64,000 nucleotides of DNA from contig JAEINK010000004.1 of the NCBI GenBank assembly GCA_016342585.1, positions 1-64,000 of the forward strand, written 5' to 3'. This document shows, piece after piece, positions 1 to 64,000 of this stretch (the stretch's first letter is position 1; every line of letters starts with the position of its first letter). The notes under the pieces were generated by a model. That model was given only the letters and a program-made list of their open reading frames with translations. It was not told where the DNA came from and searched no databases. The stretch comes from Spirochaetales bacterium. Its GTDB lineage: Bacteria > Spirochaetota > Spirochaetia > UBA9216. The position numbers and the translations under genes were made by a program.

Positions 1-356
1 TATCTACATGTTCAGGCAAAGGACAGTCTTGGAAATGAGGGTGCTGTGAAGACAGTCTATGCGACATTGGATAATACTGGACCGGTGATTAATGGGCTTT
101 CGGATGATGACGTTCATAAACAAAGTAAAACCTGGGATTGGAGCACAAGCAGTGACGGTACCGGGGTCGGTGGTGTAACCTATCGTTATGAGGTCGAGAC
201 AACCGGAACATCCGGAGGGAATTGGTCTTCGTATGACTCAACAACGACGGCAACTCAAGGGTCTGGAACCGGAACTTACTATCTACATGTTCAGGCAAAG
301 GACAGTCTTGGAAATGAGGGTGCTGTGAAGACAGTCTATGCGACATTGGATAATAC
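1..356 (+). repeat. Two copies of a 279-bp tandem coding repeat (first copy partial)
   Basis: Bases 1-77 and 280-356 are identical over 77 nt and lie exactly 279 bp (93 codons) apart in the same frame. This shows a tandem intragenic repeat of the Ig-like domain that probably continues to the left of the window. Confidence 0.9.
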
Positions 357-1317
357 GGCTCCTACCTTTTTATCCAATACTCTAACTGCAGGATACATCG
401 ATATCACCATGTCGCAAGGGGTTTATGCTACCTCCGGAGGCTTTGGCGCCCTGGTGACCAGTGATTTCAGTGTTACATGCTCAACCTCAGGGTTGAATCT
501 GTCTAGTTTGACAGATACTTCAGATCAGGCCCTTACAGGAGGAGAAGAGGTAATCAGACTGGTATTTAATAAAAATATGGCAAGTGGAGATACAATTACT
601 GTAACCCCGGCTTCAGGCGATTGTATATATGACAGCGCTGGTAATAGTATGGCCGATACTCAGACTTCCGAAGAACAAACCTATACTGCATCAATTCGCG
701 GTACGTCGTTTTACACTTTAACCCCCCGCACCCTCTCCTCAAACGACGATGATACCCTGAGCAGTTCAAATCATTGGTGGGGCGCCTACACCAGTTCGAT
801 CGATGGAATAACTCTTGGTGGTGAAGCCGAGCTGCTCGAGATCAAAGAGCTTGAAGAGGTCAGTGAAACCGGGATTGTTTTCGGTATACCGCAAGCGGTG
901 AAGGAATCCATCACCATTGGTATGAACGCGAGGGCCGTGGCTCATGCTGCGGCTGTGGAAACAGGAACTGGAACGGAGTTGGAAACTTTGAGAGATGACT
1001 CCCAGGAAGAGACAGCAGCTTCAGATCCTTCTAAAACTGAGGTGGTTGAGGATGTGGAAGAGGACATGGCTGTAGATTTCGAAACAAGAGACGCAAACGT
1101 TGTTGAGCTTGCTCCCGAAGGTGACGAAGCTGCAGTTTCTGCCGCCCCTGTAATGCCGGACGGAAAGACTGTTCAGCCCATCGAAACAAGAGTCTTTGCA
1201 TCCGATGATCCCGATGAAAGCAAATCCCTCGGGCTCCTCGGCTTTATCCTGATTTTCGGCATAGGTCTGGGAGCTGCCTACGCGGCATTCCGGCTCTTCC
1301 GACTGATTCGGAAGTGA
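1..1317 (+). CDS. Repeat-containing surface protein with Ig-like domains and C-terminal membrane anchor (5' end cut by window)
   Basis: The reading frame is open from base 1, so the gene starts left of the window; 438 residues are visible. The N-terminal part is the end of one copy and all of a second copy of a 93-residue bacterial Ig-like repeat (ends LDNTGPV / LDNTAPT). Next comes a second Ig-like module of the SbsA/Big type at about residues 120-230 (FNKNMASGDTITV), then an acidic Glu/Asp/Thr-rich stalk of about 170 residues. The C-terminus has one hydrophobic segment (GLLGFILIFGIGLGAAYAAF) followed by basic residues, as in a membrane anchor. A cell-surface or periplasm-spanning structural/adhesive role is inferred from architecture; the ligand is unknown. 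A hairpin follows the stop codon. Confidence 0.75.
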   Translation, partial: YLHVQAKDSLGNEGAVKTVYATLDNTGPVINGLSDDDVHKQSKTWDWSTSSDGTGVGGVTYRYEVETTGTSGGNWSSYDSTTTATQGSGTGTYYLHVQAKDSLGNEGAVKTVYATLDNTAPTFLSNTLTAGYIDITMSQGVYATSGGFGALVTSDFSVTCSTSGLNLSSLTDTSDQALTGGEEVIRLVFNKNMASGDTITVTPASGDCIYDSAGNSMADTQTSEEQTYTASIRGTSFYTLTPRTLSSNDDDTLSSSNHWWGAYTSSIDGITLGGEAELLEIKELEEVSETGIVFGIPQAVKESITIGMNARAVAHAAAVETGTGTELETLRDDSQEETAASDPSKTEVVEDVEEDMAVDFETRDANVVELAPEGDEAAVSAAPVMPDGKTVQPIETRVFASDDPDESKSLGLLGFILIFGIGLGAAYAAFRLFRLIRK

Positions 1318-1356
1318 GTAGAGAATAGAGTAAATTGATATTTTAATGATATAATT

Positions 1357-1380
1357 GAGGCCGTCGGAAACGGTGGCCTC
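1357..1380. terminator. Hairpin terminator between convergent genes
   Basis: Arms 1357-1366 and 1371-1380 pair over 10 bp (two G-U pairs) around a GAAA loop, followed by a T-rich stretch. It sits between the surface-protein gene and selD, which converge here, so it could serve both. Confidence 0.65.
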
Positions 1381-1421
1381 TTCATTTCTGATGAAATGCT
1401 GTGAATCGGGAGGGGTGGCTT

Positions 1422-2465
1422 CTACCGCATTTCCACCGCAACCCCATCATCAGTCTCAACAATCTCCCCGATAACCTCAGCCCAGGGGTAAAACTCCTTC
1501 AACTCCTTTACCATCTCATCAGCTTTGTCTGCCGGTGCGCACATCAGTATCCCTCCTGAAGTCTGGGCATCGGCGCAGAGCATTTTCAGGTTGTAGTCCA
1601 GGGAATCGCCGAAGTAGACGGAGCTTTCCGTGTATTTTAGATTGCGGAAGGAGGCCCCGGGAATGCAGCCTAATTCGAGGAGATCCAGGGCGCCGGAAAG
1701 TGCTGGGATTTTGGTGCTGTCTATGTTGAGCTGGACTCCGCTTGCCCTGCCGAGTTTCATCCCGTGGCCCAGGAGGGAGAAACCTGTTATGTCTGTGGCG
1801 CAGCGGACGCCGTATTTCTGCATCACCACAGCCGCCTGCTTGTTTAAACATTTCATACTGTCTATAGCCCCCTGGTAGTCTTCGGGGGTGGTTTCATTCA
1901 TCCGCTGGCCTGCAATAATGACTCCGGTTCCCAGGGGTTTGGTAAGGATGAGGACCTCGCCGGGGCGGGCGGCATCGTTTGTAATGATCTTTTGGGGATG
2001 GACAGTCCCCGTCACGGCCAGGCCGTATTTAGGCGGGTAGTCGTCGATAGTATGGCCGCCGGCAAGCACCGTATCGGCCTCGATGCATTTATCGGCACCG
2101 CCCCGGATAATATCCTTCAATATACCCAGGTCAAGTTTTGTTGAGGGAAACATGACAAGGTTTAATGCGGTAACGGCCTTACCGCCCATGGCGTAAATAT
2201 CGCTTAGGGAGTTGGCCGCCGCGACCTGGCCGAAATCGTAGGGGTCGGAGCAGATGGGGGGGAAGAAATCGGTAGTGGTAATGATGGCCGTATCTTCGCT
2301 GATTTTATAAACAGAACCATCGTCGTGGGTATCGTTTCCGACCAGGAGGTTTTTATCTTCAAGGATAGGTATATTTTTAAGCAGCTCTTCCAGATCCCCC
2401 GGGGGAAGTTTGGCCGAACAGCCGCCGTATTCAACGGTAGTCAATAGGTCGAATTTTTCACTCAT
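1422..2465 (-). CDS. selD: Selenide, water dikinase (selenophosphate synthetase)
   Basis: SelD makes selenophosphate from selenide and ATP, the activated selenium donor for selenocysteine, selenouridine and selenium-dependent molybdenum hydroxylases. Of the N-terminal catalytic motif, GGCSAK keeps the Cys equivalent to E. coli Cys17 and the Lys equivalent to Lys20; the position is Cys, not selenocysteine. Other family signatures are TTDFFPP, the ANSLSDIYAMGG segment and AGGHTIDD. Length (347 aa) is normal. I chose the ATG at 2465 because AAGGAG lies 11 nt upstream; a GTG four codons earlier abuts that Shine-Dalgarno and is unlikely. It is the last gene of a four-gene minus-strand selenium operon. 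No selA, selB or tRNA-Sec is visible in the window. Confidence 0.95.
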   Translation of the reverse strand: MSEKFDLLTTVEYGGCSAKLPPGDLEELLKNIPILEDKNLLVGNDTHDDGSVYKISEDTAIITTTDFFPPICSDPYDFGQVAAANSLSDIYAMGGKAVTALNLVMFPSTKLDLGILKDIIRGGADKCIEADTVLAGGHTIDDYPPKYGLAVTGTVHPQKIITNDAARPGEVLILTKPLGTGVIIAGQRMNETTPEDYQGAIDSMKCLNKQAAVVMQKYGVRCATDITGFSLLGHGMKLGRASGVQLNIDSTKIPALSGALDLLELGCIPGASFRNLKYTESSVYFGDSLDYNLKMLCADAQTSGGILMCAPADKADEMVKELKEFYPWAEVIGEIVETDDGVAVEMR

Positions 2466-2496
2466 ATTTATAAACACTCCTTAAATCGCAAACGCT

Positions 2497-2724
2497 TTAT
2501 AGTTTTACTTTGTCCCTGTCAAAAATTTCTACCTTAATGGATAGACCCTCGGTGACTTTTAGAACTGCATCCCCCGCTTCATCTTTTATCTCCAGGGCCA
2601 TACCGCAAAGGGGGGAGATGGACCGGGGAACGGGGATAACCCTGCATCCAATTTGGACTTTCCGGCACTCCTTTTCACATTGTATAACATCTCTTGTGGA
2701 TCTGAATATGACAACCTTCATCAA
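2497..2724 (-). CDS. DUF3343 small protein, putative Se/S carrier
   Basis: This 75-residue protein begins MKVVIFRSTRDVIQCEKECR and has the DUF3343 hallmark of an N-terminal beta strand, a Cys pair (CEKEC) and a later PLCGMAL cysteine. DUF3343 proteins occur next to selD, yedF and NifS-like genes and are annotated as putative selenium/sulfur carriers; the biochemistry is not established. Its ATG overlaps the stop of the upstream desulfurase gene (ATGATGA arrangement), indicating translational coupling. It lies between the putative Se-mobilising enzyme and SelD, which fits a relay delivering selenium to SelD (inference). Confidence 0.8.
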   Translation of the reverse strand: MMKVVIFRSTRDVIQCEKECRKVQIGCRVIPVPRSISPLCGMALEIKDEAGDAVLKVTEGLSIKVEIFDRDKVKL

Positions 2725-3923
2725 AGAGTTCCCTGGTCGGTTTGTTTTTCAGGTACTTTTGCGGTGGTTTTAGAAGAATTCTTCCGAAGGAAATCCTCCG
2801 ATATCGAAGTCAAAGCCTTTTTAAGGTGCTCAAAGTCCTCAAGACCATGATAGGGGGAGGGGGCGATACGGATGGTTCCCTCCGGAAATGTTTTTATGGT
2901 TTTATGGGCCAGGGGAGCACAGTGCAGGCCTAACCGCGTTTCAATACCCCACGCATCATAGAGGGCCATCCCGAACGCTGAAGGATCGGCAAAACTTGAG
3001 GTGATCGAAAAGAGTTCCCCTTGATCTTCAATGTCCCGGGCCCTGTGAACTTTTATTCCGGGAAGCTCGGATATGGAATTCAAAAGAGTGATAAAATCTT
3101 CCCTTCCATGGCGGGGTTCCGGATAATTATTTAGCGCCCCGTAGAGACCGAAGATTCCGGCAATATTGGGTGTTCCCGCCTCGAACCTGTCGGGCATGAA
3201 ATCCGGGGTTTCCCAGCTTTCCGATCGGCTTCCCGTTCCACCATTAATGAGGGGCTGGAGTTCAACATTGTCTTTAATATAGAGGCCGCCGGTTCCTGTA
3301 GGCCCGAGTAATCCTTTATGTCCTGTAAAGGCAAGGTAGTCCACATCCCACTCTTCTGCCTTTATAGTAATATGGCCGGCCGACTGGGCGCAATCCAGGA
3401 GGATTGGCGTCTTTCCAATTGCTGCTCTAATCTTCTCCACCGGCTGAACAAGCCCATTCACATTGGATTGATGGCAGAGAACGATTAAGTCGGCTCCTGA
3501 AAGATCGGTCCGGGCGAGTTCTTTTATATCAATCTTTCCATCACTTAGTGATGGAAGGTACTTTATATTGATTTTTTTCTGCTGTTCAAGCTGATAGAGC
3601 GGCCGGGTGACGGCGTTGTGTTCAAGTTTTGAAATCCACACCTCACAGGGAGCGCTTCTATCAACAAACCCCTTGATAACCGTATTGATCCCCTGGGTCG
3701 CATTGGCTGTAAAGACAATCTTGCCTCCATCGGAAATCCCTAATTGGGACGCGACAAGATCCCTTGTCTCCTCGACCACCCGGGAAACCTCAAGGGCCCG
3801 GCCATAGAAGCTGCGTCCATAAGGTCCTCCCAATTCGTTCAGGTATCGGGATATTTCCTCTGCTACTTCCGGTGGTTTTGGAAAGGAGGTGGCCCCGTTG
3901 TCGAAGTAGTTGTTAACACTCAT
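2721..3923 (-). CDS. Cysteine desulfurase / selenocysteine lyase family protein (class V aminotransferase)
   Basis: This is a PLP enzyme of the NifS/SufS superfamily, 400 aa, probably mobilising S or Se from Cys/Sec. Visible signatures: N-terminal YFDNGATSFPKP; the PLP-lysine segment TGHKGLLGPTGTGGLY; and a C-terminal RLGLHCAPLAH loop with the candidate catalytic Cys. It resembles the desulfurase subfamily repeatedly found beside yedF and selD. I place the start at the ATG overlapping the yedF stop (ATGA at 3920-3923); the longer frame adds 11 residues that are antisense to conserved yedF sequence. Context suggests it supplies selenide to SelD through DUF3343/YedF rather than serving Fe-S assembly; that is inference. 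Confidence 0.88.
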   Translation of the reverse strand: MSVNNYFDNGATSFPKPPEVAEEISRYLNELGGPYGRSFYGRALEVSRVVEETRDLVASQLGISDGGKIVFTANATQGINTVIKGFVDRSAPCEVWISKLEHNAVTRPLYQLEQQKKINIKYLPSLSDGKIDIKELARTDLSGADLIVLCHQSNVNGLVQPVEKIRAAIGKTPILLDCAQSAGHITIKAEEWDVDYLAFTGHKGLLGPTGTGGLYIKDNVELQPLINGGTGSRSESWETPDFMPDRFEAGTPNIAGIFGLYGALNNYPEPRHGREDFITLLNSISELPGIKVHRARDIEDQGELFSITSSFADPSAFGMALYDAWGIETRLGLHCAPLAHKTIKTFPEGTIRIAPSPYHGLEDFEHLKKALTSISEDFLRKNSSKTTAKVPEKQTDQGTL

Positions 3924-4543
3924 GGGTTTATGATATGGCCCGCCCCGGTTAGACACTCCATTATATCGTACATGTTCGATATGATACCAACTCCGATCTT
4001 ATCCTTGATGGCAAAGTAATCCGAGCATGTTCCGCAAACGAGGATCTTTACTCCGGAATTTTCGAGAGATTTAAGGCTTTCGAGTACCGGGGAACCTTCC
4101 TTTGCGAGGAAAACACCACTGTTATAAAAGACAAGGGCCGATGGACCAGGTTCAATCTCTTTTATGGTATTACAAAATGCCTGAATCAGGATTTCTCCCA
4201 GCTCATCCGAGCCCTGGCCCATTTTATCGTTGGTGAAACATATGACATGCCCCGCGTTTTTGGGAGCTGCTGGATGATTTACCGGTAATACACAATAATC
4301 CTCGGGGTTTGATATTTTGGTAACATCACCATCCGAATGAACCACTATATAATGAAGCCCCTCTTTCTCTGAGGCTGAAAAAGAAATCTTGTTGTCCTCC
4401 AGAAACCTTGTCACATTCTCCATGGCTGTCTGGTTATCCAGGAGGATTTCGATCTCTCCCGTAAAATTCTTTATCGCCTTTTTTGTCATAATTAGTGGTT
4501 TTGGACAAAGCTGTCCTCTTGCATCTACGGTTTTCTTATTCAT
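3920..4543 (-). CDS. yedF: Selenium metabolism protein YedF
   Basis: This is a two-domain protein of 207 aa. Residues 1-75 are a TusA/SirA-like sulfur-transfer domain with the CPKP motif (DARGQLCPKPLIMTKKAI). Residues about 100-207 are a DsrE/DsrF-like domain containing a second cysteine segment (VKILVCGTCSDYF). This fusion is the YedF type that co-occurs with selD and is thought to handle selenium or sulfur; the exact reaction is unproven. It is first in the operon and its stop overlaps the next start. A possible promoter lies upstream (TTGACA on the minus strand at 4623-4628), but the -10 is weak. Confidence 0.88.
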   Translation of the reverse strand: MNKKTVDARGQLCPKPLIMTKKAIKNFTGEIEILLDNQTAMENVTRFLEDNKISFSASEKEGLHYIVVHSDGDVTKISNPEDYCVLPVNHPAAPKNAGHVICFTNDKMGQGSDELGEILIQAFCNTIKEIEPGPSALVFYNSGVFLAKEGSPVLESLKSLENSGVKILVCGTCSDYFAIKDKIGVGIISNMYDIMECLTGAGHIINP

Positions 4544-4721
4544 AAAAATTTCCTTTATAATCTATCTACTTTAAGACTTCTAAACGGGATCTTCAAGTTA
4601 AAAATTCTTTTTTCGGTGATCCTGTCAATTTCATTTTCAAAATTGATGGATTCTTGCTTTTCATATGGTAAAAACCATGATAATATCAAGTATCAATTCA
4701 TCCTTCTTAGGATGTGAACGT

Positions 4722-4781
4722 CGCCGGAACCCAGATTACATTCGGCGGGATCCCGTGTTTTATAAGAACATAGATACGGGA
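4722..4781 (+). other. Two small hairpins preceding a possible short gene
   Basis: In the 489-bp gap between yedF and the PLP-enzyme gene, CGCCG (4722-4726) pairs with CGGCG (4743-4747), and TCCCGT (4751-4756) pairs with ACGGGA (4776-4781). The second stem ends directly at an AGGGAG ribosome-binding site for the 37-codon ORF. They could be a leader structure. I do not recognise a known riboswitch, and short stems with long loops may be chance. Confidence 0.3.
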
Positions 4782-4791
4782 AGGGAGTGAT

Positions 4792-4905
4792 ATGAAGATC
4801 GAAACAATACTTTTCGTAAATGATGATAGAGTTCCAGACGGAATTGTATTAGAATTTGGCGAAAGGTGGTTTGATTTTTCAGATATCAGATGGATTGATG
4901 AGTAA
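4792..4905 (+). CDS. Possible small protein, 37 residues
   Basis: ATG at 4792 is preceded by AAGGGAG at good spacing and opens a 37-codon frame ending TAA at 4903-4905. The product begins MKIETILFVNDDRV, is acidic and aromatic-rich near the end (RWFDFSDIRWIDE), and has no signal peptide or metal motif. It lies between the divergent selenium operon and the PLP-enzyme gene, 127 nt before the latter. I recognise no family. Support is only the ribosome-binding site and non-random-looking composition; it could be a spurious ORF. Confidence 0.4.
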   Translation: MKIETILFVNDDRVPDGIVLEFGERWFDFSDIRWIDE

Positions 4906-5032
4906 TTTCCTATAGCCGTTCTAATTCTACACGGCAGCTTTCATCCTGAAAAATTAAACTCATAAAGAGAATCCGGCAATAAGACTGTCCGGGTTATGAC
5001 CCGTTGAATACTAAGATTTTAGGAGATATTAA

Positions 5033-6493
5033 ATGATCAATTTGAAGCTTAACGAAAAAGTTAGAAAAAGTAATATAGACAGGTGTCGGGAAAAGAATAT
5101 TATCCTTCCCACCTTTGCTCAGATGAAGGATCCTTCCCTCATTCCCGATAGCATCAAAGACAGACTGAAAAAGACCGGTTTATGGGATATTGATCCTGTT
5201 AATCTTTTTAGGATCACCTGGCAGAATCAGCCCGCAGAAACGGGTGGAACATACGATGGTGTTAATTATATTGAACTCCCTTCGGAACTGACTGGTGTAA
5301 AGGCCAGGGTTCTTTGTCTTGTAGGTAAATGGTTCCCCACAGGGGCTCATAAGGTCGGTGCGACCTATGGCTGCCTTGCCCCTTCTCTGGTTTCTGGAAA
5401 CTATGATTCTCAGAATCAGAAGGCCGTATGGCCCTCCACGGGAAACTATTGTCGTGGAGGTGCGTATAACTCAGAATTGCTTGGTTGTGATTCTATTGCC
5501 ATCCTTCCTGAGGAGATGAGTGCTGAACGGTTTGCATGGCTTAAAAAAGTGGCCGGAGAGGTTATCGCTACTCCCGGTTGCGAGAGTAATGTTAAGGAAA
5601 TCTTTGACAAATGTAATGAGCTGAAGAGGGATAGGGGCGATGATATCGTAATCTTCAATCAGTTTGATGAGTTTGGAAATTACCTCTGGCACTATGAGGT
5701 TACCGGTAAGGCCATCCTGGATATGATCAATAAAGAGGTGAAAGACCCTTCACGGTTTAAAGGGTATCTCTCATCAACCGGTTCCGGAGGAACAATTGCC
5801 GCCGGTGATTTCCTGAAACAGCAGTTTCCTCATATGAAGATTGGAGGAGCCGAGGCTTTACAGTGTCCCACCCTGCTCAGAAATGGATTCGGTGGTCATC
5901 GGATTGAAGGAATCGGCGACAAGCATATCCCCTGGGTTCACAATGTTAAGAACACGGATATGGTTCTCTCTATCGATGATAATGATTGTATGGACATAAT
6001 GAGGCTCTTTAATGAGGAAACCGGCCGGGAGTACTTGAAGAAAAACGGTGTAGCCCCTGAGGTTGTCGATCAGCTTGGTCTTCTCGGAATCTCCGGTATC
6101 GGAAACCTCCTAAGCGCCATAAAGTTTGCCAAATACTACGAGCTTGAGGAAGAGGATGTGGTTGTAACGATCCTTACAGATTCCATGGACCTCTATGGAT
6201 CAAGGCTTAAGGAGATGCATGAAGAGTATGGACAGCTGACAACCGAAGATGCGGCAAGGATCAAATTTGCACGTCTTGATAATCAGAAGATAGACAATGC
6301 GCTGGAGCTTTCCTACTATGATAAACTCAGGATTCACAATCTGAAATACTACACATGGATTGAGCAGCAGGGGAGTTCCATGGATGAGCTGAACGCCCAG
6401 TGGTATGACAGGGATTACTGGACGAACATTCAGAAGTTGACCCCGGAGATTGATAAGCAGATCGAAGCATTCAACAAGGAGGTCGGTCTTTAA
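5033..6493 (+). CDS. Fold-type II PLP-dependent enzyme, function unassigned (cysteine synthase/threonine synthase-like)
   Basis: The 486-residue protein has a tryptophan-synthase-beta-like PLP fold. WFPTGAHKVGATYG holds the likely Schiff-base Lys; STGSGGTIAAGDF is the phosphate-binding glycine loop; STGNYCRGGAY is the Asn/substrate-loop region. It is longer than cysteine synthase (about 310 aa), with a C-terminal extension rich in Tyr/Trp. I believe it belongs to a poorly characterised group of large beta-subunit-like PLP proteins of anaerobes. It stands alone, is preceded by AGGAGAT and is followed by a strong terminator. Proximity to the selenium operon may be coincidental. Substrate is unknown. 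Confidence 0.75.
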   Translation: MINLKLNEKVRKSNIDRCREKNIILPTFAQMKDPSLIPDSIKDRLKKTGLWDIDPVNLFRITWQNQPAETGGTYDGVNYIELPSELTGVKARVLCLVGKWFPTGAHKVGATYGCLAPSLVSGNYDSQNQKAVWPSTGNYCRGGAYNSELLGCDSIAILPEEMSAERFAWLKKVAGEVIATPGCESNVKEIFDKCNELKRDRGDDIVIFNQFDEFGNYLWHYEVTGKAILDMINKEVKDPSRFKGYLSSTGSGGTIAAGDFLKQQFPHMKIGGAEALQCPTLLRNGFGGHRIEGIGDKHIPWVHNVKNTDMVLSIDDNDCMDIMRLFNEETGREYLKKNGVAPEVVDQLGLLGISGIGNLLSAIKFAKYYELEEEDVVVTILTDSMDLYGSRLKEMHEEYGQLTTEDAARIKFARLDNQKIDNALELSYYDKLRIHNLKYYTWIEQQGSSMDELNAQWYDRDYWTNIQKLTPEIDKQIEAFNKEVGL

Positions 6494-6535
6494 ACAGCCG
6501 TCTTTTGGAAAGTTTTAATTTTTATAGATTGATAG

Positions 6536-6564
6536 AAACTCCCGGAGTGCATCTTCGGGAGTTT
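6536..6564. terminator. Rho-independent terminator
   Basis: A 9-bp perfect stem AAACTCCCG (6536-6544) / CGGGAGTTT (6556-6564) with an 11-nt loop is followed by TTAATT. It ends the PLP-enzyme transcript and sits next to the convergent brnA stop, so it probably works in both directions. Confidence 0.85.
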
Positions 6565-6568
6565 TTAA

Positions 6569-6802
6569 TTATTCTGTATGATTGTGGATATAATCCCTAA
6601 GGGCCGAATTCATAAGAGTTTGATAGCCCACTTTTTCTTCACTCGCTTTTTTCTTGAAGAATAGAATAACATCATCATCAAGCCGGATGGTGGTTGATTT
6701 TTTATGAGGAGTATAAAACCTGCCCCTTACGCCTTTAGAGAAGTCGTATTCTTTTTTTAGTTCAAAATTATCATCTGTATGATTCATATTGTCTTCGTTC
6801 AT
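6569..6802 (-). CDS. brnA: BrnA-like antitoxin
   Basis: A 77-residue protein whose C-terminal half carries the BrnA ribbon-helix-helix signature (KKSTTIRLDDDVILFFKKKA ... YQTLMNSALRDYI). BrnA binds and neutralises BrnT, and the complex represses the operon in characterised systems. I start at the ATG at 6802, which has GGGAGG 9 nt upstream; an upstream GTG at 6823 lies before that Shine-Dalgarno. The start lies inside the 3' end of brnT (32-bp overlap), typical of coupled toxin-antitoxin genes. Confidence 0.9.
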   Translation of the reverse strand: MNEDNMNHTDDNFELKKEYDFSKGVRGRFYTPHKKSTTIRLDDDVILFFKKKASEEKVGYQTLMNSALRDYIHNHTE

Positions 6803-7058
6803 GAATTGTTGCCTCCCTGGCACTAATTATTCTGATAACTTCTTCGCCCGAATCGTCGAAAAAAAGATTTGCTGCTACAAGAATCTTGTTTTGATTTGAC
6901 TGACCGATGGAAATCCACCTCTCTTCAAAATAACTGAATCTTTTATCCAAAACTGAGATATGTAATGGATCATCAAAGATCTTTTTGGCTTCTTCAAATG
7001 AAATATTATGTTTTTTAATATTCGACTGGTTTTTCTGATGATCCCATTCAAACCTCAT
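6771..7058 (-). CDS. brnT: BrnT-like ribonuclease toxin
   Basis: This 95-residue protein matches the BrnT family (RelE/barnase-like fold mRNA interferase). N-terminal FEWDHQKNQSNIKKHNISF, the ERWISIGQ strand and C-terminal RIISAREATIHERRQYE are the family hallmarks. Toxin precedes antitoxin, the usual BrnTA order. No Shine-Dalgarno is evident before the ATG, and the best -10 box ends only about 7 nt upstream, so the transcript may be leaderless. No essential residue appears missing, so the toxin may be active. Confidence 0.92.
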   Translation of the reverse strand: MRFEWDHQKNQSNIKKHNISFEEAKKIFDDPLHISVLDKRFSYFEERWISIGQSNQNKILVAANLFFDDSGEEVIRIISAREATIHERRQYESYR

Positions 7059-7060
7059 AA

Positions 7061-7093
7061 TATCAAGATACTACCCTGTATGTACATTGTCAA
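7061..7093 (-). promoter_or_regulatory. brnTA promoter with overlapping palindrome
   Basis: On the minus strand TTGACA (7088-7093) is separated by 17 nt from TATCTT (7065-7070). The -10 overlaps the palindrome TATC-NN-GATA (7061-7070), a plausible BrnA operator. The -10 to ATG distance predicts a start site at or next to the start codon. Confidence 0.6.
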
Positions 7094-7291
7094 TACTTAT
7101 TTAAAGGGTTATATATTGATGGTATCTCAGATTTAAAGAAGCTGCCGAGCTCAGACGGCGGGCGCTTCTATCACTCTTATTACTAAAAAAATTTAGAATT
7201 TCCCTTCGTTTTAAAAAATTGTGATAACATAGGATGTAATCTATTATTCATTATAAGATTTACTTGTTTTTACGTATAGTATGGAGAAGAA

Positions 7292-8491
7292 ATGTTTGAA
7301 CTGGATCCAAGAACTGTAATTTTCACGAATTTTATTTATCTATTTTTTATATCAATATTTATGATTTCTTCAGCTTTTAATAAGGAATACCGTTTTAGAG
7401 GTCTAAATAATTGGATTACAGCCTTTACTTTCCTGTGTCTGAACTTTCTGATTCTTTCCCTAAGAAATATCATTCCTATCTATATTGTGATTGTTCTGCC
7501 ACATATATTCGTAACCTGGGCATATATCGAAGTAAAACGGGGACTCACCTTTTTTTATGAAATAAAAAATAGAATATTTACAGATATTATAATAATTCTA
7601 TCTTTGCTCCTACTATTGATACTCAATGAAAATGATATCAGGTTAAGGATGACAACTTTAAGTGTTTCCGTAATTCTGGTTTTTCTTGATACTGTTATTT
7701 TATTTAATACCAAAAGGGCAAGAGAAAAAACTAAGAGTAAATTAATCCCATATCTATTTAGTATAGCTATAATTTTTATGTTCATTAGATTGGTACTTGG
7801 TTTGCAGTGGGACCCCACTGGTGACCCGTTGGAGACAGGAAATAATCTATCCGTTATTTCACTTTTATTTTTTATTTCTAATATCGTTATCTTTTTTACC
7901 CTCTTTTTTATTGTATTGAAAAAGATTCTGGATGAAAGAAATAAATTAATAGAAAGAATAGAATCTATATCACTTACCGATGAATTAACAGGTATGATGA
8001 ATCGTCGGGGATTCAAAAACGTTACTAAATACGAAATGAATAGGTTCGCAAGGACAAGTGATGGATTTACATTTTCAATTTGTGACATTGATCATTTCAA
8101 AGAAGTGAATGACCAATATGGACATGAATGTGGAGATTTAGTCATAAAGCAAGTTGGTAAAATTTTAAACGACAACATGAGAGAGGGCGATTCTGCAGCA
8201 AGATGGGGTGGGGAGGAATTTGTTTTATTATTACCTTAAACTAATATCGATGAAGCTCTAATAGCATTGGAGAGAATCAGAATAGAAGTCCAAAATTATA
8301 TTTTTAAATATAATGGTAAGGAATTTTCCAGGACAATCAGTTTCGGTGCCTGTTTTTGTAATGATCCTAAATTAGAAGTAGATGTAATTATAAATACGGC
8401 CGATGAAAATCTATATAAGGCAAAGCGTAGTGGTAGAAACAATATAAAAACATCTGTTGTTGAAATTATTGAGAATAAAGACTCTCAATAA
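7292..8491 (+). pseudogene. Membrane diguanylate cyclase interrupted by an in-frame TAA
   Basis: Codons 1-315 encode about seven membrane segments (residues 8-210), then a GGDEF domain starting SLTDELTGMMNRRGF, with an RxxD inhibitory site (297-300) and the active-site GGEEF (306-310). Translation stops at TAA 8237-8239. The same frame then continues without shift as TNIDEALIALERIRIE and the normal GGDEF C-terminus (TISFGACFC, ADENLYKAKRSGRNN) to 8491. One base change (TAA from GAA, Glu) would restore a 399-residue enzyme. The last third of the catalytic domain is lost in the truncated product, so cyclic-di-GMP synthesis is probably abolished unless there is readthrough or a sequencing error. 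Confidence 0.85.
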
Positions 8492-8492
8492 A

Positions 8493-8520
8493 AAAAAGGA
8501 CAGCTGCGGCTGTCCTTTTT
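8493..8520 (+). terminator. Rho-independent terminator after the diguanylate cyclase
   Basis: GGACAGC (8498-8504) and GCTGTCC (8509-8515) close a UGCG tetraloop; the stem is flanked by an A-run and followed by five T. This is a strong intrinsic terminator and can act in both directions for the convergent BMP gene. Confidence 0.9.
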
Positions 8521-8552
8521 GCGTGGCCCGCAGATGACGGGCTGTTCAAAAA

Positions 8553-9569
8553 TTACGGTAATTCCGGAATAAGAGTTCCCGCAATAATCGCCGCCTGATC
8601 TGCCATGATCTCATTCCGAAGAGCTTCCGGAACAATAGAAGACCATGTTCCCATGCACTGGAGGGGGACTTCCACACCCACATCCAGATGGACGGCTTCC
8701 CAGGAGCCTGCGGCAAGGGCTTTGCCTTGATTGATAATAAGCTCGGTCACACTCTGGATCCCCGAGGTTAGGATGACATCCGGGGCCATCTCATAGAAAT
8801 CACCGGCCATCCCGATAACATAGGCTCCTGCCTCTTCGGCCGCCTTGATGGCACCATAATCACAGGCGTCACCATTGGCAATGATGACGTCCACACCCTG
8901 GTTAATCTGGGCGAGGGCGGCCTCCTTACCCTTGTTTATATCCGTCCAACTCCCCGTAAAGGTCACCGAAACAGTAGAGTCCGGGTTGAACTCCGGGACA
9001 AACTTTTTTATGACTTCCACATCGTAGGCGATTGTCGGCACTTCCATGGCACCCACGAAACCGATTTTATTGGTCTTCGTGAAATTCGCGGCCAGTTTGG
9101 CTATCATATAGCTTAAGTTCCCCGAAGCAAAAACAGCCGAACCCAGGTTTTCACCCTCTGCGATTCCGCCGACCTGATAGAAAGCCACTTCGGGAAATTC
9201 GGGGGCTACCTCCATAAGGGCTTCCCCGTATTCATAACCGTGACCAATGATGAGGTTATACCCTTTTCGTGCATAATTGCGAAGGAGGGATTTATGGGCG
9301 GATTGCTCGACGAGTTCGGTGTTGTTTATTTCGAACCCGTAATTATCCCGCAGAGCTACAAGTCCTTCATAGGCGTGGGTGTTCCAGCCGCCATCGTTTA
9401 TCGGGCCGGAGGTCAGAAGGGCGGCTTTAAGCACAGCTGGTTCACCGGCCGAAGAGGCGTTCGATGATTCTCTTGTGCCTTCCGTTGATCCATCCTCTTT
9501 CTGTCCCCCTGCCAAGAGGATTCCCAGGCATGAGAGACCAAATAATATGATTAATATTCCTTTTTTCAT
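8553..9569 (-). CDS. BMP-family ABC transporter substrate-binding protein
   Basis: Extracytoplasmic binding protein of the basic membrane protein/PnrA-like family, 338 aa, probably for purine nucleosides or similar. The N-terminus MKKGILIILFGLSCLGILLAGG is a signal peptide; a Cys at residue 14 gives only a weak lipobox, while the AGGQKE end is common in spirochaete exported proteins. The mature part has ALLTSGPINDGGWNTHAYEGL and the ATNGDACDYGAIKAAEE-like ligand region (IIANGDACDYGAIKA). I chose the ATG at 9569 because of AAAGGAG just upstream and because it begins the signal peptide. It is divergent from the ATPase/permease operon (9676-13191), with which it presumably forms one transporter. 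Confidence 0.87.
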   Translation of the reverse strand: MKKGILIILFGLSCLGILLAGGQKEDGSTEGTRESSNASSAGEPAVLKAALLTSGPINDGGWNTHAYEGLVALRDNYGFEINNTELVEQSAHKSLLRNYARKGYNLIIGHGYEYGEALMEVAPEFPEVAFYQVGGIAEGENLGSAVFASGNLSYMIAKLAANFTKTNKIGFVGAMEVPTIAYDVEVIKKFVPEFNPDSTVSVTFTGSWTDINKGKEAALAQINQGVDVIIANGDACDYGAIKAAEEAGAYVIGMAGDFYEMAPDVILTSGIQSVTELIINQGKALAAGSWEAVHLDVGVEVPLQCMGTWSSIVPEALRNEIMADQAAIIAGTLIPELP

Positions 9570-9675
9570 TCCAATTCTCCTTTGGATTCGGCAAAGATAT
9601 TCTATAATTGTTGACTTAGGATTATTATACATTTATATCAATTAAACGAGTAATCATCTATAGCAGAGGCGATAT

Positions 9676-11190
9676 TTGAATCCAAAATTGGAAATCCGGG
9701 GGGCATGTAAAAGGTTCTCCAGGGTGCAGGCAAACGATAATATCTCACTTTCCCTCGGTCCCGGAGAGGTTCGGGCTTTGCTTGGCGAAAATGGTGCAGG
9801 CAAGTCGACCCTTATGAACTGCCTATACGGTCTTATTCCCATGGACCGCGGTGAGATTTTTATTGACGGCAGGAAGGCGGATATAAAAAACTGCAATGAT
9901 GCGATTGCACTTGGAATCGGTATGGTTAATCAGCACTTTATGCTGATAGAAAGGCTCGCCGTTTGGGAGAATATCATCCTTGGGCTGAAGAAGAGGGGCC
10001 ATTTTGGGTTGGACCCCAAAGGTGCTGCCCGTAAAATCAGGGAGCTCTCTGATCAGTATAATCTTAATATTGATCCCAACGCCCGGATAGAGGAGCTATC
10101 GGTAGGAATGGAACAGAAGGTCGAAATCCTTAAAATCCTCTACAGGGATTCCCGGATTATGATCTTTGATGAACCGACGGCGGTTCTGACCCCCGGGGAA
10201 GTTGTCGAATTTTATAAAATAATAGGGAAGCTTAAATCCGTAGGGCGAACTATTATTTTCATTACCCATAAACTGAATGAGGTTATGAGGATAAGCGACA
10301 GTGTGACTGTCCTCCGTGATGGAAGGGTGGTCGGAAATGTGAAAACCCGTGAGACCAGTGTAGAGGAGCTTGCGCGGATGATGGTCGGTCGGGAGGTTAA
10401 TTTAAAGAGGCCTGAATTGCCCAACAGCTGTGGTGCGAACATCCTCTCTGTTAAGGGGCTTTATGTTAACGATAAAAAGGGGAGGCCGGCAGTAAAAGGC
10501 CTTTCCTTTAATATAAGGGCTGGTGAGATTCTCGGCATTGCCGGGGTGGATGGGAACGGTCAGTCCGAACTCGGGCAGGCCCTGGCCGGTCTTGCGGATA
10601 TTGAAAAGGGAAGTATAAGTATTGAAGAGGTGAACACCACACTCTTCGATCCGGGAAAACTTATTGCAGCCGGTGTCAGTCATATCCCCGAAGACAGACA
10701 GAAGAGCGGACTTGTTCTTGATTTTTCGGTGGAAGAAAATCTTGTTTTAAAAGAGATAGGATGCGCTCCTTTTTCGAGGGGGGGGGTTATAAAGCGGTCA
10801 GGAATCAGGCTTCATGCCGAGGGGCTGATAAAAAAATATGGGATAAGGGTTTTCGGTCCGGATGCCGGGGCAAAAGAGCTTTCCGGAGGGAATCAGCAGA
10901 AGGTTATTCTGGCCAGAGAGTTTGAAAGGGGACCGAAACTCATCATCGCTGTGCAGCCATCCCGGGGGCTCGATATATCCGGGATAGAGTTTGTTCGTGA
11001 TGAACTTATAAGGCAGAGGAATAACGGGGCCGCCGTGCTGCTTATATCAACCGAACTGGAGGAGATCCTCGCTCTATCTGACAGAATCGAAGTTATATAT
11101 GAGGGGGAGTTTACAGGAGCTGTAAGCCGCCGAACGGCCAACCCTGTAAAAATCGGTCTGCAGATGGCCGGTAGGGGAAAAGCGGATTAG
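9676..11190 (+). CDS. ABC transporter ATP-binding protein with two nucleotide-binding domains (nucleoside/sugar type)
   Basis: A 504-residue tandem ATPase. The N-terminal domain has a complete Walker A (GENGAGKST), signature (LSVGMEQK) and Walker B (IMIFDEPTA). The C-terminal domain has a degenerate Walker A (GVDGNGQSELGQ), signature LSGGNQQK and AVQPSRGLD in place of a normal Walker B, as usual in this subfamily, so hydrolysis is likely at one site. The first in-frame start is TTG at 9676. It overlaps nothing, lies 1 nt before the first permease and divergent from the BMP binding protein. NupO-like nucleoside uptake is the best family guess; riboflavin or another ligand is possible. Confidence 0.87.
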   Translation: MNPKLEIRGACKRFSRVQANDNISLSLGPGEVRALLGENGAGKSTLMNCLYGLIPMDRGEIFIDGRKADIKNCNDAIALGIGMVNQHFMLIERLAVWENIILGLKKRGHFGLDPKGAARKIRELSDQYNLNIDPNARIEELSVGMEQKVEILKILYRDSRIMIFDEPTAVLTPGEVVEFYKIIGKLKSVGRTIIFITHKLNEVMRISDSVTVLRDGRVVGNVKTRETSVEELARMMVGREVNLKRPELPNSCGANILSVKGLYVNDKKGRPAVKGLSFNIRAGEILGIAGVDGNGQSELGQALAGLADIEKGSISIEEVNTTLFDPGKLIAAGVSHIPEDRQKSGLVLDFSVEENLVLKEIGCAPFSRGGVIKRSGIRLHAEGLIKKYGIRVFGPDAGAKELSGGNQQKVILAREFERGPKLIIAVQPSRGLDISGIEFVRDELIRQRNNGAAVLLISTELEEILALSDRIEVIYEGEFTGAVSRRTANPVKIGLQMAGRGKAD

Positions 11191-11191
11191 G

Positions 11192-12259
11192 ATGGTACAG
11201 ATCAAAAAAAACATTCCAGGTATAAAAATCTTTAAGAAACTCCTTATTCCCCTGTTTGCCGTATTTCTCGGATTGACGGTGGGCTCACTCCTTGTCATCT
11301 CCAGGGATACCGGACTTTTAGATATCCTGGGATACCTGATCTACGGTGCCTTCGGTTCCCTGGAAAACCTTTCCGAGAGCCTTATTTATACGATCCCCCT
11401 GGGATTATCCGGCCTTGCTATAGCCTTCTCTTACAGTGCGGGTGTTTTTAATATAGGTTGTGAAGGGCAGCTTCAGCTCGCCGCGGCTGCAGCCACACTG
11501 GTTGCCACATCTACGGCCTTCGCCAACCCCTTTCTGCACGTCTTTATTTCGATAGTGGCAGGAATTGCTGCCGGAGCCCTTTGGGCCCTTATCCCTGGGC
11601 TCCTCAAGGCTTATAGAGGATTTAACGAAATAGTCGTAACGATGCTCCTGAATTATATTGCCATTTTACTGGTGAGTTTTTTTGTTCACGGCCCTCTTAA
11701 AGACCCGGCAGGTTACTATGCCCAATCAAAAGTTTTGGCAGACACGGCAAGACTGACCCACATCTTCAGCGGATATAATCTGCATACGGGGTTCTGGCTT
11801 TTTCTTCTCTGCACGATTATTATCACCTTCATCCTTTACAGAACAAGCCTGGGTTTTAAGCTCAGATCCACGGGGTACAATATCCAGGCCTCCAGGTATG
11901 CCGGGATAAAGGTTAAGCGAATTATGGTTCTTTCCATGCTGGTAAGCGGCGGGCTTGCGGGTATTGCCGGCTCGGTAGAGATAATGGGTGTTCATGGCAG
12001 GCTTATGGAAGGGTTCTCCCCGGGCTACGGCTATGATGCCATAGCGGTCTGTCTTATTGCCAACTTAAATCCGGTGGGAATTCTTTTCTCCTCATTCTTT
12101 TTCGGGGCTTTGCGCAATGCCGCAGGGAATCTGCAGATAGAAGCGGGGATTCCCGTCTCCTTCGTCTACATCATTCAGGGGCTGGCAATTCTCTTTGTGA
12201 TAGGTTCCCGGGGGCTTCCCCGGTATATCGGCAGGTTAAGGCGGAGGTTTGCAAAATGA
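11192..12259 (+). CDS. ABC transporter permease (NupP/BPD_transp_2 type)
   Basis: A 355-residue inner-membrane permease with about nine hydrophobic segments and the BPD_transp_2 core: YSAGVFNIGCEGQLQLAAA, GFNEIVVTMLLNYIA, and the cytoplasmic coupling region RSTGYNIQASRYAGIKVKR. It follows the ATPase gene by 1 nt and its stop overlaps the start of the second permease by 4 nt. It should pair with that permease as a heterodimeric channel for the BMP-delivered ligand. Confidence 0.88.
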   Translation: MVQIKKNIPGIKIFKKLLIPLFAVFLGLTVGSLLVISRDTGLLDILGYLIYGAFGSLENLSESLIYTIPLGLSGLAIAFSYSAGVFNIGCEGQLQLAAAAATLVATSTAFANPFLHVFISIVAGIAAGALWALIPGLLKAYRGFNEIVVTMLLNYIAILLVSFFVHGPLKDPAGYYAQSKVLADTARLTHIFSGYNLHTGFWLFLLCTIIITFILYRTSLGFKLRSTGYNIQASRYAGIKVKRIMVLSMLVSGGLAGIAGSVEIMGVHGRLMEGFSPGYGYDAIAVCLIANLNPVGILFSSFFFGALRNAAGNLQIEAGIPVSFVYIIQGLAILFVIGSRGLPRYIGRLRRRFAK

Positions 12260-13191
12260 CAGCAGATATCCTTGCGGTTCTCACTTCGCCTGAGTTTCTA
12301 TCCAGCCTCCTTCGGTTAGCAACTCCTCTTCTTATAGCCACCATGGGATCAATCTTCGTTGAAAAATCGGGCATACTCTTTCTGGGGCTTGAAGGCTTTA
12401 TGCTGATCGGCGCTTTCTTCGGATTTGTTGGCGGCGTACTTTTTAACCCCTGGGTGGGGCTCCTTTTCGCGGTTCTGGCAGCCCTTATTCTCGGACTTAT
12501 CTTTGCCTTTTTCACGGTAAGCCTTGCGGTGGATCAGGTTGTGGTAAGCCTGGCGGTTAACCTTTTCTCCCTTGGTGTCACCTCATCATTTTTACGGCTG
12601 ATATTCGGCCTTTCAACCAGCCGGGTTGAGTCGGAGGTTTTTAAGCCAATCGCAATTCCTCTCCTATCGCGAATTCCCTGGCTGGGTGCGGTTTTTAATA
12701 TGAATGGTTTCACCTATCTTGGCTTACTTATGGTTCCCGTGGTTTATATTATATTCTTTAAAACAGACTGGGGTTTAAGGATCCGGGCGGTAGGTGAAAA
12801 TCCCAAGGCCGCTGAGACAATGGGTGTTAAAGTCCGGAATATAAAATACACCTCCATTCTATGGGCATCGGCCTTTGCGGGTCTGGGCGGGGCATCTCTT
12901 ACCCTGGGAGACCTGGGGCTCTTCACCGATAATATGGTGGCCGGAAAAGGGTTTATAGGGTTTGCTGCCATCGTATTGGGTCGATTTCATCCAGTTTGGG
13001 TAATGGTCACTGTGCTTTTTTTCGGAATGGTAGAGGCCTTTGAGCTTAACCTTCAGGCCATGGGAAGTTCTATTCCCTATCAGTTCCCGCTAATGCTTCC
13101 TTATTTGCTGACCCTTATTGCCTTTCTTATAGCAGGCTCAGGCTTGGCACCAAAAGCCTGGGGTAAGCCTTTTATCGCCGGAGATGAGTAG
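12256..13191 (+). CDS. ABC transporter permease (NupQ/BPD_transp_2 type)
   Basis: The second permease subunit has 311 aa and about eight to nine membrane segments. Family signatures are EKSGILFLGLEGFMLIGAF near the N-terminus and the EAA-like loop RAVGENPKAAETMGVKVRN. Translation is coupled by an ATGA overlap to the upstream permease. It is the last gene of the operon and is followed by a bidirectional terminator. Confidence 0.88.
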   Translation: MTADILAVLTSPEFLSSLLRLATPLLIATMGSIFVEKSGILFLGLEGFMLIGAFFGFVGGVLFNPWVGLLFAVLAALILGLIFAFFTVSLAVDQVVVSLAVNLFSLGVTSSFLRLIFGLSTSRVESEVFKPIAIPLLSRIPWLGAVFNMNGFTYLGLLMVPVVYIIFFKTDWGLRIRAVGENPKAAETMGVKVRNIKYTSILWASAFAGLGGASLTLGDLGLFTDNMVAGKGFIGFAAIVLGRFHPVWVMVTVLFFGMVEAFELNLQAMGSSIPYQFPLMLPYLLTLIAFLIAGSGLAPKAWGKPFIAGDE

Positions 13192-13209
13192 GGGAAGAGC
13201 AGGGAATAA

Positions 13210-13247
13210 AAAAACCGATCCAAACTCCCGGGATTGAATCGGTTTTT
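13210..13247. terminator. Bidirectional rho-independent terminator
   Basis: AAAAACCGAT (13210-13219) pairs with ATCGGTTTTT (13238-13247). It has an A-run on one side and a T-run on the other, and lies between the convergent permease and PKD-lipoprotein genes. Confidence 0.85.
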
Positions 13248-13267
13248 ATTAAAGGGTGGATATATTA

Positions 13268-15064
13268 TCAGTATTCTTCATATACAAGAATATGAGCAGC
13301 CCCGTCAGTATAAATTCCCCAGCTGCTTGCTAAATATATTTTATCATTAATTACTTCAATATCGATATATTCACCATTCTCATATCCCGAAGGTGGGGTG
13401 ATACTCCATTTATTTAAAAGATTACCATTAAGATCGGATATAAAAATGGAACGAACATTATTGATATAAACCTTATCATTTAAAACAGCTATTCCCATGC
13501 CTTCTGTTGTTTCTCCCCGAATGGAAACACGTTCCTGATTTGTCCCATCCAGGTCCATCCTTACAAAGCCGTCTATATCGTGGACTATAAGGTAGAGTTT
13601 ATCATTATAGATAGACATATCGATATAATTGGAAGCATGTGTTGGTGCAAGATCTGTTATTTGAAAACTGTTTTGGTTTGCGGTGTCGGAGAGGTCGACT
13701 GTATATATCCTATTCTCATTTCTAACGGCAATATACATTAACCCATCATAGATTATGGCATTTAATGGCTCAGTTCCAACGCCAATACTTAGACTACTTT
13801 GATATTCAATCGCCGAATTGTAGAGCTTTAACATATTTTCATTCAAATCACACATCCAAATTGAGCCACCCTCCGGATTTACAACCAGGCCATGAGGCAA
13901 ATTGGCAGTTACTAATGGTTTTGGGAATCCCGTTGCTACCGCATTATCGGAGAGTGAGATTTTCGTAACATTATTTCCCAGCCAGTTTGTAAGGTAGAGC
14001 TCGTTATTGTAATGGGATATTCCATAGTGATTTGGATATTCATATGGATCTTCGGTTGTACCTGAGCCGGTTTTGGTTATACCAGAAAGAATCGTTGCCG
14101 TCTTCGTAGCCCCTGAGAAATTGGCTGTTAATGTGAAGGATACGGAGTCACTGTCAGTGCTTCCATCATTTACCATCAGCTCTATACCATAATCACCCTC
14201 TAAATCCGGAATAAAAATGGGTGAGACAACATTGTTGGCAGATAGTGTTGCTGTCGACCCAGCTGGAGCCCAGGAAATTGACCATAAATAGGATAATGTG
14301 TCCTCATCGAAGTCACTGCTTCCGCTTCCGTCAAACTCAATAGAAGTTCCCACAGTTGATGTCCTGTTGTTACCAGCATCAGCGACGGGGGGCGTATTGA
14401 GAACCACAGCTGTTATCGTTATAGAATCTGGATCACTGTTGATTTCCCCGTCGTTTACTATCAACTGAATTATATAATCACCGGCGAGATCCGGCTCCAG
14501 TGTTGGATTGAAAATCGAAGGATCGGATAATACTGCGGTTGCTCCTGAAGGGGCACTGGTTATTGACCATGAAAAGGTCAGGGTATCGTTGTCGGTATCG
14601 CTACTGCCGTTACCGTTTAACTCATAAGAATCTCCAAGGTTTAAAGTCTGGTCATTTCCGGCGACAGCGACAGGTCTGGTATTTGGGGGCTGCGTTGTTT
14701 CGTTGACGGTAATAGTAACTATATCAGCTGTACTGTTATCACTCCCGTCATTTACCACAAGCTGAATTCTGTATATTCCGGTAATATCCGGAATAATTTC
14801 CGGAGTGGCGGTTCGATCATAATTCAGTGCGGCACTTGATCCTTCCGGAGCAAGAATAATTGACCATAAATAGGTTAAAGAATCTCTGTCTGCATCACTG
14901 CTCGCCGTCCCGTTTAAATGCACGGTTTCGGACAAATCAATAGTTTCATCAAAGCCTGCATCTGCTATTGGTTTTGTATTTGTTGTTTGAAACAAAGAAA
15001 AAGGATCGCAGCTTGTGGCCAAAAGTAGTGTCAGTACTCCTATTGCCAGGATTTTCCTTTTCAT
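13268..15064 (-). CDS. Lipoprotein with three PKD-like domains and a C-terminal beta-propeller
   Basis: 598 aa after choosing the ATG at 15064, preceded by AAAGGAG; the longer frame adds 19 residues without sense. MKRKILAIGVLTLLLATSC is a lipoprotein signal with Cys19. Three PKD-like domains follow at about residues 30-115, 125-210 and 220-310; each starts (A/V)AxAGN/F and contains YLWSI or FSWSI and a VNDGS-type motif. Residues 320-598 form repeated blades (LYLTNWLGNNVTKI, MYIAVRNENRIYTVD, VYINNVRSIFISD) like an NHL-type propeller. It is probably an exported, surface-attached binding protein; the ligand is unknown. Confidence 0.82.
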   Translation of the reverse strand: MKRKILAIGVLTLLLATSCDPFSLFQTTNTKPIADAGFDETIDLSETVHLNGTASSDADRDSLTYLWSIILAPEGSSAALNYDRTATPEIIPDITGIYRIQLVVNDGSDNSTADIVTITVNETTQPPNTRPVAVAGNDQTLNLGDSYELNGNGSSDTDNDTLTFSWSITSAPSGATAVLSDPSIFNPTLEPDLAGDYIIQLIVNDGEINSDPDSITITAVVLNTPPVADAGNNRTSTVGTSIEFDGSGSSDFDEDTLSYLWSISWAPAGSTATLSANNVVSPIFIPDLEGDYGIELMVNDGSTDSDSVSFTLTANFSGATKTATILSGITKTGSGTTEDPYEYPNHYGISHYNNELYLTNWLGNNVTKISLSDNAVATGFPKPLVTANLPHGLVVNPEGGSIWMCDLNENMLKLYNSAIEYQSSLSIGVGTEPLNAIIYDGLMYIAVRNENRIYTVDLSDTANQNSFQITDLAPTHASNYIDMSIYNDKLYLIVHDIDGFVRMDLDGTNQERVSIRGETTEGMGIAVLNDKVYINNVRSIFISDLNGNLLNKWSITPPSGYENGEYIDIEVINDKIYLASSWGIYTDGAAHILVYEEY

Positions 15065-15142
15065 GGAGATCTCCTTTTTGAACATTAGTAATTTGATATT
15101 GAAATATAATATAACACACAATAGGGTTTTATCAGCCTTATC

Positions 15143-16087
15143 TTATATCATTCCCAAAGTTCGAAGAATAAAGATCCCCAGGCCAAGAGTAAACATGGAA
15201 ACAAAACTTGTCAGAGCAATAATATTGGCCTGAAGAACTTCATCGCTCCCCATTTCTTTCGTCATGATGAAGGATGAAACGGCTGTGGGGGCTCCCATTA
15301 GCAGAAAGAGTATTCCCGGGTCTTGAATATTCAGTTTCAGGAGTACACTCATAAGGATGGTGGAAGCCGGAAGGATTATCAGTTTTAAAGCTGTGGCGAT
15401 GACGGCAAGAACAGGATGTTTTCCGAAGGCTGAAAAGCTCAAGGAGCCTCCAATCCCAAGGAGGGCAAGGGGAAGGGTGAGTTGAGCTGTGTAGTCTATG
15501 GCACCCTGGAAGATCACCGGGATGGGGATGGAATAAATCGAAAAGGGGAGACTCACCACCACCGCGATAATCAATGGGTTGGTAATAATTTTCAGAAGGA
15601 TCTTCTGCCAGCCACCGGCATTATTTTTGCCCATAGGAACAGTAAGCACAATGACTGCCAGAATATTATAGAGGGGCATGAGAAAACAGACATGCATGGC
15701 CACCCTGGCGGCTCCTTCGGGACCGTAGATATTCATGGCAATAGCCGTTCCGACAATGGCTACATTTCCCCTGAATGCACCCTGAACGAAGGGCCCCTGT
15801 TCTGCCGGTATTTCTGACATCTTTCCGGCGAAGAACCAGGCGATGAAATAGATGATAATGGTCATCCCGACGCTGAGAAAAATCTCTTCCCCGTTGAAGA
15901 CCTTTGAAAAATCTGTCCTTGCAATATTCCTGAATATCAGAACCGGCAGGGCTATCCTGAAGACCAGCATGGAACTGTTACTGATAAAATCAGCAGAGAT
16001 GAATTTTGTTTTCCTGAGGATGTAGCCCAATAAGATGAGGGCCGCGACCGGAAAAATGGCATTAAATGAAAAAAGAAAATTCTGCAT
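15143..16087 (-). CDS. AEC-family (auxin efflux carrier-like) permease
   Basis: A 314-residue integral membrane protein with about ten hydrophobic segments in a 5+5 arrangement and a polar centre. The N-terminus (AIFPVAALILLGYILRKTKF) and FRIALPVLIFRNIART are typical of the AEC/MleP group, which moves carboxylates such as malate or malonate. The second half carries GIGGSLSF and PTAVSSFIMTKEMG, the conserved crossover region. It is monocistronic, with no clear Shine-Dalgarno before the ATG. The substrate cannot be deduced. Confidence 0.87.
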   Translation of the reverse strand: MQNFLFSFNAIFPVAALILLGYILRKTKFISADFISNSSMLVFRIALPVLIFRNIARTDFSKVFNGEEIFLSVGMTIIIYFIAWFFAGKMSEIPAEQGPFVQGAFRGNVAIVGTAIAMNIYGPEGAARVAMHVCFLMPLYNILAVIVLTVPMGKNNAGGWQKILLKIITNPLIIAVVVSLPFSIYSIPIPVIFQGAIDYTAQLTLPLALLGIGGSLSFSAFGKHPVLAVIATALKLIILPASTILMSVLLKLNIQDPGILFLLMGAPTAVSSFIMTKEMGSDEVLQANIIALTSFVSMFTLGLGIFILRTLGMI

Positions 16088-16209
16088 TTGTGGAGGATAT
16101 CGTGTTTTTACCGTTGGGGCAAGATTGGCGTTGGAGTTCCCCTCAATTCGCGGCTGAATCCCGATATTGGGGAGTCGCCGCGAACCTTGTGAAGGGAAAA
16201 CCCACAGGT

Positions 16210-17631
16210 TTAACTGCCAAAACCTACCGAAAGGGTTATAGGGATCATGCTGTTCAAGTCACCATCCTGGAAACTTGTGAGCCCCGATTTAAGTTCAATG
16301 GCGAAGGTCTTTATTGTTATTCCGGCGACAGCCTGGAGTGATCCATAAGGGGTAAATCCCAAATCATCATCCCAGCCTGTCTCTTCGATATACATTATGC
16401 GCAAAAGGTTAAAACCGCCTTCAGCCTGTAGGCCGGCATAGAAGAGGTCGGTTATCGGGAGCCGGGCCCCCACGGATAACCCCATGGGGGTTGCTAAAAC
16501 CGATTTCACCGCAGTGAATTTGGGATTCCCCATGGTTACACCCAGATTGAGTTTTGTATCCAGCCAATATGCATTGACCAGCCGTGAACCAACCGAGATG
16601 CCTATCGTAAATCCACCGTCTGAGATAGCCGTGAATTTGTCTCCCGAAAAGATGCTGTAACCTGTGAAGGCATCGGCCCTGAATTTTAACTTACTCCCCG
16701 CCATTCCGGATTGGGTAATAGAAACTGAACTCTTTTCCGAATCCGTGGTTTGCTGTGAAGTGTCAGCCCTGTCTCCTCTGTTTTCGGAAGAACCTATGTT
16801 TATTCCATTCCTCCCGCTTCCCAATCCTTTTACGGATGTTCCCGTCGAGTTTTCAGTAGCTCGAGCATGCTCGGAAGAATCCGATGAAACCTCCCTTTCT
16901 AATGAAGTTCCATCACCCTCTGGTTCCTCAGGCCACTGCTCTTTCAGATCAAATACCGGTGTGTATTCCTCTTCATGGGGAACGGACATTGGATCCAGCA
17001 CTGTGAATGAAGTCTCTTCACTCAAGGTTATAAGCTCTGTCTCCTCCAGAGCAGAAAGAATCAATCCCATCCTGGCGCGGGAAAGCTGTTCTCCGGCCTC
17101 GACAATACGAGCTTCCTCCGTCTCAAAATCCCATGACTCAACTTTCCCTTCAAAGACTGTAAGGCTGTCCAGGGAGCTATTTTCTGATTCCGGGTCTGTT
17201 TCGGTAGTAACCAGAAAATCGGTTCCACGGACACCGAAGCCGGATGAAGGTGTTCGTAAACTGAATCTATTCCCCCTGACCCTGGCCGCTACAACCCTGA
17301 TCTTGCCATTAAAAAGGGTTGATCTGTTTACCGCCTCCGGATTAGCGGTATTTCTCAGTCCATCAATCTTGAAGAGGGAATTCTCTGAAAGCCTGAGGAT
17401 AGAACTGCTCTCGGTATATTGAAACTCAGCTCCAGTCTGGCCTGTTTTTACAGTCCAGCCTTCTGAAATTAGCAACCCGATTTCCGGATAGATTTCATTC
17501 CCTTCCGAATCGAAAGCTTCAAGCTCGTAGAGGTCATCCGCATAAAGCAGTTCAACCTCTTCCGCTCCAATAGCGAAGCAGAAGAGAGTCGACAGCAGAA
17601 AGATATATGTTAAAGTTTTTATCGATTTCAT
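16210..17631 (-). CDS. Exported FecR-domain protein with C-terminal barrel-like region
   Basis: 473 aa with a signal peptide (MKSIKTLTYIFLLSTLFCFAIGA). Residues about 45-165 form a FecR domain: EGWTVKTGQTGAEFQY, LRLSENSLFKID, and RTPSSGFGVRGTDFLV, which is the most diagnostic stretch. A low-complexity Ser/Thr/Glu linker (about 230-310) follows, and then a Gly/aromatic-rich region with alternating strands (SVGARLPITDLFYAGLQAEGG) resembling an outer-membrane barrel or lipocalin-like fold. FecR domains outside iron regulation are common in spirochaete envelope proteins; the role here is unknown. It starts 20 nt after the downstream end of the neighbouring lipoprotein gene. Confidence 0.75.
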   Translation of the reverse strand: MKSIKTLTYIFLLSTLFCFAIGAEEVELLYADDLYELEAFDSEGNEIYPEIGLLISEGWTVKTGQTGAEFQYTESSSILRLSENSLFKIDGLRNTANPEAVNRSTLFNGKIRVVAARVRGNRFSLRTPSSGFGVRGTDFLVTTETDPESENSSLDSLTVFEGKVESWDFETEEARIVEAGEQLSRARMGLILSALEETELITLSEETSFTVLDPMSVPHEEEYTPVFDLKEQWPEEPEGDGTSLEREVSSDSSEHARATENSTGTSVKGLGSGRNGINIGSSENRGDRADTSQQTTDSEKSSVSITQSGMAGSKLKFRADAFTGYSIFSGDKFTAISDGGFTIGISVGSRLVNAYWLDTKLNLGVTMGNPKFTAVKSVLATPMGLSVGARLPITDLFYAGLQAEGGFNLLRIMYIEETGWDDDLGFTPYGSLQAVAGITIKTFAIELKSGLTSFQDGDLNSMIPITLSVGFGS

Positions 17632-17650
17632 ATTGTATTCCTTTTAATTG

Positions 17651-19489
17651 TTATTCCAGGATCTTGACGGAGACACCGCCATCGGCCGCGGTAATTCCGT
17701 CTTCGAAGGCTACTATGGGCTGCCCCTCATTATTAAAGATGAGGCTGGATGACATGATCCAGTCTGCATTATTAAATATACTGCCTTCCCAGGTTATGCC
17801 ATTGAAGGATTTTATCCTTCCTCTACTTGGTGACGTATCCTTATAAACAACAACAGGAACTCCGGCTACAATCTCAAGGTCATAGACTTGATATACGGAA
17901 CTTGTATCGACTGTTCCCACATCTCCGCCAATTCCCAACCAGGTTGAATCTGTATCTGACCACTTATATACTTCAAGATCCGCACTACAGCGGAGGGCGA
18001 CATAAGTATCTGTACCGTCTGACTCCATTTCAATAGATTTTATAGAATCCCCGGAGGCAAAATTTCCGGCACCCTTAACAGCCCAGGTGTCTGTACCAGA
18101 TAGATATTCATAAACAAAAGCTTCAGGCCATGTTCCCTCTCCACAGGCTGCCAGTAAAGTTGTTCCATCCCAGACCAGGTCAATTTTGCCATCTGTTCTC
18201 CCAGTGGTAAACCCGTCGGTACCAAGCATACTCCAGGAACCTCCGCTTTCTGTATATTTAAAACAGGTAAGTTTCTTGGCCACAGGAGAGTCATCATGCC
18301 TCTGAAGAAGGACATAAAAATTATTGTCCTCATCGCTGGTAAGCGAAACCGCGTGCCCCGTCAGATCCTGTGCTCCGGTATATACACTTTCGATGGGAGG
18401 TGAAAGCGGATCCCATGTTGTCCCCGTTTTATTGTAATACACTCTTAGCTTACCACTCTCAAGAGTGGCTGCCACAAGAGTATCATTGGGAAGAATCAGA
18501 TAATCCCATTCCTGCTCGTATGAGAGTCCCTCTATCATAGAGATATCTCCCGTCCAGCCTGTGCCGTCAAAGTAGGCAAATGAAAGACCTCCATCGGCAT
18601 AAAAGGCAAGATAGGGCGTACCTGAAGAATCTTTGGTAAGCTTTGGTTCCCGACTCGTCGTGCCAAAGTATCCTGCTTCGTCTGTTCCTAAATAATTCCA
18701 GGTACCGGTAGAAATATTGGGTCCTAATGGTTCCGTTGTTTCTACATATGTAGTGATGCCCGTACCGGAGGTCAGAGTCGTCACCATATCACCAGCAACC
18801 TCATTCATATTCTGAAAGGAGATAGTGAATTCGACAAGGCCTAAAGTATCTGAGGCATCTACCGTGTAAGTCGCTGTATAGGGACCGCTACCAGAACCCG
18901 TGTAATCGATTATTGTGTCGGCTACCGGATCTTGGCCAATGGAAAATGTTACAGTTGGGTGAGTTAATAGTGTCTCACTGGCCGTCATTGTCAAAGTGAC
19001 AGTATCTCCGACAGTCGCATCATTTGTTCCCGTATTGGAGGAGAAAATGGTCACTTCTGTTAAAGTTGGCTTTGTTTCTTCAAAATCTTCAAAGGTAACA
19101 TTAACCGTAATACTTATGCTGATATCCGAATAGGAAACTACAGTGTAAACAACTGTCGCCGATAAATCCACGGGAGTTATACCACTTTTCTGCTCGGTTT
19201 CTCCTATCAGAACCTGTTTTCCCAGGAACTTGAATTCCGGTATAAGAGCGGATACATCGGTCCCTGTGGGAAGGGTAATGTCGATGCGTTCATTCTCTTC
19301 ATCGTAGACGCCCCTGCAATCCACAGGCAGTTCGGGGTTTTTCTCCATGGAAAATTCAAAAGCGGCAAATCCATTGGCCTTCATCAGCCTTTCATAGGCA
19401 TCAGAAAGGGGAACTGAACAGGTTGTTAAAATGATGGTGATAAGTAAAAGAATCGAACAAGTTAAAGAAATACGCAGTAATTTTTTCAT
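17651..19489 (-). CDS. Lipoprotein with Ig-like and beta-propeller domains
   Basis: 612 aa with a lipoprotein signal whose lipobox is LTTC (Cys24). An N-terminal DUF5018-like strand domain (GTDVSALIPEFKF ... VVYTVVSYS) is followed by a bacterial Ig-like module at about 145-235 (VGDTVTLTMTASETLL, VTFSIGQDPVAD). From about 265 to the end there are repeated blades with YLAFYADGGLSFAYFDG, LVWDGTTLLAACGEG and VPVVVYKDTSPSRG, like a sialidase/Kelch-type propeller without recognisable catalytic residues. It is probably surface-exposed and non-enzymatic. It lies 20 nt upstream of the FecR gene on the same strand, so the two may be co-transcribed. Confidence 0.75.
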   Translation of the reverse strand: MKKLLRISLTCSILLLITIILTTCSVPLSDAYERLMKANGFAAFEFSMEKNPELPVDCRGVYDEENERIDITLPTGTDVSALIPEFKFLGKQVLIGETEQKSGITPVDLSATVVYTVVSYSDISISITVNVTFEDFEETKPTLTEVTIFSSNTGTNDATVGDTVTLTMTASETLLTHPTVTFSIGQDPVADTIIDYTGSGSGPYTATYTVDASDTLGLVEFTISFQNMNEVAGDMVTTLTSGTGITTYVETTEPLGPNISTGTWNYLGTDEAGYFGTTSREPKLTKDSSGTPYLAFYADGGLSFAYFDGTGWTGDISMIEGLSYEQEWDYLILPNDTLVAATLESGKLRVYYNKTGTTWDPLSPPIESVYTGAQDLTGHAVSLTSDEDNNFYVLLQRHDDSPVAKKLTCFKYTESGGSWSMLGTDGFTTGRTDGKIDLVWDGTTLLAACGEGTWPEAFVYEYLSGTDTWAVKGAGNFASGDSIKSIEMESDGTDTYVALRCSADLEVYKWSDTDSTWLGIGGDVGTVDTSSVYQVYDLEIVAGVPVVVYKDTSPSRGRIKSFNGITWEGSIFNNADWIMSSSLIFNNEGQPIVAFEDGITAADGGVSVKILE

Positions 19490-19634
19490 TTGTTATACCT
19501 TTTAATAATTATTATTTTATCTATATAGTATTGAATATTTAAATTTTGTGCAATAAATTTTAACCCTATAATCTAAATTGATCGAGGCATCCGGAGATAG
19601 GGTTTACTGGTTTCTTAAATTAAATTCATAAAAC

Positions 19635-20996
19635 CTATTGCTCATAAATATACTTCTGCAGGGCCAGATTCTCTGTATTTAACCAGGTAATCTCACAGAG
19701 TGAAAATATTATCAGTTTTTCACCAGCAATTGAACCATAAAGGGGATTTGATAAATGCCTGATATTTGTGAGAAGCTCCGGATCGTCACCGGTAAAAAAC
19801 TTATACAAACTGATGCTGCCTGAGAAATCCCTTATGTACATCATCGAATCTTCTATATTAAGGAACCGCTGGGTTGAATTAAAAGGCATTTCAATACTGT
19901 GGTGAAGGGCGGGTAGGGCACTCTCCGTTATCTCATAGCTCTTCAGGCCGGCGAGGTCGGAAACGATTAGATGATCAGTATAAGAAACAATGTGACAGCC
20001 CGTTTCTGTTACATCTTCAGATATCGTAATGTTTGTCGCTTCCGTCACCGCGGGGAGGCTACTGATATCATAGGCATACATTACCATTTCGGAGTCATCA
20101 TTACTGACTGCGGCATAAAGTCTCCCGTCATGAATATTTAAACTGTAAATGTTTTCATACGCCAGGATTTTGTTATCCTGTAGGACAGGCGTAGCAGGAT
20201 TTGAACAATCGATGATAAATATACCCAGTGCTGTTCCTGCAAAAACCACATTACCATAATGAACGATATGTTTTATCCTGGGAGTTTTAAGGTTGTCATC
20301 TTCATCCAGAATTCTGCTGAACTCAAAAGCGGCTGTAATTTCCGGTGTTGCTGGATCGTTTATATCGATAATATAAAAGCCGGGGTGTTCATAATCATAG
20401 AAACTGCTGTAGGCATAGTTTCCTCCGATTGTAAGCTTATCTGTTGTCATAGGCATCTCTAAAGTGGATAGAAACTCAGGCTCAATGCAATTCAGGTCAT
20501 AGATGGCAAAGGAGGTTCCTCCCAGGTAGATCATCGATTCTTTCCTGAATATTGTCCTGATATTAAAGGGGATATTCCATTCTGCTTCTTTCTCCAGTGC
20601 AGGAGCCGCATATATGGTTTTCAAAATGGTAACATCACCCAGACCGGTAACTATTCCCCTGGCTTCAATGTCAATTTTTGCATAACCGGCTGAAAAAAAG
20701 GTACCCGACATCGTAACCTTGGGATCTTCATAGGAAAATGCATCATCGACAACATCGATCGTTGTCTCCGGACCATATTTCTGTGAAATCGTATAGGTTT
20801 CTGAATCTGCCGAATCACTTAGTGTAAATTCAAAACCTTCAATTATTTTTCCCGAGGGGGTCTCATCGATTTGGAATTCAATTTCGGGCCCGCTCCAAAG
20901 CCCTGAATCAAATTCGTCCCTGGTAAGTCCCGGGATTTCACAGCCGGAAAATAGAAAAACAGCAGCCATCAGCATAATAAATAATCTTTTTTTCAT
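19635..20996 (-). CDS. Lipoprotein with LVIVD-type beta-propeller repeats
   Basis: 453 aa from the ATG at 20996, which starts a lipoprotein signal (MKKRLFIMLMAAVFLFSGC, Cys19); the longer frame adds 21 residues with no signal character. After an N-terminal strand domain of about 120 residues, blades of the LVIVD type recur: GFYIIDINDPATPEITAAF, GIFIIDCSNPATPVLQDN, LYAAVSNDDSEMVMYAYD. This kind of propeller is found in exported proteins of unknown function. It has its own promoter region downstream of a terminator hairpin, and a weak inverted repeat (19562-19569 / 19597-19604) follows its stop. Confidence 0.75.
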   Translation of the reverse strand: MKKRLFIMLMAAVFLFSGCEIPGLTRDEFDSGLWSGPEIEFQIDETPSGKIIEGFEFTLSDSADSETYTISQKYGPETTIDVVDDAFSYEDPKVTMSGTFFSAGYAKIDIEARGIVTGLGDVTILKTIYAAPALEKEAEWNIPFNIRTIFRKESMIYLGGTSFAIYDLNCIEPEFLSTLEMPMTTDKLTIGGNYAYSSFYDYEHPGFYIIDINDPATPEITAAFEFSRILDEDDNLKTPRIKHIVHYGNVVFAGTALGIFIIDCSNPATPVLQDNKILAYENIYSLNIHDGRLYAAVSNDDSEMVMYAYDISSLPAVTEATNITISEDVTETGCHIVSYTDHLIVSDLAGLKSYEITESALPALHHSIEMPFNSTQRFLNIEDSMMYIRDFSGSISLYKFFTGDDPELLTNIRHLSNPLYGSIAGEKLIIFSLCEITWLNTENLALQKYIYEQ

Positions 20997-21160
20997 AATT
21001 ATACCTTCATAATTTTTATATTTATATTCAAAGTATAAACCATGAGGATCGCATGTCAAATGTTAAATTACTATTATGGATCTGCTTGTAACCGTTCGGA
21101 ACACAGACTTGGAGTAAAGGTTGAAAGCAAGATTTTTTCTATAATTGACGATTATTAAAG

Positions 21161-21189
21161 CCCTTTGGCTGAAAATTTCGGCCAAAGGG
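21161..21189 (-). terminator. Terminator of the condensing-enzyme gene
   Basis: CCCTTTGGC (21161-21169) pairs with GCCAAAGGG (21181-21189); on the minus strand the stem is followed by CTTTAATAAT. It lies just after the stop codon of the gene at 21201. Confidence 0.75.
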
Positions 21190-21200
21190 AATTTCCCTGT

Positions 21201-23033
21201 TTATTCTCCCAGACTTAAAATTTCATCAGGGATATTGGACTGCATCTTCACCAATTCGTTGAATTTGAAGTCTATATCAATGATTGCCTTTATCTCGTCA
21301 TTTTCTCCTCGCAGAGGCAGGGCGGTCGTTATGATCATCTCATCGGTGAAGCGTGATCTGAAGAGGTTTGAACAATAGGCCTCCCCACTTTTTTTGACAT
21401 TCAGGAACCACTCCTTTGTGTTGAAATCCTTGTTTAAGAGGCTTCTGAACCGCCCCTTCTCTCCACGCTGGGTGTATACCTGACTTATTCGATAGCCGTT
21501 GAGGTTCGTAATTGCCAGGAGCTGAATGGATGGTTCTCTCTTTACTATACCGGTAAGGTAGGGTTCTATAATTTCCTCTTTCAGTGACTGGATATCTTTG
21601 GAGGCTGTGATGATTGAAGAAAGACTCATAGCTTTTTTGATTACTTTTTCCTGAATCAATTCAAAATCGGATACAAAAAGGTGGGGGAGATAATGTTTTG
21701 ACTGGGCGATCAGCTCTTCAGGTGAAATCCCCGTCGTTCTTCCATCTGCATACTGTTTCTGAACCCACTGGTTGATTGGCTGAATGCCGGGATCTCTCTT
21801 GCTTACAGCAGGAATTTCTCCGGATTTCACCAGATCTATATTTTCGTTCAGCCAACGTGCAATTCCCGCCGCACCAGATTTATCTGTCACTGTGACTTTA
21901 AGCGGCCGGTTCAGTATCCTGTCTGTATCGAAGATATTATAGATTTCCTGATTTTTAAGGATTCCATCGGCGTGAATACCTGCACGGGTGGTATTGAAAT
22001 CTGCACCAATAAAGGGAAAATTTGTAGGAATGTCTGCCTTTATCTCATTCGTAAAATACTCGGCGATTTCGGTGATAACCCGGGTATCCATCCCGTTTTC
22101 TGAACCGGTTAGACCTATATATTCCATAACGGCCCCTTCAAGAGGAGGATTGCCTGTTCGTTCTCCATAACCAAGGAGAGAGGTATTAAGGGCTGAGATT
22201 CCATATAGCCAGGCTGTAGAGCCATTGATATGAACCTTGTGAAAGTCGTTATGACCATGCCATTCAAGCAGTTCTGAGGGATACCTCAGCTCTTTGTGTA
22301 AAGCATTAACCAGTTTAGGAACAGATCTGGGAAGGACGGCCCCCGGATATGATATACCGTACCCCATGGTATCACACAATCGAATCTTGATTGGAATACC
22401 ACTTTCGTTCATAAGTTTCAGAAGTTCGGCGGCGAAGGGCAGACAGAAGCCATAGATGTCTGCCCGGGTAATATCTTCAAAATGACAGCGAGGTCTGATA
22501 CCTGCATTCAGAGCTTCTTTTACTATTGCAAGATAATCTTCCAGGGCTTTGACTCGATTTTTTTTAAGCTTCAAGTAAATATGATAATCTGAAACCGATG
22601 TAAGGATCCCTGTTTCCTTTAATTCCAGCGCCTGAACCAATTTCAGATCCTCTGCTACAGCCCTGATCCAGCCTGTTATTTCAGGGAACTCATGGTTTTT
22701 ACTGCGGCAGATCTCAAGGGCTTCTCTGTCTCTTTTACTGTAGAGGAAGAACTCACTTTGACGAATTACACCATTTGGTCCGCCCAGACGGTGGAGGAGG
22801 GTGAAGAGATCTCCTATTTGTTTTGGTGTATACGGTGGTCTCGCCTGCTGACCGTCTCGGAATGTTGTATCGGTTATCCATATCTCTTCTGGTGGTTCAG
22901 GGAGAAGAAAGAATTCTTCAAACAGGATCCGGGGTACCTGAGAGAAGGGAAACTGATCCCTGAATAGTTCGGGTTCTTTTTTATTGATTAAGGGGAATTT
23001 ATAAAGATCTTCAGTGCATCTTAGCTTTTTCAT
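21201..23033 (-). CDS. DRE-TIM condensing enzyme (isopropylmalate/citramalate synthase-like) fused to a Cache-like sensor domain
   Basis: 610 aa. Residues about 40-320 form an HMGL-like/DRE-TIM metallolyase barrel: ITDTTFRDGQQ (metal and catalytic Asp/Arg), CHFEDITRADIYGF, RLCDTMGYGISYPG, and the metal-binding EWHGHNDFH. Residues about 330-450 resemble the communicator region of LeuA (ADFNTTRAGIHADGILKNQ). Instead of the LeuA allosteric domain, residues about 460-600 look like a PDC/Cache sensor (IQLLAITNLNGYRISQVY, NTKEWFLNVKKSGEAYCS, IITTALPLRGENDEIKAIID) without membrane segments. I chose the ATG at 23033, which has GGAGG 5 nt upstream. The acyl-CoA and 2-oxoacid substrates are unknown; Re-citrate, citramalate or isopropylmalate synthesis are candidates. 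Confidence 0.75.
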   Translation of the reverse strand: MKKLRCTEDLYKFPLINKKEPELFRDQFPFSQVPRILFEEFFLLPEPPEEIWITDTTFRDGQQARPPYTPKQIGDLFTLLHRLGGPNGVIRQSEFFLYSKRDREALEICRSKNHEFPEITGWIRAVAEDLKLVQALELKETGILTSVSDYHIYLKLKKNRVKALEDYLAIVKEALNAGIRPRCHFEDITRADIYGFCLPFAAELLKLMNESGIPIKIRLCDTMGYGISYPGAVLPRSVPKLVNALHKELRYPSELLEWHGHNDFHKVHINGSTAWLYGISALNTSLLGYGERTGNPPLEGAVMEYIGLTGSENGMDTRVITEIAEYFTNEIKADIPTNFPFIGADFNTTRAGIHADGILKNQEIYNIFDTDRILNRPLKVTVTDKSGAAGIARWLNENIDLVKSGEIPAVSKRDPGIQPINQWVQKQYADGRTTGISPEELIAQSKHYLPHLFVSDFELIQEKVIKKAMSLSSIITASKDIQSLKEEIIEPYLTGIVKREPSIQLLAITNLNGYRISQVYTQRGEKGRFRSLLNKDFNTKEWFLNVKKSGEAYCSNLFRSRFTDEMIITTALPLRGENDEIKAIIDIDFKFNELVKMQSNIPDEILSLGE

Positions 23034-23301
23034 TGGATCCTCCATGTTTTAAATTTATATTTATGTATTTATTTGCTATTGTCAATACATATATTTAACC
23101 AAAATAGGGTAAAAATGTTAATTACATGTATATTTGTTTACATAAAAATAGGTTTTGTATAGTTTTGAAAAGTTTTTGAAAAAAGTTCCTTCGCTGTTTT
23201 AAATTGTCTTCCGTCATTACTTGACGATAGACCCGTTGTTTTCCTATATTACAAGCACAGATCAACGTTGGCATTTTGGTTGAAATTGAAAGGATAAATC
23301 A

Positions 23302-24159
23302 TTGAGCATTATTAAGGTTATGAATAAAAGGACATCTATAAGGTCCTTTAACACGGAGGATCTCTCTTCGGATCTTCTCGATAAAATGAAGGTTATCATC
23401 ATTAAAAAACGATCCGGACCGTTTGGATCAAGACATAATTTTTCTCTAATAGATATAAATGAAAAAAAGCTGAATGAGTTGGGAAAGATGACATCCTATG
23501 GTGTTGTAAAAGGGGCGAGGTACTATTTTGCCGGATATTGTGATCCTGATGACCGTTCCCTGATTGATTTTGGTTATTGTTTTCAGGAAGTGGTTCTGGA
23601 ACTCACAGAGCTGGGATTGGGAACGTGTTGGTTGGGAGGGACATTCGGACGCAGTTTTATTGCGAAAGCCTTATCCCTTCCCGATGGGAAAGTCATCCCT
23701 GCCATATCGCCAGTGGGTCTTCCATTAGGCAAAAGGACAACAACCGATAAGCTTGTCCGGTATATCGCCAAATCTTCAAATAGAAAATCTCATGATCAAT
23801 TATTCTTTAATCATTACGGGAGCGAAGGTGTAAAACCTATTGGTGCCGAAGTTGAGAACGGTCCGCTTTCTAAAATCCTTGAGGGAGTCCGGTTTGCCCC
23901 CTCGGCATCGAATAAGCAGCCATGGCGCTTCATTTTTAAAGAGGATCATATTCACTTATACTGGGATTTTAATGAGAAGTATAATGCCGCCTTTAAGAGT
24001 TTTAATATTCAGGCTTTGGATATGGGGATCGCTTTATGTCACCTTATAAAATCTACAGATGAATTAGAACTTATGGCTGGTTTTATCGATGAGGATCCAC
24101 AGTTTGAAAGCATTCCCTGGAAATATGTTGCCAGCTTAAAAAATAAAGTCGTCGTTTAA
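23302..24159 (+). CDS. Nitroreductase-family protein (putative TM nitroreductase type)
   Basis: 285 aa from a TTG start with AAAGGAT upstream. The N-terminus IIKVMNKRTSIRSFNTEDLS is the FMN-phosphate-binding nitroreductase motif; EVVLELTELGLGTCWLGGTF and VRFAPSASNKQPWRF are two more FMN-site segments, arranged as two pseudo-halves as in the TM1586-like subfamily. It is expected to be an FMN oxidoreductase in the cytoplasm; the substrate is unknown. It is divergent from the condensing enzyme and its 3' end overlaps nagA by 4 bp tail to tail. Confidence 0.82.
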   Translation: MSIIKVMNKRTSIRSFNTEDLSSDLLDKMKVIIIKKRSGPFGSRHNFSLIDINEKKLNELGKMTSYGVVKGARYYFAGYCDPDDRSLIDFGYCFQEVVLELTELGLGTCWLGGTFGRSFIAKALSLPDGKVIPAISPVGLPLGKRTTTDKLVRYIAKSSNRKSHDQLFFNHYGSEGVKPIGAEVENGPLSKILEGVRFAPSASNKQPWRFIFKEDHIHLYWDFNEKYNAAFKSFNIQALDMGIALCHLIKSTDELELMAGFIDEDPQFESIPWKYVASLKNKVVV

Positions 24160-25367
24160 TGTCTGTCCGATATTTCATGGGGGTCCACGGTTAAACCTGT
24201 AACTATTTTTCCTTCGCGCATGGTTAGAATTATATCAAAATAATCATTGAACACCGTTATATCGGCCCTCTTCCCCGGAAGAATGGTCCCCCTGTCGTTC
24301 TGGAGACCCAGAACCTGGGCGGGATTGGAGCCTGCCATTCGAAGACCGTTTTCCAGAGGAATACCAATCTCTGTGAGATATTTTACACCGCCAAGCATGG
24401 TGAGGGATGAACCTGCGATTACATCGTCCGATTTTCTTCTGAATATATTCCCGTCTTCAGCGTCCAGGTATACCTCTTCACCATTGGCAATCATTGTCCC
24501 TGATTTCTGCATGGTGGGTTTCAGGGCATCTGTCACCATGATGATTTTATCTACCGGTTTTTCATTCAGGAGCAGTTTGATCAGGGCCGGGTGGACGTGA
24601 TATCCGTCGGGGATTATCTCGCAGGATACCTCCGGATGAATCAGGATGGCACCAGCTACACCCGGATCCCGGTGGTGGAGCCTTCGCATGGCATTGAAGA
24701 AGTGGGTTGAGTGGATAATGCCGGCCTGTATCCCCTCTACCATCTGATTGTAGTTGGCGTTGGAGTGTCCTGCCTGAAGGATGATCCCATTGTTCAGACA
24801 GTAGTGACTCAGCTCTCTCATGCCTTTCAGCTCCGGGGCTACAGTCATGGATATGATCTTTCCTTCGGAAGTTTTCCAGAACTCTTTCATTAATTCAATA
24901 TCAGGCAACCTCATAAATTCCGAACGCTGAACTCCGGCTTTCTCCGGGGAGATGAAGGGCCCTTCCATGTGGATTCCCAGGATTTCTGCCCCCTTCTCCT
25001 GGCCCATGGCATCGACAACCGAGCGGATAGCCATAAGCATCTTGTCGTGAGGTTGGGGATAGATGGTAGGACAAAAGCCGGTAACTCCGTATTCAGGGAG
25101 TATCATCGACATCTTCAGCAGTGAATGGGGGGTGCAGTCCTCTGTGCCGAAGCCTCCGATGCCATGAATATGGGAGTCTATGAATCCCGGAGCGGCTTTG
25201 GCCCCTTTCAAGTCGATAATCCTTGAATCTTCGGGCAGAGTTTTCTTTGCGAATCTTTCGGCACTCATGACATCATTTATAATGCCGTCGGAAATAATGA
25301 TACTGCTGTTCTTTAAAGTTGTAATTCCGGTGAAAATTGTTCCATTAATTAGACAAATTGTTGACAT
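24156..25367 (-). CDS. nagA: N-acetylglucosamine-6-phosphate deacetylase
   Basis: NagA removes acetate from GlcNAc-6-P to give GlcN-6-P in amino-sugar catabolism and wall recycling. The 403-residue protein shows the amidohydrolase set: PGFIDSHIHG, metal ligand Glu in GIHMEGPFI, AGHSNA, THFFNAM and the catalytic Asp in MVTDAL. A C-terminal PGKRADITVF strand closes the composite beta domain. I place the start at the ATG at 25367, preceded by GAGAGGA; a longer frame adds seven residues. No nagB or PTS gene is adjacent, so it stands apart from any visible amino-sugar operon. Confidence 0.93.
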   Translation of the reverse strand: MSTICLINGTIFTGITTLKNSSIIISDGIINDVMSAERFAKKTLPEDSRIIDLKGAKAAPGFIDSHIHGIGGFGTEDCTPHSLLKMSMILPEYGVTGFCPTIYPQPHDKMLMAIRSVVDAMGQEKGAEILGIHMEGPFISPEKAGVQRSEFMRLPDIELMKEFWKTSEGKIISMTVAPELKGMRELSHYCLNNGIILQAGHSNANYNQMVEGIQAGIIHSTHFFNAMRRLHHRDPGVAGAILIHPEVSCEIIPDGYHVHPALIKLLLNEKPVDKIIMVTDALKPTMQKSGTMIANGEEVYLDAEDGNIFRRKSDDVIAGSSLTMLGGVKYLTEIGIPLENGLRMAGSNPAQVLGLQNDRGTILPGKRADITVFNDYFDIILTMREGKIVTGLTVDPHEISDRH

Positions 25368-25507
25368 CGGGTCCTCTCTGTTCCGCATTATAAAACATAT
25401 ATGTAATTTTAGTATAGTTTTTTAAATATACTTAATAATCAGATTCATAAAAATTAAGGTATATTCTATAATTATAAATTGAACATATTTTTTTTGGAGG
25501 CAAAATA

Positions 25508-25855
25508 GTGATAAGAAAGAATTCTGAAAGGGTGGTAGAGACAAAAGAAAATCTTATGGGCGGGGAGGGTGAAATTTACCTAAAACCATACTTCAGTGCC
25601 GATGAAATGAAGGCCAAATGCCGGCTTTGTTCAAATGTTGTGATTCCCCCCGGATCGGCCCTGGGGCTTCATCCTCATAATGAAGAGGAGGAGATCTATT
25701 TGATCATCAAGGGCAAAGGGATTGTTGTGGATGATGATGTGGAAACAGAAGTGGGGCCCGGGGATGCCATTATTACTGGCAATGGGAGTTCTCATTCCAT
25801 CCGAAATGAATCTTCCGAAGATCTTGAGTTTGTGGCTGTGATCAATTGTTACTAA
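25508..25855 (+). CDS. Small cupin-domain protein
   Basis: 115 aa, single Cupin_2 barrel. Motif 1 is GLHPHNEEEEIYLIIKGKG, containing the His-X-His-X(4-5)-Glu metal-binding pattern, and motif 2 is GDAIITGNGSSHSI with the last His. The start is GTG with TTTTGGAGG upstream. It is monocistronic between nagA (divergent) and a flavodoxin-like gene (convergent). Metal-dependent sugar isomerase or sensor roles are possible, but nothing fixes the substrate. Confidence 0.85.
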   Translation: MIRKNSERVVETKENLMGGEGEIYLKPYFSADEMKAKCRLCSNVVIPPGSALGLHPHNEEEEIYLIIKGKGIVVDDDVETEVGPGDAIITGNGSSHSIRNESSEDLEFVAVINCY

Positions 25856-25861
25856 GGTTTT

Positions 25862-26476
25862 TCAGGTAGAAAGAGACCTCGCCAGAGAGAGGCCCAAAGC
25901 TTTCAGGCTTTTTAGCCCCTCATGATCTTCGAGGACTCCTTCTGCACCTTTATCGTTGGACCACACCCCTGCGCCATTATTGGCAAAGGGGCCTCCTGTG
26001 ATAACTTTTACTCCTATAGACATGAAGTAGTTATTGATGGCATCGAGGGTCAGCTCCTGTCCCCCATAACGGGAACCGCCTACGGCAATCGAGGCCCCTG
26101 TTTTATCGGCAAAAAGCCAGGGGTTCTTTTCAAGGAATATCCAGTTGGATCTCATCCTGTTAAAGAAGGCCAGCAATTGGGCGGAGACATTCCGATCATA
26201 CACCGGAGAGGCTATAAGGTAGCCGTCATAATCCGGAAATTTTGTGGACCAGCCGGTTAAATCATCCTTGAAACGGATACACTCCCGGCTTCTCTTTTTA
26301 AGGCAGCCTCCGCAGTCAACACAGAGGCTGAACTCCATTTTATGAAAATCAAGAATGTCGTATTCGATACCTTTTGCCGCTATCTCTTCCAGAGCGATAT
26401 CAAGGGCCTTCCTTGTTGCTGCCCTTCTGGGGCTTCCATTGACGGCCAGGATTTTTTTCGGCTTCTGCTCTTTCAT
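25862..26476 (-). CDS. Flavodoxin-like NAD(P)H-dependent FMN reductase family protein
   Basis: 204 aa. The N-terminal KILAVNGSPRRAATRKAL is the FMN-phosphate loop of the NADPH-dependent FMN reductase/iron-sulfur flavoprotein group, and ASPVYDRNVSAQL is the second FMN loop. A Cys cluster (CVDCGGCLKKRSREC) matches the spacing in iron-sulfur flavoproteins that may bind a cluster. It is probably a cytoplasmic electron carrier or quinone/thiol reductase of anaerobes. It begins 2 nt after the arcC stop, so the two form an operon (arcC first). Confidence 0.82.
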   Translation of the reverse strand: MKEQKPKKILAVNGSPRRAATRKALDIALEEIAAKGIEYDILDFHKMEFSLCVDCGGCLKKRSRECIRFKDDLTGWSTKFPDYDGYLIASPVYDRNVSAQLLAFFNRMRSNWIFLEKNPWLFADKTGASIAVGGSRYGGQELTLDAINNYFMSIGVKVITGGPFANNGAGVWSNDKGAEGVLEDHEGLKSLKALGLSLARSLST

Positions 26477-26478
26477 GA

Positions 26479-27426
26479 TTATTCCCTTACTATATGTGTT
26501 CCCGTTTTCCCATCAAGACCTTCTGAAAGGTGGGCCGGATCTGTTATAAGTCCCCTGTTTCCTGTTATTTCAACAAAATCGATAATGGCCTGGATTTTCG
26601 GGAGCATGCTTCCCGGGGCAAAATGTCCCTCCGTCACGAGTTCTTTCAGCTCTTCGATATTGACTTCATTCAGGGCCCTTTGATCGGCCTTGCCAAAATT
26701 TGTATAAACTTTTTCTACGGCCGTCGATATTACCAGCATATCCGCACCGATGGATTTGGCAAGCAAAGCCGCAGCAAAGTCTTTATCGATGACAGCCTCC
26801 TGTGGCATAAGGAGCCCATCTTCTTCGGTAACGGGGATTCCACCGCCGCCAGCGGCAATCACGGTAACCCCATCTTTTATCATTGCTTTAATAGAGTCCT
26901 CTTCAATTATCCTTTGGGGCCGGGGAGAGGGGACAACTCTTCGGAAACCTCGTCCGGCATCTTCCATTATTGACCAGCCGGCCTTATCCCTCTGTTCCAG
27001 GGCATCTGCCTCATTCATAAAAGAGCCGATGGGTTTGGTAGGCCTGGAAAAAGAGGGATCATTCTTGTCTACGACTACCTGAGTAACAACTGTGGCAACA
27101 GGGCTTTTCATCCCCAGTTTGGCGAACTCATTATACATCCCCATTTGGAGATTATACCCTATGGCCCCCTGAGTATCGGCAACACAGGAGTCCAGAGGGA
27201 CCGTATGAAGCACCTCTTTGGCTATCTCCGCCCGCCGCAGGATATACCCTACCTGGGGTCCGTTTCCATGGACGATTACCACCTTATGGCCTGCTTTTAT
27301 TAATTTAACAATATGTGAGCAGGTTTTTCTGGCCGCCTCTTCCTGGGCATACACAGTAACATTTTTAGGATCCTCAATAAGCGAATTTCCGCCAATTGCA
27401 ATTACGATAAGTTTAGTTCCTTCCAT
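26479..27426 (-). CDS. arcC: Carbamate kinase
   Basis: Makes ATP from carbamoyl phosphate and ADP, the final step of arginine, agmatine or allantoin-type fermentations. The 315-residue sequence has IAIGGNSL, VHGNGPQVGYILRR, PIGSFM, VVPSPRPQRI and AAGGGGIPV, all typical of ArcC, plus the C-terminal GSMLPKIQA(I) helix. The ATG is preceded by AAAAGGAGGG. No arginine deiminase or ornithine carbamoyltransferase is visible in the window, so the source of carbamoyl phosphate is not shown. Confidence 0.95.
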   Translation of the reverse strand: MEGTKLIVIAIGGNSLIEDPKNVTVYAQEEAARKTCSHIVKLIKAGHKVVIVHGNGPQVGYILRRAEIAKEVLHTVPLDSCVADTQGAIGYNLQMGMYNEFAKLGMKSPVATVVTQVVVDKNDPSFSRPTKPIGSFMNEADALEQRDKAGWSIMEDAGRGFRRVVPSPRPQRIIEEDSIKAMIKDGVTVIAAGGGGIPVTEEDGLLMPQEAVIDKDFAAALLAKSIGADMLVISTAVEKVYTNFGKADQRALNEVNIEELKELVTEGHFAPGSMLPKIQAIIDFVEITGNRGLITDPAHLSEGLDGKTGTHIVRE

Positions 27427-27604
27427 TCGAAAACCCTCCTTTTATTACTACCATAGCAGTGATGCTATTCTAAATCGGGAATAGCCGTAACGCAAGCTTA
27501 TTCGGATCCCTTAAAATATAGATTTTAGACATATTTTACTTTTAGTGGTGATTTTTTGATGCGTTCTTTTGAATTTCGGGTTAATATTAGTCAAAGAACA
27601 AGCG

Positions 27605-27624
27605 TGATGGTTGGAAGACCATCA
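27605..27624 (+). promoter_or_regulatory. Hairpin in the 5' leader of the FNT gene
   Basis: TGATGGT (27605-27611) and ACCATCA (27618-27624) form a 7-bp stem with a 6-nt loop. It ends about 6 nt before the AAGGGAG ribosome-binding site and could affect translation initiation; no known riboswitch is recognised. Confidence 0.35.
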
Positions 27625-27641
27625 TCATGAAAGGGAGTGCA

Positions 27642-28496
27642 ATGTCTGACTTAAAATCCTATGATCCAAAACTTTCATTTGAAGAACTTGGGAAATCCAT
27701 ATCCAAACTAGGAATAAAAAAGGCCAATTCCAGACCCTGGCAGTTGATCCTTCTGGGGATACTCGCCGGATTATATATAAGCATCGGGGGCCACCTCTAC
27801 CTTATCGCCATCGCCGAAGGGGCCGGGAAACTGGTTGGTGGGGCCGTCTTTTCGGTGGGACTTATTCTTGTAGTCATCGCCGGAGCTGAACTCTTCACCG
27901 GCAATGTGATAATGATAGTCGGTTCGGTGACACGACTCTACTCTATCCGCAAACTCATGCGAAACTGGTTTTTTGTCTATCTTGGGAACTTTATTGGTGC
28001 CATCCTCTATACGTATTTAATATATAAAGCCGGATTTTTCGGAGAACCTTCCGGTGGATTCTCCGGGGTTGTGGAGAGCAATACCCTCGGGGAGCTTGCG
28101 GCAGCCATTGCCTCCAAAAAATTGTCCCTCTCCTTCAGTACGGCTTTAATCCGGGGTGTTTTTTGCAATATTCTGGTTATCCTCGCGGTGATTCTCTCTG
28201 CCATGGCCAAGGATATAACATCCAAGATGTTAGCCTGTATGGTTCCTGTAATGGCTTTTGTGGCCATAGGTTTTGAGCATTGTATAGCCAATATGTTTCT
28301 GATCCCCATTGGTTTACTTGTACAGGGAGCCTCGTTTTCCGATCAATTTTCCATGTTCGTAAATATCGTTCCGGTGACCATTGGAAATATTCTGGGGGGG
28401 ATCTTCATCCTTTTCATCCATCCAAATCGAATCCGACAGATAGGAACTCTGATCAAGAGGCAAAGGAAGCATGTCAGTAAAGAGGGAACCAGCTAA
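27642..28496 (+). CDS. Formate/nitrite transporter (FNT) family channel
   Basis: 284 aa with about six transmembrane segments and the pentameric FNT channel motifs: GAELFTGNVIMIV (loop with the N-G motif), WFFVYLGNFIGAIL, and GFEHCIANMFLIPIGLL carrying the central pore His. Formate export or uptake is the likely role in a mixed-acid fermenter, though nitrite or hydrosulfide channels share these motifs. I use the ATG at 27642 because AAGGGAG precedes it; an ATG at 27627 lies before that site. It is followed by folBK in the same direction after 59 nt. Confidence 0.9.
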   Translation: MSDLKSYDPKLSFEELGKSISKLGIKKANSRPWQLILLGILAGLYISIGGHLYLIAIAEGAGKLVGGAVFSVGLILVVIAGAELFTGNVIMIVGSVTRLYSIRKLMRNWFFVYLGNFIGAILYTYLIYKAGFFGEPSGGFSGVVESNTLGELAAAIASKKLSLSFSTALIRGVFCNILVILAVILSAMAKDITSKMLACMVPVMAFVAIGFEHCIANMFLIPIGLLVQGASFSDQFSMFVNIVPVTIGNILGGIFILFIHPNRIRQIGTLIKRQRKHVSKEGTS

Positions 28497-28555
28497 AGTG
28501 GACAGAAATTCGAATACAGATTGACAGATCGTCCCCGGACGATTAGCATAACTTC

Positions 28556-29410
28556 ATGGATAAACTCATAATTAAAGATCTGGAAGTCTATGGTTTTCAT
28601 GGTTTTGAACCTGAAGTAGATAAATCCGGAGAAAAATATATAATTTCCGCTGAATTAAGCCTCAATCTTAAGGAGGCGGGGGATACGGATCGGCTTAAAA
28701 ATACGGTGAATCTGGTTAAAATCTGTAGAGAGATAGCCGATCTTTTTACTCATAATCAGCATAAGCTTATCGAGAGTTGCGCAGAAGAGCTGGCTGAATA
28801 TATTCTTTTAACCTATCCTGTTGTTAATCACGTTTCGGTTTCGATTAATAAACCCTGGATCCCCGCAGGAATGACCATAAAGTATGCGGGTATCACCATC
28901 GAACGGAAATGGCATACCGCCTACCTGGGTATTGGTACAAATCTTGGGGAACGGATGACAAATATTCAGTCTGCGATTGATATGATTAATGAATCGAAGT
29001 TTTGCCGCGTAACCAATCAGTCAAAGATATATGAAACCGAACCCTATGGGTACCTCGACCAGGATAAGTTTTTGAATGGGGCTCTGGAAGTAAAAACGCT
29101 CCTGACTCCCCGGAGTTTCCTGCGGTTCCTCCTGGATGTAGAGAAAAAGTTAAAGCGTGAACGGATTATTCACTATGGACCGCGTACCATGGATCTGGAT
29201 GTACTCTTTTATGATCAAATTATGACCTCATTTGAGGAAGCTGTTATTCCTCACCCCAGACTCCATGAACGGATGTTCGTTATGAAGCCCCTTTGTGATA
29301 TCGCCCCCTATTATGTACACCCTATACTGAATGAGAGGTGTTATCGAATTGCTGAAGAGTTAATGAAAACAGAGAACGAACCTGAAGTTTGGAAAGAGGA
29401 TAGGGTCTAA
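28556..29410 (+). CDS. folBK: Bifunctional dihydroneopterin aldolase / HPPK
   Basis: Two consecutive folate-pathway enzymes are fused in 284 aa. Residues 1-118 are FolB-like (YGFHGFEPEVDKSGEKY with the conserved Glu; INKPWIPAG with the catalytic Lys region), converting dihydroneopterin to 6-hydroxymethyl-dihydropterin. Residues 120-284 are FolK (LGIGTNLGERMTNIQSAI, GPRTMDLDVLFYD with the Mg-binding Asp pair, IPHPRLHERMFVM), which pyrophosphorylates it. The stop overlaps the end of the convergent deoR gene by 4 bp. No folP or folE is nearby. Confidence 0.93.
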   Translation: MDKLIIKDLEVYGFHGFEPEVDKSGEKYIISAELSLNLKEAGDTDRLKNTVNLVKICREIADLFTHNQHKLIESCAEELAEYILLTYPVVNHVSVSINKPWIPAGMTIKYAGITIERKWHTAYLGIGTNLGERMTNIQSAIDMINESKFCRVTNQSKIYETEPYGYLDQDKFLNGALEVKTLLTPRSFLRFLLDVEKKLKRERIIHYGPRTMDLDVLFYDQIMTSFEEAVIPHPRLHERMFVMKPLCDIAPYYVHPILNERCYRIAEELMKTENEPEVWKEDRV

Positions 29411-30183
29411 TAATTCTCCCCGGACTTATCGACGATAATGACCTCTATTTTCATTTCTGCAAACCTCTTCGCATAATTCTGTGGAATTTTATCGGTAATA
29501 AAGGTGTGTATCCTGTTTAGTTCTGCCACCGGGTAGATGGAAATCTTGTCAAATTTTGTTTCATCGGCCATCAGGTACCAGCGATGGGCCATGGCTGGTA
29601 TATTTTTAAAAATATATGTACTGATTATCGAATCCACAGTCAGACCCGCCTTCAGATCCAGACCGGATATACTGGTAAACGCCTTGTTAACATAAATATT
29701 TTCCAGCAATGCCTGGGGAGATTCCCAGCTGGAGAAGAGGGTTTGCTCATCGGTGCTCGTTACCTCTCCTCCTATGAGGAATACCCGGGCGGAGTTTTTG
29801 ATCAACTCGGGCAGGGCCGTAATGTTGTTTGTTACGACAGTCAGATTTTTAAAGCCCGCAATTTGGCGGGCAAGAACACAGCATGATCTTCCTGAACCTA
29901 TGAAAATTGAGTCTCCATCGGTAATCTGCTGGCAAGCCGCTCTTGCCAGGGATATAAAAAGGGGATCAGAATATATGTTTTCGTTATCATCGGCAGGTGA
30001 TTCCTTTTCTATCAGTGAGGCACCACCATAAAATCTTATGGCAAATCCCTCACTCTCTATTTTTGCCAGGTATTTTCGTGTCGATACCTTACTGACATTA
30101 AAACGTTTGCTGAGATCATTGACATAGACCTTTTTCTGTTCGCGCAACAGGTTTTTGATCTCTTCTATTCGACTATCTGGCAT
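29407..30183 (-). CDS. DeoR-family transcriptional regulator
   Basis: 258 aa. Residues 1-60 are a DeoR-type helix-turn-helix (RIEEIKNLLREQKKVYVNDL ... VSTRKYLAKIESEG, then RFYGGA). Residues 75-250 form the DeoRC sugar-phosphate sensor (IFIGSGRSCCVLAR, LTVVTNNITALPEL, FLIGGEV, ADETKFDK), so the effector is probably a phosphorylated sugar or polyol. It is divergent from the 30424-36046 operon and lies next to an inverted repeat, so it most likely represses that operon and itself. Confidence 0.9.
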   Translation of the reverse strand: MPDSRIEEIKNLLREQKKVYVNDLSKRFNVSKVSTRKYLAKIESEGFAIRFYGGASLIEKESPADDNENIYSDPLFISLARAACQQITDGDSIFIGSGRSCCVLARQIAGFKNLTVVTNNITALPELIKNSARVFLIGGEVTSTDEQTLFSSWESPQALLENIYVNKAFTSISGLDLKAGLTVDSIISTYIFKNIPAMAHRWYLMADETKFDKISIYPVAELNRIHTFITDKIPQNYAKRFAEMKIEVIIVDKSGENY

Positions 30184-30249
30184 TGCCTGATCCTTTCAAT
30201 TAGACTTTAGATAGGAATAGTGAACCACAAAACCCATAAAAATGTCAAT

Positions 30250-30298
30250 CGAAACTAAAACGAAACTTTACAGTTTCGAAAGAAAGGTGTATTATAAT
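30250..30298 (+). promoter_or_regulatory. Putative DeoR operator and promoter of the aldehyde dehydrogenase operon
   Basis: CGAAAC (30261-30266) and GTTTCG (30273-30278) form a perfect 6-6-6 inverted repeat, with another CGAAAC half-site at 30250-30255. DeoR-family operators often contain such GAAAC/GTTTC half-sites. A TATAAT box at 30293-30298 lies just downstream, with no ideal -35. On the other strand TTGACA (30243-30248) may drive deoR. Confidence 0.55.
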
Positions 30299-30423
30299 AC
30301 AGAGCATACGTTTGCGTAGAATTGATCGTAAAGATTATTTAACGTTTAGTTGAAAACAGGCTTGGCCTTTGTGGTCAATCAAATCAGATATGGGTAAAGA
30401 GAACCTGAATTTCGGAGGAAATT

Positions 30424-31836
30424 ATGAGCCAGAATCAGATAGATCCAGCAGTGTATATTTCAGAGCTGATGGAAAGGGCACGAAAAGCGCAGAAAATTGC
30501 AGAAGGATTTTCTCAGGAGAAGGTGGATGAGCTTGCCGCCGCAATCACATGGGAAATTGCAGCTAATAATAAGCTGGGACGGGAATTGGCTGAATTTTCT
30601 TTCGAGGAGTGCGGCCTTGGAGATGTCGATTCAAAGTTTGCAAAAGTCAGCGGCAAATGCCGGGGTGTTTTCTATGATGTCAAGAATGCCAGGAGTGTCG
30701 GCGTAACCGAAGAAATACCTGAAAAAGGGCTTGTTCGTATTTCAAAACCTGTCGGTGTTATTGGCTCTCTTGTTCCCAGTACTCAGGCCGAAATGCATCC
30801 GATTTCACAGGCCATTTTTGTTGTAAAGGCTCGTGATGCTGTTATTTTTTCTCCCCATCCCAGAGGAAAGCTTACAACATTGAAGGCAACCAACCTTTTG
30901 AGGGCCGTTATGAAAAAATATGATGCCCCGGAAGATCTGTTCCTTACTATAGAAGACCCATCTGTTGCCAGGACCAATGAACTGATGAAGCAGTGCGATC
31001 TTGTGATTGCTACCGGCGGTCAGCCTATGGTTAAGGCTGCCTATAGTTCCGGAACCCCTGCTTATGGTGTTGGGGCTGGGAACTCAATGATAGTGATAGA
31101 TAAAACCGGTGATCTTGCCGATGCCGCCGTGAAAATCAAGGCAAGTAAAACCTTTGATCTGGCCGCCGGCTGTTCCTGTGATAATAGTGTGATTATAGAT
31201 GCATCCGTTTATGACGATATGCTGGCCGAGTTTAAGAAAGTGGGTGCTCATCTGGTGAATCAGGAAGAGAAAGCGAAGTTACAGAAGGCTATCTGGCCTG
31301 AGTGGCCTGGCAATCATGTGATTAATCGAGATATTGTCGCTTCACCCATCGCCAATATTGCGGCTATCGCCGGTATCGCTGTTCCTGAAGGAACTTCTCT
31401 TCTTCTGGTGGAAGAGGATAAGACGGGAGAAGCATCACCTTTCAGCGGTGAAAAGATGAGCCTTGTGACAACGGTGTATAAGAGTCACTCCATAGATGAG
31501 GCTATCCGTATAACCAATGAGAACCATGCCTATTCCGGTTCGGGACACTCCTGCGGTATATACTCCAATACCCCTGAGAATGTTGAAAAACTGGCATTGG
31601 GAACCTATACAACCCGTGTTGTTGTTAATCAGGCCCAGGCGGCCACGAATGGTGGAAGCTGGACCAGCGGGATGCCCTTTACTCACTCCCTGGGTTGCGG
31701 TACATGGGGAGGAAACATCTGTTCTGAAAATATTGAACTGAAACATTATCTGAACAATACCTGGGTCATACGTGAAATTCCCAGTTTCAAACCAACCGAT
31801 GAGGAGTTGTTTTCTGGATTTACACCCCGGAGTTAA
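30424..31836 (+). CDS. CoA-acylating aldehyde dehydrogenase (sulfoacetaldehyde/acetaldehyde type)
   Basis: 470 aa, ALDH superfamily. Expected reaction: aldehyde + CoA + NAD(P)+ to acyl-CoA. The acylating group is indicated by IGSLVPSTQAEMHPIS in place of the hydrolytic ALDH entry motif, by GVGAGNSMIVIDKTGD, and by the catalytic Cys in KTFDLAAGCSCDNSVI, a pattern close to sulfoacetaldehyde dehydrogenase (SauS) and EutE/AdhE domains. The C-terminal half has AYSGSGHSCGIYSN. The start has GGAGG upstream. It is first in a five-gene operon with a CoA-transferase, an HMG-CoA-lyase-like enzyme and a split transketolase, so the aldehyde is probably produced by one of those partners. The true substrate is unknown. 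Confidence 0.85.
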   Translation: MSQNQIDPAVYISELMERARKAQKIAEGFSQEKVDELAAAITWEIAANNKLGRELAEFSFEECGLGDVDSKFAKVSGKCRGVFYDVKNARSVGVTEEIPEKGLVRISKPVGVIGSLVPSTQAEMHPISQAIFVVKARDAVIFSPHPRGKLTTLKATNLLRAVMKKYDAPEDLFLTIEDPSVARTNELMKQCDLVIATGGQPMVKAAYSSGTPAYGVGAGNSMIVIDKTGDLADAAVKIKASKTFDLAAGCSCDNSVIIDASVYDDMLAEFKKVGAHLVNQEEKAKLQKAIWPEWPGNHVINRDIVASPIANIAAIAGIAVPEGTSLLLVEEDKTGEASPFSGEKMSLVTTVYKSHSIDEAIRITNENHAYSGSGHSCGIYSNTPENVEKLALGTYTTRVVVNQAQAATNGGSWTSGMPFTHSLGCGTWGGNICSENIELKHYLNNTWVIREIPSFKPTDEELFSGFTPRS

Positions 31837-31842
31837 TCAGTA

Positions 31843-33327
31843 ATGAATAATCGAATAAAAAAAAGCAGCCTGCTGAAATGTATGGCTACTGCTGAACAGG
31901 CTGCTTCCTTCATACAGGATGGTATGACTGTAGCCATGAGTGGCTACTCCATGGCAGGATACCCGAAGGCTGTTGTCGAAGCCCTGGTGGATCGGAAACA
32001 GGGAGGGGAGGATCTCTCCATCAATTTAATTACCGGGGCGAATGTCCCCTGGCTTGATGAGAAGCTTGGTCATGAACAGATGATAGGTCGGCGGGCACCC
32101 ATGTGTGCCAGCCGGGTTGTCGCCGGCCAGGCTAATAATGGATCCATGAGGTATGTGGAGCAGCAGATGTGCAAGATGCCCCGGCTGTTAAGAAGAAACA
32201 GCTTTGGGAAGATCGATATTGCTGTCGTAGAGGCGCTTGGTTTCAATGAAAATGGGGATCTTATTCCCACTAATGCCATTGGTTTTATGAATTATCTCAT
32301 GGATGCGGCGGAGCATATTATTGTTGAAATAAATACCGCTCAACCAGAGAAGTTGATGGCGCTTCATGATGTCTATATCCCTCAGGCTCCTCCTGACACT
32401 CAGCCAATCCCATTAACCTCGGTTAATCAGCGGATCGGGTCGGGAGGAATTCCTGTACATGAAGATAAGATCCTTTTTATAGTCGAAACCAGTATTCCTG
32501 AACAGGTCGGCGCCCTTGCCTCAGGAAATGAAGTGACAAAAAAAATAGCAGCCCATCTTTTTGACTTTCTTGAAGTCGAGTACCAGGCCACAGGAGGGAT
32601 TCTTCCTCCAATCCAGACCGGTTTCGGTGGGATTGCCAATTCAATAGCCGATGCTTTTCAGAAGTCAACCTTTCATGACCTTCAGTTTTTCTGTGGTGGC
32701 ATAACAGAGACGATTTTGGAATTGATGGTTTCCGGAAAGGCGACGGCTCTGTCGACGGGTGGGATTGGAATGTCACCCCGGGTGGTGGAGATCCTTGAAA
32801 CCATGCCGAATATACAGGATCACCTTGTGATCAGGAATGGTGATATTACCAACAATAGTGAAATCATTGGCAGACTTGGCCTTATGGCCCTGAATACCGG
32901 AATTGAGATAGATGTTTATGGGAATGTGAATTCAAGTCATATCTCAGGAAGCCGGGTCGTGAACGGTATAGGCGGCGGAGCAAACTTCGCGCAAAATGCC
33001 GGACTGTCTGTCATTTTAATTCCCTCCATTGCCAAGGGTGGTGCCATATCAAGTATTGTTCCCATGGTCTCCCATCAGGATATTTGTGAACATGATGTGG
33101 ATATTGTTGTAACCGAAAACGGTTTGGCCGATTTACGGGGCCTTGATGATGGTGAACGAGCCGATGCCCTTATAGCCAATTGTGCATCCCAGGTCTATCG
33201 TGAACAATTATTAGATTATATCCGTCTGGCTCGGGAAAAATGCGGGGGACACCATCCTCAGCTGCCAGAAGAGGCTTTTAGATGGTACAAAAGGCTCAGG
33301 GAAGATAAAACCATGCTGGAGAAATAA
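31843..33327 (+). CDS. Acetyl-CoA hydrolase/CoA-transferase family protein
   Basis: 494 aa, family I CoA-transferase of the Cat1/4-hydroxybutyrate type, expected to move CoA between an acyl-CoA and a carboxylate. Signatures are DGMTVAMSGYSMAGYPK near the N-terminus, the oxyanion/CoA loop GFGGIANSIADAF, and the C-terminal IDVYGNVNSSHISG ... GIGGGANFAQNA ... KGGAISSIVPMVSH and VTENGLADLRGL blocks. After the glycine loop, the usual YTEVxQD with the catalytic Glu is replaced by GGITETILELM, which keeps a T-E pair but is shorter and recalls citrate lyase alpha subunit. Stop and start are 6 nt from the dehydrogenase, so it likely recovers energy from the acyl-CoA made there (inference). Confidence 0.85.
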   Translation: MNNRIKKSSLLKCMATAEQAASFIQDGMTVAMSGYSMAGYPKAVVEALVDRKQGGEDLSINLITGANVPWLDEKLGHEQMIGRRAPMCASRVVAGQANNGSMRYVEQQMCKMPRLLRRNSFGKIDIAVVEALGFNENGDLIPTNAIGFMNYLMDAAEHIIVEINTAQPEKLMALHDVYIPQAPPDTQPIPLTSVNQRIGSGGIPVHEDKILFIVETSIPEQVGALASGNEVTKKIAAHLFDFLEVEYQATGGILPPIQTGFGGIANSIADAFQKSTFHDLQFFCGGITETILELMVSGKATALSTGGIGMSPRVVEILETMPNIQDHLVIRNGDITNNSEIIGRLGLMALNTGIEIDVYGNVNSSHISGSRVVNGIGGGANFAQNAGLSVILIPSIAKGGAISSIVPMVSHQDICEHDVDIVVTENGLADLRGLDDGERADALIANCASQVYREQLLDYIRLAREKCGGHHPQLPEEAFRWYKRLREDKTMLEK

Positions 33328-33329
33328 AC

Positions 33330-34220
33330 ATGAAGAAAATAGAAATTTACGAGGTGGGACCTCGTGACGGGTTTCAGAATGTAGCAGATTATATCCCGCT
33401 TGAGACAAAAAAGAAGATCGTTGAAGGTCTACTTGATTCGGGAATCAGACATATGCAGATCACATCCTTTGTGAGTCCCAAGGCCATTCCACAGATGAAG
33501 GACGCCCGGGAGTTAACCGGATATTTTGTTGACAAATTTCCGGATGCCGATTTTCTGGCTCTGGTCCCCAACCTGCGTGGTGCTCAGGGTGCCTGGGAGG
33601 CCGGACTTAAATCGGTCTCCTATGTTGTCAGTCTGGGGGAGAGTCATAATCAGGCTAATATTCGAAGGACCCATCAGGAATCCTATGATGAGCTATTGAA
33701 AATAAGAGAAGCATATCCTGACCTTGATATCTGTCTCGATCTGGCCACCACTTTCGGCTGTCCTTTTGAGGGAAAAAAGGGGGCCGGGGATGTTGTTCCC
33801 TTTATTAAACCCTATAGAGAGGCAGGAATAAAAACGGTAAACCTTTGCGATACGATTGGTGTGGCAAACCCGGCCCAGGTCCGATCCATCATAGAGGCGG
33901 TCAGAACCGAATATCCTGACCTGGAACTGCAGGTACATATTCATGATACCCGTAATATGGGAATGGTTAATACACTTGCTGCCATTGAGCTTGGTATTGT
34001 CAAGGTTCAGTCGACCCTGGGCGGTTTGGGCGGATGTCCATTTGCTCCGGGTGCATCGGGAAACCTGGCAACGGAAGATTTAGCCTTCATGCTTGCCGAG
34101 ATGGGGTATGAAACAGGAGTCGATACTCCAAAGATAGTTGAATTGGCAAAATACCAGGCGGAAGCAATACCGGCCGGCCAGTTCAGCGGGCATCTTTTTA
34201 AAATACAGGCCAGAGATTAG
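33330..34220 (+). CDS. HMG-CoA lyase-like enzyme (DRE-TIM metallolyase)
   Basis: 296 aa, full length for the family. Visible motifs are EVGPRDGFQN (catalytic Arg/Asp), LCDTIGVANPAQV, metal-binding HIHDTRNMG and the catalytic-Cys loop GLGGCPFAPGASGN, which matches true HMG-CoA lyases rather than aldolases. It would reversibly cleave a 3-hydroxy-acyl-CoA, releasing acetyl-CoA or another acyl-CoA fragment. No leucine or terpenoid degradation genes are nearby. Its place 2 nt after a CoA-transferase and just before a split transketolase suggests a role in an unrecognised carbohydrate or branched hydroxy-acid pathway. Confidence 0.88.
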   Translation: MKKIEIYEVGPRDGFQNVADYIPLETKKKIVEGLLDSGIRHMQITSFVSPKAIPQMKDARELTGYFVDKFPDADFLALVPNLRGAQGAWEAGLKSVSYVVSLGESHNQANIRRTHQESYDELLKIREAYPDLDICLDLATTFGCPFEGKKGAGDVVPFIKPYREAGIKTVNLCDTIGVANPAQVRSIIEAVRTEYPDLELQVHIHDTRNMGMVNTLAAIELGIVKVQSTLGGLGGCPFAPGASGNLATEDLAFMLAEMGYETGVDTPKIVELAKYQAEAIPAGQFSGHLFKIQARD

Positions 34221-34229
34221 GAGGAAGAA

Positions 34230-35066
34230 ATGGAAAATAAGAACACGGTTGAATTTATTCAGGAGAAGGCCGCTGTCATGCGCCGGGATGTCATTGAGAT
34301 GGGGTATGTTGCAGGCGGGCGGGGAGCTCACTTCGGGCCCGCACTATCGAGTATTGAAATAGTAGCGAGTCTCTTTTTCAAGGTGATGAATCACGATCCC
34401 AAGGAGCCGACCATGCCGGAAAGAGACAGGTTCGTCCAGAGTAAGGGGCATGCTTGTCTTTCCTACTATTCCGCACTGATCGAGAGTGGATATATCGATA
34501 AAGAGTTGATGAGCACTTTTAAGGGTGACGAAAGCTTTTTATCCGGGCATCCCAGCCGGAATATGGAGCATGGAATAGAAATTTCCTCCGGAAGTCTTGG
34601 AAATGGTTTTGCGATTGCCTGCGGTATGGCCAAAGCGGCTAAAATCAAGAATGAAGATCATTATGTCTATTGCCTCGTTGGCGATGGTGAATGTAATGAA
34701 GGCATTATCTGGGAAGCAGCCATGAACGGGGCTAAAAACAAACTGGACAATCTGGTTGCTATTGTTGACCGGAATGGAGTTCAGCTGGCAGGAAAAACCT
34801 CTGATATCATGGATGTGGATCTTGTGGCCCTCTGGAAAGCTGTTGGCTGGGAAGTTGAAGTTGTCGAAGATGGGAACGACTTACTTTTAGTTATTGAAGC
34901 TCTCGAGAAAATGAAAAACTCAAAGAGTGGAAAACCGCATATGATAATAGCTAATACCACAAAGGGTAAAGGAATTTCCTTCATGGAGGGCAGTCTTGAC
35001 TGGCACGCCAGGGCGATGGATAAAGAACAATACGATCAGGCTGTTTCAGAACTTGAGAACGCGTAA
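34230..35066 (+). CDS. Transketolase, N-terminal (TPP-binding) subunit
   Basis: 278 aa, equivalent to the first third of fused transketolase. Motifs are GGRGAHFGPALSSIEIVASL, SKGHACLSYYSAL and the thiamine-diphosphate/metal motif GDGECNEGIIWEAAM ... VAIVDRNGVQL. It binds TPP together with the following C-terminal subunit and transfers two-carbon ketol groups between sugars. Split transketolases are common in anaerobes; this dedicated copy inside a regulated operon is probably not the housekeeping enzyme. Ribosome-binding site AGGAGGAAG precedes the ATG. Confidence 0.92.
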   Translation: MENKNTVEFIQEKAAVMRRDVIEMGYVAGGRGAHFGPALSSIEIVASLFFKVMNHDPKEPTMPERDRFVQSKGHACLSYYSALIESGYIDKELMSTFKGDESFLSGHPSRNMEHGIEISSGSLGNGFAIACGMAKAAKIKNEDHYVYCLVGDGECNEGIIWEAAMNGAKNKLDNLVAIVDRNGVQLAGKTSDIMDVDLVALWKAVGWEVEVVEDGNDLLLVIEALEKMKNSKSGKPHMIIANTTKGKGISFMEGSLDWHARAMDKEQYDQAVSELENA

Positions 35067-35080
35067 AGGGGAGGCGAAAA

Positions 35081-36046
35081 ATGAGTAATACACCAATAGA
35101 TAAATTACAGGAGTGGTCAAAACAGGGCCATCGTACCGTACTGGGAGATTCACTGGTCATGCTGGCCGCCGAAAGGCCTGAAATGTGCACTGTAACTGCC
35201 GATTTAACACCAACAGCGCGTTTAACCAAGTTCAGGGATACCTATCCTGACAGGTTCTTCGATGTTGGGATAGCTGAACAGAACCTTATCAATTTTTCAG
35301 CCGGTCTGGCTGTTGATGGTTTAATCCCCTATGCCGTGGGGCTGGCAGCCATCGTTCCTATGAGACCCGCAGAACAGATGAGAATGGCTCTGGGGTATAT
35401 GAACTTGAATGCAAAGGTTGTCTGTATCGAAGCCGGTGTGCGGTTCGGCCCCCTGGGGAATACTCACTATGCGATGGATGATATCGCCGTTGTACGAGCG
35501 ATCCCGAACTTTACCGTTATTTCACCTTCGGATCCTCTTCAGATTTATAAGACCATCTTTGCTATTGCCGATCATGATGGTCCTGTTTATGTTCGTCTTA
35601 CTGGTGGCCCGGGATTTCCTGTTATGTATCCCGAGGATTTTGACTTTCAAATAGGAAAGGCAATCGAGTATAAAGAGGGGAGTGAAGTTGCCTTTATTTC
35701 AACCGGCTCCATGCTTGGTGCTGCCGTTGAAGCTGCGGAAACCCTTGAAAGTAAGGGGATTTCCACCCGGGTCGTTGATATGCATACCATCAAACCCCTT
35801 GATACGGATATGCTGGATAAAGTTTTTGCTGAAAATAAACTGATTGTTACTGTCGAGGAACACTCTTCAATCGGTGGACTCGGTGGTGCTGTTGCCGAAT
35901 ATAAGGCTGGTATTGCCGGTGCCCCCAGGCAGATTATGGCCAGCCTGGGAGATGCCTTTAAAAAAATAGGTGACTACAAATTCAAGCTGAAACAGAGTGG
36001 TTTAACAGCTTCTGACCTGGTCGCTTTGGCCGAGGCGAATTTATAG
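35081..36046 (+). CDS. Transketolase, C-terminal subunit
   Basis: 321 aa, carrying the Pyr and C-terminal transketolase domains. FDVGIAEQNLINFSAGLA holds the conserved Glu that activates TPP; FGPLGNTHYAMDDIA and YVRLTGGPGFPV follow, and the C-terminal domain has VDMHTIKPLDTDML and VEEHSSIGGLGGAVAEY. It lies 14 nt after the N-terminal subunit. The same split architecture is used by the sulfoquinovose transketolase (SqwG/SqwH) of the sulfo-TK pathway, but motif content alone cannot tell sugar- from sulfosugar-specific forms. Confidence 0.92.
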   Translation: MSNTPIDKLQEWSKQGHRTVLGDSLVMLAAERPEMCTVTADLTPTARLTKFRDTYPDRFFDVGIAEQNLINFSAGLAVDGLIPYAVGLAAIVPMRPAEQMRMALGYMNLNAKVVCIEAGVRFGPLGNTHYAMDDIAVVRAIPNFTVISPSDPLQIYKTIFAIADHDGPVYVRLTGGPGFPVMYPEDFDFQIGKAIEYKEGSEVAFISTGSMLGAAVEAAETLESKGISTRVVDMHTIKPLDTDMLDKVFAENKLIVTVEEHSSIGGLGGAVAEYKAGIAGAPRQIMASLGDAFKKIGDYKFKLKQSGLTASDLVALAEANL

Positions 36047-36076
36047 GTATACGGCTTAATATTCCCAAACGAGGTT

Positions 36077-36111
36077 GCCCGGGTAAACAGAATCCATGGA
36101 TTCTGTCGGGC
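36077..36111 (+). terminator. Hairpin after the transketolase operon, with a 20-bp perfect palindrome
   Basis: A perfect palindrome covers 36087-36106 (ACAGAATCCATGGATTCTGT) and is enclosed by GCCCG (36077-36081) and CGGGC (36107-36111). The RNA would form a long stem with a small bulge 31 nt after the transketolase stop. There is no long T-run, so it may be a terminator or an RNA 3'-end stabiliser. Confidence 0.6.
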
Positions 36112-36142
36112 TTAGCTCAGGGATGTCGATACTCTTTATTGC

Positions 36143-36168
36143 TGAGCACCCCGGGTCCGGGGTGCTCA
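36143..36168. terminator. Hairpin overlapping the lacI stop codon
   Basis: TGAGCACCCC (36143-36152) pairs with GGGGTGCTCA (36159-36168), a 10-bp GC-rich stem with a 6-nt loop. It overlaps the last bases of the minus-strand lacI gene and could terminate in either direction, although no T-run follows. Confidence 0.5.
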
Positions 36169-37173
36169 GACCTTGCAGGTCGTTCTTCTAACAATCAGCT
36201 CCGGCTCAAGAAGAGTTCGCTGGGGATAATAGGTAATATTTTCAGTACGATTTTTTATTTCATCAAGGAGCAAATTTAACATCATCCTTCCAATGCTGTG
36301 TTTAGGTTGATTTATTGTTGTCAATTGTATTTGTGGAAGACTGGCAATTCTGATATTGTCAAATCCTATAACTCCAATCTGTTCACCTGGTTTTATTCCC
36401 TGTTCTTCCATATACTGCAGTACTCCAAGTGCCATAACATCATTATTTGCGAATATCGAATCGGTATCGGGCTGATTTTTCAACATCTCCTTAGCTAAAG
36501 TATAACCACCTTTTATATTGTACTCTGCTTTAGAGAATCTTGAGCTGTCTAAATCAATCCCGTATTCCTTGAAAGCTTGAATAAATCCCTCTCTTCGGAA
36601 AAAACTGGAACTGGAATTTTCCGGTCCGCTGAAAATAGCAGTTTTTCGATAACCACATTCTATCAGATGTTTAGCCGCGAGATAACCACCTCTTATGTTA
36701 TCGGTACTGACAGAGCTGAATTTGTTATTAACCGCCCAGCTTTCATACCCCACTACCGGTACACTTACTGCTTCAAGAATGGCTGAGTTAGAATCACTTA
36801 CCGATTTTATGATTATTCCGTCAACCTGTTTCTGTTGAAGAGTATTGATATTATCACGTTCTTTTTCGCTTTCCCAGTTCGAAATACAGAGAAAAACGTC
36901 ATAATTTCTTATGTTTGCAGTTTCAATTATTCCTGTTGTGATTTCTCCAAAAAGAGGGTTGATGATGTCCGGAATGATTACACCTATTGTTTTTGTTGAT
37001 CGACTGACTAGTCCACGGGCAATTACATTGGGAGTGTATCCCATCTTTTTAGCCGTATCCATTACCAGTTCGCGTGTTTTTTCGCTTACGCCGGGTTTGT
37101 TGTTTAGAGCTCTGGATACTGATGAAAAATTGAGATTAAGTTTCTGAGCTATATCCTTGATTGTGACTTTCAT
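36166..37173 (-). CDS. LacI-family transcriptional regulator (copy 1)
   Basis: 335 aa. N-terminal LacI helix-turn-helix and hinge: VTIKDIAQKLNLNFSSVSRALNNKPGVSEKTR, then MGYTPNVIARGLVSR. Residues 60-330 form the periplasmic-binding-protein-like sensor (TIGVIIPDIINPLFGEITTG; FANNDVMALGVLQYM; IGVIGFDN), so the effector is a sugar or cyclitol. It is close kin of the LacI gene at 58887: the DNA-reading helices are nearly identical and both C-termini end R(R/S)TTCK. It is divergent from the TIM-barrel gene at 37333, with a CAAACGTTTG operator between them. Confidence 0.93.
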   Translation of the reverse strand: MKVTIKDIAQKLNLNFSSVSRALNNKPGVSEKTRELVMDTAKKMGYTPNVIARGLVSRSTKTIGVIIPDIINPLFGEITTGIIETANIRNYDVFLCISNWESEKERDNINTLQQKQVDGIIIKSVSDSNSAILEAVSVPVVGYESWAVNNKFSSVSTDNIRGGYLAAKHLIECGYRKTAIFSGPENSSSSFFRREGFIQAFKEYGIDLDSSRFSKAEYNIKGGYTLAKEMLKNQPDTDSIFANNDVMALGVLQYMEEQGIKPGEQIGVIGFDNIRIASLPQIQLTTINQPKHSIGRMMLNLLLDEIKNRTENITYYPQRTLLEPELIVRRTTCKV

Positions 37174-37306
37174 TGTTAAGAAGATACTAATATTATTTAG
37201 TTGGAAATGTAAAGCAGATATTATCTTTTGATAGTTAAATCAACCTTCTAATGATGAATAACTATACTTTTAATTGCATATTGAGCCATCTTGAGTTAAA
37301 GTGGGG

Positions 37307-37316
37307 CAAACGTTTG
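37307..37316. promoter_or_regulatory. LacI-type operator CAAACGTTTG
   Basis: A perfect 10-bp palindrome 16 nt upstream of the start of the 37333 gene, in the shared upstream region with lacI copy 1. The same decamer occurs at 59988 beside lacI copy 2, which makes it the probable binding site of both regulators. Confidence 0.7.
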
Positions 37317-37332
37317 ATATGGAGAGTCAACT

Positions 37333-38265
37333 ATGAGTCTTAAATTTGCTATCGCGCCATGTTCCTGGGGAATTGAAGATCCGGAAAACATAGATAATCC
37401 CCCCTGGAAGACGGTACTTGACGAAGCAGGTATGTCCGGCTTTATCGGTGTCGAGTTAGGTCCATATGGATATTTACCTGTAAATCCTTCTTTTTTAAGG
37501 GATTCCCTGGAATCAAAACAGCTTAATTTAATTGCTGGAACGCTTTATGATAACCTGACCGGAACTGCAGATTTAAATAATCTTAAGGAAAAAACCCGAA
37601 ATATCTGCAGGCTTCTTTCAGAAGTGCTGGAAAGCAAACAGAGAGGGTTTATAGTGATTATTGATCGTGTTAATGAAATGCGTAATAACACAGCGGGTCA
37701 TCCTGAATTGGCCCGGCGGATGAATACTGCAGACTGGAAGTTGATGATGGAAAATATCAGGATTGTTTCAAAGATCGCTGCTGAGGAATTCGGGATAAGG
37801 CCTGTTGTTCATCCCCATGCTGGTGGGTTTATTGAGTTCAATGATGAAACTGAAAAATTTCTCAACGATATACCGGGAAATGTGGCGGGATTATGTCTTG
37901 ATACAGGTCATCTGTACTATGCCGGGGATGATCCTGCACAAAGTCTGGTAAAATATTCATCAAGAGTAGATTATGTCCACTTTAAAGATATCAATAAGGA
38001 TGTCTATAAGAATGCGCTTGAAGAGAAGATGGGGTTCTTTGATGCCTGCAAGCTTGGTGTCATGTGTTCGATAGGACGAGGATGCGTTGATTACCGCTCT
38101 GTGTTTTCCGCTCTTGATAGGATTGATTATTCAGGATGGGTGACAATTGAGCAGGAACGAGACCCGAAAGATTACAGGGGTACATTGGATGATATTAAAA
38201 TGAGTTATGATTACCTTGTAAAAACGGTTGAATCACGGCCTGGCGGGGAGCACCGGTTCCTATGA
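37333..38265 (+). CDS. TIM-barrel sugar isomerase/dehydratase, inosose dehydratase (IolE)-like
   Basis: 310 aa of the xylose-isomerase-like TIM-barrel (AP_endonuc_2) family. IAPCSWGIEDPENIDN and GFIGVELGPYGYLP resemble the start of IolE-type inosose dehydratases. The metal ligands appear as PVVHPHAGG, LCLDTGHLYYAG, VDYVHFKDI and IEQERDP. IolE converts scyllo-inosose to diketo-deoxyinositol, the substrate of IolD; no other IolE candidate is in the window, and it shares the LacI operator with the iolBCJD operon. The sequence is diverged from classical IolE, so a related dehydratase or epimerase on another inosose isomer is possible. Confidence 0.7.
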   Translation: MSLKFAIAPCSWGIEDPENIDNPPWKTVLDEAGMSGFIGVELGPYGYLPVNPSFLRDSLESKQLNLIAGTLYDNLTGTADLNNLKEKTRNICRLLSEVLESKQRGFIVIIDRVNEMRNNTAGHPELARRMNTADWKLMMENIRIVSKIAAEEFGIRPVVHPHAGGFIEFNDETEKFLNDIPGNVAGLCLDTGHLYYAGDDPAQSLVKYSSRVDYVHFKDINKDVYKNALEEKMGFFDACKLGVMCSIGRGCVDYRSVFSALDRIDYSGWVTIEQERDPKDYRGTLDDIKMSYDYLVKTVESRPGGEHRFL

Positions 38266-38331
38266 TACCCATTTGTCCCTTAATCGATTGATTTGCGGCA
38301 GGTACTGTCAGTTTAGTGCAATTTCTCCATG

Positions 38332-39342
38332 CTATCTTTTTTTACCTTTCAAATATGCTTCATGCATGAGTATGCAATACTTCAGAGCCGCAGTACCATC
38401 TTCAGCAGTTATATCGGGTTTGCGGCCTTCGATGATACAGTTTGTAAAATCTTTAATCTCATTGAAGAAAGCTTTTTCCCAGCGTTCTCTGAAATCATGC
38501 TGACACTCTTCCTGGTAACCTTGTTCAGTGAATTGTCCGACATAATTAGTTCTGGGTATAGTATTGACGGTTAAAGTGCCTTTTGTTCCCACTATTTCCG
38601 TTGCTACATGTGAGCAGGTATGAGTTCTTCCTACATGAATATAAGCAGAAGCCCCATTTGCAAAACGTGAGAGAGAAAATCCGTTATCATAATCATTATA
38701 TTTATCTAATTCTTCACAAACATATGCATCTCCGGTTGCCAGACACTCTTCCGGCTCGTCTTCAAGGAACCACCTGGCCAAGTCAGCATCATGGCTTCCC
38801 ATTTCAATAAACCATGGCATGTAAATTCCACGTTTTACTCTTTCAAGATGGGCGTCAAGTACTGATGATGGATCAAGACTGATACCTCTGAAATGGATAG
38901 GCCGTCCTATAGCACCTTTTTTAATTTTATCCTTTGCAGCCATATATGAAGGATCAAAACGCCGCATGAACCCCAGAGTAAAAAATCTATTCTCGTTTGA
39001 AGCTACAGCTTCTTCGATTATCCTGCAATCTTCCAATGTTTTTGCCAATGGTTTCTCACAGAAAATATGTTTTTCAGCACTGCAGGCTTTCACAACATGC
39101 TCTCTGTGCATATCCGATCCGGTAGCTACTATCACAGCCTCTATTTCAGGGTTTCTAAGCATTTTGTCATAGTCCGTGTACCCGTTCGCAACGTCGAATT
39201 CTTCCTGTAATTTACGGATTTTGGTTTCATTTCTTGCACAAATAGCTACAACTTCTGCACCAGGAAGGCTGTTCTGTAAATTTTCAAGGTGGGTTCTCCC
39301 CATTTGACCTGTTCCGACTATGCCATATCGAATTTTTCTCAA
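38332..39342 (-). CDS. Gfo/Idh/MocA-family dehydrogenase (inositol 2-dehydrogenase-like)
   Basis: 336 aa. Rossmann motif YGIVGTGQMGRTHLENL, the catalytic EKPLA segment (HIFCEKPLAKT), and the second catalytic region MGSHDADLARWFL. The family contains myo- and scyllo-inositol dehydrogenases that use NAD(P). I choose the TTG at 39342, which has AAAGGAGG 10 nt upstream and directly precedes the Rossmann strand; the longer frame from 39444 runs through a repeat element and adds 34 meaningless residues. It faces the IolE-like gene and lies downstream of the GntR regulator gene on the same strand. Whether it oxidises myo-, chiro- or scyllo-inositol cannot be told. Confidence 0.83.
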   Translation of the reverse strand: MRKIRYGIVGTGQMGRTHLENLQNSLPGAEVVAICARNETKIRKLQEEFDVANGYTDYDKMLRNPEIEAVIVATGSDMHREHVVKACSAEKHIFCEKPLAKTLEDCRIIEEAVASNENRFFTLGFMRRFDPSYMAAKDKIKKGAIGRPIHFRGISLDPSSVLDAHLERVKRGIYMPWFIEMGSHDADLARWFLEDEPEECLATGDAYVCEELDKYNDYDNGFSLSRFANGASAYIHVGRTHTCSHVATEIVGTKGTLTVNTIPRTNYVGQFTEQGYQEECQHDFRERWEKAFFNEIKDFTNCIIEGRKPDITAEDGTAALKYCILMHEAYLKGKKR

Positions 39343-39369
39343 AATAATGATTCCTCCTTTATTCGAGCC

Positions 39370-39464
39370 GGGTTTAATACCCCGCGGCTTTCTGCGTAAT
39401 GATTTCTTTGATGTAAGAAAAATGCTTAACCAAAGTAAATCCATGCCTGCGGGGTATTAAACCC
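39370..39464. repeat. REP-like inverted repeat (two outward copies of a 16-bp motif)
   Basis: GGGTTTAATACCCCGC (39370-39385) and its exact complement (39449-39464) flank 63 bp in the gap between the GntR and Gfo/Idh/MocA genes. The left copy continues as GGCTTTCTGCG, like the hairpin at 43391-43424. The arrangement resembles bacterial REP/BIME elements. It also places a long stem in the mRNA leading into the dehydrogenase gene. Confidence 0.65.
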
Positions 39465-39495
39465 ATATAATAAATTCCTTACGAGATCGACGATA

Positions 39496-39525
39496 CCTCG
39501 AGCTTGCTCCGGGGAGAGTCATTGT
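39496..39525. repeat. Degenerate REP-like hairpin at the gntR 3' end
   Basis: CCTCGAGCTTGCTCCGGGG (39496-39514) folds as a bulged hairpin, and CCGGGGAGAGTCATTGT (39509-39525) is repeated exactly at 58871-58887, next to the stop of the second lacI. Both copies overlap or abut a regulator stop codon. It may be a remnant of the same repeat family as 39370-39464. Confidence 0.4.
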
Positions 39526-40241
39526 TTTCCTATCTTCTCTTCGAGCAACTGGTCTATATTCCTTATATGATGCCGGTAGGTTTCTGCTGCCCTAGTGTAA
39601 TCTCCTTCTATCAGCGCATTTATCAGCATTTCATGTCTTTGAGGAATGGCCATCAGCTGTTCCATATCTTTCTGGGAATCTGCGATCTCCTTTACCATAA
39701 AATTTTTCATGGTTCTGTAGAGATTGTTGAAAATACTGTTTTCGCAAACCTCAATAATATGTCCATGAAAGCTGTAATCCGCATTGAGCCTGCCTTCAAT
39801 ATCATTTCTATTTACAGCGGCATTCATCTTTTCAATTTCAAGTTGAAGTTTTTTTATAGTTGCTTCTTTCAGGTTTTTATCGTCCCTGCGATAGTCAAGA
39901 AGGTACCACAGGCCCTGTTGTTCCATAACAATTCTCATCTCGATAATCTCGGAAAAATCCTTATGTCCCAGCAGCATAGACCATTCAAGGGCTTCAGAAG
40001 AAATATTTGAACTTTCACAGATAAAAGTACCTTTGGGATTTCTTAGTTCGACCACGCCCATATACTGAAAGATCTTCAACACTTCTCTGATTGTTGATCG
40101 ACCTACTCCGAACATGTCCGCTAGTTCATATTCGTTTGGCATCTTGTCTCCCGGCTTAAGCGTACCGTCTACAATGAGCTGTTTCAGCTGTTCCATTATC
40201 TGAAATGTAACAGTCTTCTGTTTAACTGGTTTTATATCCAT
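39519..40241 (-). CDS. GntR-family (FCD/FadR type) transcriptional regulator
   Basis: 240 aa from the ATG at 40241 (GGAG 5 nt upstream); a longer TTG-initiated frame exists. Winged helix: TFQIMEQLKQLIVDGTLKPGDKMPNEYELADMF, GVGRSTIREVLK, GVVELRNPKGTFI. The all-helical FCD sensor (about 95-230) contains the metal-type residues D/H in LNADYSFHGHIIEV and RHEMLINALIEGD. FCD regulators sense sugar acids and uronates, which suits divergent control of iolN-iolO-iolM-iolG-uxaE. A palindromic operator candidate sits on that promoter. Confidence 0.92.
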   Translation of the reverse strand: MDIKPVKQKTVTFQIMEQLKQLIVDGTLKPGDKMPNEYELADMFGVGRSTIREVLKIFQYMGVVELRNPKGTFICESSNISSEALEWSMLLGHKDFSEIIEMRIVMEQQGLWYLLDYRRDDKNLKEATIKKLQLEIEKMNAAVNRNDIEGRLNADYSFHGHIIEVCENSIFNNLYRTMKNFMVKEIADSQKDMEQLMAIPQRHEMLINALIEGDYTRAAETYRHHIRNIDQLLEEKIGKQ

Positions 40242-40308
40242 GACTTCTCCAAAATCTATTGTATTTACAATCTGCTTGTCTTTCAATACAAAATTAGAAA
40301 ATCAGCTC

Positions 40309-40345
40309 TTGACAAACATTTTAACTGTGATATGATAATATCATA
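40309..40345 (+). promoter_or_regulatory. Promoter and putative GntR operator of the iolN operon
   Basis: TTGACA (40309-40314), a 16-nt spacer, and TATGAT (40331-40336) form a good sigma-70 promoter. The -10 is embedded in the perfect odd palindrome TATGATA-A-TATCATA (40331-40345), a probable repressor site for the divergent GntR protein. Confidence 0.65.
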
Positions 40346-40382
40346 CTATCATCAGATGGTACAGAAGTTTTAAGGAGTGAAT

Positions 40383-41495
40383 ATGGCAGTTGTAGACAAA
40401 AAATGGTTAACCACTGATTATCCGCATATAATTTTCGAGGATAATGCGGTTGGTCAGTTGAAGAAAAGAATTTTTGATGCACCGATGGATGAAATAGAGA
40501 AGATTCTTGAAGATTATGGAGTAGGGGCTGAGTCAGAACTTGGCAAAGCAGGATGTTACATTCAAAACACCCCTCGCAAAGAAGCCATCGAAAAACGAAA
40601 GAAAAATGATATTGTCCTGGTTCCAATCGGATGTTCTGAAAATCATGGTGATCATGCTAATGTTGGCCTGGATACCTTTATGGTTACCCAGATAATTGAG
40701 GCTGTAAGAAGAAAAACTGCCAAACAGGGTAGAGAAGTAAACCTGGCTTTTTCACCGATCAATTACGGTGGACACCCCTACCACCATATGGGCATGCCCG
40801 GAACAGTAATCATTCCCCCTGAAACAGTACGGGAAATGCTTATTTATACCATGCTCGGACTGTGGAATGATGGTTATCGCAAAATTATTCTTTTTAATAA
40901 CCATGGGCATCTGTGGACTCTGGTGGATGCGATTCAGGAATTCATGAAGAGATTCAGTCTTCCCGCAATTGTTCAGGTTGTGGACTGGCATAGAGCGGTA
41001 AGAGAATTTTTTATGCCTATCAACCGTGAGGATTCCCTTACTACTAACTTTATTCATGCAGATGAGGCTGAGACGTCAGTAGGCCTATTGATGTTCAAGG
41101 ATATGATCAATATGGATTATGTCAGAGATGCCGAGGGTGAAACTTTTTTGCCTGATGGACACTTTGACCTTTCCGTTGATCCTTACAGACGTCCTCACAG
41201 ATGGTCTGAGGGAGAAGGACATTATGCGATCGAACGATTTGTCACTCCCGAAGGAGTCGTCGGATCCCCAAGCAAGGCTACTGCAGAAAAAGCAAAACGC
41301 CCTATCGCAGCTATCTGTGAATATACAACCATGATGGTTAATGATATTCTTGATGCATTTCCAGCGGGTACAGTTCCAGACAAAGTTTCCTTAAGAACCG
41401 ATGAGGAACTTGCTCCTTTCCTGAAAGAACCCTGGACTGAAGGGTGGAAGTCCGTTTATGAACTTCCCCATATCGGACCTTTTCATAAAGGTTAA
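40383..41495 (+). CDS. iolN: 3-dehydro-scyllo-inosose hydrolase (creatininase family)
   Basis: 370 aa from the ATG at 40383 (AAGGAG upstream). Creatininase-fold metal ligands are visible: VLVPIGCSENHGDHANVGLDTFM, NYGGHPYHHMGMPGTV, ILFNNHGHLWTL and ADEAETSVGL. In the Thermotoga maritima inositol pathway IolN opens diketo-inositol to 5-keto-L-gluconate. Assignment rests on the fold plus immediate neighbours iolO and iolM, which encode the enzymes after and before it. It is longer than creatinine amidohydrolases (about 260 aa), with an N-terminal extension of about 70 residues. It is first in a five-gene operon under the GntR-type promoter. Confidence 0.82.
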   Translation: MAVVDKKWLTTDYPHIIFEDNAVGQLKKRIFDAPMDEIEKILEDYGVGAESELGKAGCYIQNTPRKEAIEKRKKNDIVLVPIGCSENHGDHANVGLDTFMVTQIIEAVRRKTAKQGREVNLAFSPINYGGHPYHHMGMPGTVIIPPETVREMLIYTMLGLWNDGYRKIILFNNHGHLWTLVDAIQEFMKRFSLPAIVQVVDWHRAVREFFMPINREDSLTTNFIHADEAETSVGLLMFKDMINMDYVRDAEGETFLPDGHFDLSVDPYRRPHRWSEGEGHYAIERFVTPEGVVGSPSKATAEKAKRPIAAICEYTTMMVNDILDAFPAGTVPDKVSLRTDEELAPFLKEPWTEGWKSVYELPHIGPFHKG

Positions 41496-41498
41496 TGT

Positions 41499-42326
41499 AT
41501 GAAGTATTCGATGTGTCTGTCCACCAATCCTGCAAAATTCGATGCGGTACCCTTCAAAGGGGATTTTGAAGTCAATGTCAAAAAAATTGCTGAATTAGGA
41601 TTTAACGGGGTTGAGCTGGCGATACGGGATCCTGAAATCATCGATAAAGAGGAGATCTTTCGAATCCTGGATGAAGCAGGAATGGGAGTCCCCGCTATCG
41701 GTACAGGTCAGGCCTGGGGAGAAGAGGGGTTGTCATTTACAGATCCGGATTCTGCAGTCAGGAAAAAAGCTGTTGACAGAGTCCTCTCTCATATTGATTT
41801 TGCTTCTAAAACCGGAGGAACCATTATTATTGGTTTGTTACGGGGAATATTAAGAGCAGAAGTGTCTGCGGAAAGAGCTGAAAGCTGGATGAAGGAAGCC
41901 TTTGAAATCTGCTGTTGTGAGGCGGAAAAAGAAGGGGTCAAAATTGCTTTTGAACCTATTAACAGGTACGAAACATCCCTTCTGAATTCTGTTGAAGATG
42001 GGTTGAAGTTTATTGACCGTATCGGTTCGGACAATCTTGGAATGCTGCTGGATACCTTCCATATGAATATAGAAGAACCCTCGATTGAAGAGAGTATAAA
42101 GCTGGCAGGCGACAGGATGTTTCATTTCCACTATGCGGATTCCAACAGACTTTACCCGGGTGGGGGGCATATTGATTTTAAGTCCGTGCTTAAAGCTGTC
42201 TTTGATATAGGTTACACAGGTTTCCTGTCTGGAGAACACAGGCCGGATCCTGAACCGGCTATTGCAGCGATAAACGGACTTAAATACTTAAAGCAAATTG
42301 AGAAAGAGATTAAAGAGGAGAAATAG
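41499..42326 (+). CDS. iolO: 5-keto-L-gluconate epimerase (IolO-like)
   Basis: 275 aa TIM-barrel epimerase. As I recall the T. maritima IolO (TM0416) sequence, the pattern matches closely: STNPAKFDAVPFKGDF at the N-terminus, AIGTGQAWGEEGLSF, TIIIGLLRG, FEPINRYETSLLNSV and LDTFHMNIEE with metal ligands, then FHFHYADSNRLYPGGGHIDF. IolO converts 5-keto-L-gluconate to D-tagaturonate. The start is 3 nt after the iolN stop and the end is 2 nt before iolM, so the three are translationally linked. Confidence 0.88.
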   Translation: MKYSMCLSTNPAKFDAVPFKGDFEVNVKKIAELGFNGVELAIRDPEIIDKEEIFRILDEAGMGVPAIGTGQAWGEEGLSFTDPDSAVRKKAVDRVLSHIDFASKTGGTIIIGLLRGILRAEVSAERAESWMKEAFEICCCEAEKEGVKIAFEPINRYETSLLNSVEDGLKFIDRIGSDNLGMLLDTFHMNIEEPSIEESIKLAGDRMFHFHYADSNRLYPGGGHIDFKSVLKAVFDIGYTGFLSGEHRPDPEPAIAAINGLKYLKQIEKEIKEEK

Positions 42327-42328
42327 GG

Positions 42329-43387
42329 ATGAAAGCAAAAATAGCGTTTCTTTACGGACCAAAAGATTTAAGGGTTGAAGAGGTCGAAGTGCCTAAACTT
42401 AAGCCAAATCAGGTTTTGATCAAAACCGGAGCATGCGGAATTTGCGGTTCCGATGTTGAGTGTTATGAAGGTGAATCCGCGGAAGGCCGATATGATCTCG
42501 GTCCATATACTCCGGGTCATGAGTGGGGCGGACAGATCGTAGAGATTGGCTCGGGCTTAAGAAGTACTCTCAAAGTGGGAGATAAGGTTACAGGTGACTG
42601 TGTAATGGGCTGCGGTGTTTGTGCCAATTGTAAAGACGGTCGAATGCCTTCTGCTTGTTTGAATTTCAGAGAGATTGGATTTAGGCCCGATTCTCCCGGT
42701 GGTATGGGAGAATATATGGTTGTAGAGGAAGAATATGTTCATAAAATTCCCGATAACTGGACTTATGCAGATGGTGCCTGGGTAGAAACATTTTCCATCG
42801 GTTATTACGGAATTTGGGGTAACGGTGGTTATATAGATGCCAGCGATACAGCTATCATTTTGGGTGCGGGACCTGTTGGACTTTCTGCTTCCATGGTCGC
42901 TGCCACCTCCGGTGCTAAGGTAATCGTTATTGATCCTCTGGCAAAGCGTAGAGAGATTGCCAAAAAGTATGGTGCCGAAATCGTTCTTGATCCGTCAACG
43001 GGAGATATTGAGAAGCAGGTTATGGAAGTAACCAATGGACATGGTGGAGATGTATGTGTTGAAGCATCCGGTAATGACAATGCGATTGCCTCCCTTTTTG
43101 ATATTTCCGCTCATAGTGGAAGAGTCAGAGTTATCGGTCACTCCATCGGACGCAAAGTTCCTGTCGAGATCGGTAAAACAATCTGGAAAACATTGAATAT
43201 TGCCGGATCCGGTGGAACAAAGGATTTTGGTCAGAGAACCATTCGTTTTATGGATCGCATCTACAATAAATATGATTTTGCAGCATTGAATTCTCATCAC
43301 TATAAATTTTCACAATTGGATGAAGCCATGGAAGTTGCAATTCATCAGAAAGCAAACGCCATGAAGGTTATGCTTAACTTTGATTAA
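42329..43387 (+). CDS. iolM: Zinc-dependent alcohol dehydrogenase, scyllo-inosose 3-dehydrogenase (IolM-like)
   Basis: 352 aa MDR-family enzyme. Catalytic zinc ligands: Cys in ACGICGSDVECY and GHE in YTPGHEWGG. The structural zinc loop is present but unusual: CVMGCGVCANCKDGRMPSAC. The NAD site is ILGAGPVGLSASM. In the T. maritima route this class oxidises scyllo-inosose to the diketone hydrolysed by IolN. The assignment is by context; motif-wise it could also be a generic sorbitol or threonine dehydrogenase. Confidence 0.8.
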   Translation: MKAKIAFLYGPKDLRVEEVEVPKLKPNQVLIKTGACGICGSDVECYEGESAEGRYDLGPYTPGHEWGGQIVEIGSGLRSTLKVGDKVTGDCVMGCGVCANCKDGRMPSACLNFREIGFRPDSPGGMGEYMVVEEEYVHKIPDNWTYADGAWVETFSIGYYGIWGNGGYIDASDTAIILGAGPVGLSASMVAATSGAKVIVIDPLAKRREIAKKYGAEIVLDPSTGDIEKQVMEVTNGHGGDVCVEASGNDNAIASLFDISAHSGRVRVIGHSIGRKVPVEIGKTIWKTLNIAGSGGTKDFGQRTIRFMDRIYNKYDFAALNSHHYKFSQLDEAMEVAIHQKANAMKVMLNFD

Positions 43388-43390
43388 ACA

Positions 43391-43424
43391 ATTAATAACC
43401 CCGCGGTTATCTGCGGGGATAATT
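43391..43424 (+). repeat. REP-like hairpin between iolM and the downstream dehydrogenase gene
   Basis: CCCCGC (43399-43404) pairs with GCGGGG (43413-43418) in ATTAATAACCCCGCGG...; the left half resembles the 39370 element. It is followed by a weak second stem (AGGGA/TCCCT near 43435-43475). It lies in the 127-nt gap inside the operon and could give partial termination or protect the upstream mRNA. Confidence 0.5.
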
Positions 43425-43514
43425 TCAGGGAAAGTCAGGGATATAGTATGGTCCCTACCTTTCTTTACATCTGTAAACATTTCCTGTTTACATTTCTTGC
43501 ATTAAGGTGGTTTT

Positions 43515-44534
43515 ATGGAAAAGAAAAGATTGGGGATTATTGGCCTCGGGAGACTGGGCTTCGAGCACGCATCAAATATTCATCATAATATTCACGAGGC
43601 CGAACTTACGGCTGTCTGCAGCGTTGTTGAGAAGGAACTTGAAACGGCGAAGGAACATTTTAATCCGGAAATTATTACAAAAAATTATCGCGATTTGTTT
43701 GACACTGAAAAACTTGACGGTATTGTTATTGCTACAAACTCGCAGACCCACTGTGAGATTATCTGTGCCGCGGTTGAGGCCGGTGTCAAGAATATCTATA
43801 CCGAGAAACCACTTGGTCTCTCTATGGACGAAATAGTTAAAATCAAGGAAACAGTTGAATCTGCAGAAGGCCTTATCTTTCAGGTTGGTTACAATCATCG
43901 ATTTGATAAAAACCTTATGGAAGCGAAGCAGAAAATTGATGATGGATTCATCGGCAAACCGATTTTAATTAGAATGGAGTCACGTGATCAGGCGGGAATT
44001 GAAGAGTTTATTGTAAAATTCAGCCCCACAAGCGGCGGTTTTATAGCCGATATGATGACACATGATTATGATACAGCAAGATGGTTTACCGGTTCAGAGG
44101 CTGATACTATCTACGGTGTAGGCGGAGTATATGCGTATGAAGGCTTGAAAGCCTGTAACGATATGGATAATACTTCAATCCTGATGAAGTTTAAGAACGG
44201 CGTGATGGTGATTCTTACCGCAAGCCGGAACAGTGCATACGGCTATCATGCGCCTATGGAAATTTTTGGTACCGAAGGCAGTATAAAAGTTGGTGATTTT
44301 TCATACAATACCAAGAATCACTATATGAATAAAGACGGTATAAACCGGAAATGTTCAGAATGGTTCTATGAATACTGGCAGGATACTTACAAAGCGGAAA
44401 TGGCCGACTTTGTCGCCTGTGTATGCGAAAAGAGGGAACCGAAAGTAAATTATTTAGATGGTTTCAAGGCTGTGGAATGGGCAATCCTTGCTGACAAGGC
44501 CGTTAAGAACGGTGAAATAGTAAAGTTAGATTAA
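43515..44534 (+). CDS. Gfo/Idh/MocA dehydrogenase, inositol 2-dehydrogenase (IolG-like)
   Basis: 339 aa. Rossmann motif LGIIGLGRLGFEHASNI, the catalytic TEKPLG strand and the MMTHDYDTARWFTG region with the catalytic Asp/His. This is the family and position of IolG in the T. maritima inositol operon, which oxidises myo-inositol C2 to scyllo-inosose. It is closer to the enzyme at 54821 (shared LGRLGF and SPxSGG) than to that at 38332. It belongs to the iolNOM-uxaE operon, 127 nt after iolM and 23 nt before uxaE. Confidence 0.85.
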   Translation: MEKKRLGIIGLGRLGFEHASNIHHNIHEAELTAVCSVVEKELETAKEHFNPEIITKNYRDLFDTEKLDGIVIATNSQTHCEIICAAVEAGVKNIYTEKPLGLSMDEIVKIKETVESAEGLIFQVGYNHRFDKNLMEAKQKIDDGFIGKPILIRMESRDQAGIEEFIVKFSPTSGGFIADMMTHDYDTARWFTGSEADTIYGVGGVYAYEGLKACNDMDNTSILMKFKNGVMVILTASRNSAYGYHAPMEIFGTEGSIKVGDFSYNTKNHYMNKDGINRKCSEWFYEYWQDTYKAEMADFVACVCEKREPKVNYLDGFKAVEWAILADKAVKNGEIVKLD

Positions 44535-44557
44535 ATTTTGGAGAGAAAATTCAATTT

Positions 44558-46063
44558 ATGAGTACTGACCGAATTGAAAAACAATGGATACAGGATATTG
44601 CAGAAAAGGCGGTTTTGAATATTGAAGGATTGCCTGACAATGAAAAAGTAGATGTATATCTCGAATCTGAACGAAGTTATGATTTAGCTACATTTGCCTC
44701 AATAAGGTTTATGGGTACCGATTATCTCATGATAGTTTCAGAGATAGAAGCTGATTATGAGTTCAAAGGTAAATCAACGATAATCGATGATCATCTTGTT
44801 CTTATATGTCCAGAAAATGATGAAAATGTGTCAGTACTCAGAAAGCGGTTTCCTTTTACCAATCCATCGGAGATCGGTAAAGCAAAAAGTACATTTGGTG
44901 TAGGTGACAGGCTCGGAATTGCCGGGCCGGGTCACCTTCGTGTGTTTAACAACACTGACATGATCCCGGTACTTGCTCAGCAGTCACTGAGAGAGCTGGA
45001 ATTAACAGGGAGAAAATACACCGACATCATAGCGGCGGCTTCATGGTCTGTATATAAAAGCGGTTACAGTGGCCCGTGGGCGGCAGATGGAGACCATCTG
45101 AAACATGCCGAAGATGTAAGTTCTGCCGTAGAGCAGGGATGTACGATGATAACAGCCGATCTTTCTGACCATATTGGTTTCAATATACCGGGATTAACCA
45201 ATGCTGAAGTTCGAAAACTCTATAATAAGCTTGACGCCGGGTATCGCAGCAGGGTTGAAGAAGCATATAACGGAAAAATATCACTCAGCAGCGGGTTGGT
45301 CCTGAATTTTGACCCGGAAGTTCTGGCTTCTGTCGTGTTGACCTATAAAAATGCTATACAGCATGCGGGCGTCCTCTATAATGCGGCTATGTTATACCGT
45401 GAATCACTTGATTTCGAGATTTCTATTGATGAAACTGAGCTTCCGACAACTTTAGAAGCACATTACTTTGTCGCAAGAGAGCTTATGCATGAAGGTATCA
45501 GATTTACTTCGATTGCTCCCCGTTTTGTTGGTGAATTCCAGAAAGGGATTGATTATATTGGAAATCTCGATGATTTTGAGACAGATTTTGAAGGCCACGC
45601 CGTTATTGCAGCAGATCTTGGTTATAAAATATCAGTTCATTCTTCCAGTGATAAGTTTTCTGCATACCCGATAATTGCAAAAAAACGAAAAGGTTCTTTC
45701 CATTTGAAAACTTCCGGAACAAACTGGCTGATCGCTCTTGAGGTAGTTGCAGTGAATGATCCTGAGCTCTTCAGGACTGTATTCACCTATGCTTACGAAA
45801 TCTTCTCCATTGCACGGGCTTATTACCATGTGACACCGGACATGAGTATAAAAACGGATCTTACCACAAAGAGTGATAATGAGCTGCTTGAAGTTTTTAA
45901 AAATCCTACCGATCGGCAGGTCCTTCATATTTCATACGGCGAAGTATTCAAGATGGCGGAAATGAAGAGAAGACTTTTTTATGTTTTTAATAACAATATA
46001 TCCGATTACTGGGACAGACTTGAAAATCATATTGGCAGGCATATTGAGATGCTCGATTCATGA
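44558..46063 (+). CDS. uxaE: D-tagaturonate epimerase (UxaE-like)
   Basis: 501 aa, the usual size for UxaE. Diagnostic blocks are STFGVGDRLGIAGPGHLRVF, VLAQQSLRELELTGR, ADGDHLKHAEDV and TMITADLSDHIGF, matching the tagaturonate-fructuronate epimerase family first assigned in T. maritima. It would convert the D-tagaturonate made by IolO to D-fructuronate, which joins the hexuronate pathway (mannonate, KDG). This gives the operon a complete route from inositol to a central uronate. Fructuronate reductase and mannonate dehydratase are not in the window. Confidence 0.87.
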   Translation: MSTDRIEKQWIQDIAEKAVLNIEGLPDNEKVDVYLESERSYDLATFASIRFMGTDYLMIVSEIEADYEFKGKSTIIDDHLVLICPENDENVSVLRKRFPFTNPSEIGKAKSTFGVGDRLGIAGPGHLRVFNNTDMIPVLAQQSLRELELTGRKYTDIIAAASWSVYKSGYSGPWAADGDHLKHAEDVSSAVEQGCTMITADLSDHIGFNIPGLTNAEVRKLYNKLDAGYRSRVEEAYNGKISLSSGLVLNFDPEVLASVVLTYKNAIQHAGVLYNAAMLYRESLDFEISIDETELPTTLEAHYFVARELMHEGIRFTSIAPRFVGEFQKGIDYIGNLDDFETDFEGHAVIAADLGYKISVHSSSDKFSAYPIIAKKRKGSFHLKTSGTNWLIALEVVAVNDPELFRTVFTYAYEIFSIARAYYHVTPDMSIKTDLTTKSDNELLEVFKNPTDRQVLHISYGEVFKMAEMKRRLFYVFNNNISDYWDRLENHIGRHIEMLDS

Positions 46064-46148
46064 GTGTTTTAATAGTATCAGTTATATTTTCTTTCAGATT
46101 GTTGGTGAATGTATTCGGTGTGGATTAAAATGTAACTAACTGTCTGAC

Positions 46149-47402
46149 TTAGACCCTAGGCTTCAACGCTGATATGAAAAATTTATCGTATGCAAAAACA
46201 GCAGCGCCATGAAGCACGGCATCTACTTCATTCTGTTTATAACGAATGACAGTGCTGTGTTTTTTAATTCTTGGCAGAACTATCGTATTCAGTTTATCGG
46301 CAAGCCCATCCTCAAAATACTTGCAGCCGTGGGCGTAATCGCCTTCTATATAAAGGACCTCGGGATCGAAAAACAGTAAGATATTCGCAATTACCTGTGA
46401 AAACCAATGAACAGAAAGATCCATAAGCTTACAGGCAATCACATCTCCTGCATCGGCCGCCTTAAAAATTGTAAAAATATCCAAAGTCTCGGTCTTATCC
46501 GCCAGAAGACTCATGTCATATGTTTTGGCAAGCTCCTTTGCCTGAACTCTTAACCGTTCTATCATGATCTGCTTTTCAAAACAGCCCCTCGAACCGCAGA
46601 AACATTCTTCCTGATCATCTAAATTGACCCTGATATGTCCCACTTCGCCTGAAGTAAAATGCTTGCCATGGAACAGTTTTCCGTTCATCATAATTCCGGC
46701 GGCCACTCCATGCCAGCCTGTATCAAGCAGGACAACGGACTCATGCTGGCCTACCAGTCCAAGCCTGTTTTCGCCGTATGTTTTAAGTCTGATCCAGTTG
46801 TCAACATATATAGGACAGGATAATTCAAGTTTTTCCATCAGAATCTGACCAATATTCCTGTTTACTCCCCATGAATGAAAGTGCGTAGCCTGAAGACAGA
46901 CTCCTGTATTGTGATCGATGTTACCATGAAGGCCAATAATACAGGTAAGAAATTCTGCGCCTTTCAAATCATCGTTTTCATTTATCCATCGGCTAATCAT
47001 GCCCTGAATTATCTTAACAATATGAAGAAATTTCGATGATTTTTTCATCGATGCTGAATTTGCAACGAGAATATTATAATTTAAATCAAATACCCTGAGC
47101 TCTATCCTTTCATATAGGATATAGAACGCTATAATAAGATTTTTTCTATTATTAAACTGGTAAATCAAGGGCTTTTTACCGCCCAATTCTGTAGATTGCC
47201 TTTTTCCGGTCTCTATAATCAGATCTTCATTTAGAAGATTATGATTTACTTTCATGACTGTGGTTCGGCTGAGGCCGGCGAGTTTTGAAATTTCCGTTAC
47301 AGAAAGCTCTTTATACTGATGATAAAGTTCAAGCAGTACCATTTTGTTTTGGAAACGTATATTCTGTGGTTTTCGTCCTGGCTTTTTGATTTTTTCAGTC
47401 AT
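46149..47402 (-). CDS. ROK-family transcriptional regulator (copy 1)
   Basis: 417 aa. N-terminal winged helix (LSVTEISKLAGLSRTTVMKVN) and a ROK sugar-sensor domain with the zinc-finger-like CFCGSRGCFEKQ and metal His in GEVGHIRVNLDD. The ATP-binding motifs are weak, as in regulators without kinase activity. It is a paralogue of the ROK gene at 52393 (shared STELGGKKPLIY and FHSWGVN/FRSWKPK segments). T. maritima inositol genes are also ROK-controlled, so it is a candidate for sensing an inositol intermediate. It converges with uxaE. Confidence 0.9.
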   Translation of the reverse strand: MTEKIKKPGRKPQNIRFQNKMVLLELYHQYKELSVTEISKLAGLSRTTVMKVNHNLLNEDLIIETGKRQSTELGGKKPLIYQFNNRKNLIIAFYILYERIELRVFDLNYNILVANSASMKKSSKFLHIVKIIQGMISRWINENDDLKGAEFLTCIIGLHGNIDHNTGVCLQATHFHSWGVNRNIGQILMEKLELSCPIYVDNWIRLKTYGENRLGLVGQHESVVLLDTGWHGVAAGIMMNGKLFHGKHFTSGEVGHIRVNLDDQEECFCGSRGCFEKQIMIERLRVQAKELAKTYDMSLLADKTETLDIFTIFKAADAGDVIACKLMDLSVHWFSQVIANILLFFDPEVLYIEGDYAHGCKYFEDGLADKLNTIVLPRIKKHSTVIRYKQNEVDAVLHGAAVFAYDKFFISALKPRV

Positions 47403-47641
47403 GATAGTGATTGTATTTCATTGTAATACCCTTGTCAATTAACAGTAAAAAAATATCGATACCTGTTCTTTAAACGCATGAAGTCTTACCAGTATACACA
47501 GATAGAAGCTTTTTCATAATCCTAAGAGGGCAACAAGACAACCCTGCTGCCACAATATAGGAACGGCTTTCCCTATGACAAAATTGTTGAAGCAGTTTTT
47601 ATTCTACATAAGGCCGTAGATGAGCAAAAGCAAGTATTTAA

Positions 47642-48535
47642 CTAGAGCTTCAAACTCTTAAGATATTTCTGATAAGGCTCAATATTATTCCTGGTCACGG
47701 CAAAGGTAAAAGTTTCCTGCCCCACCTTATAAGTGAGAATCATCACATCCTTCTGCTTCGGATCAGGTTTCCAGTCAATCCCCGTAAGAGATGGGAGGGG
47801 AATATAAATTTTATCAATCCTATAGTCCGCCCTGCCCCGGTAACGATACAGCGGGGCCCTGCCAAGAATTTTAAGCATCTGACCATCACAGAAATGCAAG
47901 GATTCAAAGGTCCGTTTATCGATGACACCATACCACATACGTTTAAAAACGGAATCTTTTTTGGATGCAACTAAAACCTGTCCTTGTGCTCCAAAGCAGC
48001 GCTGCTCAGGTTCCTCCCGCTTCTCTTTATTCAATAAGCGGCTGAAATGAGGGCCTAATTTCCATTCTTCAGCCTTTGCCTCATCTTCAACTTCCAGAGG
48101 AGAAGACAATTTAGGAAATCTCTCAAGCAGAATACTAATCATTCTGTCTATAAGCTCTTCAGAAACAGTATTAAAGGGAAAGCTGTATGTTTTTTCTTCG
48201 GTGATAAGTAAAAATGTACCTCGTAGGAGGTCCTGGCTGCATTGGATTGAAAGAATATCCTTGTAGGCCGTGGTTCTTTTTTTCACCTCATTTCCCTGGC
48301 GCTGCAAGATCTCAAAGTTTTCCTCTCTTAGAATTATAAGATAATCGTAAAGATCCATTCCCGGACTCGCCTTGCGCCGCTCAATCGGTCGGGGAACCTT
48401 AAAACTTAGAATCGATGGAGCCTTAGTATCAGCAAAGGATTGAAAAATCGGTGGAACGGGATCATCATCTGATATTTCAAAGACCCAGGGCCCAAACCGG
48501 TCATACTCTTTTATATCTCTGATATGTTTATCCAT
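47642..48535 (-). CDS. Hypothetical protein with PH-like/DUF-type repeats
   Basis: 297 aa, cytoplasmic, no signal peptide or membrane segment, start with AAGGAGAT upstream. The sequence shows alternating strands and two blocks reminiscent of bacterial PH-like domains (DYLIILREENFEILQRQG ... ILSIQCSQDLLRGTFLLI; YGVIDKRTFESLHFCDGQML ... VMILTYKVGQETFTFAV). I do not recognise a named family. It lies downstream of the ABC permease on the same strand, separated by 133 nt with hairpins, so it may be read through or expressed alone. Function unknown. Confidence 0.65.
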   Translation of the reverse strand: MDKHIRDIKEYDRFGPWVFEISDDDPVPPIFQSFADTKAPSILSFKVPRPIERRKASPGMDLYDYLIILREENFEILQRQGNEVKKRTTAYKDILSIQCSQDLLRGTFLLITEEKTYSFPFNTVSEELIDRMISILLERFPKLSSPLEVEDEAKAEEWKLGPHFSRLLNKEKREEPEQRCFGAQGQVLVASKKDSVFKRMWYGVIDKRTFESLHFCDGQMLKILGRAPLYRYRGRADYRIDKIYIPLPSLTGIDWKPDPKQKDVMILTYKVGQETFTFAVTRNNIEPYQKYLKSLKL

Positions 48536-48588
48536 TTTTTATCTCCTTATTAAAAGGCAATCGCAACGGCAGCTATTTGCCGCCCCGT

Positions 48589-48620
48589 CTTTTTTCGCAC
48601 TCAAGGGGGTGCGAAAAAAG
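48589..48620. other. Perfect 12-bp inverted repeat between the ABC permease and the hypothetical gene
   Basis: CTTTTTTCGCAC (48589-48600) and GTGCGAAAAAAG (48609-48620) pair perfectly. The T-run is on the 5' arm and the A-run on the 3' arm in both directions, the opposite of a canonical intrinsic terminator. It may be an RNA-stabilising stem or a protein-binding palindrome. Confidence 0.55.
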
Positions 48621-48668
48621 ATAAGCCTCGGATGGTTTCCACAGCTTTTCGGTTAAGCGATAAATGTA

Positions 48669-49682
48669 TTATTTTTTTCCACTGTTACGCATGGTATCAA
48701 TAACTACAGCCCCTATAATGATCACACCTTTGAGAATCTGCTGCCAGTATGAGGAGACACCCAGAAGGTCAAGACCATTGTTCATAACACCAATGATCAG
48801 GGTACCTACCACGGTTCCTCCGATTGTGCCAATACCGCCCTGGAGACTGGTACCGCCGATAACGGCAGAAGCAATAGCATCAAGCTCGTACATCACACCG
48901 GCACTGGGCTGGCCTGCACTAACACGGGCCGTAAGAACAACAGCCGCAATACTGGTCAGGAAACCGGCCCAGGCGTAAACGAAGATTTTCTGCTTAAAAA
49001 CATTTACACCACAGATGTAGGCAGCCTGTTCGTTTCCACCTAAAGCATAAGTGTTCTTACCGAACCTGGTTCGGGAAAGAAGGAAGTGAGCAGCCAAAGC
49101 CATTATCAGGAAGATAATAACAGGAATCGGAATGAAAAAGTTCTGCCCTAACTCGAAAATCGATCCTTGCCCTATAAATTGGAAAGTCTCTGTAAGGTTA
49201 TCAATAGGACGGCCTCCGGTGATCAGATATCCCAGGCCACGGGCAGAAACCATCATACCCAGGGTTGCGATAAACGGCGGGATCCTGAATTTTGCATGAA
49301 GGAATCCGTTGATTCCACCTGCGGTAAGACCCAGCGCCAGCGCTGCAATGATGGGGACAATCACTGGAAGAGAATAAATCTCCCGGGCCAACATTGCTGT
49401 AAGACAACCTATCAACGCTACAAGAGAACCGGAGGAAAGATCAATACCACCGGTGATAATGATAAACGTTACCCCCAGAGCGATAATACCGATTACCGAT
49501 GACTGTCTCAGTACGTTTACTATATTTCGAAACTTCAGGAAGATCGAAACACCATTATTTATTGTAAGAATCGAAATGAGAATACACATTCCGATAAAGA
49601 TGAGAAAGATTCCCCACTTATTGACAAAACTACGCAAGTCAAATTGTTTTTTTCCGGCAGCAGCCGTTACCTCATTGCTCAT
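48669..49682 (-). CDS. ABC transporter permease, ribose/inositol (RbsC) type
   Basis: 337 aa from the ATG at 49682, 9 nt after AAGGAGG; an ATG three codons earlier abuts the Shine-Dalgarno. The BPD_transp_2 core is clear: ALGVTFIIITGGIDLSSGSL, FIATLGMMVSARGL, FALGGNEQAAYICGVNV-like coupling loop (YALGGNEQAAYICGVN). About nine membrane helices. It is last in the binding protein, ATPase, permease operon (52245 to 48669) and would form the homodimeric channel. Location in the inositol region suggests cyclitol uptake; ribose or another monosaccharide cannot be excluded. Confidence 0.9.
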   Translation of the reverse strand: MSNEVTAAAGKKQFDLRSFVNKWGIFLIFIGMCILISILTINNGVSIFLKFRNIVNVLRQSSVIGIIALGVTFIIITGGIDLSSGSLVALIGCLTAMLAREIYSLPVIVPIIAALALGLTAGGINGFLHAKFRIPPFIATLGMMVSARGLGYLITGGRPIDNLTETFQFIGQGSIFELGQNFFIPIPVIIFLIMALAAHFLLSRTRFGKNTYALGGNEQAAYICGVNVFKQKIFVYAWAGFLTSIAAVVLTARVSAGQPSAGVMYELDAIASAVIGGTSLQGGIGTIGGTVVGTLIIGVMNNGLDLLGVSSYWQQILKGVIIIGAVVIDTMRNSGKK

Positions 49683-49698
49683 ATTTAGCATCCTCCTT

Positions 49699-51207
49699 TT
49701 AATCAGTAAGCTTTTCGCCGGAAGCCAGAGTCAGAACTTTTTCCTGCGTGGCTTCCTCCCGGCTTAATTCACCGGCTTTGTCACCTTCATGCATAACGAT
49801 GATACGGTCGCTCATGCCCAATATCTCCGGCATTTCCGATGATACCATGACGATGGCCTTGCCCATCTGGGCTAATTTCGACATCAGTTTATGAATTTCA
49901 GATTTAGCGCCTACATCAATACCACGGGTAGGTTCGTCCAGAAACAGAACATCAGGTTCTGTTAATAGCCATCTCGCAATAAGAACCTTCTGTTGATTCC
50001 CTCCGCTGAGATTAAGAATTAACTGGTTGAGACTGGGAGTCTTTACGGCAAGAGCTTGCCGCTGTGTCTCGCAATCCTTCTCAATCCTCTTGAAATCCAA
50101 TCCGGTACGGGTCACATAATCTTGAATATTGGATGCCACCATATTATCGCGTACAGAAAGAGGTAGAAAAAGCCCTGACATCTTCCTGTCTTCAGTAAGC
50201 AATCCCAGACGATGTTTAATAGAATCTATGGGTTGTTTGATTTCTGCTGGTTTTCCATCAATCAGGATTTCACCGGAATCAGGAGGATAAACACCAAATA
50301 TACTTTCAATCACTTCTGTTCTTCCGGAACCCATGAGACCGGCAATTCCTAAAATTTCTCCTTTACGGACCTCGAAAGACACATCTTTGAACTTGCCTTC
50401 CAGAGAAATATTACGAACTTCAAGCTTTACATCGGTGATTTCTGCATCTGCCTTGGGAAAGAAGTTGGTAAGCTCACGGCCGACCATCATAGAGATGAGT
50501 TTATTTTTATCGATATCTGAAGCCTTTTCGGTGCCGACGTATTGGCCGTCCCGCAGGATTGTGACATCATCGGAAATTTCAAAAACCTCATCCATCTTAT
50601 GGGTGATGTATATTATTGCAACATTCTTGTCCCGGAGGTTGTTGATCATTCTAAAGAGATGTGCAACCTCTTTTTCAGTGATCGCCGATGTGGGCTCATC
50701 CATGATAACCAGTTTAGAGTTGTAAGATATTGCCGTAGCAATTTCGATCATCTGCATATTTGCAATACTCAGATTAACCATCTTTGTGGTTGGATCAATA
50801 TCAATATCAAGGCCTTTAAGAAGTTCACTGGTTTGCTCGTTTAGCTTCTTGTGGTCAACCCAACCTACCATTTTACTAATCAACGGCTCCCGGCCGAGAT
50901 AAATATTTTCGGCAACTGTCATATGCAGAATGGGAGAAAGCTCCTGATGTATCATAGAGATACCGTGCTTCAAGCTGCTGTGGATGTCCATGTGTGTATG
51001 TTCAACACCGTCAAAATGAATACTTCCTTCTTCGGGGTGATGGATTCCAAGAAGCACCTTCATCAGTGTTGATTTTCCGGCACCATTCTCACCCATCAGG
51101 GCATGAACTGTTCCCGGGCGTACCTTCAGCTGTACACCATCCAGCGCCAAAACGCCAGGAAACTGTTTTCTAATATTCTCCATTTCTAGGAGAAATTCTT
51201 CCGCCAT
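49699..51207 (-). CDS. ABC transporter ATP-binding protein, ribose/inositol (RbsA) type
   Basis: 502 aa with two nucleotide-binding domains. First: GENGAGKSTLMK, LSIANMQMIEIA signature region, KLVIMDEPTSAI. Second: degenerate Walker A GLMGSGRTEVIE, LSGGNQQKVLIARW, VLFLDEPTRGIDVGAKSEI. This is the CUT2 class, energising uptake by the RbsC-like permease. It is separated from the upstream binding-protein gene by an 81-nt gap with a strong hairpin and from the permease by 16 nt. Confidence 0.93.
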   Translation of the reverse strand: MAEEFLLEMENIRKQFPGVLALDGVQLKVRPGTVHALMGENGAGKSTLMKVLLGIHHPEEGSIHFDGVEHTHMDIHSSLKHGISMIHQELSPILHMTVAENIYLGREPLISKMVGWVDHKKLNEQTSELLKGLDIDIDPTTKMVNLSIANMQMIEIATAISYNSKLVIMDEPTSAITEKEVAHLFRMINNLRDKNVAIIYITHKMDEVFEISDDVTILRDGQYVGTEKASDIDKNKLISMMVGRELTNFFPKADAEITDVKLEVRNISLEGKFKDVSFEVRKGEILGIAGLMGSGRTEVIESIFGVYPPDSGEILIDGKPAEIKQPIDSIKHRLGLLTEDRKMSGLFLPLSVRDNMVASNIQDYVTRTGLDFKRIEKDCETQRQALAVKTPSLNQLILNLSGGNQQKVLIARWLLTEPDVLFLDEPTRGIDVGAKSEIHKLMSKLAQMGKAIVMVSSEMPEILGMSDRIIVMHEGDKAGELSREEATQEKVLTLASGEKLTD

Positions 51208-51233
51208 TTTGTTCTCCTTATCGCGATGTATAC

Positions 51234-51262
51234 AGAACCGGCGCCTTTACGGCGCCGGTTCT
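51234..51262 (-). other. Strong intercistronic hairpin between binding protein and ATPase genes
   Basis: AGAACCGGCGCC (51234-51245) pairs perfectly with GGCGCCGGTTCT (51251-51262), loop 5 nt, with no T-run after it. Such stems after a binding-protein gene commonly protect its mRNA, giving more binding protein than ATPase. Confidence 0.75.
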
Positions 51263-51288
51263 AGATTTACGATATTACTATGTATGGT

Positions 51289-52245
51289 TTATTCCCATTT
51301 AGCAATGAATTCGTCTACCTTGTCCAAAGTTACGGGCAGGAAGGGGATGTCGGTAATCTTGGGAAGCTCTTCGCCATTTACAGCGGCAATAGCAGCACCG
51401 ATACAGGCAAATCCCTGACCATAGGCATCCTGGAATACGGTTACATCAATTTTTCCGGCTTTTAGAAACTGGAGAGCATCGGGAGTGGCATCAACACCGG
51501 CGATGAATACATCATCCAGCATACCAACCTGCTCAAGAGCCATGGCAGCACCGATGGCACTTTCGTCGTTGTTAGCTACAACTGCATCGATATTGGTTCC
51601 TTTCTGAATCCAGTTTTCCATAAGCTGAAGAGCCTTGGCTCTCTGCCACTCGGAAGTTCCTTCAAGAACAACGTTGATGTCGGGGTACTGGTCGAAAATC
51701 TGCATGTTACCACGAGTACGTCCCTGCTCAGCGGGATGACCAAGCTGACCGTGGATAATTACAACATCACCTTTTCCACCGAGGAGATCAGCAATAGCTT
51801 CACCCTGAACGGTTCCGGCGAATTCTTCGTTGGAACCTACAAATGTTGCCAGTCGGCTCAGCTCAGGTTCAGCGGGAAGTCGGTTAACTGCTACAACGGG
51901 GATTCCGGCAGCTTCAGTTTCATCAAGAATCGGAGCCATTGCCTGAATCTGACATGGAACCAGGATGATGGCGTCTACACCCATGGTGATAAACGTGTCA
52001 ATCTGGCCCTGCTGTACTGCGGAGTCGTTCTTTCCGTCTACCATAGTGATTTTAACACCGGCTTCTTCAGCTGCAATTTCAAAACCCTCGTGCATGTAGG
52101 ACATCCACTTGTCGTCGAATGATGCTGCTGCAACACCTATGTGAAGCTGTTTCTCTCCGCCGTCCTGCTGTCCACCGGCAAAAACAAATGTTGCGCTCAC
52201 AATCATCAGAACCAGCATAATCAATCCAATCTTCTGTAATTTCAT
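51289..52245 (-). CDS. Sugar/inositol ABC transporter substrate-binding protein (RbsB type)
   Basis: 318 aa. Signal peptide MKLQKIGLIMLVLMIVSATFVFAGGQQ (no lipobox). A Peripla_BP_4 two-lobe fold follows: IGVAAASFDDKWMSYMHEGF, AIILVPCQIQAMAPILDE, VVAVNRLPAEPELSR, ANNDESAIGAAMALEQVG and AGVDATPDALQFLKAG. The family includes ribose, galactose and inositol (IbpA) binding proteins. It is the first gene of the CUT2 operon, downstream of a same-strand ROK regulator gene. Inositol is the favoured ligand only because of the surroundings. Confidence 0.9.
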   Translation of the reverse strand: MKLQKIGLIMLVLMIVSATFVFAGGQQDGGEKQLHIGVAAASFDDKWMSYMHEGFEIAAEEAGVKITMVDGKNDSAVQQGQIDTFITMGVDAIILVPCQIQAMAPILDETEAAGIPVVAVNRLPAEPELSRLATFVGSNEEFAGTVQGEAIADLLGGKGDVVIIHGQLGHPAEQGRTRGNMQIFDQYPDINVVLEGTSEWQRAKALQLMENWIQKGTNIDAVVANNDESAIGAAMALEQVGMLDDVFIAGVDATPDALQFLKAGKIDVTVFQDAYGQGFACIGAAIAAVNGEELPKITDIPFLPVTLDKVDEFIAKWE

Positions 52246-52392
52246 AGATCCTCCTTTAGATCTGAACCAAACATCCCTTTGAGGATGAGAGGTTTATAGT
52301 TGAACTTGTTTATATCTTAGCACAGAAAATCAGTATGTCAACACTATTATGTAACTTGGCTTGATAATTGAATCTGTATGGTAATAAAGCCT

Positions 52393-53619
52393 CTATAGGT
52401 CGTCCCCGAGAATATTCAGGTGGTGGTCGATGGCAAAAGCAGCCCCCCCCGACTGGGTTACTTCCGGTATGGACTGCTTCATAACAAGCTTTGTCCTGTT
52501 TGCCAGACGCAGCATGGAGACTTTGGTATACTCCTCCTGGACCAATGAAAAATATTCAGGACCAGCACTATTGTACTCACCCTCAATAATGATGAGTTGA
52601 GGATCGATTAGCAGGCATATATTGGATAAGGCAATGGCTAGCCATTTGGCAATTTCTTCAATTAAAATAACCCCAAGAGGATCTTTATTCTGAAATCCCT
52701 TAATAATCGTAGTCAGGGATGGAGAATCGGAATATTTAAACAGCATGGAATCAGGATAAGTTTCCTGCATACCGGCAGCTTTCTGCTCCAGTCGATGAAT
52801 ATTAAGCAGACTCTCCAAACAGCCGGTTCCTCCGCATTGGCAAACTACATCATCATCATATTTTATAACCATATGCCCAACTTCCCCTGCCAGGAAGTGC
52901 TGCCCCTCATATATTTGCCCATTAATAACGATTCCTGCTGACACACCGTGATAGCCGGTGTTTATTAATAGAAAATTGGAGGTGTTTTCTGCTTGCCCAT
53001 TATGTTTTTTTGCATAAGTATTAAAATTAATCCAATTATCGACAAAAATTGGAACCTCGGTATTAAGTCGCTCTCGGATAATATCGGTAAGAGACATCTT
53101 GGGCTTCCATGACCGAAAGTGGGTTGCATGCAGCATTCGCCCTTCTGCACAGTCAACATTACCCGGCAGGGCTCCCACCACTGCCAGAGGAGTCTTCCCT
53201 TCGGGATCATTAAAAAAGAAATCCCAATGCTTCTTAACCCTTTGGATAATTTTGTCAAAGGAGGCATTATAGACTATCTTTTCCTCTGATTTATAAACTT
53301 CCCGCATCTGCATGTCGTAAACCTTTACTTCTACCTTTTGCATCGCAACCACAAAGCAGAGAACATAACCATAACAGGAATTCAGAGTGTATATATTCGG
53401 TTTTTTTCCTCCAAACTCAGTGGATTCTCCCTTCCCCAAGGGAATTATTAGTTTCTTCTCAATGAGGGATTCATTAATCTTATTCACCGTGGTTCGGCTT
53501 AATGAGGCAATCTGGGAAATCTTTGTTACCGATAATGATGTGTTCTGACGATATAAATTAAGAAGAAGTATAAAATTATTCTTCCGAATATTCTTGGGTT
53601 TTGCACTGGTGTGTGTCAT
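52393..53619 (-). CDS. ROK-family transcriptional regulator (copy 2)
   Basis: 408 aa. Winged helix LSVTKISQIASLSRTTVNKIN, then a ROK domain with NTGYHGVSAGIVINGQIYEG, metal His in GEVGHMVIKYDD and the Cys cluster CQCGGTGCLES. Clearly paralogous to the regulator at 46149 throughout. It lies between the divergent IolI-like gene (53891) and the ABC operon, so it probably regulates one or both. Confidence 0.9.
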   Translation of the reverse strand: MTHTSAKPKNIRKNNFILLLNLYRQNTSLSVTKISQIASLSRTTVNKINESLIEKKLIIPLGKGESTEFGGKKPNIYTLNSCYGYVLCFVVAMQKVEVKVYDMQMREVYKSEEKIVYNASFDKIIQRVKKHWDFFFNDPEGKTPLAVVGALPGNVDCAEGRMLHATHFRSWKPKMSLTDIIRERLNTEVPIFVDNWINFNTYAKKHNGQAENTSNFLLINTGYHGVSAGIVINGQIYEGQHFLAGEVGHMVIKYDDDVVCQCGGTGCLESLLNIHRLEQKAAGMQETYPDSMLFKYSDSPSLTTIIKGFQNKDPLGVILIEEIAKWLAIALSNICLLIDPQLIIIEGEYNSAGPEYFSLVQEEYTKVSMLRLANRTKLVMKQSIPEVTQSGGAAFAIDHHLNILGDDL

Positions 53620-53805
53620 AATGTGCTGACTCCTCTGGAACTATATTTACCCGGTAAAAAATCATCACCGACTAAAATTCTTTCATAATAAGGTAAATTG
53701 TAATATTTTTATATATTAGCATATTCGAACGAAGAAAGGAAACATAGAATCGAAACGGTTCAGGTGCCATGTTTCTTAATGCAGTCACTTCGTTAGGTAA
53801 GTTCG

Positions 53806-53833
53806 TTGACAAACTATAAATCTATAGTATTCT
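53806..53833 (+). promoter_or_regulatory. Promoter with internal inverted repeat upstream of the IolI-like gene
   Basis: TTGACA (53806-53811), 16-nt spacer, TATTCT (53828-53833). The spacer contains ACTATA (53813-53818) and TATAGT (53823-53828), an inverted repeat that could be the site of the divergent ROK regulator. Confidence 0.5.
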
Positions 53834-53890
53834 AAGAGAATAAATTGAGTGTACAAAGAACAGAATCATCATATTATTAAGGAGAGAAGT

Positions 53891-54712
53891 ATGAAGTATC
53901 AGGGAATCCTTTCAATAAACAGTATTATGAGGCCGAACTTTTCAGTAACTGATTTTATCCGTCTTTCCGCTGGAATAGGATTGTCAGCGGTCGAGTTGAG
54001 AAATGATCTTCCCGATCCGAGGATCTACGGAGGAGAATCGGCAGAAGTCATAAATTCTGTTTCTGCGGAAACCGGAGTAAGAATTCTTACTATTAATGCG
54101 CTTCAGCGTTTTAACGACCCCTTTCTTTTTAATAAAAAAAAGAATGAGCTCGAAGAGCTTGTTTCAACTGCTGCCGGAATAAAATGTCCCATGATAGTTC
54201 TATGCCCTGTAAACGATCCAGAGGATAGTCGCAGTGACGAAGAGCAGCATAAAGATCTTTCAGCCGCCCTCGTTGAATACGCTCCTGTATTGGAAAAGAA
54301 TGGAATAACAGGATTGATCGAACCTCTTGGATTTTCCATATGCAGTCTCAGGACTAAAGCACAAGCCGTCAAAGCTATCCAGGAAACTAATCTTTCTTCG
54401 GTATTTAAGATTACGCATGACACATTTCATCATTATCTAAGTGGAGAGACCGAAGTCTTTCCGGATGAAACCGGTTTAATCCATGTCTCTGGAGTTCTGC
54501 CCGATAAGGAAAAGGGGACGATAACAGATGATGACAGGATACTGGTTACTCCTGAAGATTGTATGAGAAACCGCGAACAGGTTAAATCCCTCATTAACGG
54601 TGGGTATACCGGGCCTGTTTCTTATGAAGCATTTTCGCCTGAAGTCCAGAAAATGGGTACCCAGCAGCTGGCCGAAGGAATTAAGGCAAGTATTCAGCTG
54701 CTGTTCAGCTGA
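53891..54712 (+). CDS. TIM-barrel epimerase, 2-keto-myo-inositol isomerase (IolI)-like
   Basis: 273 aa from the ATG at 53891, which has AAGGAGAG upstream; the longer frame adds 14 residues. Compared with B. subtilis IolI from memory: VRILTINALQRFND parallels its ALNALVFFNN, ITHDTFHHYLSG its LDSFHFH, and DDDRILVTPEDC ... GPVSYEAFSPE its EDRVWPG ... SVELFRPE. IolI interconverts scyllo-inosose and 1-keto-D-chiro-inositol. Metal ligands Glu (LIEPLG), Asp/His (THDTFHH), His (LIHVSG) and Glu (SYEAFSP) are visible. It is monocistronic, opposite to the convergent Gfo gene. Confidence 0.75.
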   Translation: MKYQGILSINSIMRPNFSVTDFIRLSAGIGLSAVELRNDLPDPRIYGGESAEVINSVSAETGVRILTINALQRFNDPFLFNKKKNELEELVSTAAGIKCPMIVLCPVNDPEDSRSDEEQHKDLSAALVEYAPVLEKNGITGLIEPLGFSICSLRTKAQAVKAIQETNLSSVFKITHDTFHHYLSGETEVFPDETGLIHVSGVLPDKEKGTITDDDRILVTPEDCMRNREQVKSLINGGYTGPVSYEAFSPEVQKMGTQQLAEGIKASIQLLFS

Positions 54713-54820
54713 AATAATATAACAGGGAGGCTGCTGTAGTGTAATATCGGGCTTTTTAGTATCTATTAAGAACTTCCGCAGTCTAAGCATCACTGATGAG
54801 ACGGCGGTCATTATTCTTAC

Positions 54821-55855
54821 TTAAACCATGGGTAGGGGGCTGTCCGTATAAACAATCTTCTTGCCGAGAACGGCTTCGGTTGCGTACAGCGCCCACCTTA
54901 CCGACTTGATACCGTCTTCGGCAGTAACCGGCGGTTTCCTTCCTTCTCTTATACAGTCGAGAAAATCAACCATCTCGTCATGGTAGCAGTTCTTATACAG
55001 ATCATAAAAATCCTTGAAAAATGTCTTGTGGGCACCTTTATCGTCGATGGAAACCAACCGGTTGTTAGAAGGCTCTGTACAAATTCTCAGTACGCCTTCG
55101 GTACCGTGAATCTCTGTTTCAACATGATAAGCATACTTACAGCTTCTGCTGTAAGAGAACTGTCCCATCATTCCATTATCAAATTCCATAAGTAGAGATG
55201 CGTTGTCTACATCATTGAATTCATCGAGAAAGTCAAAGACATATTTGCCGCCGAGGCCGTAAATGCTCCTGGCTTCCGTACCAAGAAGCCATCTGATCAT
55301 ATCATAGTCATGGCTTCCGGTATCAAGAATCGTTCCACCGCTTTTTGGACTGAAGCGCCTGAAAAATTCAGGATCAAAATAAAAGTCGCGGTTATCATTA
55401 CGCACGGAGATAGGAGTGCCAATGTAACCCTTCTGTATTTTCTTTGATGCTTCAATATATGATGGATCATACCGGCGATGATGACCTACCTGGATATTTG
55501 CTTCATATTTTGGAAGTTCCTTCTCAAGCCTTATGATCTCTTCACCATTGAGAGCAATCGGTTTCTCAATAAAAATATTTCGCACTCCTGCCTTAAGGGC
55601 TTTTATCAGATGTTCGCAGTGCAGGGAACTTGCCGAAGCGATAACAATGCCGTCAAGTTCATCCATTTTTATGAATTCTTCATAATCTGTTGTGATTACC
55701 GGAATATCCAGGAGCTGCTGATTCTTGTTCAGCCGATCAGGATCTGATCCGCAGGCCGCGAATAACTCAACCCCTTTGATCTTTTCAGATATATTCACGG
55801 CATGGCTGAATCCGAGGCGTCCAAGCCCTATGATTCCTATTTTAAGCTTTTTCAA
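54821..55855 (-). CDS. Gfo/Idh/MocA-family dehydrogenase (third copy)
   Basis: 344 aa from a TTG at 55855 with AAGGAGG 5 nt upstream; the frame open to 55906 reads into the upstream gene's 3' end. Rossmann motif IGIIGLGRLGFSHAVNI, catalytic IEKPIA, and TGSHDYDMIRWLLG. RRFSPKSGG matches VKFSPTSGG of the IolG-like enzyme at 43515, so the two are relatives. It follows the URO-D-like gene by 17 nt. It is probably an inositol or inosose oxidoreductase of different stereospecificity. Confidence 0.83.
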   Translation of the reverse strand: MKKLKIGIIGLGRLGFSHAVNISEKIKGVELFAACGSDPDRLNKNQQLLDIPVITTDYEEFIKMDELDGIVIASASSLHCEHLIKALKAGVRNIFIEKPIALNGEEIIRLEKELPKYEANIQVGHHRRYDPSYIEASKKIQKGYIGTPISVRNDNRDFYFDPEFFRRFSPKSGGTILDTGSHDYDMIRWLLGTEARSIYGLGGKYVFDFLDEFNDVDNASLLMEFDNGMMGQFSYSRSCKYAYHVETEIHGTEGVLRICTEPSNNRLVSIDDKGAHKTFFKDFYDLYKNCYHDEMVDFLDCIREGRKPPVTAEDGIKSVRWALYATEAVLGKKIVYTDSPLPMV

Positions 55856-55872
55856 TCTGTCCTCCTTAATGC

Positions 55873-57159
55873 TTATCCTGTAATCTCTCGTGCTAATGCT
55901 ACCCACTTTTTCACGTTTTCGGGATTATTTCCCAGGGTGTGATTGTCCTTCATGATTATTTCCACACAGTTTTTGTCTTTTGCGATTCCAAATTTATATT
56001 CCAATTCCTCCCGGGCGCTAACCATATCCATTTCATGAAAAGCAAGAGGGGTGGGAGACGGTTTCATGGAAAAGATATAATCCTTCTTCAGCTCATCACT
56101 CATCTTTTCTGGATCAGCCCAATGAGAAACAGACACACGGCGCAGATTTTCACTCTGTTTTACGATACTCATTCGGGTTTCCATACCTTCGCAGCAGCCG
56201 TAACAATTCAGTCCGAATTTATCCATGATCTCTTTCTGGTATGGATAGATGAACTCTGCGAACATGTCGGGAGATACTCCCACAGTAATCTGGCTTTCCG
56301 CCATTCCCCACATTCCACTCATTTTAGCAGGCTTTTCAGAGGGTAGCTGATCCGTAAACCCAACTCCTCCGGAACCAACATAGGTATAATTGTTGTTAGG
56401 GTAAAACAGATTGTTTTTCTCAAGGAATTCAAGACGCTGAATGGTCCCCTCTTTCAGTTTTTTCATGAGGGCATGTACTCCCTCTGGATTATCATAGAAA
56501 TCCATGAAAAGGTTATTCATTCCCCGGAGCTGAGAAAACTCATCGGTAAGTCCAAAGGACCAGAACCAGACAGTTTGATTCTGAACTTTGAGGATGCCGT
56601 CAAATACTTCATGGGCAATATCCAGAACTTTCCCGGAGGTCTCGTAATCTACAGTTATCTCCTGAGGCAGTACATCGGGAAGCTCGTCATAGGAGTTCAT
56701 CACTGTTTCGATATGGTATGCCCCACCATCCGCCTGTGTAGAAAAAGCATGACTCAATCCTTCTTTCCCTCTGATCCGCCAGGGAAGTTCCTTATATACA
56801 TGGGGAACATCAAATACCGGCTCTACAACATAGTCGTCTTGCATCTCATCTCCCCAGAAAATTTGTTTTTTCATGGTTAATTCCCAGTGTCGCGCCATGT
56901 CATTAGCACATTCCAGAGTTGATTCAGGTATTATTTCATGCCATCCGTTTTCAGGATCGCATAAAATCATAGGCCGTTCCCCCTGAAGATTGTTGTGTCG
57001 ATGCCAAAGCCTTTTCTTTTCTATCATCTCCGGTCGTTCAGCGATTTCCCGTACTATAGCTGCCAATCCTTTCAGGTTTTTTTTATCATTTTCAGGCATA
57101 ATAAGATTCGAAAAATCAATGTCATTGTAATCCACTCTCACGTTAAGATGTTTATACAT
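55873..57159 (-). CDS. Uroporphyrinogen decarboxylase-like (URO-D/MtaA superfamily) protein
   Basis: 428 aa from the ATG at 57159 with AAGGAGG upstream. The C-terminal two thirds have a URO-D-type barrel: DFYDNPEGVHALMKKLKEGT, GMWGMAESQITVGVSPDMF, YPYQKEIMDKFGL, then NCYGCCEGMETRMSIVKQSE and RRVSVSHWADPEKM. Heme-pathway URO-D is about 350 aa and lacks this N-terminal extension. Members of this superfamily include cobalamin-dependent methyltransferases that bind zinc through His/Cys; YGCCEG could be such a site. It sits in an operon between a ROK regulator and a Gfo dehydrogenase inside the inositol region. Demethylation of O-methyl-inositols is a conceivable but unproven role. Confidence 0.72.
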   Translation of the reverse strand: MYKHLNVRVDYNDIDFSNLIMPENDKKNLKGLAAIVREIAERPEMIEKKRLWHRHNNLQGERPMILCDPENGWHEIIPESTLECANDMARHWELTMKKQIFWGDEMQDDYVVEPVFDVPHVYKELPWRIRGKEGLSHAFSTQADGGAYHIETVMNSYDELPDVLPQEITVDYETSGKVLDIAHEVFDGILKVQNQTVWFWSFGLTDEFSQLRGMNNLFMDFYDNPEGVHALMKKLKEGTIQRLEFLEKNNLFYPNNNYTYVGSGGVGFTDQLPSEKPAKMSGMWGMAESQITVGVSPDMFAEFIYPYQKEIMDKFGLNCYGCCEGMETRMSIVKQSENLRRVSVSHWADPEKMSDELKKDYIFSMKPSPTPLAFHEMDMVSAREELEYKFGIAKDKNCVEIIMKDNHTLGNNPENVKKWVALAREITG

Positions 57160-57203
57160 ACGTTCCTCCTTCATATTTTGTAACCTCCTAATCTTTTAAC
57201 AGA

Positions 57204-58433
57204 TCAATTATGTAAATTACGAAGCTTGCTGTAATTTGTAAAAAAATATTCCAGTAACATGGCATAGGCACCCAGGATGTATATATCATTGCCAATTTTG
57301 GAATGGAAAATGTTGAATCGATATTTTAAAGTAGGGTAAATTTTCTCCAGAACATAGGGTTTGATGCAGTCAACCAAAAGATCCAGCCTGACATCATCCA
57401 GGTCATCTTCTGTAATAACTATACTTTCCGGATTGTACAGATTTATCAATGTTACAATTCCGATGCTGAGTATTTCAGATTGGGTTTTGATGACCTCCAT
57501 GGCTATTGGATCTTGTTCCGTTCCTTTTTTCAGGATATATTTCAGTTCCGTAATGAATTGTGTAAAATTCGTATTCTCGGTATTGAAAAGAGAGTTCCCT
57601 TTTTTTTCCCGGTACTGCTCAATCAGCTTTCCCAGACCGCCGACAGATTCCAGGCACCCTCTGTTCCCGCAGAAACAAACTTCTCCTTTATAATCGATCG
57701 TTGTATGACCTATCGCGCAGACATGCGATTCAGGGCTTTCATAAAGTGAGCCCTGGTTGATGACGCCGGCTCCAATTCCTGCACCAATTGTATATTCAAT
57801 GAAATTACCGGTTTCGATACCGTGCCCGAACCAGGATTCAGCCAGTGCCGCCAGGTTGCTGTTATTTTCTATCAATACAGGAAGGTCAAATGTTTTCCGG
57901 AAAAAATCCAGAAGCCCCAGTTTTTCCCAATCGAAAGCAATGGGATCTTTCTCGGTTCCTCTTTCTCCAGTCAAAGCTCCGGGAACTGCGACACCTACAG
58001 CCAGGAACTGTTGCATTTGGCAGGAGCAGGATTTAATAAGTGTTGTGATAAGTAACTCCAGATTTTCCAGGAGTGAACTGTTATCATAGGGGTTTATTCC
58101 TTCATATATCTCTTCCCTGTGTCTGATGTTTCCTTCAAAATCGATAATTGCTCCGGTCAGTTTTATCCGACTTAGATAAAATGAAAGGAAGTAACGATCT
58201 TTTACTGCCATTCTCAATGTTTTTATTCTACCATCCGAGCCTTGAGAATCAGTTTCTTCCAAAAGTCCTGAATCTATTAAGGAATTGACTATTTTTGTTA
58301 CAGCCCCTTTTGTTAGCCCAGTTCTTTCCGTAATCTCTTTACGTGAACTTAGATGATGCTTTTTTATCAGTCGCAGAATAAGCGCTCTGTTATGATCTTT
58401 CCCCTTTTGGGAATTGATACCTTGAAATTGCAT
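57204..58433 (-). CDS. ROK-family transcriptional regulator (copy 3)
   Basis: 409 aa. NRALILRLIKKHHLSSRKEI and ERTGLTKGAVTKIVNSLIDSG form the winged helix; GVAVPGALTGERG, IENNSNLAALAESWFG, TIGAGIGAGVINQGSLY, the metal His in AIGHTTIDYKG and CFCGNRGCLESV form the ROK domain. It is more like classical NagC/XylR repressors than copies 1 and 2. It is first gene of a probable operon with the URO-D-like and Gfo genes (44 nt, then 17 nt gaps), which it likely controls. Confidence 0.92.
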   Translation of the reverse strand: MQFQGINSQKGKDHNRALILRLIKKHHLSSRKEITERTGLTKGAVTKIVNSLIDSGLLEETDSQGSDGRIKTLRMAVKDRYFLSFYLSRIKLTGAIIDFEGNIRHREEIYEGINPYDNSSLLENLELLITTLIKSCSCQMQQFLAVGVAVPGALTGERGTEKDPIAFDWEKLGLLDFFRKTFDLPVLIENNSNLAALAESWFGHGIETGNFIEYTIGAGIGAGVINQGSLYESPESHVCAIGHTTIDYKGEVCFCGNRGCLESVGGLGKLIEQYREKKGNSLFNTENTNFTQFITELKYILKKGTEQDPIAMEVIKTQSEILSIGIVTLINLYNPESIVITEDDLDDVRLDLLVDCIKPYVLEKIYPTLKYRFNIFHSKIGNDIYILGAYAMLLEYFFTNYSKLRNLHN

Positions 58434-58886
58434 AATCTATTCCTTATCTAAACTTTATTAAGTATCCACAAGAAACCAAAAACAAATATAATTTCTAAAT
58501 AGAATCATTGGTAAACTATAGTATCACAGTTTCTTAAAACGTCAAATGTTTTTATAGCTTGAAACCGTGTTCCCGTATTGGAAATTGTTTTTGTAATTGA
58601 TTCGAATAATTGAATAGGGGAATAGTCTGGTTTTAACATGAAGTGTACAATTATCAAGGGATCGTGAAACATGGTTGGAATGAAGAAGTATTTTCCCGAT
58701 CTCGCCATGGAAGATGATTATGTTTTCGAGACGATGGAGTAGATTCAGGCAGACAGGCACTGATGCTGTCTACTATATTGCTGATCTGATTGTATGTCGC
58801 AGCGATGACAATAATTCAGGTAGAGGGGACTGCAAATCAGGGGGGGCAGGTATCATGTAGGCTATTACAGCCGGGGAGAGTCATTG
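58434..58886. other. Intergenic region, 453 bp, mostly unexplained
   Basis: It contains the upstream region of ROK copy 3: on the minus strand TTTACC (58508-58513), preceded by ACTATAGT (58515-58522), the same core as the inverted repeat at 53813. It also holds a 23-codon frame at 58671-58742 with only a mediocre ribosome-binding site, which I do not call a gene, and a CCGGGGAGAGTCATTGT repeat at 58871-58887. Nothing else is recognised. Confidence 0.5.
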
Positions 58887-59897
58887 TCATATCCTTTTGC
58901 AGGTCGTACTTCGGACAATGAGTTCGGGTTCCAGTAGGATTCTTTGTGGAAAATTCTCAATATCCTGTTTTTTATTATTTATTTCTTCAAACAACAAATT
59001 CATCATTATTCTGCCTATACTGTACTTTTGCTGCTTGATTGTTGTGAGTTCAATATGTGGAAGGCTGGCAAAGCTGATATTGTCAAATCCGACTACACCC
59101 AGATCCTCTCCTGCTTTGATATTATTTTCTTCAAGATACTGAAGAACTCCCAGCGCGATAACATCATTTCCGGCTAGTATTGAATCAGTATCAGGAAATT
59201 CCTTTATCAGTCTGCTGGCAAGTTTATGTCCGGATTCAATATTGTAATCACCGAAGAACATTCTTGATTTATCAGGTGAAATGTCATGATCTTTACATGC
59301 CCGGTAAAACCCTTCACATCTAATTAATCCGGCAAATGAATTTTCAGGTCCGGGAAAGATGGCTGTTTTTCTATAACCGTATTCAATCAGATGTTCACCA
59401 GCAATATGACCGGCCTTGTCATTGTCCGTACTTACTGAAGAGAAATGGTGAGTTGACGACCAGCTTTCGTAACCGATAAGAGGGATATTAATAGAACTGA
59501 AGAGAGGTGAATCGATGTCACCTACAGATTTTACGATAATTCCGGCCACCTGCTTTTGGAGCAGGGTATAGATATAATCTTCCTCCTTCTTTCTGTTCCA
59601 GTTTGTAATACATAAAAACACATCATAATCATTATTATTTGCCGTCTCAATAAGACCAGTGGTGATAGTGCCGAAAACCGGATTGATGATGTCCGGCATA
59701 ATCACGCCTATGGTATTGTTTGTTCTACTGACTAATCCTCTTGCAAGAGTATTGGGATGATAACCCATCTCCTCTGCTGTCCTTATTACGAGCTTCCGGG
59801 TATTATCACTCACACCCGGTTTGTTGTTCAATGCTCTGGATACTGATGAAAAGTTCATATTCAATTTATTTGCGATGTCCTTGATTGTTACATTCAT
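58887..59897 (-). CDS. LacI-family transcriptional regulator (copy 2)
   Basis: 336 aa. The DNA-binding domain VTIKDIANKLNMNFSSVSRALNNKPGVSDNTR differs from copy 1 at only a few positions, and the sensor domain is similar throughout (GVIMPDIINPVFGTITTG, LAGNDVIALGVLQYLEENN, LGVVGFDNISFASLPHIELT). It is divergent from iolB-iolC-iolJ-iolD, with CAAACGTTTG and AAAACGTTTG sites in between, and almost certainly controls that operon. The two copies probably arose by duplication and may sense different inosose or phosphate intermediates while reading the same operator. Confidence 0.93.
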   Translation of the reverse strand: MNVTIKDIANKLNMNFSSVSRALNNKPGVSDNTRKLVIRTAEEMGYHPNTLARGLVSRTNNTIGVIMPDIINPVFGTITTGLIETANNNDYDVFLCITNWNRKKEEDYIYTLLQKQVAGIIVKSVGDIDSPLFSSINIPLIGYESWSSTHHFSSVSTDNDKAGHIAGEHLIEYGYRKTAIFPGPENSFAGLIRCEGFYRACKDHDISPDKSRMFFGDYNIESGHKLASRLIKEFPDTDSILAGNDVIALGVLQYLEENNIKAGEDLGVVGFDNISFASLPHIELTTIKQQKYSIGRIMMNLLFEEINNKKQDIENFPQRILLEPELIVRSTTCKRI

Positions 59898-59987
59898 TCC
59901 TGTCTCGTTGTAAAGTTATTAGTAGATTCCCTGTTGAATATATGGAACCCTATACTGCTCAATTTACCAAATATGCATAAAATAGAG

Positions 59988-59997
59988 CAAACGTTTG
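59988..59997. promoter_or_regulatory. LacI-type operator CAAACGTTTG
   Basis: A perfect palindrome 90 bp upstream of the lacI copy 2 start codon, identical to the site at 37307. Together with the site at 60210 it could allow looping repression of the iol operon and of lacI itself. Confidence 0.7.
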
Positions 59998-60167
59998 TTT
60001 AGAGATCTATTATTAAAGCATTAAACACTCTATAAGTCAAATGAATATTTATTATCTGCAATCTGACTCTTTATTTGGATAAAGATCTATAAGCTTGATT
60101 CATCAATTTTGGAGCAGGAAAACCCGGATATTTGTATTAAAAATATGGTATATGGGTTAGAAAGAAT

Positions 60168-60219
60168 TTGACAAATGACCAAAAGAGTTATAGGATTCAA
60201 TTAGCAACGAAAACGTTTG
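60168..60219 (+). promoter_or_regulatory. iolB operon promoter with downstream LacI operator
   Basis: TTGACA (60168-60173), 17-nt spacer, TAGGAT (60191-60196). AAAACGTTTG (60210-60219) lies around +8 to +17, a position where a bound LacI protein would block transcription start. Ribosome-binding site AAGGAG follows before iolB. Confidence 0.65.
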
Positions 60220-60253
60220 CTTTAGTGTGTTTAATTATTTACAAGGAGTAATT

Positions 60254-61060
60254 ATGGGTCTGGAAGCAAAAAATAAAATTAAAAACAGGGAAGGGTTTAA
60301 ACCCGGCTATACCGAAATCGTCTCCAAGCAAGCAAATCCGGAAATGTTGATGACTTTCGGTGTTTTAAAAATATTGAAGGGTGAAAGTTTTTCGAATGAT
60401 GAAAGCCTTGAAAGAATATTTTTGCTGTTGCATGGGACAGTAGAGCTATCCTGGGATGGTAATTCGATAAAGATTGAACGAGGAACACTCTTTGATGATG
60501 ATCCAAGGACTCTTCACCTTCCCAAAAGTGTGAAGGTCGATATAAAATGTCTTTCTGATGAAGCAGAGTTTTCGGTTCATAAAACAGAAAATGATAAAGT
60601 TTTTCCTTCAAAACTTTATGGTTCAGAGGAGTTGGTAAAAGAGGTTCGGGGAAAAGGTACTATGAACGAAACCGGTACCCGCCTGGTTCGAACGATTATT
60701 GATTACTCAATCAATTCCGATGCAAACCTCATGATTGGAGAAGATGTGCAGTACCCTGGTAGATGGGCAGGCTTTCCTTCACATTCCCATAACCAGCCTG
60801 AAATTTATTTTTACAGATTTTTACCAGAAAACGGTTTTGGACTCCTTAAGCTTGGGGATGAGGGTGTTTGTCTTGAGCAGGATGATACCTGTATTATTCC
60901 AATGAATCTTGTACATCCTCAGGTTGCGGCACCGGGTTATGCCATGTATTTTCTGTGGGTTATTCGACATTTGGATGGAAATCCATATTTGGGTCCTGAT
61001 TTTGAAGAGCAGCATTTATGGGCCGAGAAACCTGATGCTAAAATCTGGCCGGATAAATAG
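60254..61060 (+). CDS. iolB: 5-deoxy-glucuronate isomerase
   Basis: 268 aa from the ATG at 60254 (AAGGAG 5 nt upstream); the longer frame adds nine residues. A bicupin: the second cupin carries WAGFPSHSHNQPEIYFYRFLPENGFGLL with metal His/His/Glu, and MNLVHPQVAAPGYAMYFLWVIRH with the last His, both diagnostic of IolB. It converts 5-deoxy-D-glucuronate, the IolD product, to 5-keto-2-deoxy-D-gluconate. It is first in the iolBCJD operon under LacI control. Confidence 0.93.
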   Translation: MGLEAKNKIKNREGFKPGYTEIVSKQANPEMLMTFGVLKILKGESFSNDESLERIFLLLHGTVELSWDGNSIKIERGTLFDDDPRTLHLPKSVKVDIKCLSDEAEFSVHKTENDKVFPSKLYGSEELVKEVRGKGTMNETGTRLVRTIIDYSINSDANLMIGEDVQYPGRWAGFPSHSHNQPEIYFYRFLPENGFGLLKLGDEGVCLEQDDTCIIPMNLVHPQVAAPGYAMYFLWVIRHLDGNPYLGPDFEEQHLWAEKPDAKIWPDK

Positions 61061-61074
61061 GAGTCCAATCAGGA

Positions 61075-62067
61075 ATGTTAGAATTTGGCAGGAATAAGAA
61101 AATTGACATTGTTGCTCTTGGTCGTGCCGGTATCGATTTGAACGCTGTCGAGATGAATGTCCCGATGGAAGATAATATGATCTTCCGGAAGACTGTGGGC
61201 GGTTCTCCTGCCAACATTGCCGTAGCCTGTTCACGATATGATCTGAATGTGGGGTTTATCGGCAGGGTCTCTGATGACCAGCATGGGAAATATATCAGGA
61301 AATACTTTAAATCAAAAGGGATAAATACTGATAATCTGATCACCGATAAAGACGGCGGAATGAACGGACTGGCTTTCACCGAGATTAAATCTTCTATGGA
61401 TAGCAGTTATATTCTTCATCGGGATAATGTATCCGACCTGAATTTAAGTATTGAAGACATCGACGAGGAGTATATAAAAAATACAAAATTCCTTGTGATT
61501 TCCGGTACAGCATTATCAAAAAGTCCTTCACGCGAAGCTGTCTTTGCTGCTCTTGAATATGCGGAAAAACATGATACAAGGGTTATGCTCGATATTGATT
61601 ACAGGGACTACACCTGGAAATCGGCTGAGGCCAGTGGAATCTATCTCTCACTGGCTGCGGAAAAGTGTGATGTGATTATTGGTACCCGTGAAGAATTTGA
61701 TATGCTGGAGAAATTTTCTATTCCTGGTAATCATGATGATTCTGTGACGGCAAATAGATGGTTTGACTATAAAGGGAAGGTCATCATTGTAAAACATGGA
61801 AAAAAAGGGTCTTTTGCCTATACCAGTGATGGCAAGGTTATAGAGGGCGTTGTTTTCCCTGTGACACCACTTAAAACCATGGGGGCTGGCGACTCATATG
61901 CCGGTGGCGTCATTTACGGTTTACTCTCCGGTAAGGCCGTTGCCGAGGCTATGGAGATTGGTGCCGGTGCGGCAGCCATTGTTGTACAAAAACCCGACTG
62001 TTCAGAATCCATGCCGACCTTAGAAGAAATCCAGGATTTTATATCCAACTACAGGGCGGGAAAGTAG
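61075..62067 (+). CDS. iolC: 5-dehydro-2-deoxygluconokinase
   Basis: 330 aa PfkB-family kinase. ALGRAGIDLNAVE and VGGSPANIAVACSRY are the IolC-type substrate region; MGAGDSYAGGVIYGLLSG contains the anion-hole Gly and catalytic Asp. It phosphorylates 5-keto-2-deoxygluconate with ATP, giving the substrate of the aldolase IolJ encoded next. It starts 14 nt after iolB and ends 4 nt before iolJ. General PfkB sugar kinases are an alternative, but the operon fixes the call. Confidence 0.93.
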   Translation: MLEFGRNKKIDIVALGRAGIDLNAVEMNVPMEDNMIFRKTVGGSPANIAVACSRYDLNVGFIGRVSDDQHGKYIRKYFKSKGINTDNLITDKDGGMNGLAFTEIKSSMDSSYILHRDNVSDLNLSIEDIDEEYIKNTKFLVISGTALSKSPSREAVFAALEYAEKHDTRVMLDIDYRDYTWKSAEASGIYLSLAAEKCDVIIGTREEFDMLEKFSIPGNHDDSVTANRWFDYKGKVIIVKHGKKGSFAYTSDGKVIEGVVFPVTPLKTMGAGDSYAGGVIYGLLSGKAVAEAMEIGAGAAAIVVQKPDCSESMPTLEEIQDFISNYRAGK

Positions 62068-62071
62068 GCAA

Positions 62072-62914
62072 ATGCTTGTTAATATGACGAAATATGTAAA
62101 AACCGCCTCACAGTCGGATACTATTGTACCTGCTTTCAATGTTTTTGGTTATGAGGATGCTTTTGCCGTGATAAGGGCGGCCGAGAAATTTCATGCTCCG
62201 GCAATACTAATGTCGAACTCTGATTCGGTGGAACATATGGATCTGAAACATAGTGCGGCTCTTTACAGATCCCTTGGAGAAGCAACAGATATACCCGTAT
62301 CTATTCATTTAGACCATGCGAAAACGTTTGAGTTGATTTTACGTGGAGTGGAAGCAGGCTATACATCTGTCATGTATGATGGTTCGGCACTTTCTCTTGA
62401 GGAAAATATTGAGAATACTCAGGAAGTGATCGAACTGGCTGAAAAACATAATATTTCCGTTGAAGCTGAACTTGGTTCAGTACCTTATATCGACCGGAAT
62501 GAAGAGGTTAAATCAATACTTACTTCTCCTGAAGAGGCCGGTATTTTTACCAGAAAAGCTCGAGTGAATGGTCTTGCCGTTGCGGTAGGTTCGCTTCACA
62601 GGATGCAAACTCGGAGGGCAAAGCTTGATTTTAACAGAATAGTAGAGATTGAACATAATACAGATGTTCCCCTGGTGATACACGGGTTTTCCGGGATCAT
62701 TGCCGGGGACATAAAAAGACTGTGTTCAACAACAGTCGGTAAGGTGAATATCGGTACGGAGCTGAGGCTTACGTTTGGAAATTCACTAAAATCAGAAATT
62801 GAGCTCAATCCTGATGAGTTTGACAGGGTTAAGCTTTTTAAGAAACCAATGAAAGCGGTTCAAGATGCCGTGGAAGAAAAATACCGGCTCCTGGGCTGGG
62901 AAGAAAAAGAATAA
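62072..62914 (+). CDS. iolJ: Class II aldolase, 6-phospho-5-dehydro-2-deoxy-D-gluconate aldolase
   Basis: 280 aa, class II fructose-bisphosphate-aldolase family. PAFNVFGYEDAFAVIRAAE, the zinc ligands in SIHLDHAKTFE and VEAELGSV, VIHGFSGI and NIGTELRLTF are present. In an iolBC-D setting this is IolJ, which splits the phosphorylated deoxyketo-gluconate to dihydroxyacetone phosphate and malonic semialdehyde. Gene order alone separates it from FbaA or tagatose-bisphosphate aldolase. The 11-mer GAAAACGTTTG inside the gene (62320-62330) repeats the operator at 60209-60219. Confidence 0.9.
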   Translation: MLVNMTKYVKTASQSDTIVPAFNVFGYEDAFAVIRAAEKFHAPAILMSNSDSVEHMDLKHSAALYRSLGEATDIPVSIHLDHAKTFELILRGVEAGYTSVMYDGSALSLEENIENTQEVIELAEKHNISVEAELGSVPYIDRNEEVKSILTSPEEAGIFTRKARVNGLAVAVGSLHRMQTRRAKLDFNRIVEIEHNTDVPLVIHGFSGIIAGDIKRLCSTTVGKVNIGTELRLTFGNSLKSEIELNPDEFDRVKLFKKPMKAVQDAVEEKYRLLGWEEKE

Positions 62915-62923
62915 GGAGAGAGT

Positions 62924-64000
62924 ATGAAAACTATAAAACTGACTATGGCTCAGGCCCTGGTAAAATTCCTTGATAACCAGTATCTGAACTTTGACGGAGA
63001 AGAGATTAAATTTGTAGAAGGATTTATTGGAATTTTTGGTCATGGAATTGTTGTTGGTTTAGGTGAGGCTCTTGAGGACAAAAGCCACTCCCTGAAATTC
63101 ATACAGGGAAAGAGTGAGCAGGGGATGGCCCATATCGCAATGGGATATGCCAAACAGAAAAAGAGACGACAAATAATGGCTGTTACAAGTTCTATTGGTC
63201 CCGGTGCCCTCAATATGGTAACCGCCGCTGGAACCGCCACGGCAAACAGAATCCCTGTACTTTTTCTACCCGCGGATTCATACGGAAACAGACAGCCTGA
63301 TCCTGTTTTACAGCAGATCGAGCAGAGTACCGATCACAATATAACCGCAAATGATGCTTTTAAGCCGGTAAGTAAATACTGGGACAGGGTCGTCAGACCA
63401 GAACAGTTGATGACTGCCATGATCAACGCCATGAGAATCCTGACTAATCCTGCAGAAACGGGTGCTGTCACAGTTTGTTTGCCCCAGGATGTGCAGGGAG
63501 AGGCCTATGATTATCCTGTGGAATTCTTTGAGAAGCGGGTTCATTTCAACCAGAGAAGATGTCTTGATGATGCGGCTTTGAAAAGGTTTGCTGATAAAAT
63601 TTCTGCAAAGAAAAAACCATTTATCATTTGTGGTGGTGGAGTAAAGTACTCGGAAGCAGGTGAGGAGCTGAAGGCGTTCTGTTCTGAATTCAATATTCCT
63701 TTTGGTGAAACTCAGGCCGGTAAGAGTACTCTGCCCGCAGATAATGAATACAATTTAGGCGGTGCCGGTGTAACCGGAACTTTGGCTGCCAATAAGATTG
63801 CTAAGGATGCTGATGTGATTATCGGTATCGGAACAAGACTCAACGATTTCTGTACATCTTCCAAATCGGCCTACAACGCCGATGCCGAAATGTTAACGAT
63901 TAATATCAACGACATGGATGCCTATAAGATGAATGCAGATCCCTATTTCGGTGATGCTAAACTCTCTTTAAAGCAGCTCTCGGCAGAGCTTAAAAAGAGA
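62924..64000 (+). CDS. iolD: 3D-(3,5/4)-trihydroxycyclohexane-1,2-dione hydrolase (3' end cut by window)
   Basis: The ATG at 62924, with AAGGAGAG upstream and 9 nt after iolJ, opens a frame that is uninterrupted for 359 codons to the window edge; the full enzyme is about 610-640 aa. It is a thiamine-diphosphate acetolactate-synthase-like protein: [29 protein letters not shown], the TPP-activating Glu near [34 protein letters not shown] and [12 protein letters not shown] are IolD-specific. It hydrolytically opens the C6 ring to 5-deoxy-glucuronate, feeding IolB. Confidence 0.93.

Follow-up and report, generated by a model that had tools for sequence, protein, structure and literature searches.

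Five adjacent genes on a spirochaete contig very probably belong to myo-inositol catabolism. The genes, found in a 64,000-nucleotide stretch of DNA (the window), encode a CoA-acylating aldehyde dehydrogenase, a CoA-transferase homologue, an HMG-CoA-lyase (HMGL) homologue and the two halves of a split transketolase. We propose, tentatively, that they form a non-phosphorylating transketolase branch of the pathway. Phytate makes inositol one of the main substrates that plants supply to soils, sediments and guts. After the intermediate 2-deoxy-5-keto-D-gluconate (DKG), bacteria are thought to use either phosphorylation and aldol cleavage or the IolM-IolN-IolO route. If true, a transketolase branch would account for genomes in which IolD and IolB occur without any known aldolase, and would save the ATP spent by IolC.

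Note that DKG (HOCH2-CO-CHOH-CHOH-CH2-COO-) shares its D-threo configuration with xylulose-5-phosphate but carries a carboxylate in the phosphate's place. Similarly, (R)-malate semialdehyde is the carboxylate analogue of D-glyceraldehyde-3-phosphate. Briefly, IolG, IolE, IolD and IolB would convert inositol to DKG. The split transketolase would then move DKG carbons 5 and 6 to a sugar phosphate, releasing (R)-3-hydroxy-4-oxobutanoate (malate semialdehyde). The acylating dehydrogenase would make (R)-1-malyl-CoA. Next, the CoA-transferase homologue would shift CoA from C1 to C4, plausibly via a cyclic anhydride with the substrate's own carboxylate. Finally, the HMGL homologue would split 4-malyl-CoA into acetyl-CoA and glyoxylate. 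We consider it probable that the transketolase acts on DKG; the chance that the full scheme is right, through to acetyl-CoA and glyoxylate, is a little short of even. Every substrate and product is something we infer; gene content, gene order, inositol linkage and residue changes are observed.

Layout of the cluster and its surroundings

ORF calls place the five genes in one direction at 30424-36046, divergent from a DeoR gene and separated by only 6, 2, 9 and 14 nt. All were where the original prediction had put them, and Pfam and NCBIfam confirmed each family. Inositol genes surround the cluster; that prediction had made no use of them. The features are:

29407-30183, minus: DeoR-family regulator, 240 bp upstream of the cluster (DeoRC 114 bits, HTH_DeoR 42 bits)
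30424-31836, plus: CoA-acylating aldehyde dehydrogenase, SauS/SucD-like (NF047625 SauS, 476 bits)
31843-33327, plus: AarC/Cat1-fold class I CoA-transferase homologue (ScpC, 489 bits)
32695-32697, plus: Gly285 codon of the CoA-transferase homologue, replacing the catalytic Glu
33330-34220, plus: HMG-CoA-lyase-family enzyme, a DRE-TIM metallolyase (NF004283, 263.5 bits)
34230-35066, plus: split transketolase, N-terminal ThDP-binding subunit (Transketolase_N, 168 bits)
35081-36046, plus: split transketolase, C-terminal subunit (Transket_pyr/Transketolase_C)
36166-46063, mixed strands: neighbouring inositol block, LacI gene to UxaE gene
37333-38265, within this block: IolE-like (IolE, 174 bits)
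38332-39444, minus: IolG-like (IolG, 270 bits)
between IolG-like and IolN: GntR
40377-41495: IolN (IolN equivalog, 296 bits, over the cut-off)
between IolN and IolM-like: IolO-like
42329-43387: IolM-like (IolM, 211 bits)
between IolM-like and UxaE: second IolG-like
44558-46063: UxaE (525 bits)
60227-64000, plus: iolB-iolC-iolJ-like-iolD operon, same contig (profile matches)

The last operon runs past the window to about 69 kb, with IolG, IolE and others. Orthologues of the DeoR protein (56-75% identical) adjoin the cluster in spirochaetes, and head the joint iol and cluster operon at loci L053, L056, L059 and L165. The regulator is probably an IolR-like regulator of inositol genes.

Conservation of gene order and linkage to inositol genes

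The order dehydrogenase, CoA-transferase, HMGL, transketolase N-part, transketolase C-part recurs in 20 loci (L041-L060) from spirochaete, Acidimicrobiia and clostridial MAGs. Fourteen are complete or nearly so and the remainder are cut by contig ends. Spacing is tight in nearly all, and protein identity across loci sharing the order is 62-88%. The five proteins' distance matrices are correlated (r = 0.80-0.92), a value reached in 0 of 2000 permutations. The five genes are co-inherited as one block. Since their order recurs across all three groups, rather than being unique to this genome, we regard the cluster as a dedicated module. Conservation in spirochaetes and clostridia, named at the outset as a check, supports the earlier idea of a dedicated, apparently undescribed route. 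The five-gene inositol route appears to be new, being absent from the literature searched.

In Clostridia, myo-inositol genes and the cluster form one operon. At L053 the arrangement is DeoR-IolC-IolB-IolD-IolE-TIM barrel-IolG, followed by the five genes; iol genes and the cluster also share an operon at L043, L044, L052, L056 and L059. IolD scored over its cut-off in 19 of 21 cluster genomes and in one fragment, compared with 5 of 120 Spirochaetota genomes, and IolB was detected in 20 of the 21. Neither an IolJ-like aldolase nor DUF2090 was found in 12 of the 21, including all clostridial and Acidimicrobiia genomes, though most cluster genomes are incomplete MAGs, in which gene absences carry little weight. 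DUF2090 is present in one cluster genome, MMSDH/IolA passes its cut-off only in four Acidimicrobiia-type genomes, and IolC falls below its cut-off in six.

A second type of clostridial operon joins iol genes to a split transketolase, type II GAPDH, PGK, and malic enzyme and/or LarA. For the LarA proteins tested, the nearest match was the malate racemase Mar2, at 383 and 402 bits against 225 and 279 for a lactate racemase. This agrees with the R configuration that a product of DKG should have. Judged from their families, these enzymes would turn malate semialdehyde into D-malate, L-malate and pyruvate.

The genes for IolN and the IolO-like, IolM-like and UxaE proteins, which adjoin the cluster in the window and L045, hint at another donor. 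Here, the transketolase would use a hexulosonate of the IolM-IolN-IolO route (5-keto-L-gluconate, tagaturonate or fructuronate), giving tartrate semialdehyde and then tartryl-CoA. The HMGL homologue would cleave this, with no prior CoA shift, into glyoxylate and glycolyl-CoA, the latter being the substrate of the CoA-transferase homologue. Loci L111, L112 and L118, which join transketolase, aldehyde dehydrogenase, CoA-ester lyase and TRAP importer without a CoA-transferase, suit this chemistry. However, IolN was seen beside these two clusters only, and the recurrent cross-phylum partner is IolD with IolB, of the DKG route. Furthermore, the malate racemase-like protein and malic enzyme of the second clostridial operon fit malate better than tartrate, and CoA recovery from glycolyl-CoA would be hard to reconcile with the absence of the catalytic Glu. 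We consider a hexulosonate donor unlikely.

Enzymes of the proposed DKG branch

The transketolase N-part best matches 6yak, the N-component of a split transketolase (214 bits), and the C-part matches 6yaj (205 bits). The ThDP motif (VGDGECNEG) and conserved His (His34) are present. In the C-part, Glu117, Arg121 and Leu125 replace E. coli TktA His461, Gly465 and Asp469, by the numbering of the known TktA sequence. These changes are specific to the cluster and invariant among its orthologues; note that the L051 row of the alignment is another transketolase of that contig. Hence, the canonical phosphate and 2-hydroxyl residues, His461 and Asp469, are absent. In canonical transketolases Asp469 reads the acceptor 2-hydroxyl, and the Leu in its place counts against our scheme.

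For the dehydrogenase, SauS is the closest curated model, its score being under the NCBIfam equivalog cut-off of 600. The best PDB match is the acetylating succinate-semialdehyde dehydrogenase 8cei (294 bits), and Cys250 aligns with the catalytic Cys. A grouping with EutE/PduP, which would have argued against a dedicated pathway, is ruled out by the scores (189 bits for NF011927 against 476 for SauS). In a tree, the cluster dehydrogenases form their own clade (support 100/100), apart from those of L110/L114/L115, L061 and L062/L067. The L110/L114/L115 enzymes are presumed to be SqwD-type from their neighbours. Sister dehydrogenases adjoin CoA-ester lyases, namely an HMGL at L113/L118 and a CitE-like enzyme at L111/L112. 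For the TPP enzyme beside the L113 HMGL, a glyoxylate carboligase identity was not supported, its best matches being acetolactate synthase. No dedicated glyoxylate-using genes were identified.

The SauS match, and the split transketolase common to both systems, recall sulfosugar breakdown by the sulfoglycolytic transketolase pathway. Yet, among ORFs of the window and L041-L060, no sulfosugar or tetrose isomerase (its absence had been noted correctly), sulfonate exporter or sulfoacetate-CoA ligase lies beside the cluster, which inositol genes surround instead. Such neighbours occur at L110 and L114, whose dehydrogenases form a distant, separate clade. Gene context and the dehydrogenase tree effectively rule this pathway out. 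The same inositol context and separate clade tell against sulfoacetaldehyde and glycolaldehyde, two substrates suggested originally. The underlying idea, that a transketolase releases an unusual aldehyde from which the dehydrogenase makes an acyl-CoA, is supported.

Might the main reaction of the dehydrogenase be to form malonyl-CoA from malonate semialdehyde, which IolJ produces? The enzyme would then replace IolA, and the other four genes would serve a side reaction. Malonate semialdehyde is isosteric with the aldehyde used by SauS, and relatives in the inositol operons L061 (IolC-IolJ-IolD-IolE-IolG-IolB-dehydrogenase) and L067/L062 (dehydrogenase, then an MmdA-like decarboxylase) probably do act in this way. 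Moreover, cluster genomes from spirochaetes and clostridia lack IolA/MMSDH, and no second SauS-like aldehyde dehydrogenase is encoded in the window's genome. This explanation, unlikely but far from negligible, would leave transketolase, CoA-transferase and HMGL with no role, despite inheritance as one block. It would also need an aldehyde that may not form in the 12 cluster genomes with neither IolJ nor DUF2090, and the cluster clade stands apart from L061 and L062/L067.

The CoA-transferase homologue falls just below the ScpC cut-off of 500 and shares the class I fold (2g39, 374 bits; AarC, 313 bits). AarC Glu294 aligns with Gly285, and Gly is found in 17 of 17 cluster orthologues; the L186-L188 CoA-transferases keep Glu. 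The cluster enzymes lack, therefore, the catalytic Glu that forms glutamyl-CoA, and the original claim of intact motifs in each gene fails here. Because this nucleophile is absent, the recovery of CoA or energy that had been suggested probably does not proceed by the usual mechanism. Loss of the Glu would fit an intramolecular CoA shift between the two carboxyls of a C4 diacid. Alternatively, 1-malyl-CoA may be made as proposed, with the homologue acting as a thioesterase, or in Glu-less intermolecular CoA transfer, and HMGL acting on another CoA ester. Family I CoA-transferase folds include hydrolases, and the NCBIfam matches are below curated cut-offs. We find this quite improbable, given that the HMGL gene is directly downstream after a 2-nt gap, with tight spacing in nearly all loci. 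Furthermore, an HMGL reaction requires a 3-hydroxyacyl-CoA, and malate semialdehyde can yield one only through a CoA shift.

The HMGL homologue, of the PRK05692 subfamily, exceeds the NF004283 cut-off of 246 and matches 6nds and 1ydo in the PDB. Across 16 orthologues R12, D13, H203, H205, C236 and N245 are conserved. Conversely, Gln43 replaces the canonical Glu in 16 of 16, and this change argues for a substrate other than HMG-CoA. The viral contigs searched hold no relative. In genome G378 (L040), a dehydrogenase sharing 43% identity with that of the window is paired with an HMGL sharing 42-43%, and an apiosidase-like gene (PF13204, 304 bits) lies beside them, along with genes for a sugar ABC importer and a transaldolase-family protein. 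Such a pair can, then, serve other substrates, a point against our scheme. A branched sugar such as apiose would yield apionyl-CoA, ideal for HMGL, and then glycolyl-CoA and dihydroxyacetone. However, L040 has neither CoA-transferase nor transketolase in view. In the tree its dehydrogenase falls with those of L062/L067 rather than with the cluster, and the Glu of canonical HMGLs is retained in its lyase. The five-gene clusters examined had no glycosidase or apiose gene nearby. We set aside the apiose route as highly improbable.

The DKG scheme draws on conserved, co-inherited order across phyla, iol operon linkage, IolD/IolB co-occurrence, the 12 of 21 genomes without known aldolase types, sparse IolA and IolC, the second clostridial operon, Glu294 loss, and sister dehydrogenases beside CoA-ester lyases. 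Against it, IolC lies in the cluster operon at L053 and directly upstream of the cluster at L057. IolC phosphorylates the hydroxyl beside the ketone, and the resulting compound, hence, cannot be a transketolase donor. In addition, profile searches found no IolD or IolB in G409 (L057), and the window's own genome has IolC and an IolJ-like aldolase.

Comparison with known systems

In the openly accessible literature searched, no inositol pathway was described with a step by transketolase, transaldolase, malate racemase or HMG-CoA lyase, and no HMGL-family malyl-CoA lyase appeared. If true, our scheme adds three new enzymes: a transketolase acting on DKG, a class I transferase without the Glu that moves CoA within malyl-CoA from C1 to C4, and a malyl-CoA lyase of the HMGL family. 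More broadly, and more doubtfully, parallel DKG routes may mirror sulfoglycolysis. In one, transketolase would release malate semialdehyde for the acylating dehydrogenase and the last two of these enzymes, the lyase acting on (R)-malyl-CoA. In another, GAPDH/PGK would use malate semialdehyde as a G3P isostere, before malate racemase and malic enzyme. In a third, transaldolase would release malonate semialdehyde, leading to malonyl-CoA and decarboxylation.

Canonical myo-inositol catabolism, of the Bacillus subtilis type, runs IolG-IolE-IolD-IolB-IolC-IolJ-IolA, with an anaerobic variant in Anaerostipes (PMC8355322). The proposed branch would share IolG, IolE, IolD, IolB and DKG. However, transketolase cleavage of unphosphorylated DKG would replace IolC/IolJ, and the products would be acetyl-CoA, glyoxylate and a pentose-pathway C2 unit, instead of DHAP and malonate semialdehyde. 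The fused IolC-DUF2090 aldolase (PMC9007349) likewise replaces IolJ but acts on a phosphorylated intermediate. In the sulfoglycolytic transketolase pathway (SqwGH with SqwD, SqwKL; PMC11659671), as proposed here, the split transketolase takes a ketose that carries an anionic tail and no phosphate, and an acylating aldehyde dehydrogenase follows. Our cluster differs in its predicted carboxylate rather than sulfonate, its lack of a tetrose isomerase, its added CoA-transferase and HMGL homologues, and its dehydrogenase clade.

Mesaconyl-CoA C1-C4 transferase, Mct (PMC9196870, PMC9813914), likewise makes an intramolecular C1 to C4 shift on a C4 dicarboxylate. Mct belongs to family III, whereas the cluster CoA-transferase has the class I AarC/Cat1 fold without the catalytic Glu. 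Malyl-CoA lyase of the CitE-like superfamily (PMC3832036) catalyses the reaction proposed here, 4-malyl-CoA to acetyl-CoA and glyoxylate; the cluster lyase is instead of the HMGL (DRE-TIM) family, and an (R) rather than (S) substrate is expected. It keeps the fold, metal ligands and catalytic Cys of HMG-CoA lyase, but differs in the Glu-to-Gln change next to the active site, and in a setting of inositol rather than leucine-degradation genes.

The five-gene block and its hosts

The original prediction placed five genes beside a divergent DeoR regulator, and open reading frames and family profile matches in the window bear this out. The genes encode a SauS-like acylating aldehyde dehydrogenase (ALDH), a CoA-transferase homologue (CoAT), an HMG-CoA-lyase homologue (HMGL) and two split transketolase subunits (TKN and TKC). 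Intergenic gaps, 5' to 3', are 6, 2, 9 and 14 nt. The source genome, from the spirochaete phylum, is 5.0 Mb in 127 contigs; the window is its contig 2. Searching ~85,000 species genomes with the ALDH found 20 close relatives (70-87% identity), after which identity fell abruptly to 52% or less. The order ALDH-CoAT-HMGL-TKN-TKC, whose conservation across spirochaetes and clostridia was left to be checked, holds at 20/20 loci within contig limits (tblastn, all proteins). Hosts are spirochaetes, MAGs of Acidimicrobiia and of Clostridia/Eubacteriales, and a single MAG that carries the label Betaproteobacteria. Strong correlation between the distance matrices of the five proteins (r 0.80-0.92; 0/2000 permutations reach the value) indicates that the block was inherited or transferred as a unit.

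Inositol genes around the cluster

myo-Inositol genes are recurring neighbours at the cluster loci. At one such locus, L053, a single run holds, in this order, a divergent DeoR gene, IolC, an IolB-like gene, IolD, IolE, a TIM-barrel protein, an IolG-like dehydrogenase and the five genes. IolD, IolE and IolC exceed their profile cut-offs (882/715, 388/290 and 361/300 bits); the IolB-like protein, at 68 bits, is well under 205. Linkage of the cluster to IolD and further iol genes recurs in L043, L044, L052, L056 and L059 and, by contig continuation, in genomes G401, G402 and G407. In the window, IolE-like, IolG-like, IolN (over cut-off), IolM-like and UxaE genes are among those lying before 46 kb. 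Across the 21 cluster genomes, IolD is over cut-off in 19, with a fragment in one more, versus 5/120 genomes across the phylum (window's genome counted). IolB is detected in 20/21 (over cut-off in six), IolC is over cut-off in 15, and MMSDH (IolA) only in four of Acidimicrobiia type. We conclude that the cluster very probably serves inositol catabolism.

An IolJ-like aldolase reaches a threshold of E 1e-40 in seven cluster genomes and the other known type, DUF2090, occurs in one other. By this criterion both were missing from 13/21 genomes, most of them incomplete MAGs, a count lowered to 12 because a weaker IolJ-like match adjoins IolC in G406. Every clostridial genome (five) and every genome of Acidimicrobiia type (six) is among the 12.

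Note that the window's genome has at least two inositol routes. Thermotoga-type genes (IolN, IolO-like, IolM-like and UxaE; 40377-46063) stand alongside a canonical iolB-C-J-D operon that begins at 60.2 kb, also on this contig, and a further IolD locus is on contig 106.

A proposed route from DKG

IolD yields 5-deoxy-D-glucuronate and IolB yields 2-deoxy-5-keto-D-gluconate (DKG). Read from the CH2OH terminus, DKG has the form of a D-threo ketose and corresponds to xylulose-5-phosphate with a carboxylate in place of the phosphate. We consider it fairly likely that the split transketolase acts on DKG. The aldehyde released would be (R)-3-hydroxy-4-oxobutanoate (malate semialdehyde), the isostere of D-glyceraldehyde-3-phosphate. 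The ALDH, whose best solved relative is an acetylating succinate-semialdehyde dehydrogenase (PDB comparison), would then form 1-malyl-CoA. Because HMGL chemistry depends on a hydroxyl in the beta position relative to the thioester, CoA would have to shift from C1 to C4, giving 4-malyl-CoA, which the HMGL homologue would split into acetyl-CoA and glyoxylate.

The CoAT sequence lends independent support to this shift. PDB entries for AarC, wild type (4eu3, GYSEVIQD) and Ala variant (4eub, GYSAVIQD), place the catalytic Glu at residue 294. The aligned residue is Gly285 in the window and Gly in 17/17 cluster orthologues; Pelosinus propionicus and [Clostridium] ultunense homologues (L186-L188) have Glu. 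Near Gly285, the cluster orthologues share no other invariant acidic residue, position +4 being mostly Glu and Lys in L045. Attack by the substrate's second carboxylate on its own thioester would need no Glu. Mct, from another family, is a functional precedent (PMC9196870, PMC9813914).

In alignment, the HMGL homologue keeps the metal ligands and catalytic Cys, and Gln43 replaces the canonical Glu. TKC has Glu, Arg and Leu at what we take to be E. coli His461, Gly465 and Asp469 (TktA numbering). Judged from these residues, the specificity of both has probably shifted away from that of the canonical enzymes.

The scheme gives a role to all five genes. Against it, seven spirochaetes, the window's genome among them, have the IolJ-like aldolase, and IolC lies within the L053 and L057 operons. 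Furthermore, profile searches found neither IolD nor IolB in the L057 genome, and no glyoxylate sink was identified. We hold the complete scheme, as written, tentatively, as slightly less likely than not.

Related loci and a possible likeness to glycolysis

Cluster ALDHs form a clade with 100/100 support and a long stem. Nearest are L113/L118 (with HMGL genes) and L111/L112/L098 (with CitE-like lyases), the tree program flagging long branches, which makes the exact branching order among these groups less certain than the cluster clade. Placed elsewhere are the ALDHs beside genes of the sulfoglycolytic transketolase type (L110, L114), the L062/L067 type (beside transaldolase and an MmdA-like decarboxylase) and the L061 inositol-operon type. 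The latter two probably make malonyl-CoA from malonate semialdehyde. Gene contents are as follows.

L067:8878-13001 and L062:272-3574: transaldolase, SauS-like ALDH, MmdA-like carboxyltransferase (746 bits), L067 also adjoining IolB and IolD; a possible DKG transaldolase variant (DKG + G3P -> F6P + malonate semialdehyde -> malonyl-CoA -> acetyl-CoA)
L052:16459-19046: second SauS-like ALDH and transaldolase adjoining the five-gene cluster, suggesting transketolase and transaldolase branches in one genome
L061:3-11353: inositol operon of [Clostridium] ultunense, its last gene a SauS-like ALDH, a likely IolA replacement
L111:4517-11404 and L112:4498-11392: split transketolase, TRAP importer, CitE-like lyase, SauS-like ALDH; a sugar acid taken up from outside probably follows a comparable route here
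L113:2465-15889: consecutive DhaK-like, DhaL-like, RpiB-like, Tct importer, ALDH, TIM barrel, HMGL, TPP enzyme and AroE-like genes
L040:11-8749 (G378): ALDH, HMGL, cupin, transaldolase-family gene, apiosidase-like (PF13204) gene, ABC importer; a candidate CoA-dependent apiose pathway to glycolyl-CoA + dihydroxyacetone

Four clostridial cluster genomes (G405, G411, G408 and G407) carry a further IolD locus, which in G405 and G411 runs, in this order, through IolD, IolE, malic enzyme, type II GAPDH, divergent PGK and split transketolase; in G408 the contig end truncates it. A class-wide search found type II GAPDH in 5/148 genomes, again neighbouring split transketolase, PGK and iol genes. A LarA-family protein lies near GAPDH in L175, L177, L178 and L179. 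At L176, GAPDH and PGK accompany malic enzyme and iol genes, with no transketolase within view; L177 has no iolD within view. For the two LarA proteins tested, the best match is malate racemase Mar2, at 383 and 402 bits against 225 and 279 for a lactate racemase; the LarA superfamily is known to include malate racemases (PMC11770544).

Here, GAPDH and PGK would convert malate semialdehyde to D-malate + ATP, the racemase would give L-malate, and malic enzyme pyruvate. The D configuration was deduced from stereochemistry before the LarA gene was recognized. By analogy, these operons support the transketolase step of the five-gene cluster, short of proof. The clostridial modules of inositol-linked type II GAPDH, divergent PGK, split transketolase, malic enzyme and Mar2-like LarA (L154, L163, L175-L179) may, from their gene content, be a carboxylate mimic of lower glycolysis.

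Follow-up and report, generated by a model that had tools for sequence, protein, structure and literature searches.

A candidate inositol operon of the IolN-IolO type, with UxaE and a substituted second dehydrogenase, in a Spirochaetales bacterium

The window, that is, the whole stretch of 64,000 nucleotides analyzed here (contig JAEINK010000004.1, positions 1 to 64,000, of assembly GCA_016342585.1), contains five consecutive plus-strand open reading frames at 40383-46063, in the order iolN-iolO-ADH2-iolG-uxaE. We favor, with moderate confidence, the view that this operon encodes a modified form of the oxidative-hydrolytic route already known for inositol, in which another enzyme takes the second dehydrogenase step and control lies with GntR. 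Judged by sequence, the family membership of IolN, IolO, and UxaE, the gene order, its conservation, both metabolic exits, and the presence of a classical iol operon are clear; every substrate, including the inositol isomer, the role of ADH2, the direction of UxaE, and the operator are predictions. The features discussed below are as follows.

37333-38265, plus strand: gene for an IolE-like TIM-barrel protein near the operon (TIGR04379, 174 bits against a cut-off of 290)
38332-39444, minus strand: second IolG-like dehydrogenase gene near the operon (TIGR04380, 270 bits against a cut-off of 355)
39519-40286, minus strand: GntR/FCD regulator gene, divergent from iolN (Pfam GntR and FCD, above cut-off)
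40309-40336, plus strand: sigma-70-like promoter, TTGACA-16-TATGAT, with TG ahead of the second hexamer (consensus scan, 11/12)
40344-40361, plus strand: imperfect inverted repeat TACTATCATCAGATGGTA, candidate operator directly past the -10 box (sequence)
40383-41495, plus strand: iolN, long clade, 3-dehydro-scyllo-inosose hydrolase family, creatininase fold (NF041098; ORF from 40377, ATG at 40383)
41499-42326, plus strand: iolO, 5-keto-L-gluconate epimerase family (NF041099)
42329-43387, plus strand: "ADH2", zinc medium-chain dehydrogenase in the place of IolM (IolM model below cut-off; zinc motifs present)
43388-43514, plus strand: structured intercistronic stretch between genes 3 and 4 (fold z -3.55)
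43515-44534, plus strand: iolG-like gene, inositol dehydrogenase relative (TIGR04380 below cut-off)
44558-46063, plus strand: uxaE, tagaturonate/fructuronate epimerase (PF16257)
46149-47402, minus strand: ROK-family regulator gene (Pfam ROK)
48669-52245, minus strand: RbsABC-type (CUT2) sugar ABC transporter, with permease, ATPase, and binding protein (NCBIfam, permease and binding protein below cut-off)
60227-64000, plus strand: start of the classical iol operon, with iolB-like, iolC, class II aldolase, and iolD genes; iolG and iolE lie beyond the window (NCBIfam)

The order GntR/iolN-iolO-ADH-iolG-uxaE is kept in two other loci, L062 and L063 (Spirochaeta sp. UBA2779), so that the adjacency of the operon genes is not a matter of chance; the five-gene arrangement given by the initial annotation is confirmed, and the clustering of UxaE with an IolN/IolO-type route is supported. 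The uxaE gene of L062 is broken across reading frames. Families were assigned with NCBIfam and Pfam models against curated cut-offs, and at this curated level the gene names proposed earlier held for three genes and not for the other two: IolN (equivalog NF041098, 296.4 bits against 245), IolO (equivalog NF041099, 323.2 against 300), and UxaE (PF16257, 524.7 against 27.1) exceeded their cut-offs, whereas gene 3, whose top NCBIfam match was IolM, reached only 211.5 of 450 bits, and the operon IolG 299 of 355 (TIGR04380).

In the IolN tree, the operon protein falls in a clade of longer proteins that is sister to the high-scoring (approximately 500-bit) canonical IolN, and the operon therefore does not simply duplicate that of Thermotoga. 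Long and canonical IolN alike conserve the residues that align with the metal site of creatininase. The closest IolN relatives among the matches listed came from Spirochaetota (Spirochaetaceae records) and Thermodesulfobacteriota, in keeping with the earlier description of a spirochaete-like genome. The best PDB match of IolO was TM_0416 (2zvr, 224 bits). For comparison with Thermotoga, we relied on NCBIfam scores and on the structures of TM0412 and TM0414 (presumably PDB entries 3ip1 and 3ezy) and of TM0416. Nothing points to transfer from Thermotogae, in trees that included no named Thermotogota gene.

The label "Thermotoga-type" is one that we do not retain in its strict sense: IolN belongs to the sister clade, gene 3 is not IolM, and TM0414 (3ezy) fits the IolG of the classical operon far better than that of the IolN operon (344 vs. 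178 bits). A model search of the whole genome gave no IolM match above cut-off. ADH2 has the zinc motifs, and its scores resemble those of threonine and other sugar-type zinc dehydrogenases; the best PDB match of the operon IolG was 4mkx (203 bits). Across eight clusters, ADH2 identity was 71-96%, and IolN and ADH2 were the most conserved genes (mean identity of 78% and 79%, respectively). The dehydrogenase scores could also suit a cluster that acts on sugar acids of the kind of L-gluconate and L-galactonate, in which ADH2 would be an L-gluconate/L-galactonate dehydrogenase giving 5-keto-L-gluconate or tagaturonate, like LguD of Luteolibacter LG18, which acts with the IolO-like LguG, and IolN would do something else. 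The IolO relative of LG18 works outside inositol breakdown (PMC12632266). We nevertheless regard the sugar-acid assignment as quite improbable: IolN, whose family consists of ring hydrolases, is conserved together with ADH2 and pairs with IolM elsewhere, and classical iol genes adjoin the cluster in several genomes.

The distribution of these genes was followed in a survey of 84 long-IolN loci, which took in 78 of 353 confirmed contig places, and all counts are accordingly among the loci listed. L045, L048, and L049, judged to duplicate L102, L081, and L068, were dropped before counting, as was an IolN fragment in L101; five canonical IolN loci entered the tree and not the 84. Many contigs end within the cluster, and absences near iolN are lower bounds. 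Of the 84 loci, 38 had an IolM relative no more than 8 kb from long IolN (the sole one scanned, in L044, scored 510 bits) and 16 had ADH2 at such a distance, and both dehydrogenases therefore appear to serve the same hydrolase. Relatives of the operon's GntR were found near long IolN at 10 of 84 loci, and IolE-like genes resembling 37333-38265 at six. In L099, the order IolM-IolN-IolG-IolO-UxaB-UxaA is accompanied by a KDPG-aldolase-like gene, and in L125 UxaB, KDPG aldolase, a KDG-kinase-like gene, and UxaA adjoin the iol genes; the long-IolN product is thus tied to tagaturonate and KDG. An argument against ADH2 as the replacement for IolM is that the canonical operons L040 and L041 carry ADH2 in addition to IolM, so that ADH2 may act otherwise.

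UxaE of the operon matched Cohnella UxaE (6ilb) with 355 bits, and its E146 and D179 align with the catalytic Glu126 and Asp159 of that enzyme if a one-residue numbering offset is assumed. Linkage of UxaE to IolN is not confined to this genome: 22 of the 84 loci, from several phyla, have UxaE no farther than 8 kb from long IolN, and UxaE entered long-IolN clusters on more than one occasion (AU p = 2e-5; UxaE tree, with the fragments of L062 and L108 left out). The association of ADH2 with UxaE (Fisher, 11/16 vs. 4/40 rows, p = 2.6e-5; 40 IolM rows stand for 38 loci, L085 and L086 having two IolN each) was not accepted as proof: on the IolN tree the label switches only twice, which leaves no more than one or two pairs that are independent. 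UxaE might instead be a mere neighbor that serves hexuronate breakdown, from glucuronate (by UxaC) via fructuronate to tagaturonate for UxaB/UxaA. The gene is single-copy, the genome encodes UxaC, UxaB, and a UxaA-like protein and lacks UxuA, and in a phylum sample UxaE occurred in 25 of 296 genomes, mostly without IolN (4/296). The repeated arrivals beside long IolN argue against that role, as does linkage in genomes without UxaC, including the one-contig G030 and the isolate Sinanaerobacter, and we consider it very unlikely.

Genome searches located two exits. The tagaturonate exit, on another contig, consists of tagaturonate reductase (UxaB, 658 bits against 359), which is the one mannitol-dehydrogenase-family protein that the genome search gave, beside a D-galactarate/altronate dehydratase-family protein (UxaA-like). 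On contig C49, the neighbors of UxaC (700 bits) are an SDR resembling mannonate oxidoreductase, the hexonate epimerase LarAH18 (648 against 500), and Gnd (760 against 427). The SDR fell below its own cut-off (244 against 281), a point against the pathway that we favor, and had no specific PDB match. UxuA was absent, and no ManD scored above cut-off. Fructuronate had been suspected as a dead end from the missing UxuA, a view withdrawn in light of the SDR, LarA-type epimerase, and Gnd on C49. As both routes are present, fructuronate is one of two exits and not the pathway end; the earlier claim of a complete inositol-to-fructuronate path omitted the UxaB/UxaA exit and the classical iol operon. 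It also counts against our preferred inositol pathway that, of the 18 genomes searched for exits because UxaE lies near long IolN, 13 had neither UxuA nor tagaturonate reductase above cut-off, among them G030 and Sinanaerobacter (L112), the others being mostly drafts.

Approximately 14 kb downstream of the IolN operon, at 60.2-66.7 kb, the contig also carries a complete classical iol operon, with IolC (375 bits against 300), IolD (879 against 715), IolG (462 against 355), and IolE (371 against 290) above cut-off and an IolB-like protein at only 76 of 205. Between the two operons sits the CUT2-type transporter, whose binding protein best matched 4yo7 (234 bits); the ligand of 4yo7 is, we assume, myo-inositol, and a literature search on this ligand returned nothing informative. 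Classical iolB/C/D genes were present on the stretch in six of the 84 loci, four ADH2-type (the window, L100, L113, and L124) and none of the 38 IolM-type, the stretch searched being longer for the window than for other loci. The full-scoring IolG of the classical operon, set against the sub-cut-off IolG of the IolN operon, speaks against the pathway that we favor. The module may instead degrade another inositol isomer or oxidize other ring positions than the classical operon; ring opening would then lead straight to D-tagaturonate or D-fructuronate, and the essential epimerization would fall to UxaE instead of IolO. Without such a difference, the genome would have two routes serving a single substrate. 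As a set, ADH2 and its IolG partner are distinct from IolM and its partner, and L135, which has IolN and UxaE, shows no relative of IolO up to 8 kb away. By stereochemical bookkeeping, a diketone of myo-, neo-, chiro-, epi-, muco-, or allo-inositol that keeps one cis pair would yield D-tagaturonate from one cleavage side and D-fructuronate from the other. On the other hand, most ADH2 clusters have IolO next to UxaE, the IolO of this operon exceeds its cut-off, and a bacterium may hold two routes per substrate, for example, for differing redox states; this alternative seems rather doubtful. The narrower proposal, that ADH2 and IolG form a pair with regiochemistry unlike that of IolG-IolM, leaving a cis pair in the diketone from which IolN frees D-fructuronate or D-tagaturonate, with UxaE as the key epimerase, we hold to be unlikely. 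If true, it would mean a separate pathway for inositol or an inositol isomer beside the classical one, overlooked in many anaerobes.

With respect to control, the GntR/FCD gene lies divergently upstream of iolN and the ROK gene downstream, which agrees with the suggestion of GntR/FCD rather than ROK alone. Sigma-70-like sites were overall no more frequent in the scan than in shuffles; the TTGACA box recurs ahead of iolN in L047 and L061-L065. Repeats related to the candidate operator occupy the matching place in L047 and L064 (ATCATCAGA) and L065 (CCATCAGA), and L061-L063 have a different repeat there. The GntR/FCD protein probably represses the iolN promoter, and the repeat may be its operator. 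The 127 bases between genes 3 and 4 contain three predicted hairpins and a perfect inverted repeat (43472-43492) that is the only zero-mismatch site in the window; in L062 and L063, this gap carries a GC-rich hairpin with a run of seven T after it. Rfam and tRNA scans of the window gave no matches. All five genes, including uxaE, likely form one transcription unit, a reading that the structured gap between genes 3 and 4 tempers.

In Thermotoga maritima, an inositol pathway IolG-IolM-IolN-IolO (TM0411-TM0416) was reportedly described by Rodionova in 2013, according to citing papers. As summarized there, it shares with the present operon IolN and IolO that pass curated cut-offs and the clustering of dehydrogenases, hydrolase, and epimerase; here, in contrast, IolM is missing, IolN is of the long clade, IolG is weaker, GntR/FCD stands beside a ROK gene, UxaE lies within the cluster, and the transporter is a CUT2-type ABC system. 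The T. maritima hexuronate network of UxaR/UxaE, outlined as gnd, uxaE, uxaD, gntE, and gntK (PMC3750489), has UxaE in common with this genome, where C49 holds UxaC, SDR, LarA-type epimerase, and Gnd; unlike in that outline, the sole uxaE here accompanies iolN and iolO, not uxaC or gnd. The same account notes no growth of T. maritima on inositol and no response of IolR to it (PMC3750489), and the reference pathway is therefore also unproven as a growth route. The classical pathway (IolG, E, D, B, C, J) differs in that the IolN operon has no IolD and, judged by family, opens the ring by different chemistry. The L-glucose/L-galactose pathway of Luteolibacter LG18 likewise converts 5-keto-L-gluconate to tagaturonate by the IolO relative LguG; it starts from L-glucose or L-galactose, and the genes described in the sections consulted include neither IolN nor UxaE (PMC12632266).

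In the variant inositol pathway that we favor, inositol would be taken up, probably via the neighboring CUT2-type transporter, and oxidized by the IolG-like enzyme to an inosose and by ADH2, standing where Thermotoga has IolM, to a diketone. IolN would hydrolyze the diketone ring to a 5-keto-hexonate, which IolO would epimerize to D-tagaturonate, and UxaE would link D-tagaturonate with D-fructuronate. Tagaturonate would be converted to KDG by UxaB and UxaA, and fructuronate probably to mannonate by the SDR and to gluconate by the LarA-type epimerase, followed by Gnd. This route would run alongside the complete classical iol pathway.

Sediments and guts commonly offer inositol as a substrate, and routine annotation would label such a cluster as a fragmentary Thermotoga pathway or as unrelated sugar enzymes. 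That UxaE has become linked to the ring hydrolase repeatedly, and in several phyla, suggests that the actual product is tagaturonate or fructuronate, and the swapped dehydrogenase offers a clear test of the position of ring oxidation. In genomes with both classical and IolN routes, the question of why bacteria keep two becomes open to experiment, and related gene sets, with one enzyme unlike the textbook version, occur in many unrelated anaerobes.

Five successive open reading frames run from 40383 to 46063 on the + strand of the window, as the initial annotation had claimed for a Thermotoga-type inositol operon. The genome is a 5.0-Mb draft, 97% complete, with the window on contig C2. IolN, IolO and UxaE (one copy in the genome) all scored above curated cut-offs, whereas the names given to the third and fourth genes fell short: 211.5 against a cut-off of 450 for IolM, which no protein in the whole genome exceeded, and 299 against 355 for IolG. 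The operon itself was upheld, but neither of these two names can stand and the Thermotoga label has to be revised; the third gene, a zinc medium-chain dehydrogenase, is here called ADH2. The closest relatives of the window's IolN in the tree are from Spirochaetaceae. Judged by sequence comparison, the operon is real and conserved, and a known pathway appears here in a new version. The literature searched on IolN/IolO/IolM, UxaE with inositol, 5-keto-L-gluconate with inosose, and diketo-inositol contained no account of the ADH2/UxaE variant; Rodionova 2013 may already cover part of the distribution given below.

IolN occurs in two kinds. Among 60 genomes (its own and relatives), 12 had IolN above the cut-off, and the 14 matches form two groups. 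Five scored 495-534 bits and have open frames 322-353 residues long; the other nine, the longer kind to which the window's IolN belongs, scored 282-315 bits and have frames of 373-390 residues. Two genomes carry both kinds. The split was fully supported in a tree of 91 rows. Because residues aligned with the creatininase metal site are present in both kinds, and because many long IolN genes adjoin an IolM relative (the one scanned, at locus L044, scored 510 bits), long-clade proteins probably share the type of activity of the canonical ones.

A scan across species genomes confirmed long IolN at 353 places, and the 78 matches listed came from Spirochaetota, Bacillota, Thermodesulfobacteriota, Atribacterota, Actinomycetota, Synergistota and Verrucomicrobiota. 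These 78, five loci from other genomes and the window made up the 84 loci compared. ADH2, counted at 60% identity or more within 8 kb of long IolN, was found at 16 loci, an IolM relative at 38 and neither at 30. ADH2 genes also lie inside two canonical IolO-IolM-IolN operons (L040, L041). At four spirochaete loci (L071, L075, L080, L083), long IolN is adjoined by genes common to them, and the available stretch holds no ADH2, IolM, IolG or IolO relative within 8 kb.

UxaE lies within 8 kb of long IolN at 22/84 loci. The two otherwise rarely meet: in a phylum sample of 296 genomes, UxaE was present in 25 and IolN in four. Across eight ADH2 clusters, mean identity was 78% for IolN, 79% for ADH2, 65% for IolG, 48% for UxaE and 47% for IolO. 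In a tree of 36 UxaE proteins, no fewer than four label changes are required to account for the 20 that come from IolN clusters, and a single clade for them was rejected (p 2.1e-5); the unlinked proteins had been sampled from one phylum only. The tree argues that UxaE has been recruited to IolN clusters repeatedly, which is the strongest ground for counting it as part of the pathway. The link is tighter with ADH2 than with IolM (11/16 versus 4/40 rows), a difference underlain by few independent events.

Cleavage of a 1,3-diketone by IolN is an assumption based on how its substrate and product are named. On that assumption, stereochemical bookkeeping leads from the scyllo diketone to 5-keto-D- or 5-keto-L-gluconate, and from diketones keeping one cis pair to D-tagaturonate or D-fructuronate (or the enantiomers of these). 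On this bookkeeping, direct ring opening to D-tagaturonate or D-fructuronate in this operon would be possible, as a hypothesis.

The control features are as follows.
Upstream of the operon, divergent: GntR/FCD gene.
40309-40336: predicted promoter TTGACA-16-TATGAT, followed by the repeat TACTATCATCAGATGGTA.
43388-43514, between ADH2 and iolG: three predicted hairpins; one inverted repeat without mismatches, TGTAAACATTTCCTGTTTACA.
Downstream of the operon, convergent: ROK gene.

Repeats related to TACTATCATCAGATGGTA occupy the same place at L047 and L064, with a looser one at L065 and a different palindrome at L061-L063; TACTATCATCAGATGGTA is proposed as a candidate operator for GntR. Because of the hairpins, which have a terminator-like counterpart between ADH2 and iolG at L062 and L063, iolG-uxaE may be expressed at a lower level or separately.

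A complete classical iol operon, missed by the initial annotation, starts at 60227 and continues past the window end to about C2:66742. Between it and the studied operon sits a CUT2-type ABC transporter, whose binding protein best matches 4yo7. ADH2 clusters at L100, L113 and L124 are likewise flanked by classical iol genes. The window also carries aldehyde-dehydrogenase-like, CoA-hydrolase/transferase and HMGL-like genes (30424-34220) and split transketolase genes (34230-36046). Relatives of the transketolase halves lie near long IolN at 7/84 (tktC) and 6/84 (tktN) loci, together with malate-racemase-family LarA genes at L118 and L122; beyond uxaE at L063 lie a gene judged HMGL-like by eye and a transketolase half of 82% identity.

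Exits from tagaturonate and fructuronate were searched for in 18 genomes where UxaE and long IolN lie close together. Four of them had UxuA above the cut-off (G009 and those of L100, L117 and L118) and three had tagaturonate reductase (those of the window, L117 and L118); 13 had neither above the cut-off. At L099 and L125, UxaB, UxaA and KDPG aldolase lie inside the cluster itself. In the window's genome, tagaturonate reductase adjoins a D-galactarate/altronate dehydratase-family protein on contig C13, and a second set lies together on contig C49 (L168).
8460-14445 of C49: uxaC, a mannonate-oxidoreductase-like SDR, LarAH18 ('putative hexonate epimerase') and gnd.
These exit genes argue that UxaE bridges two exits in this genome. 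According to PMC7583248, a T. maritima LarA relative converts D-mannonate to D-gluconate, and LarA group 18 may likewise act on a hexonate. The gene context at L168 could help to assign the LarAH18 group.
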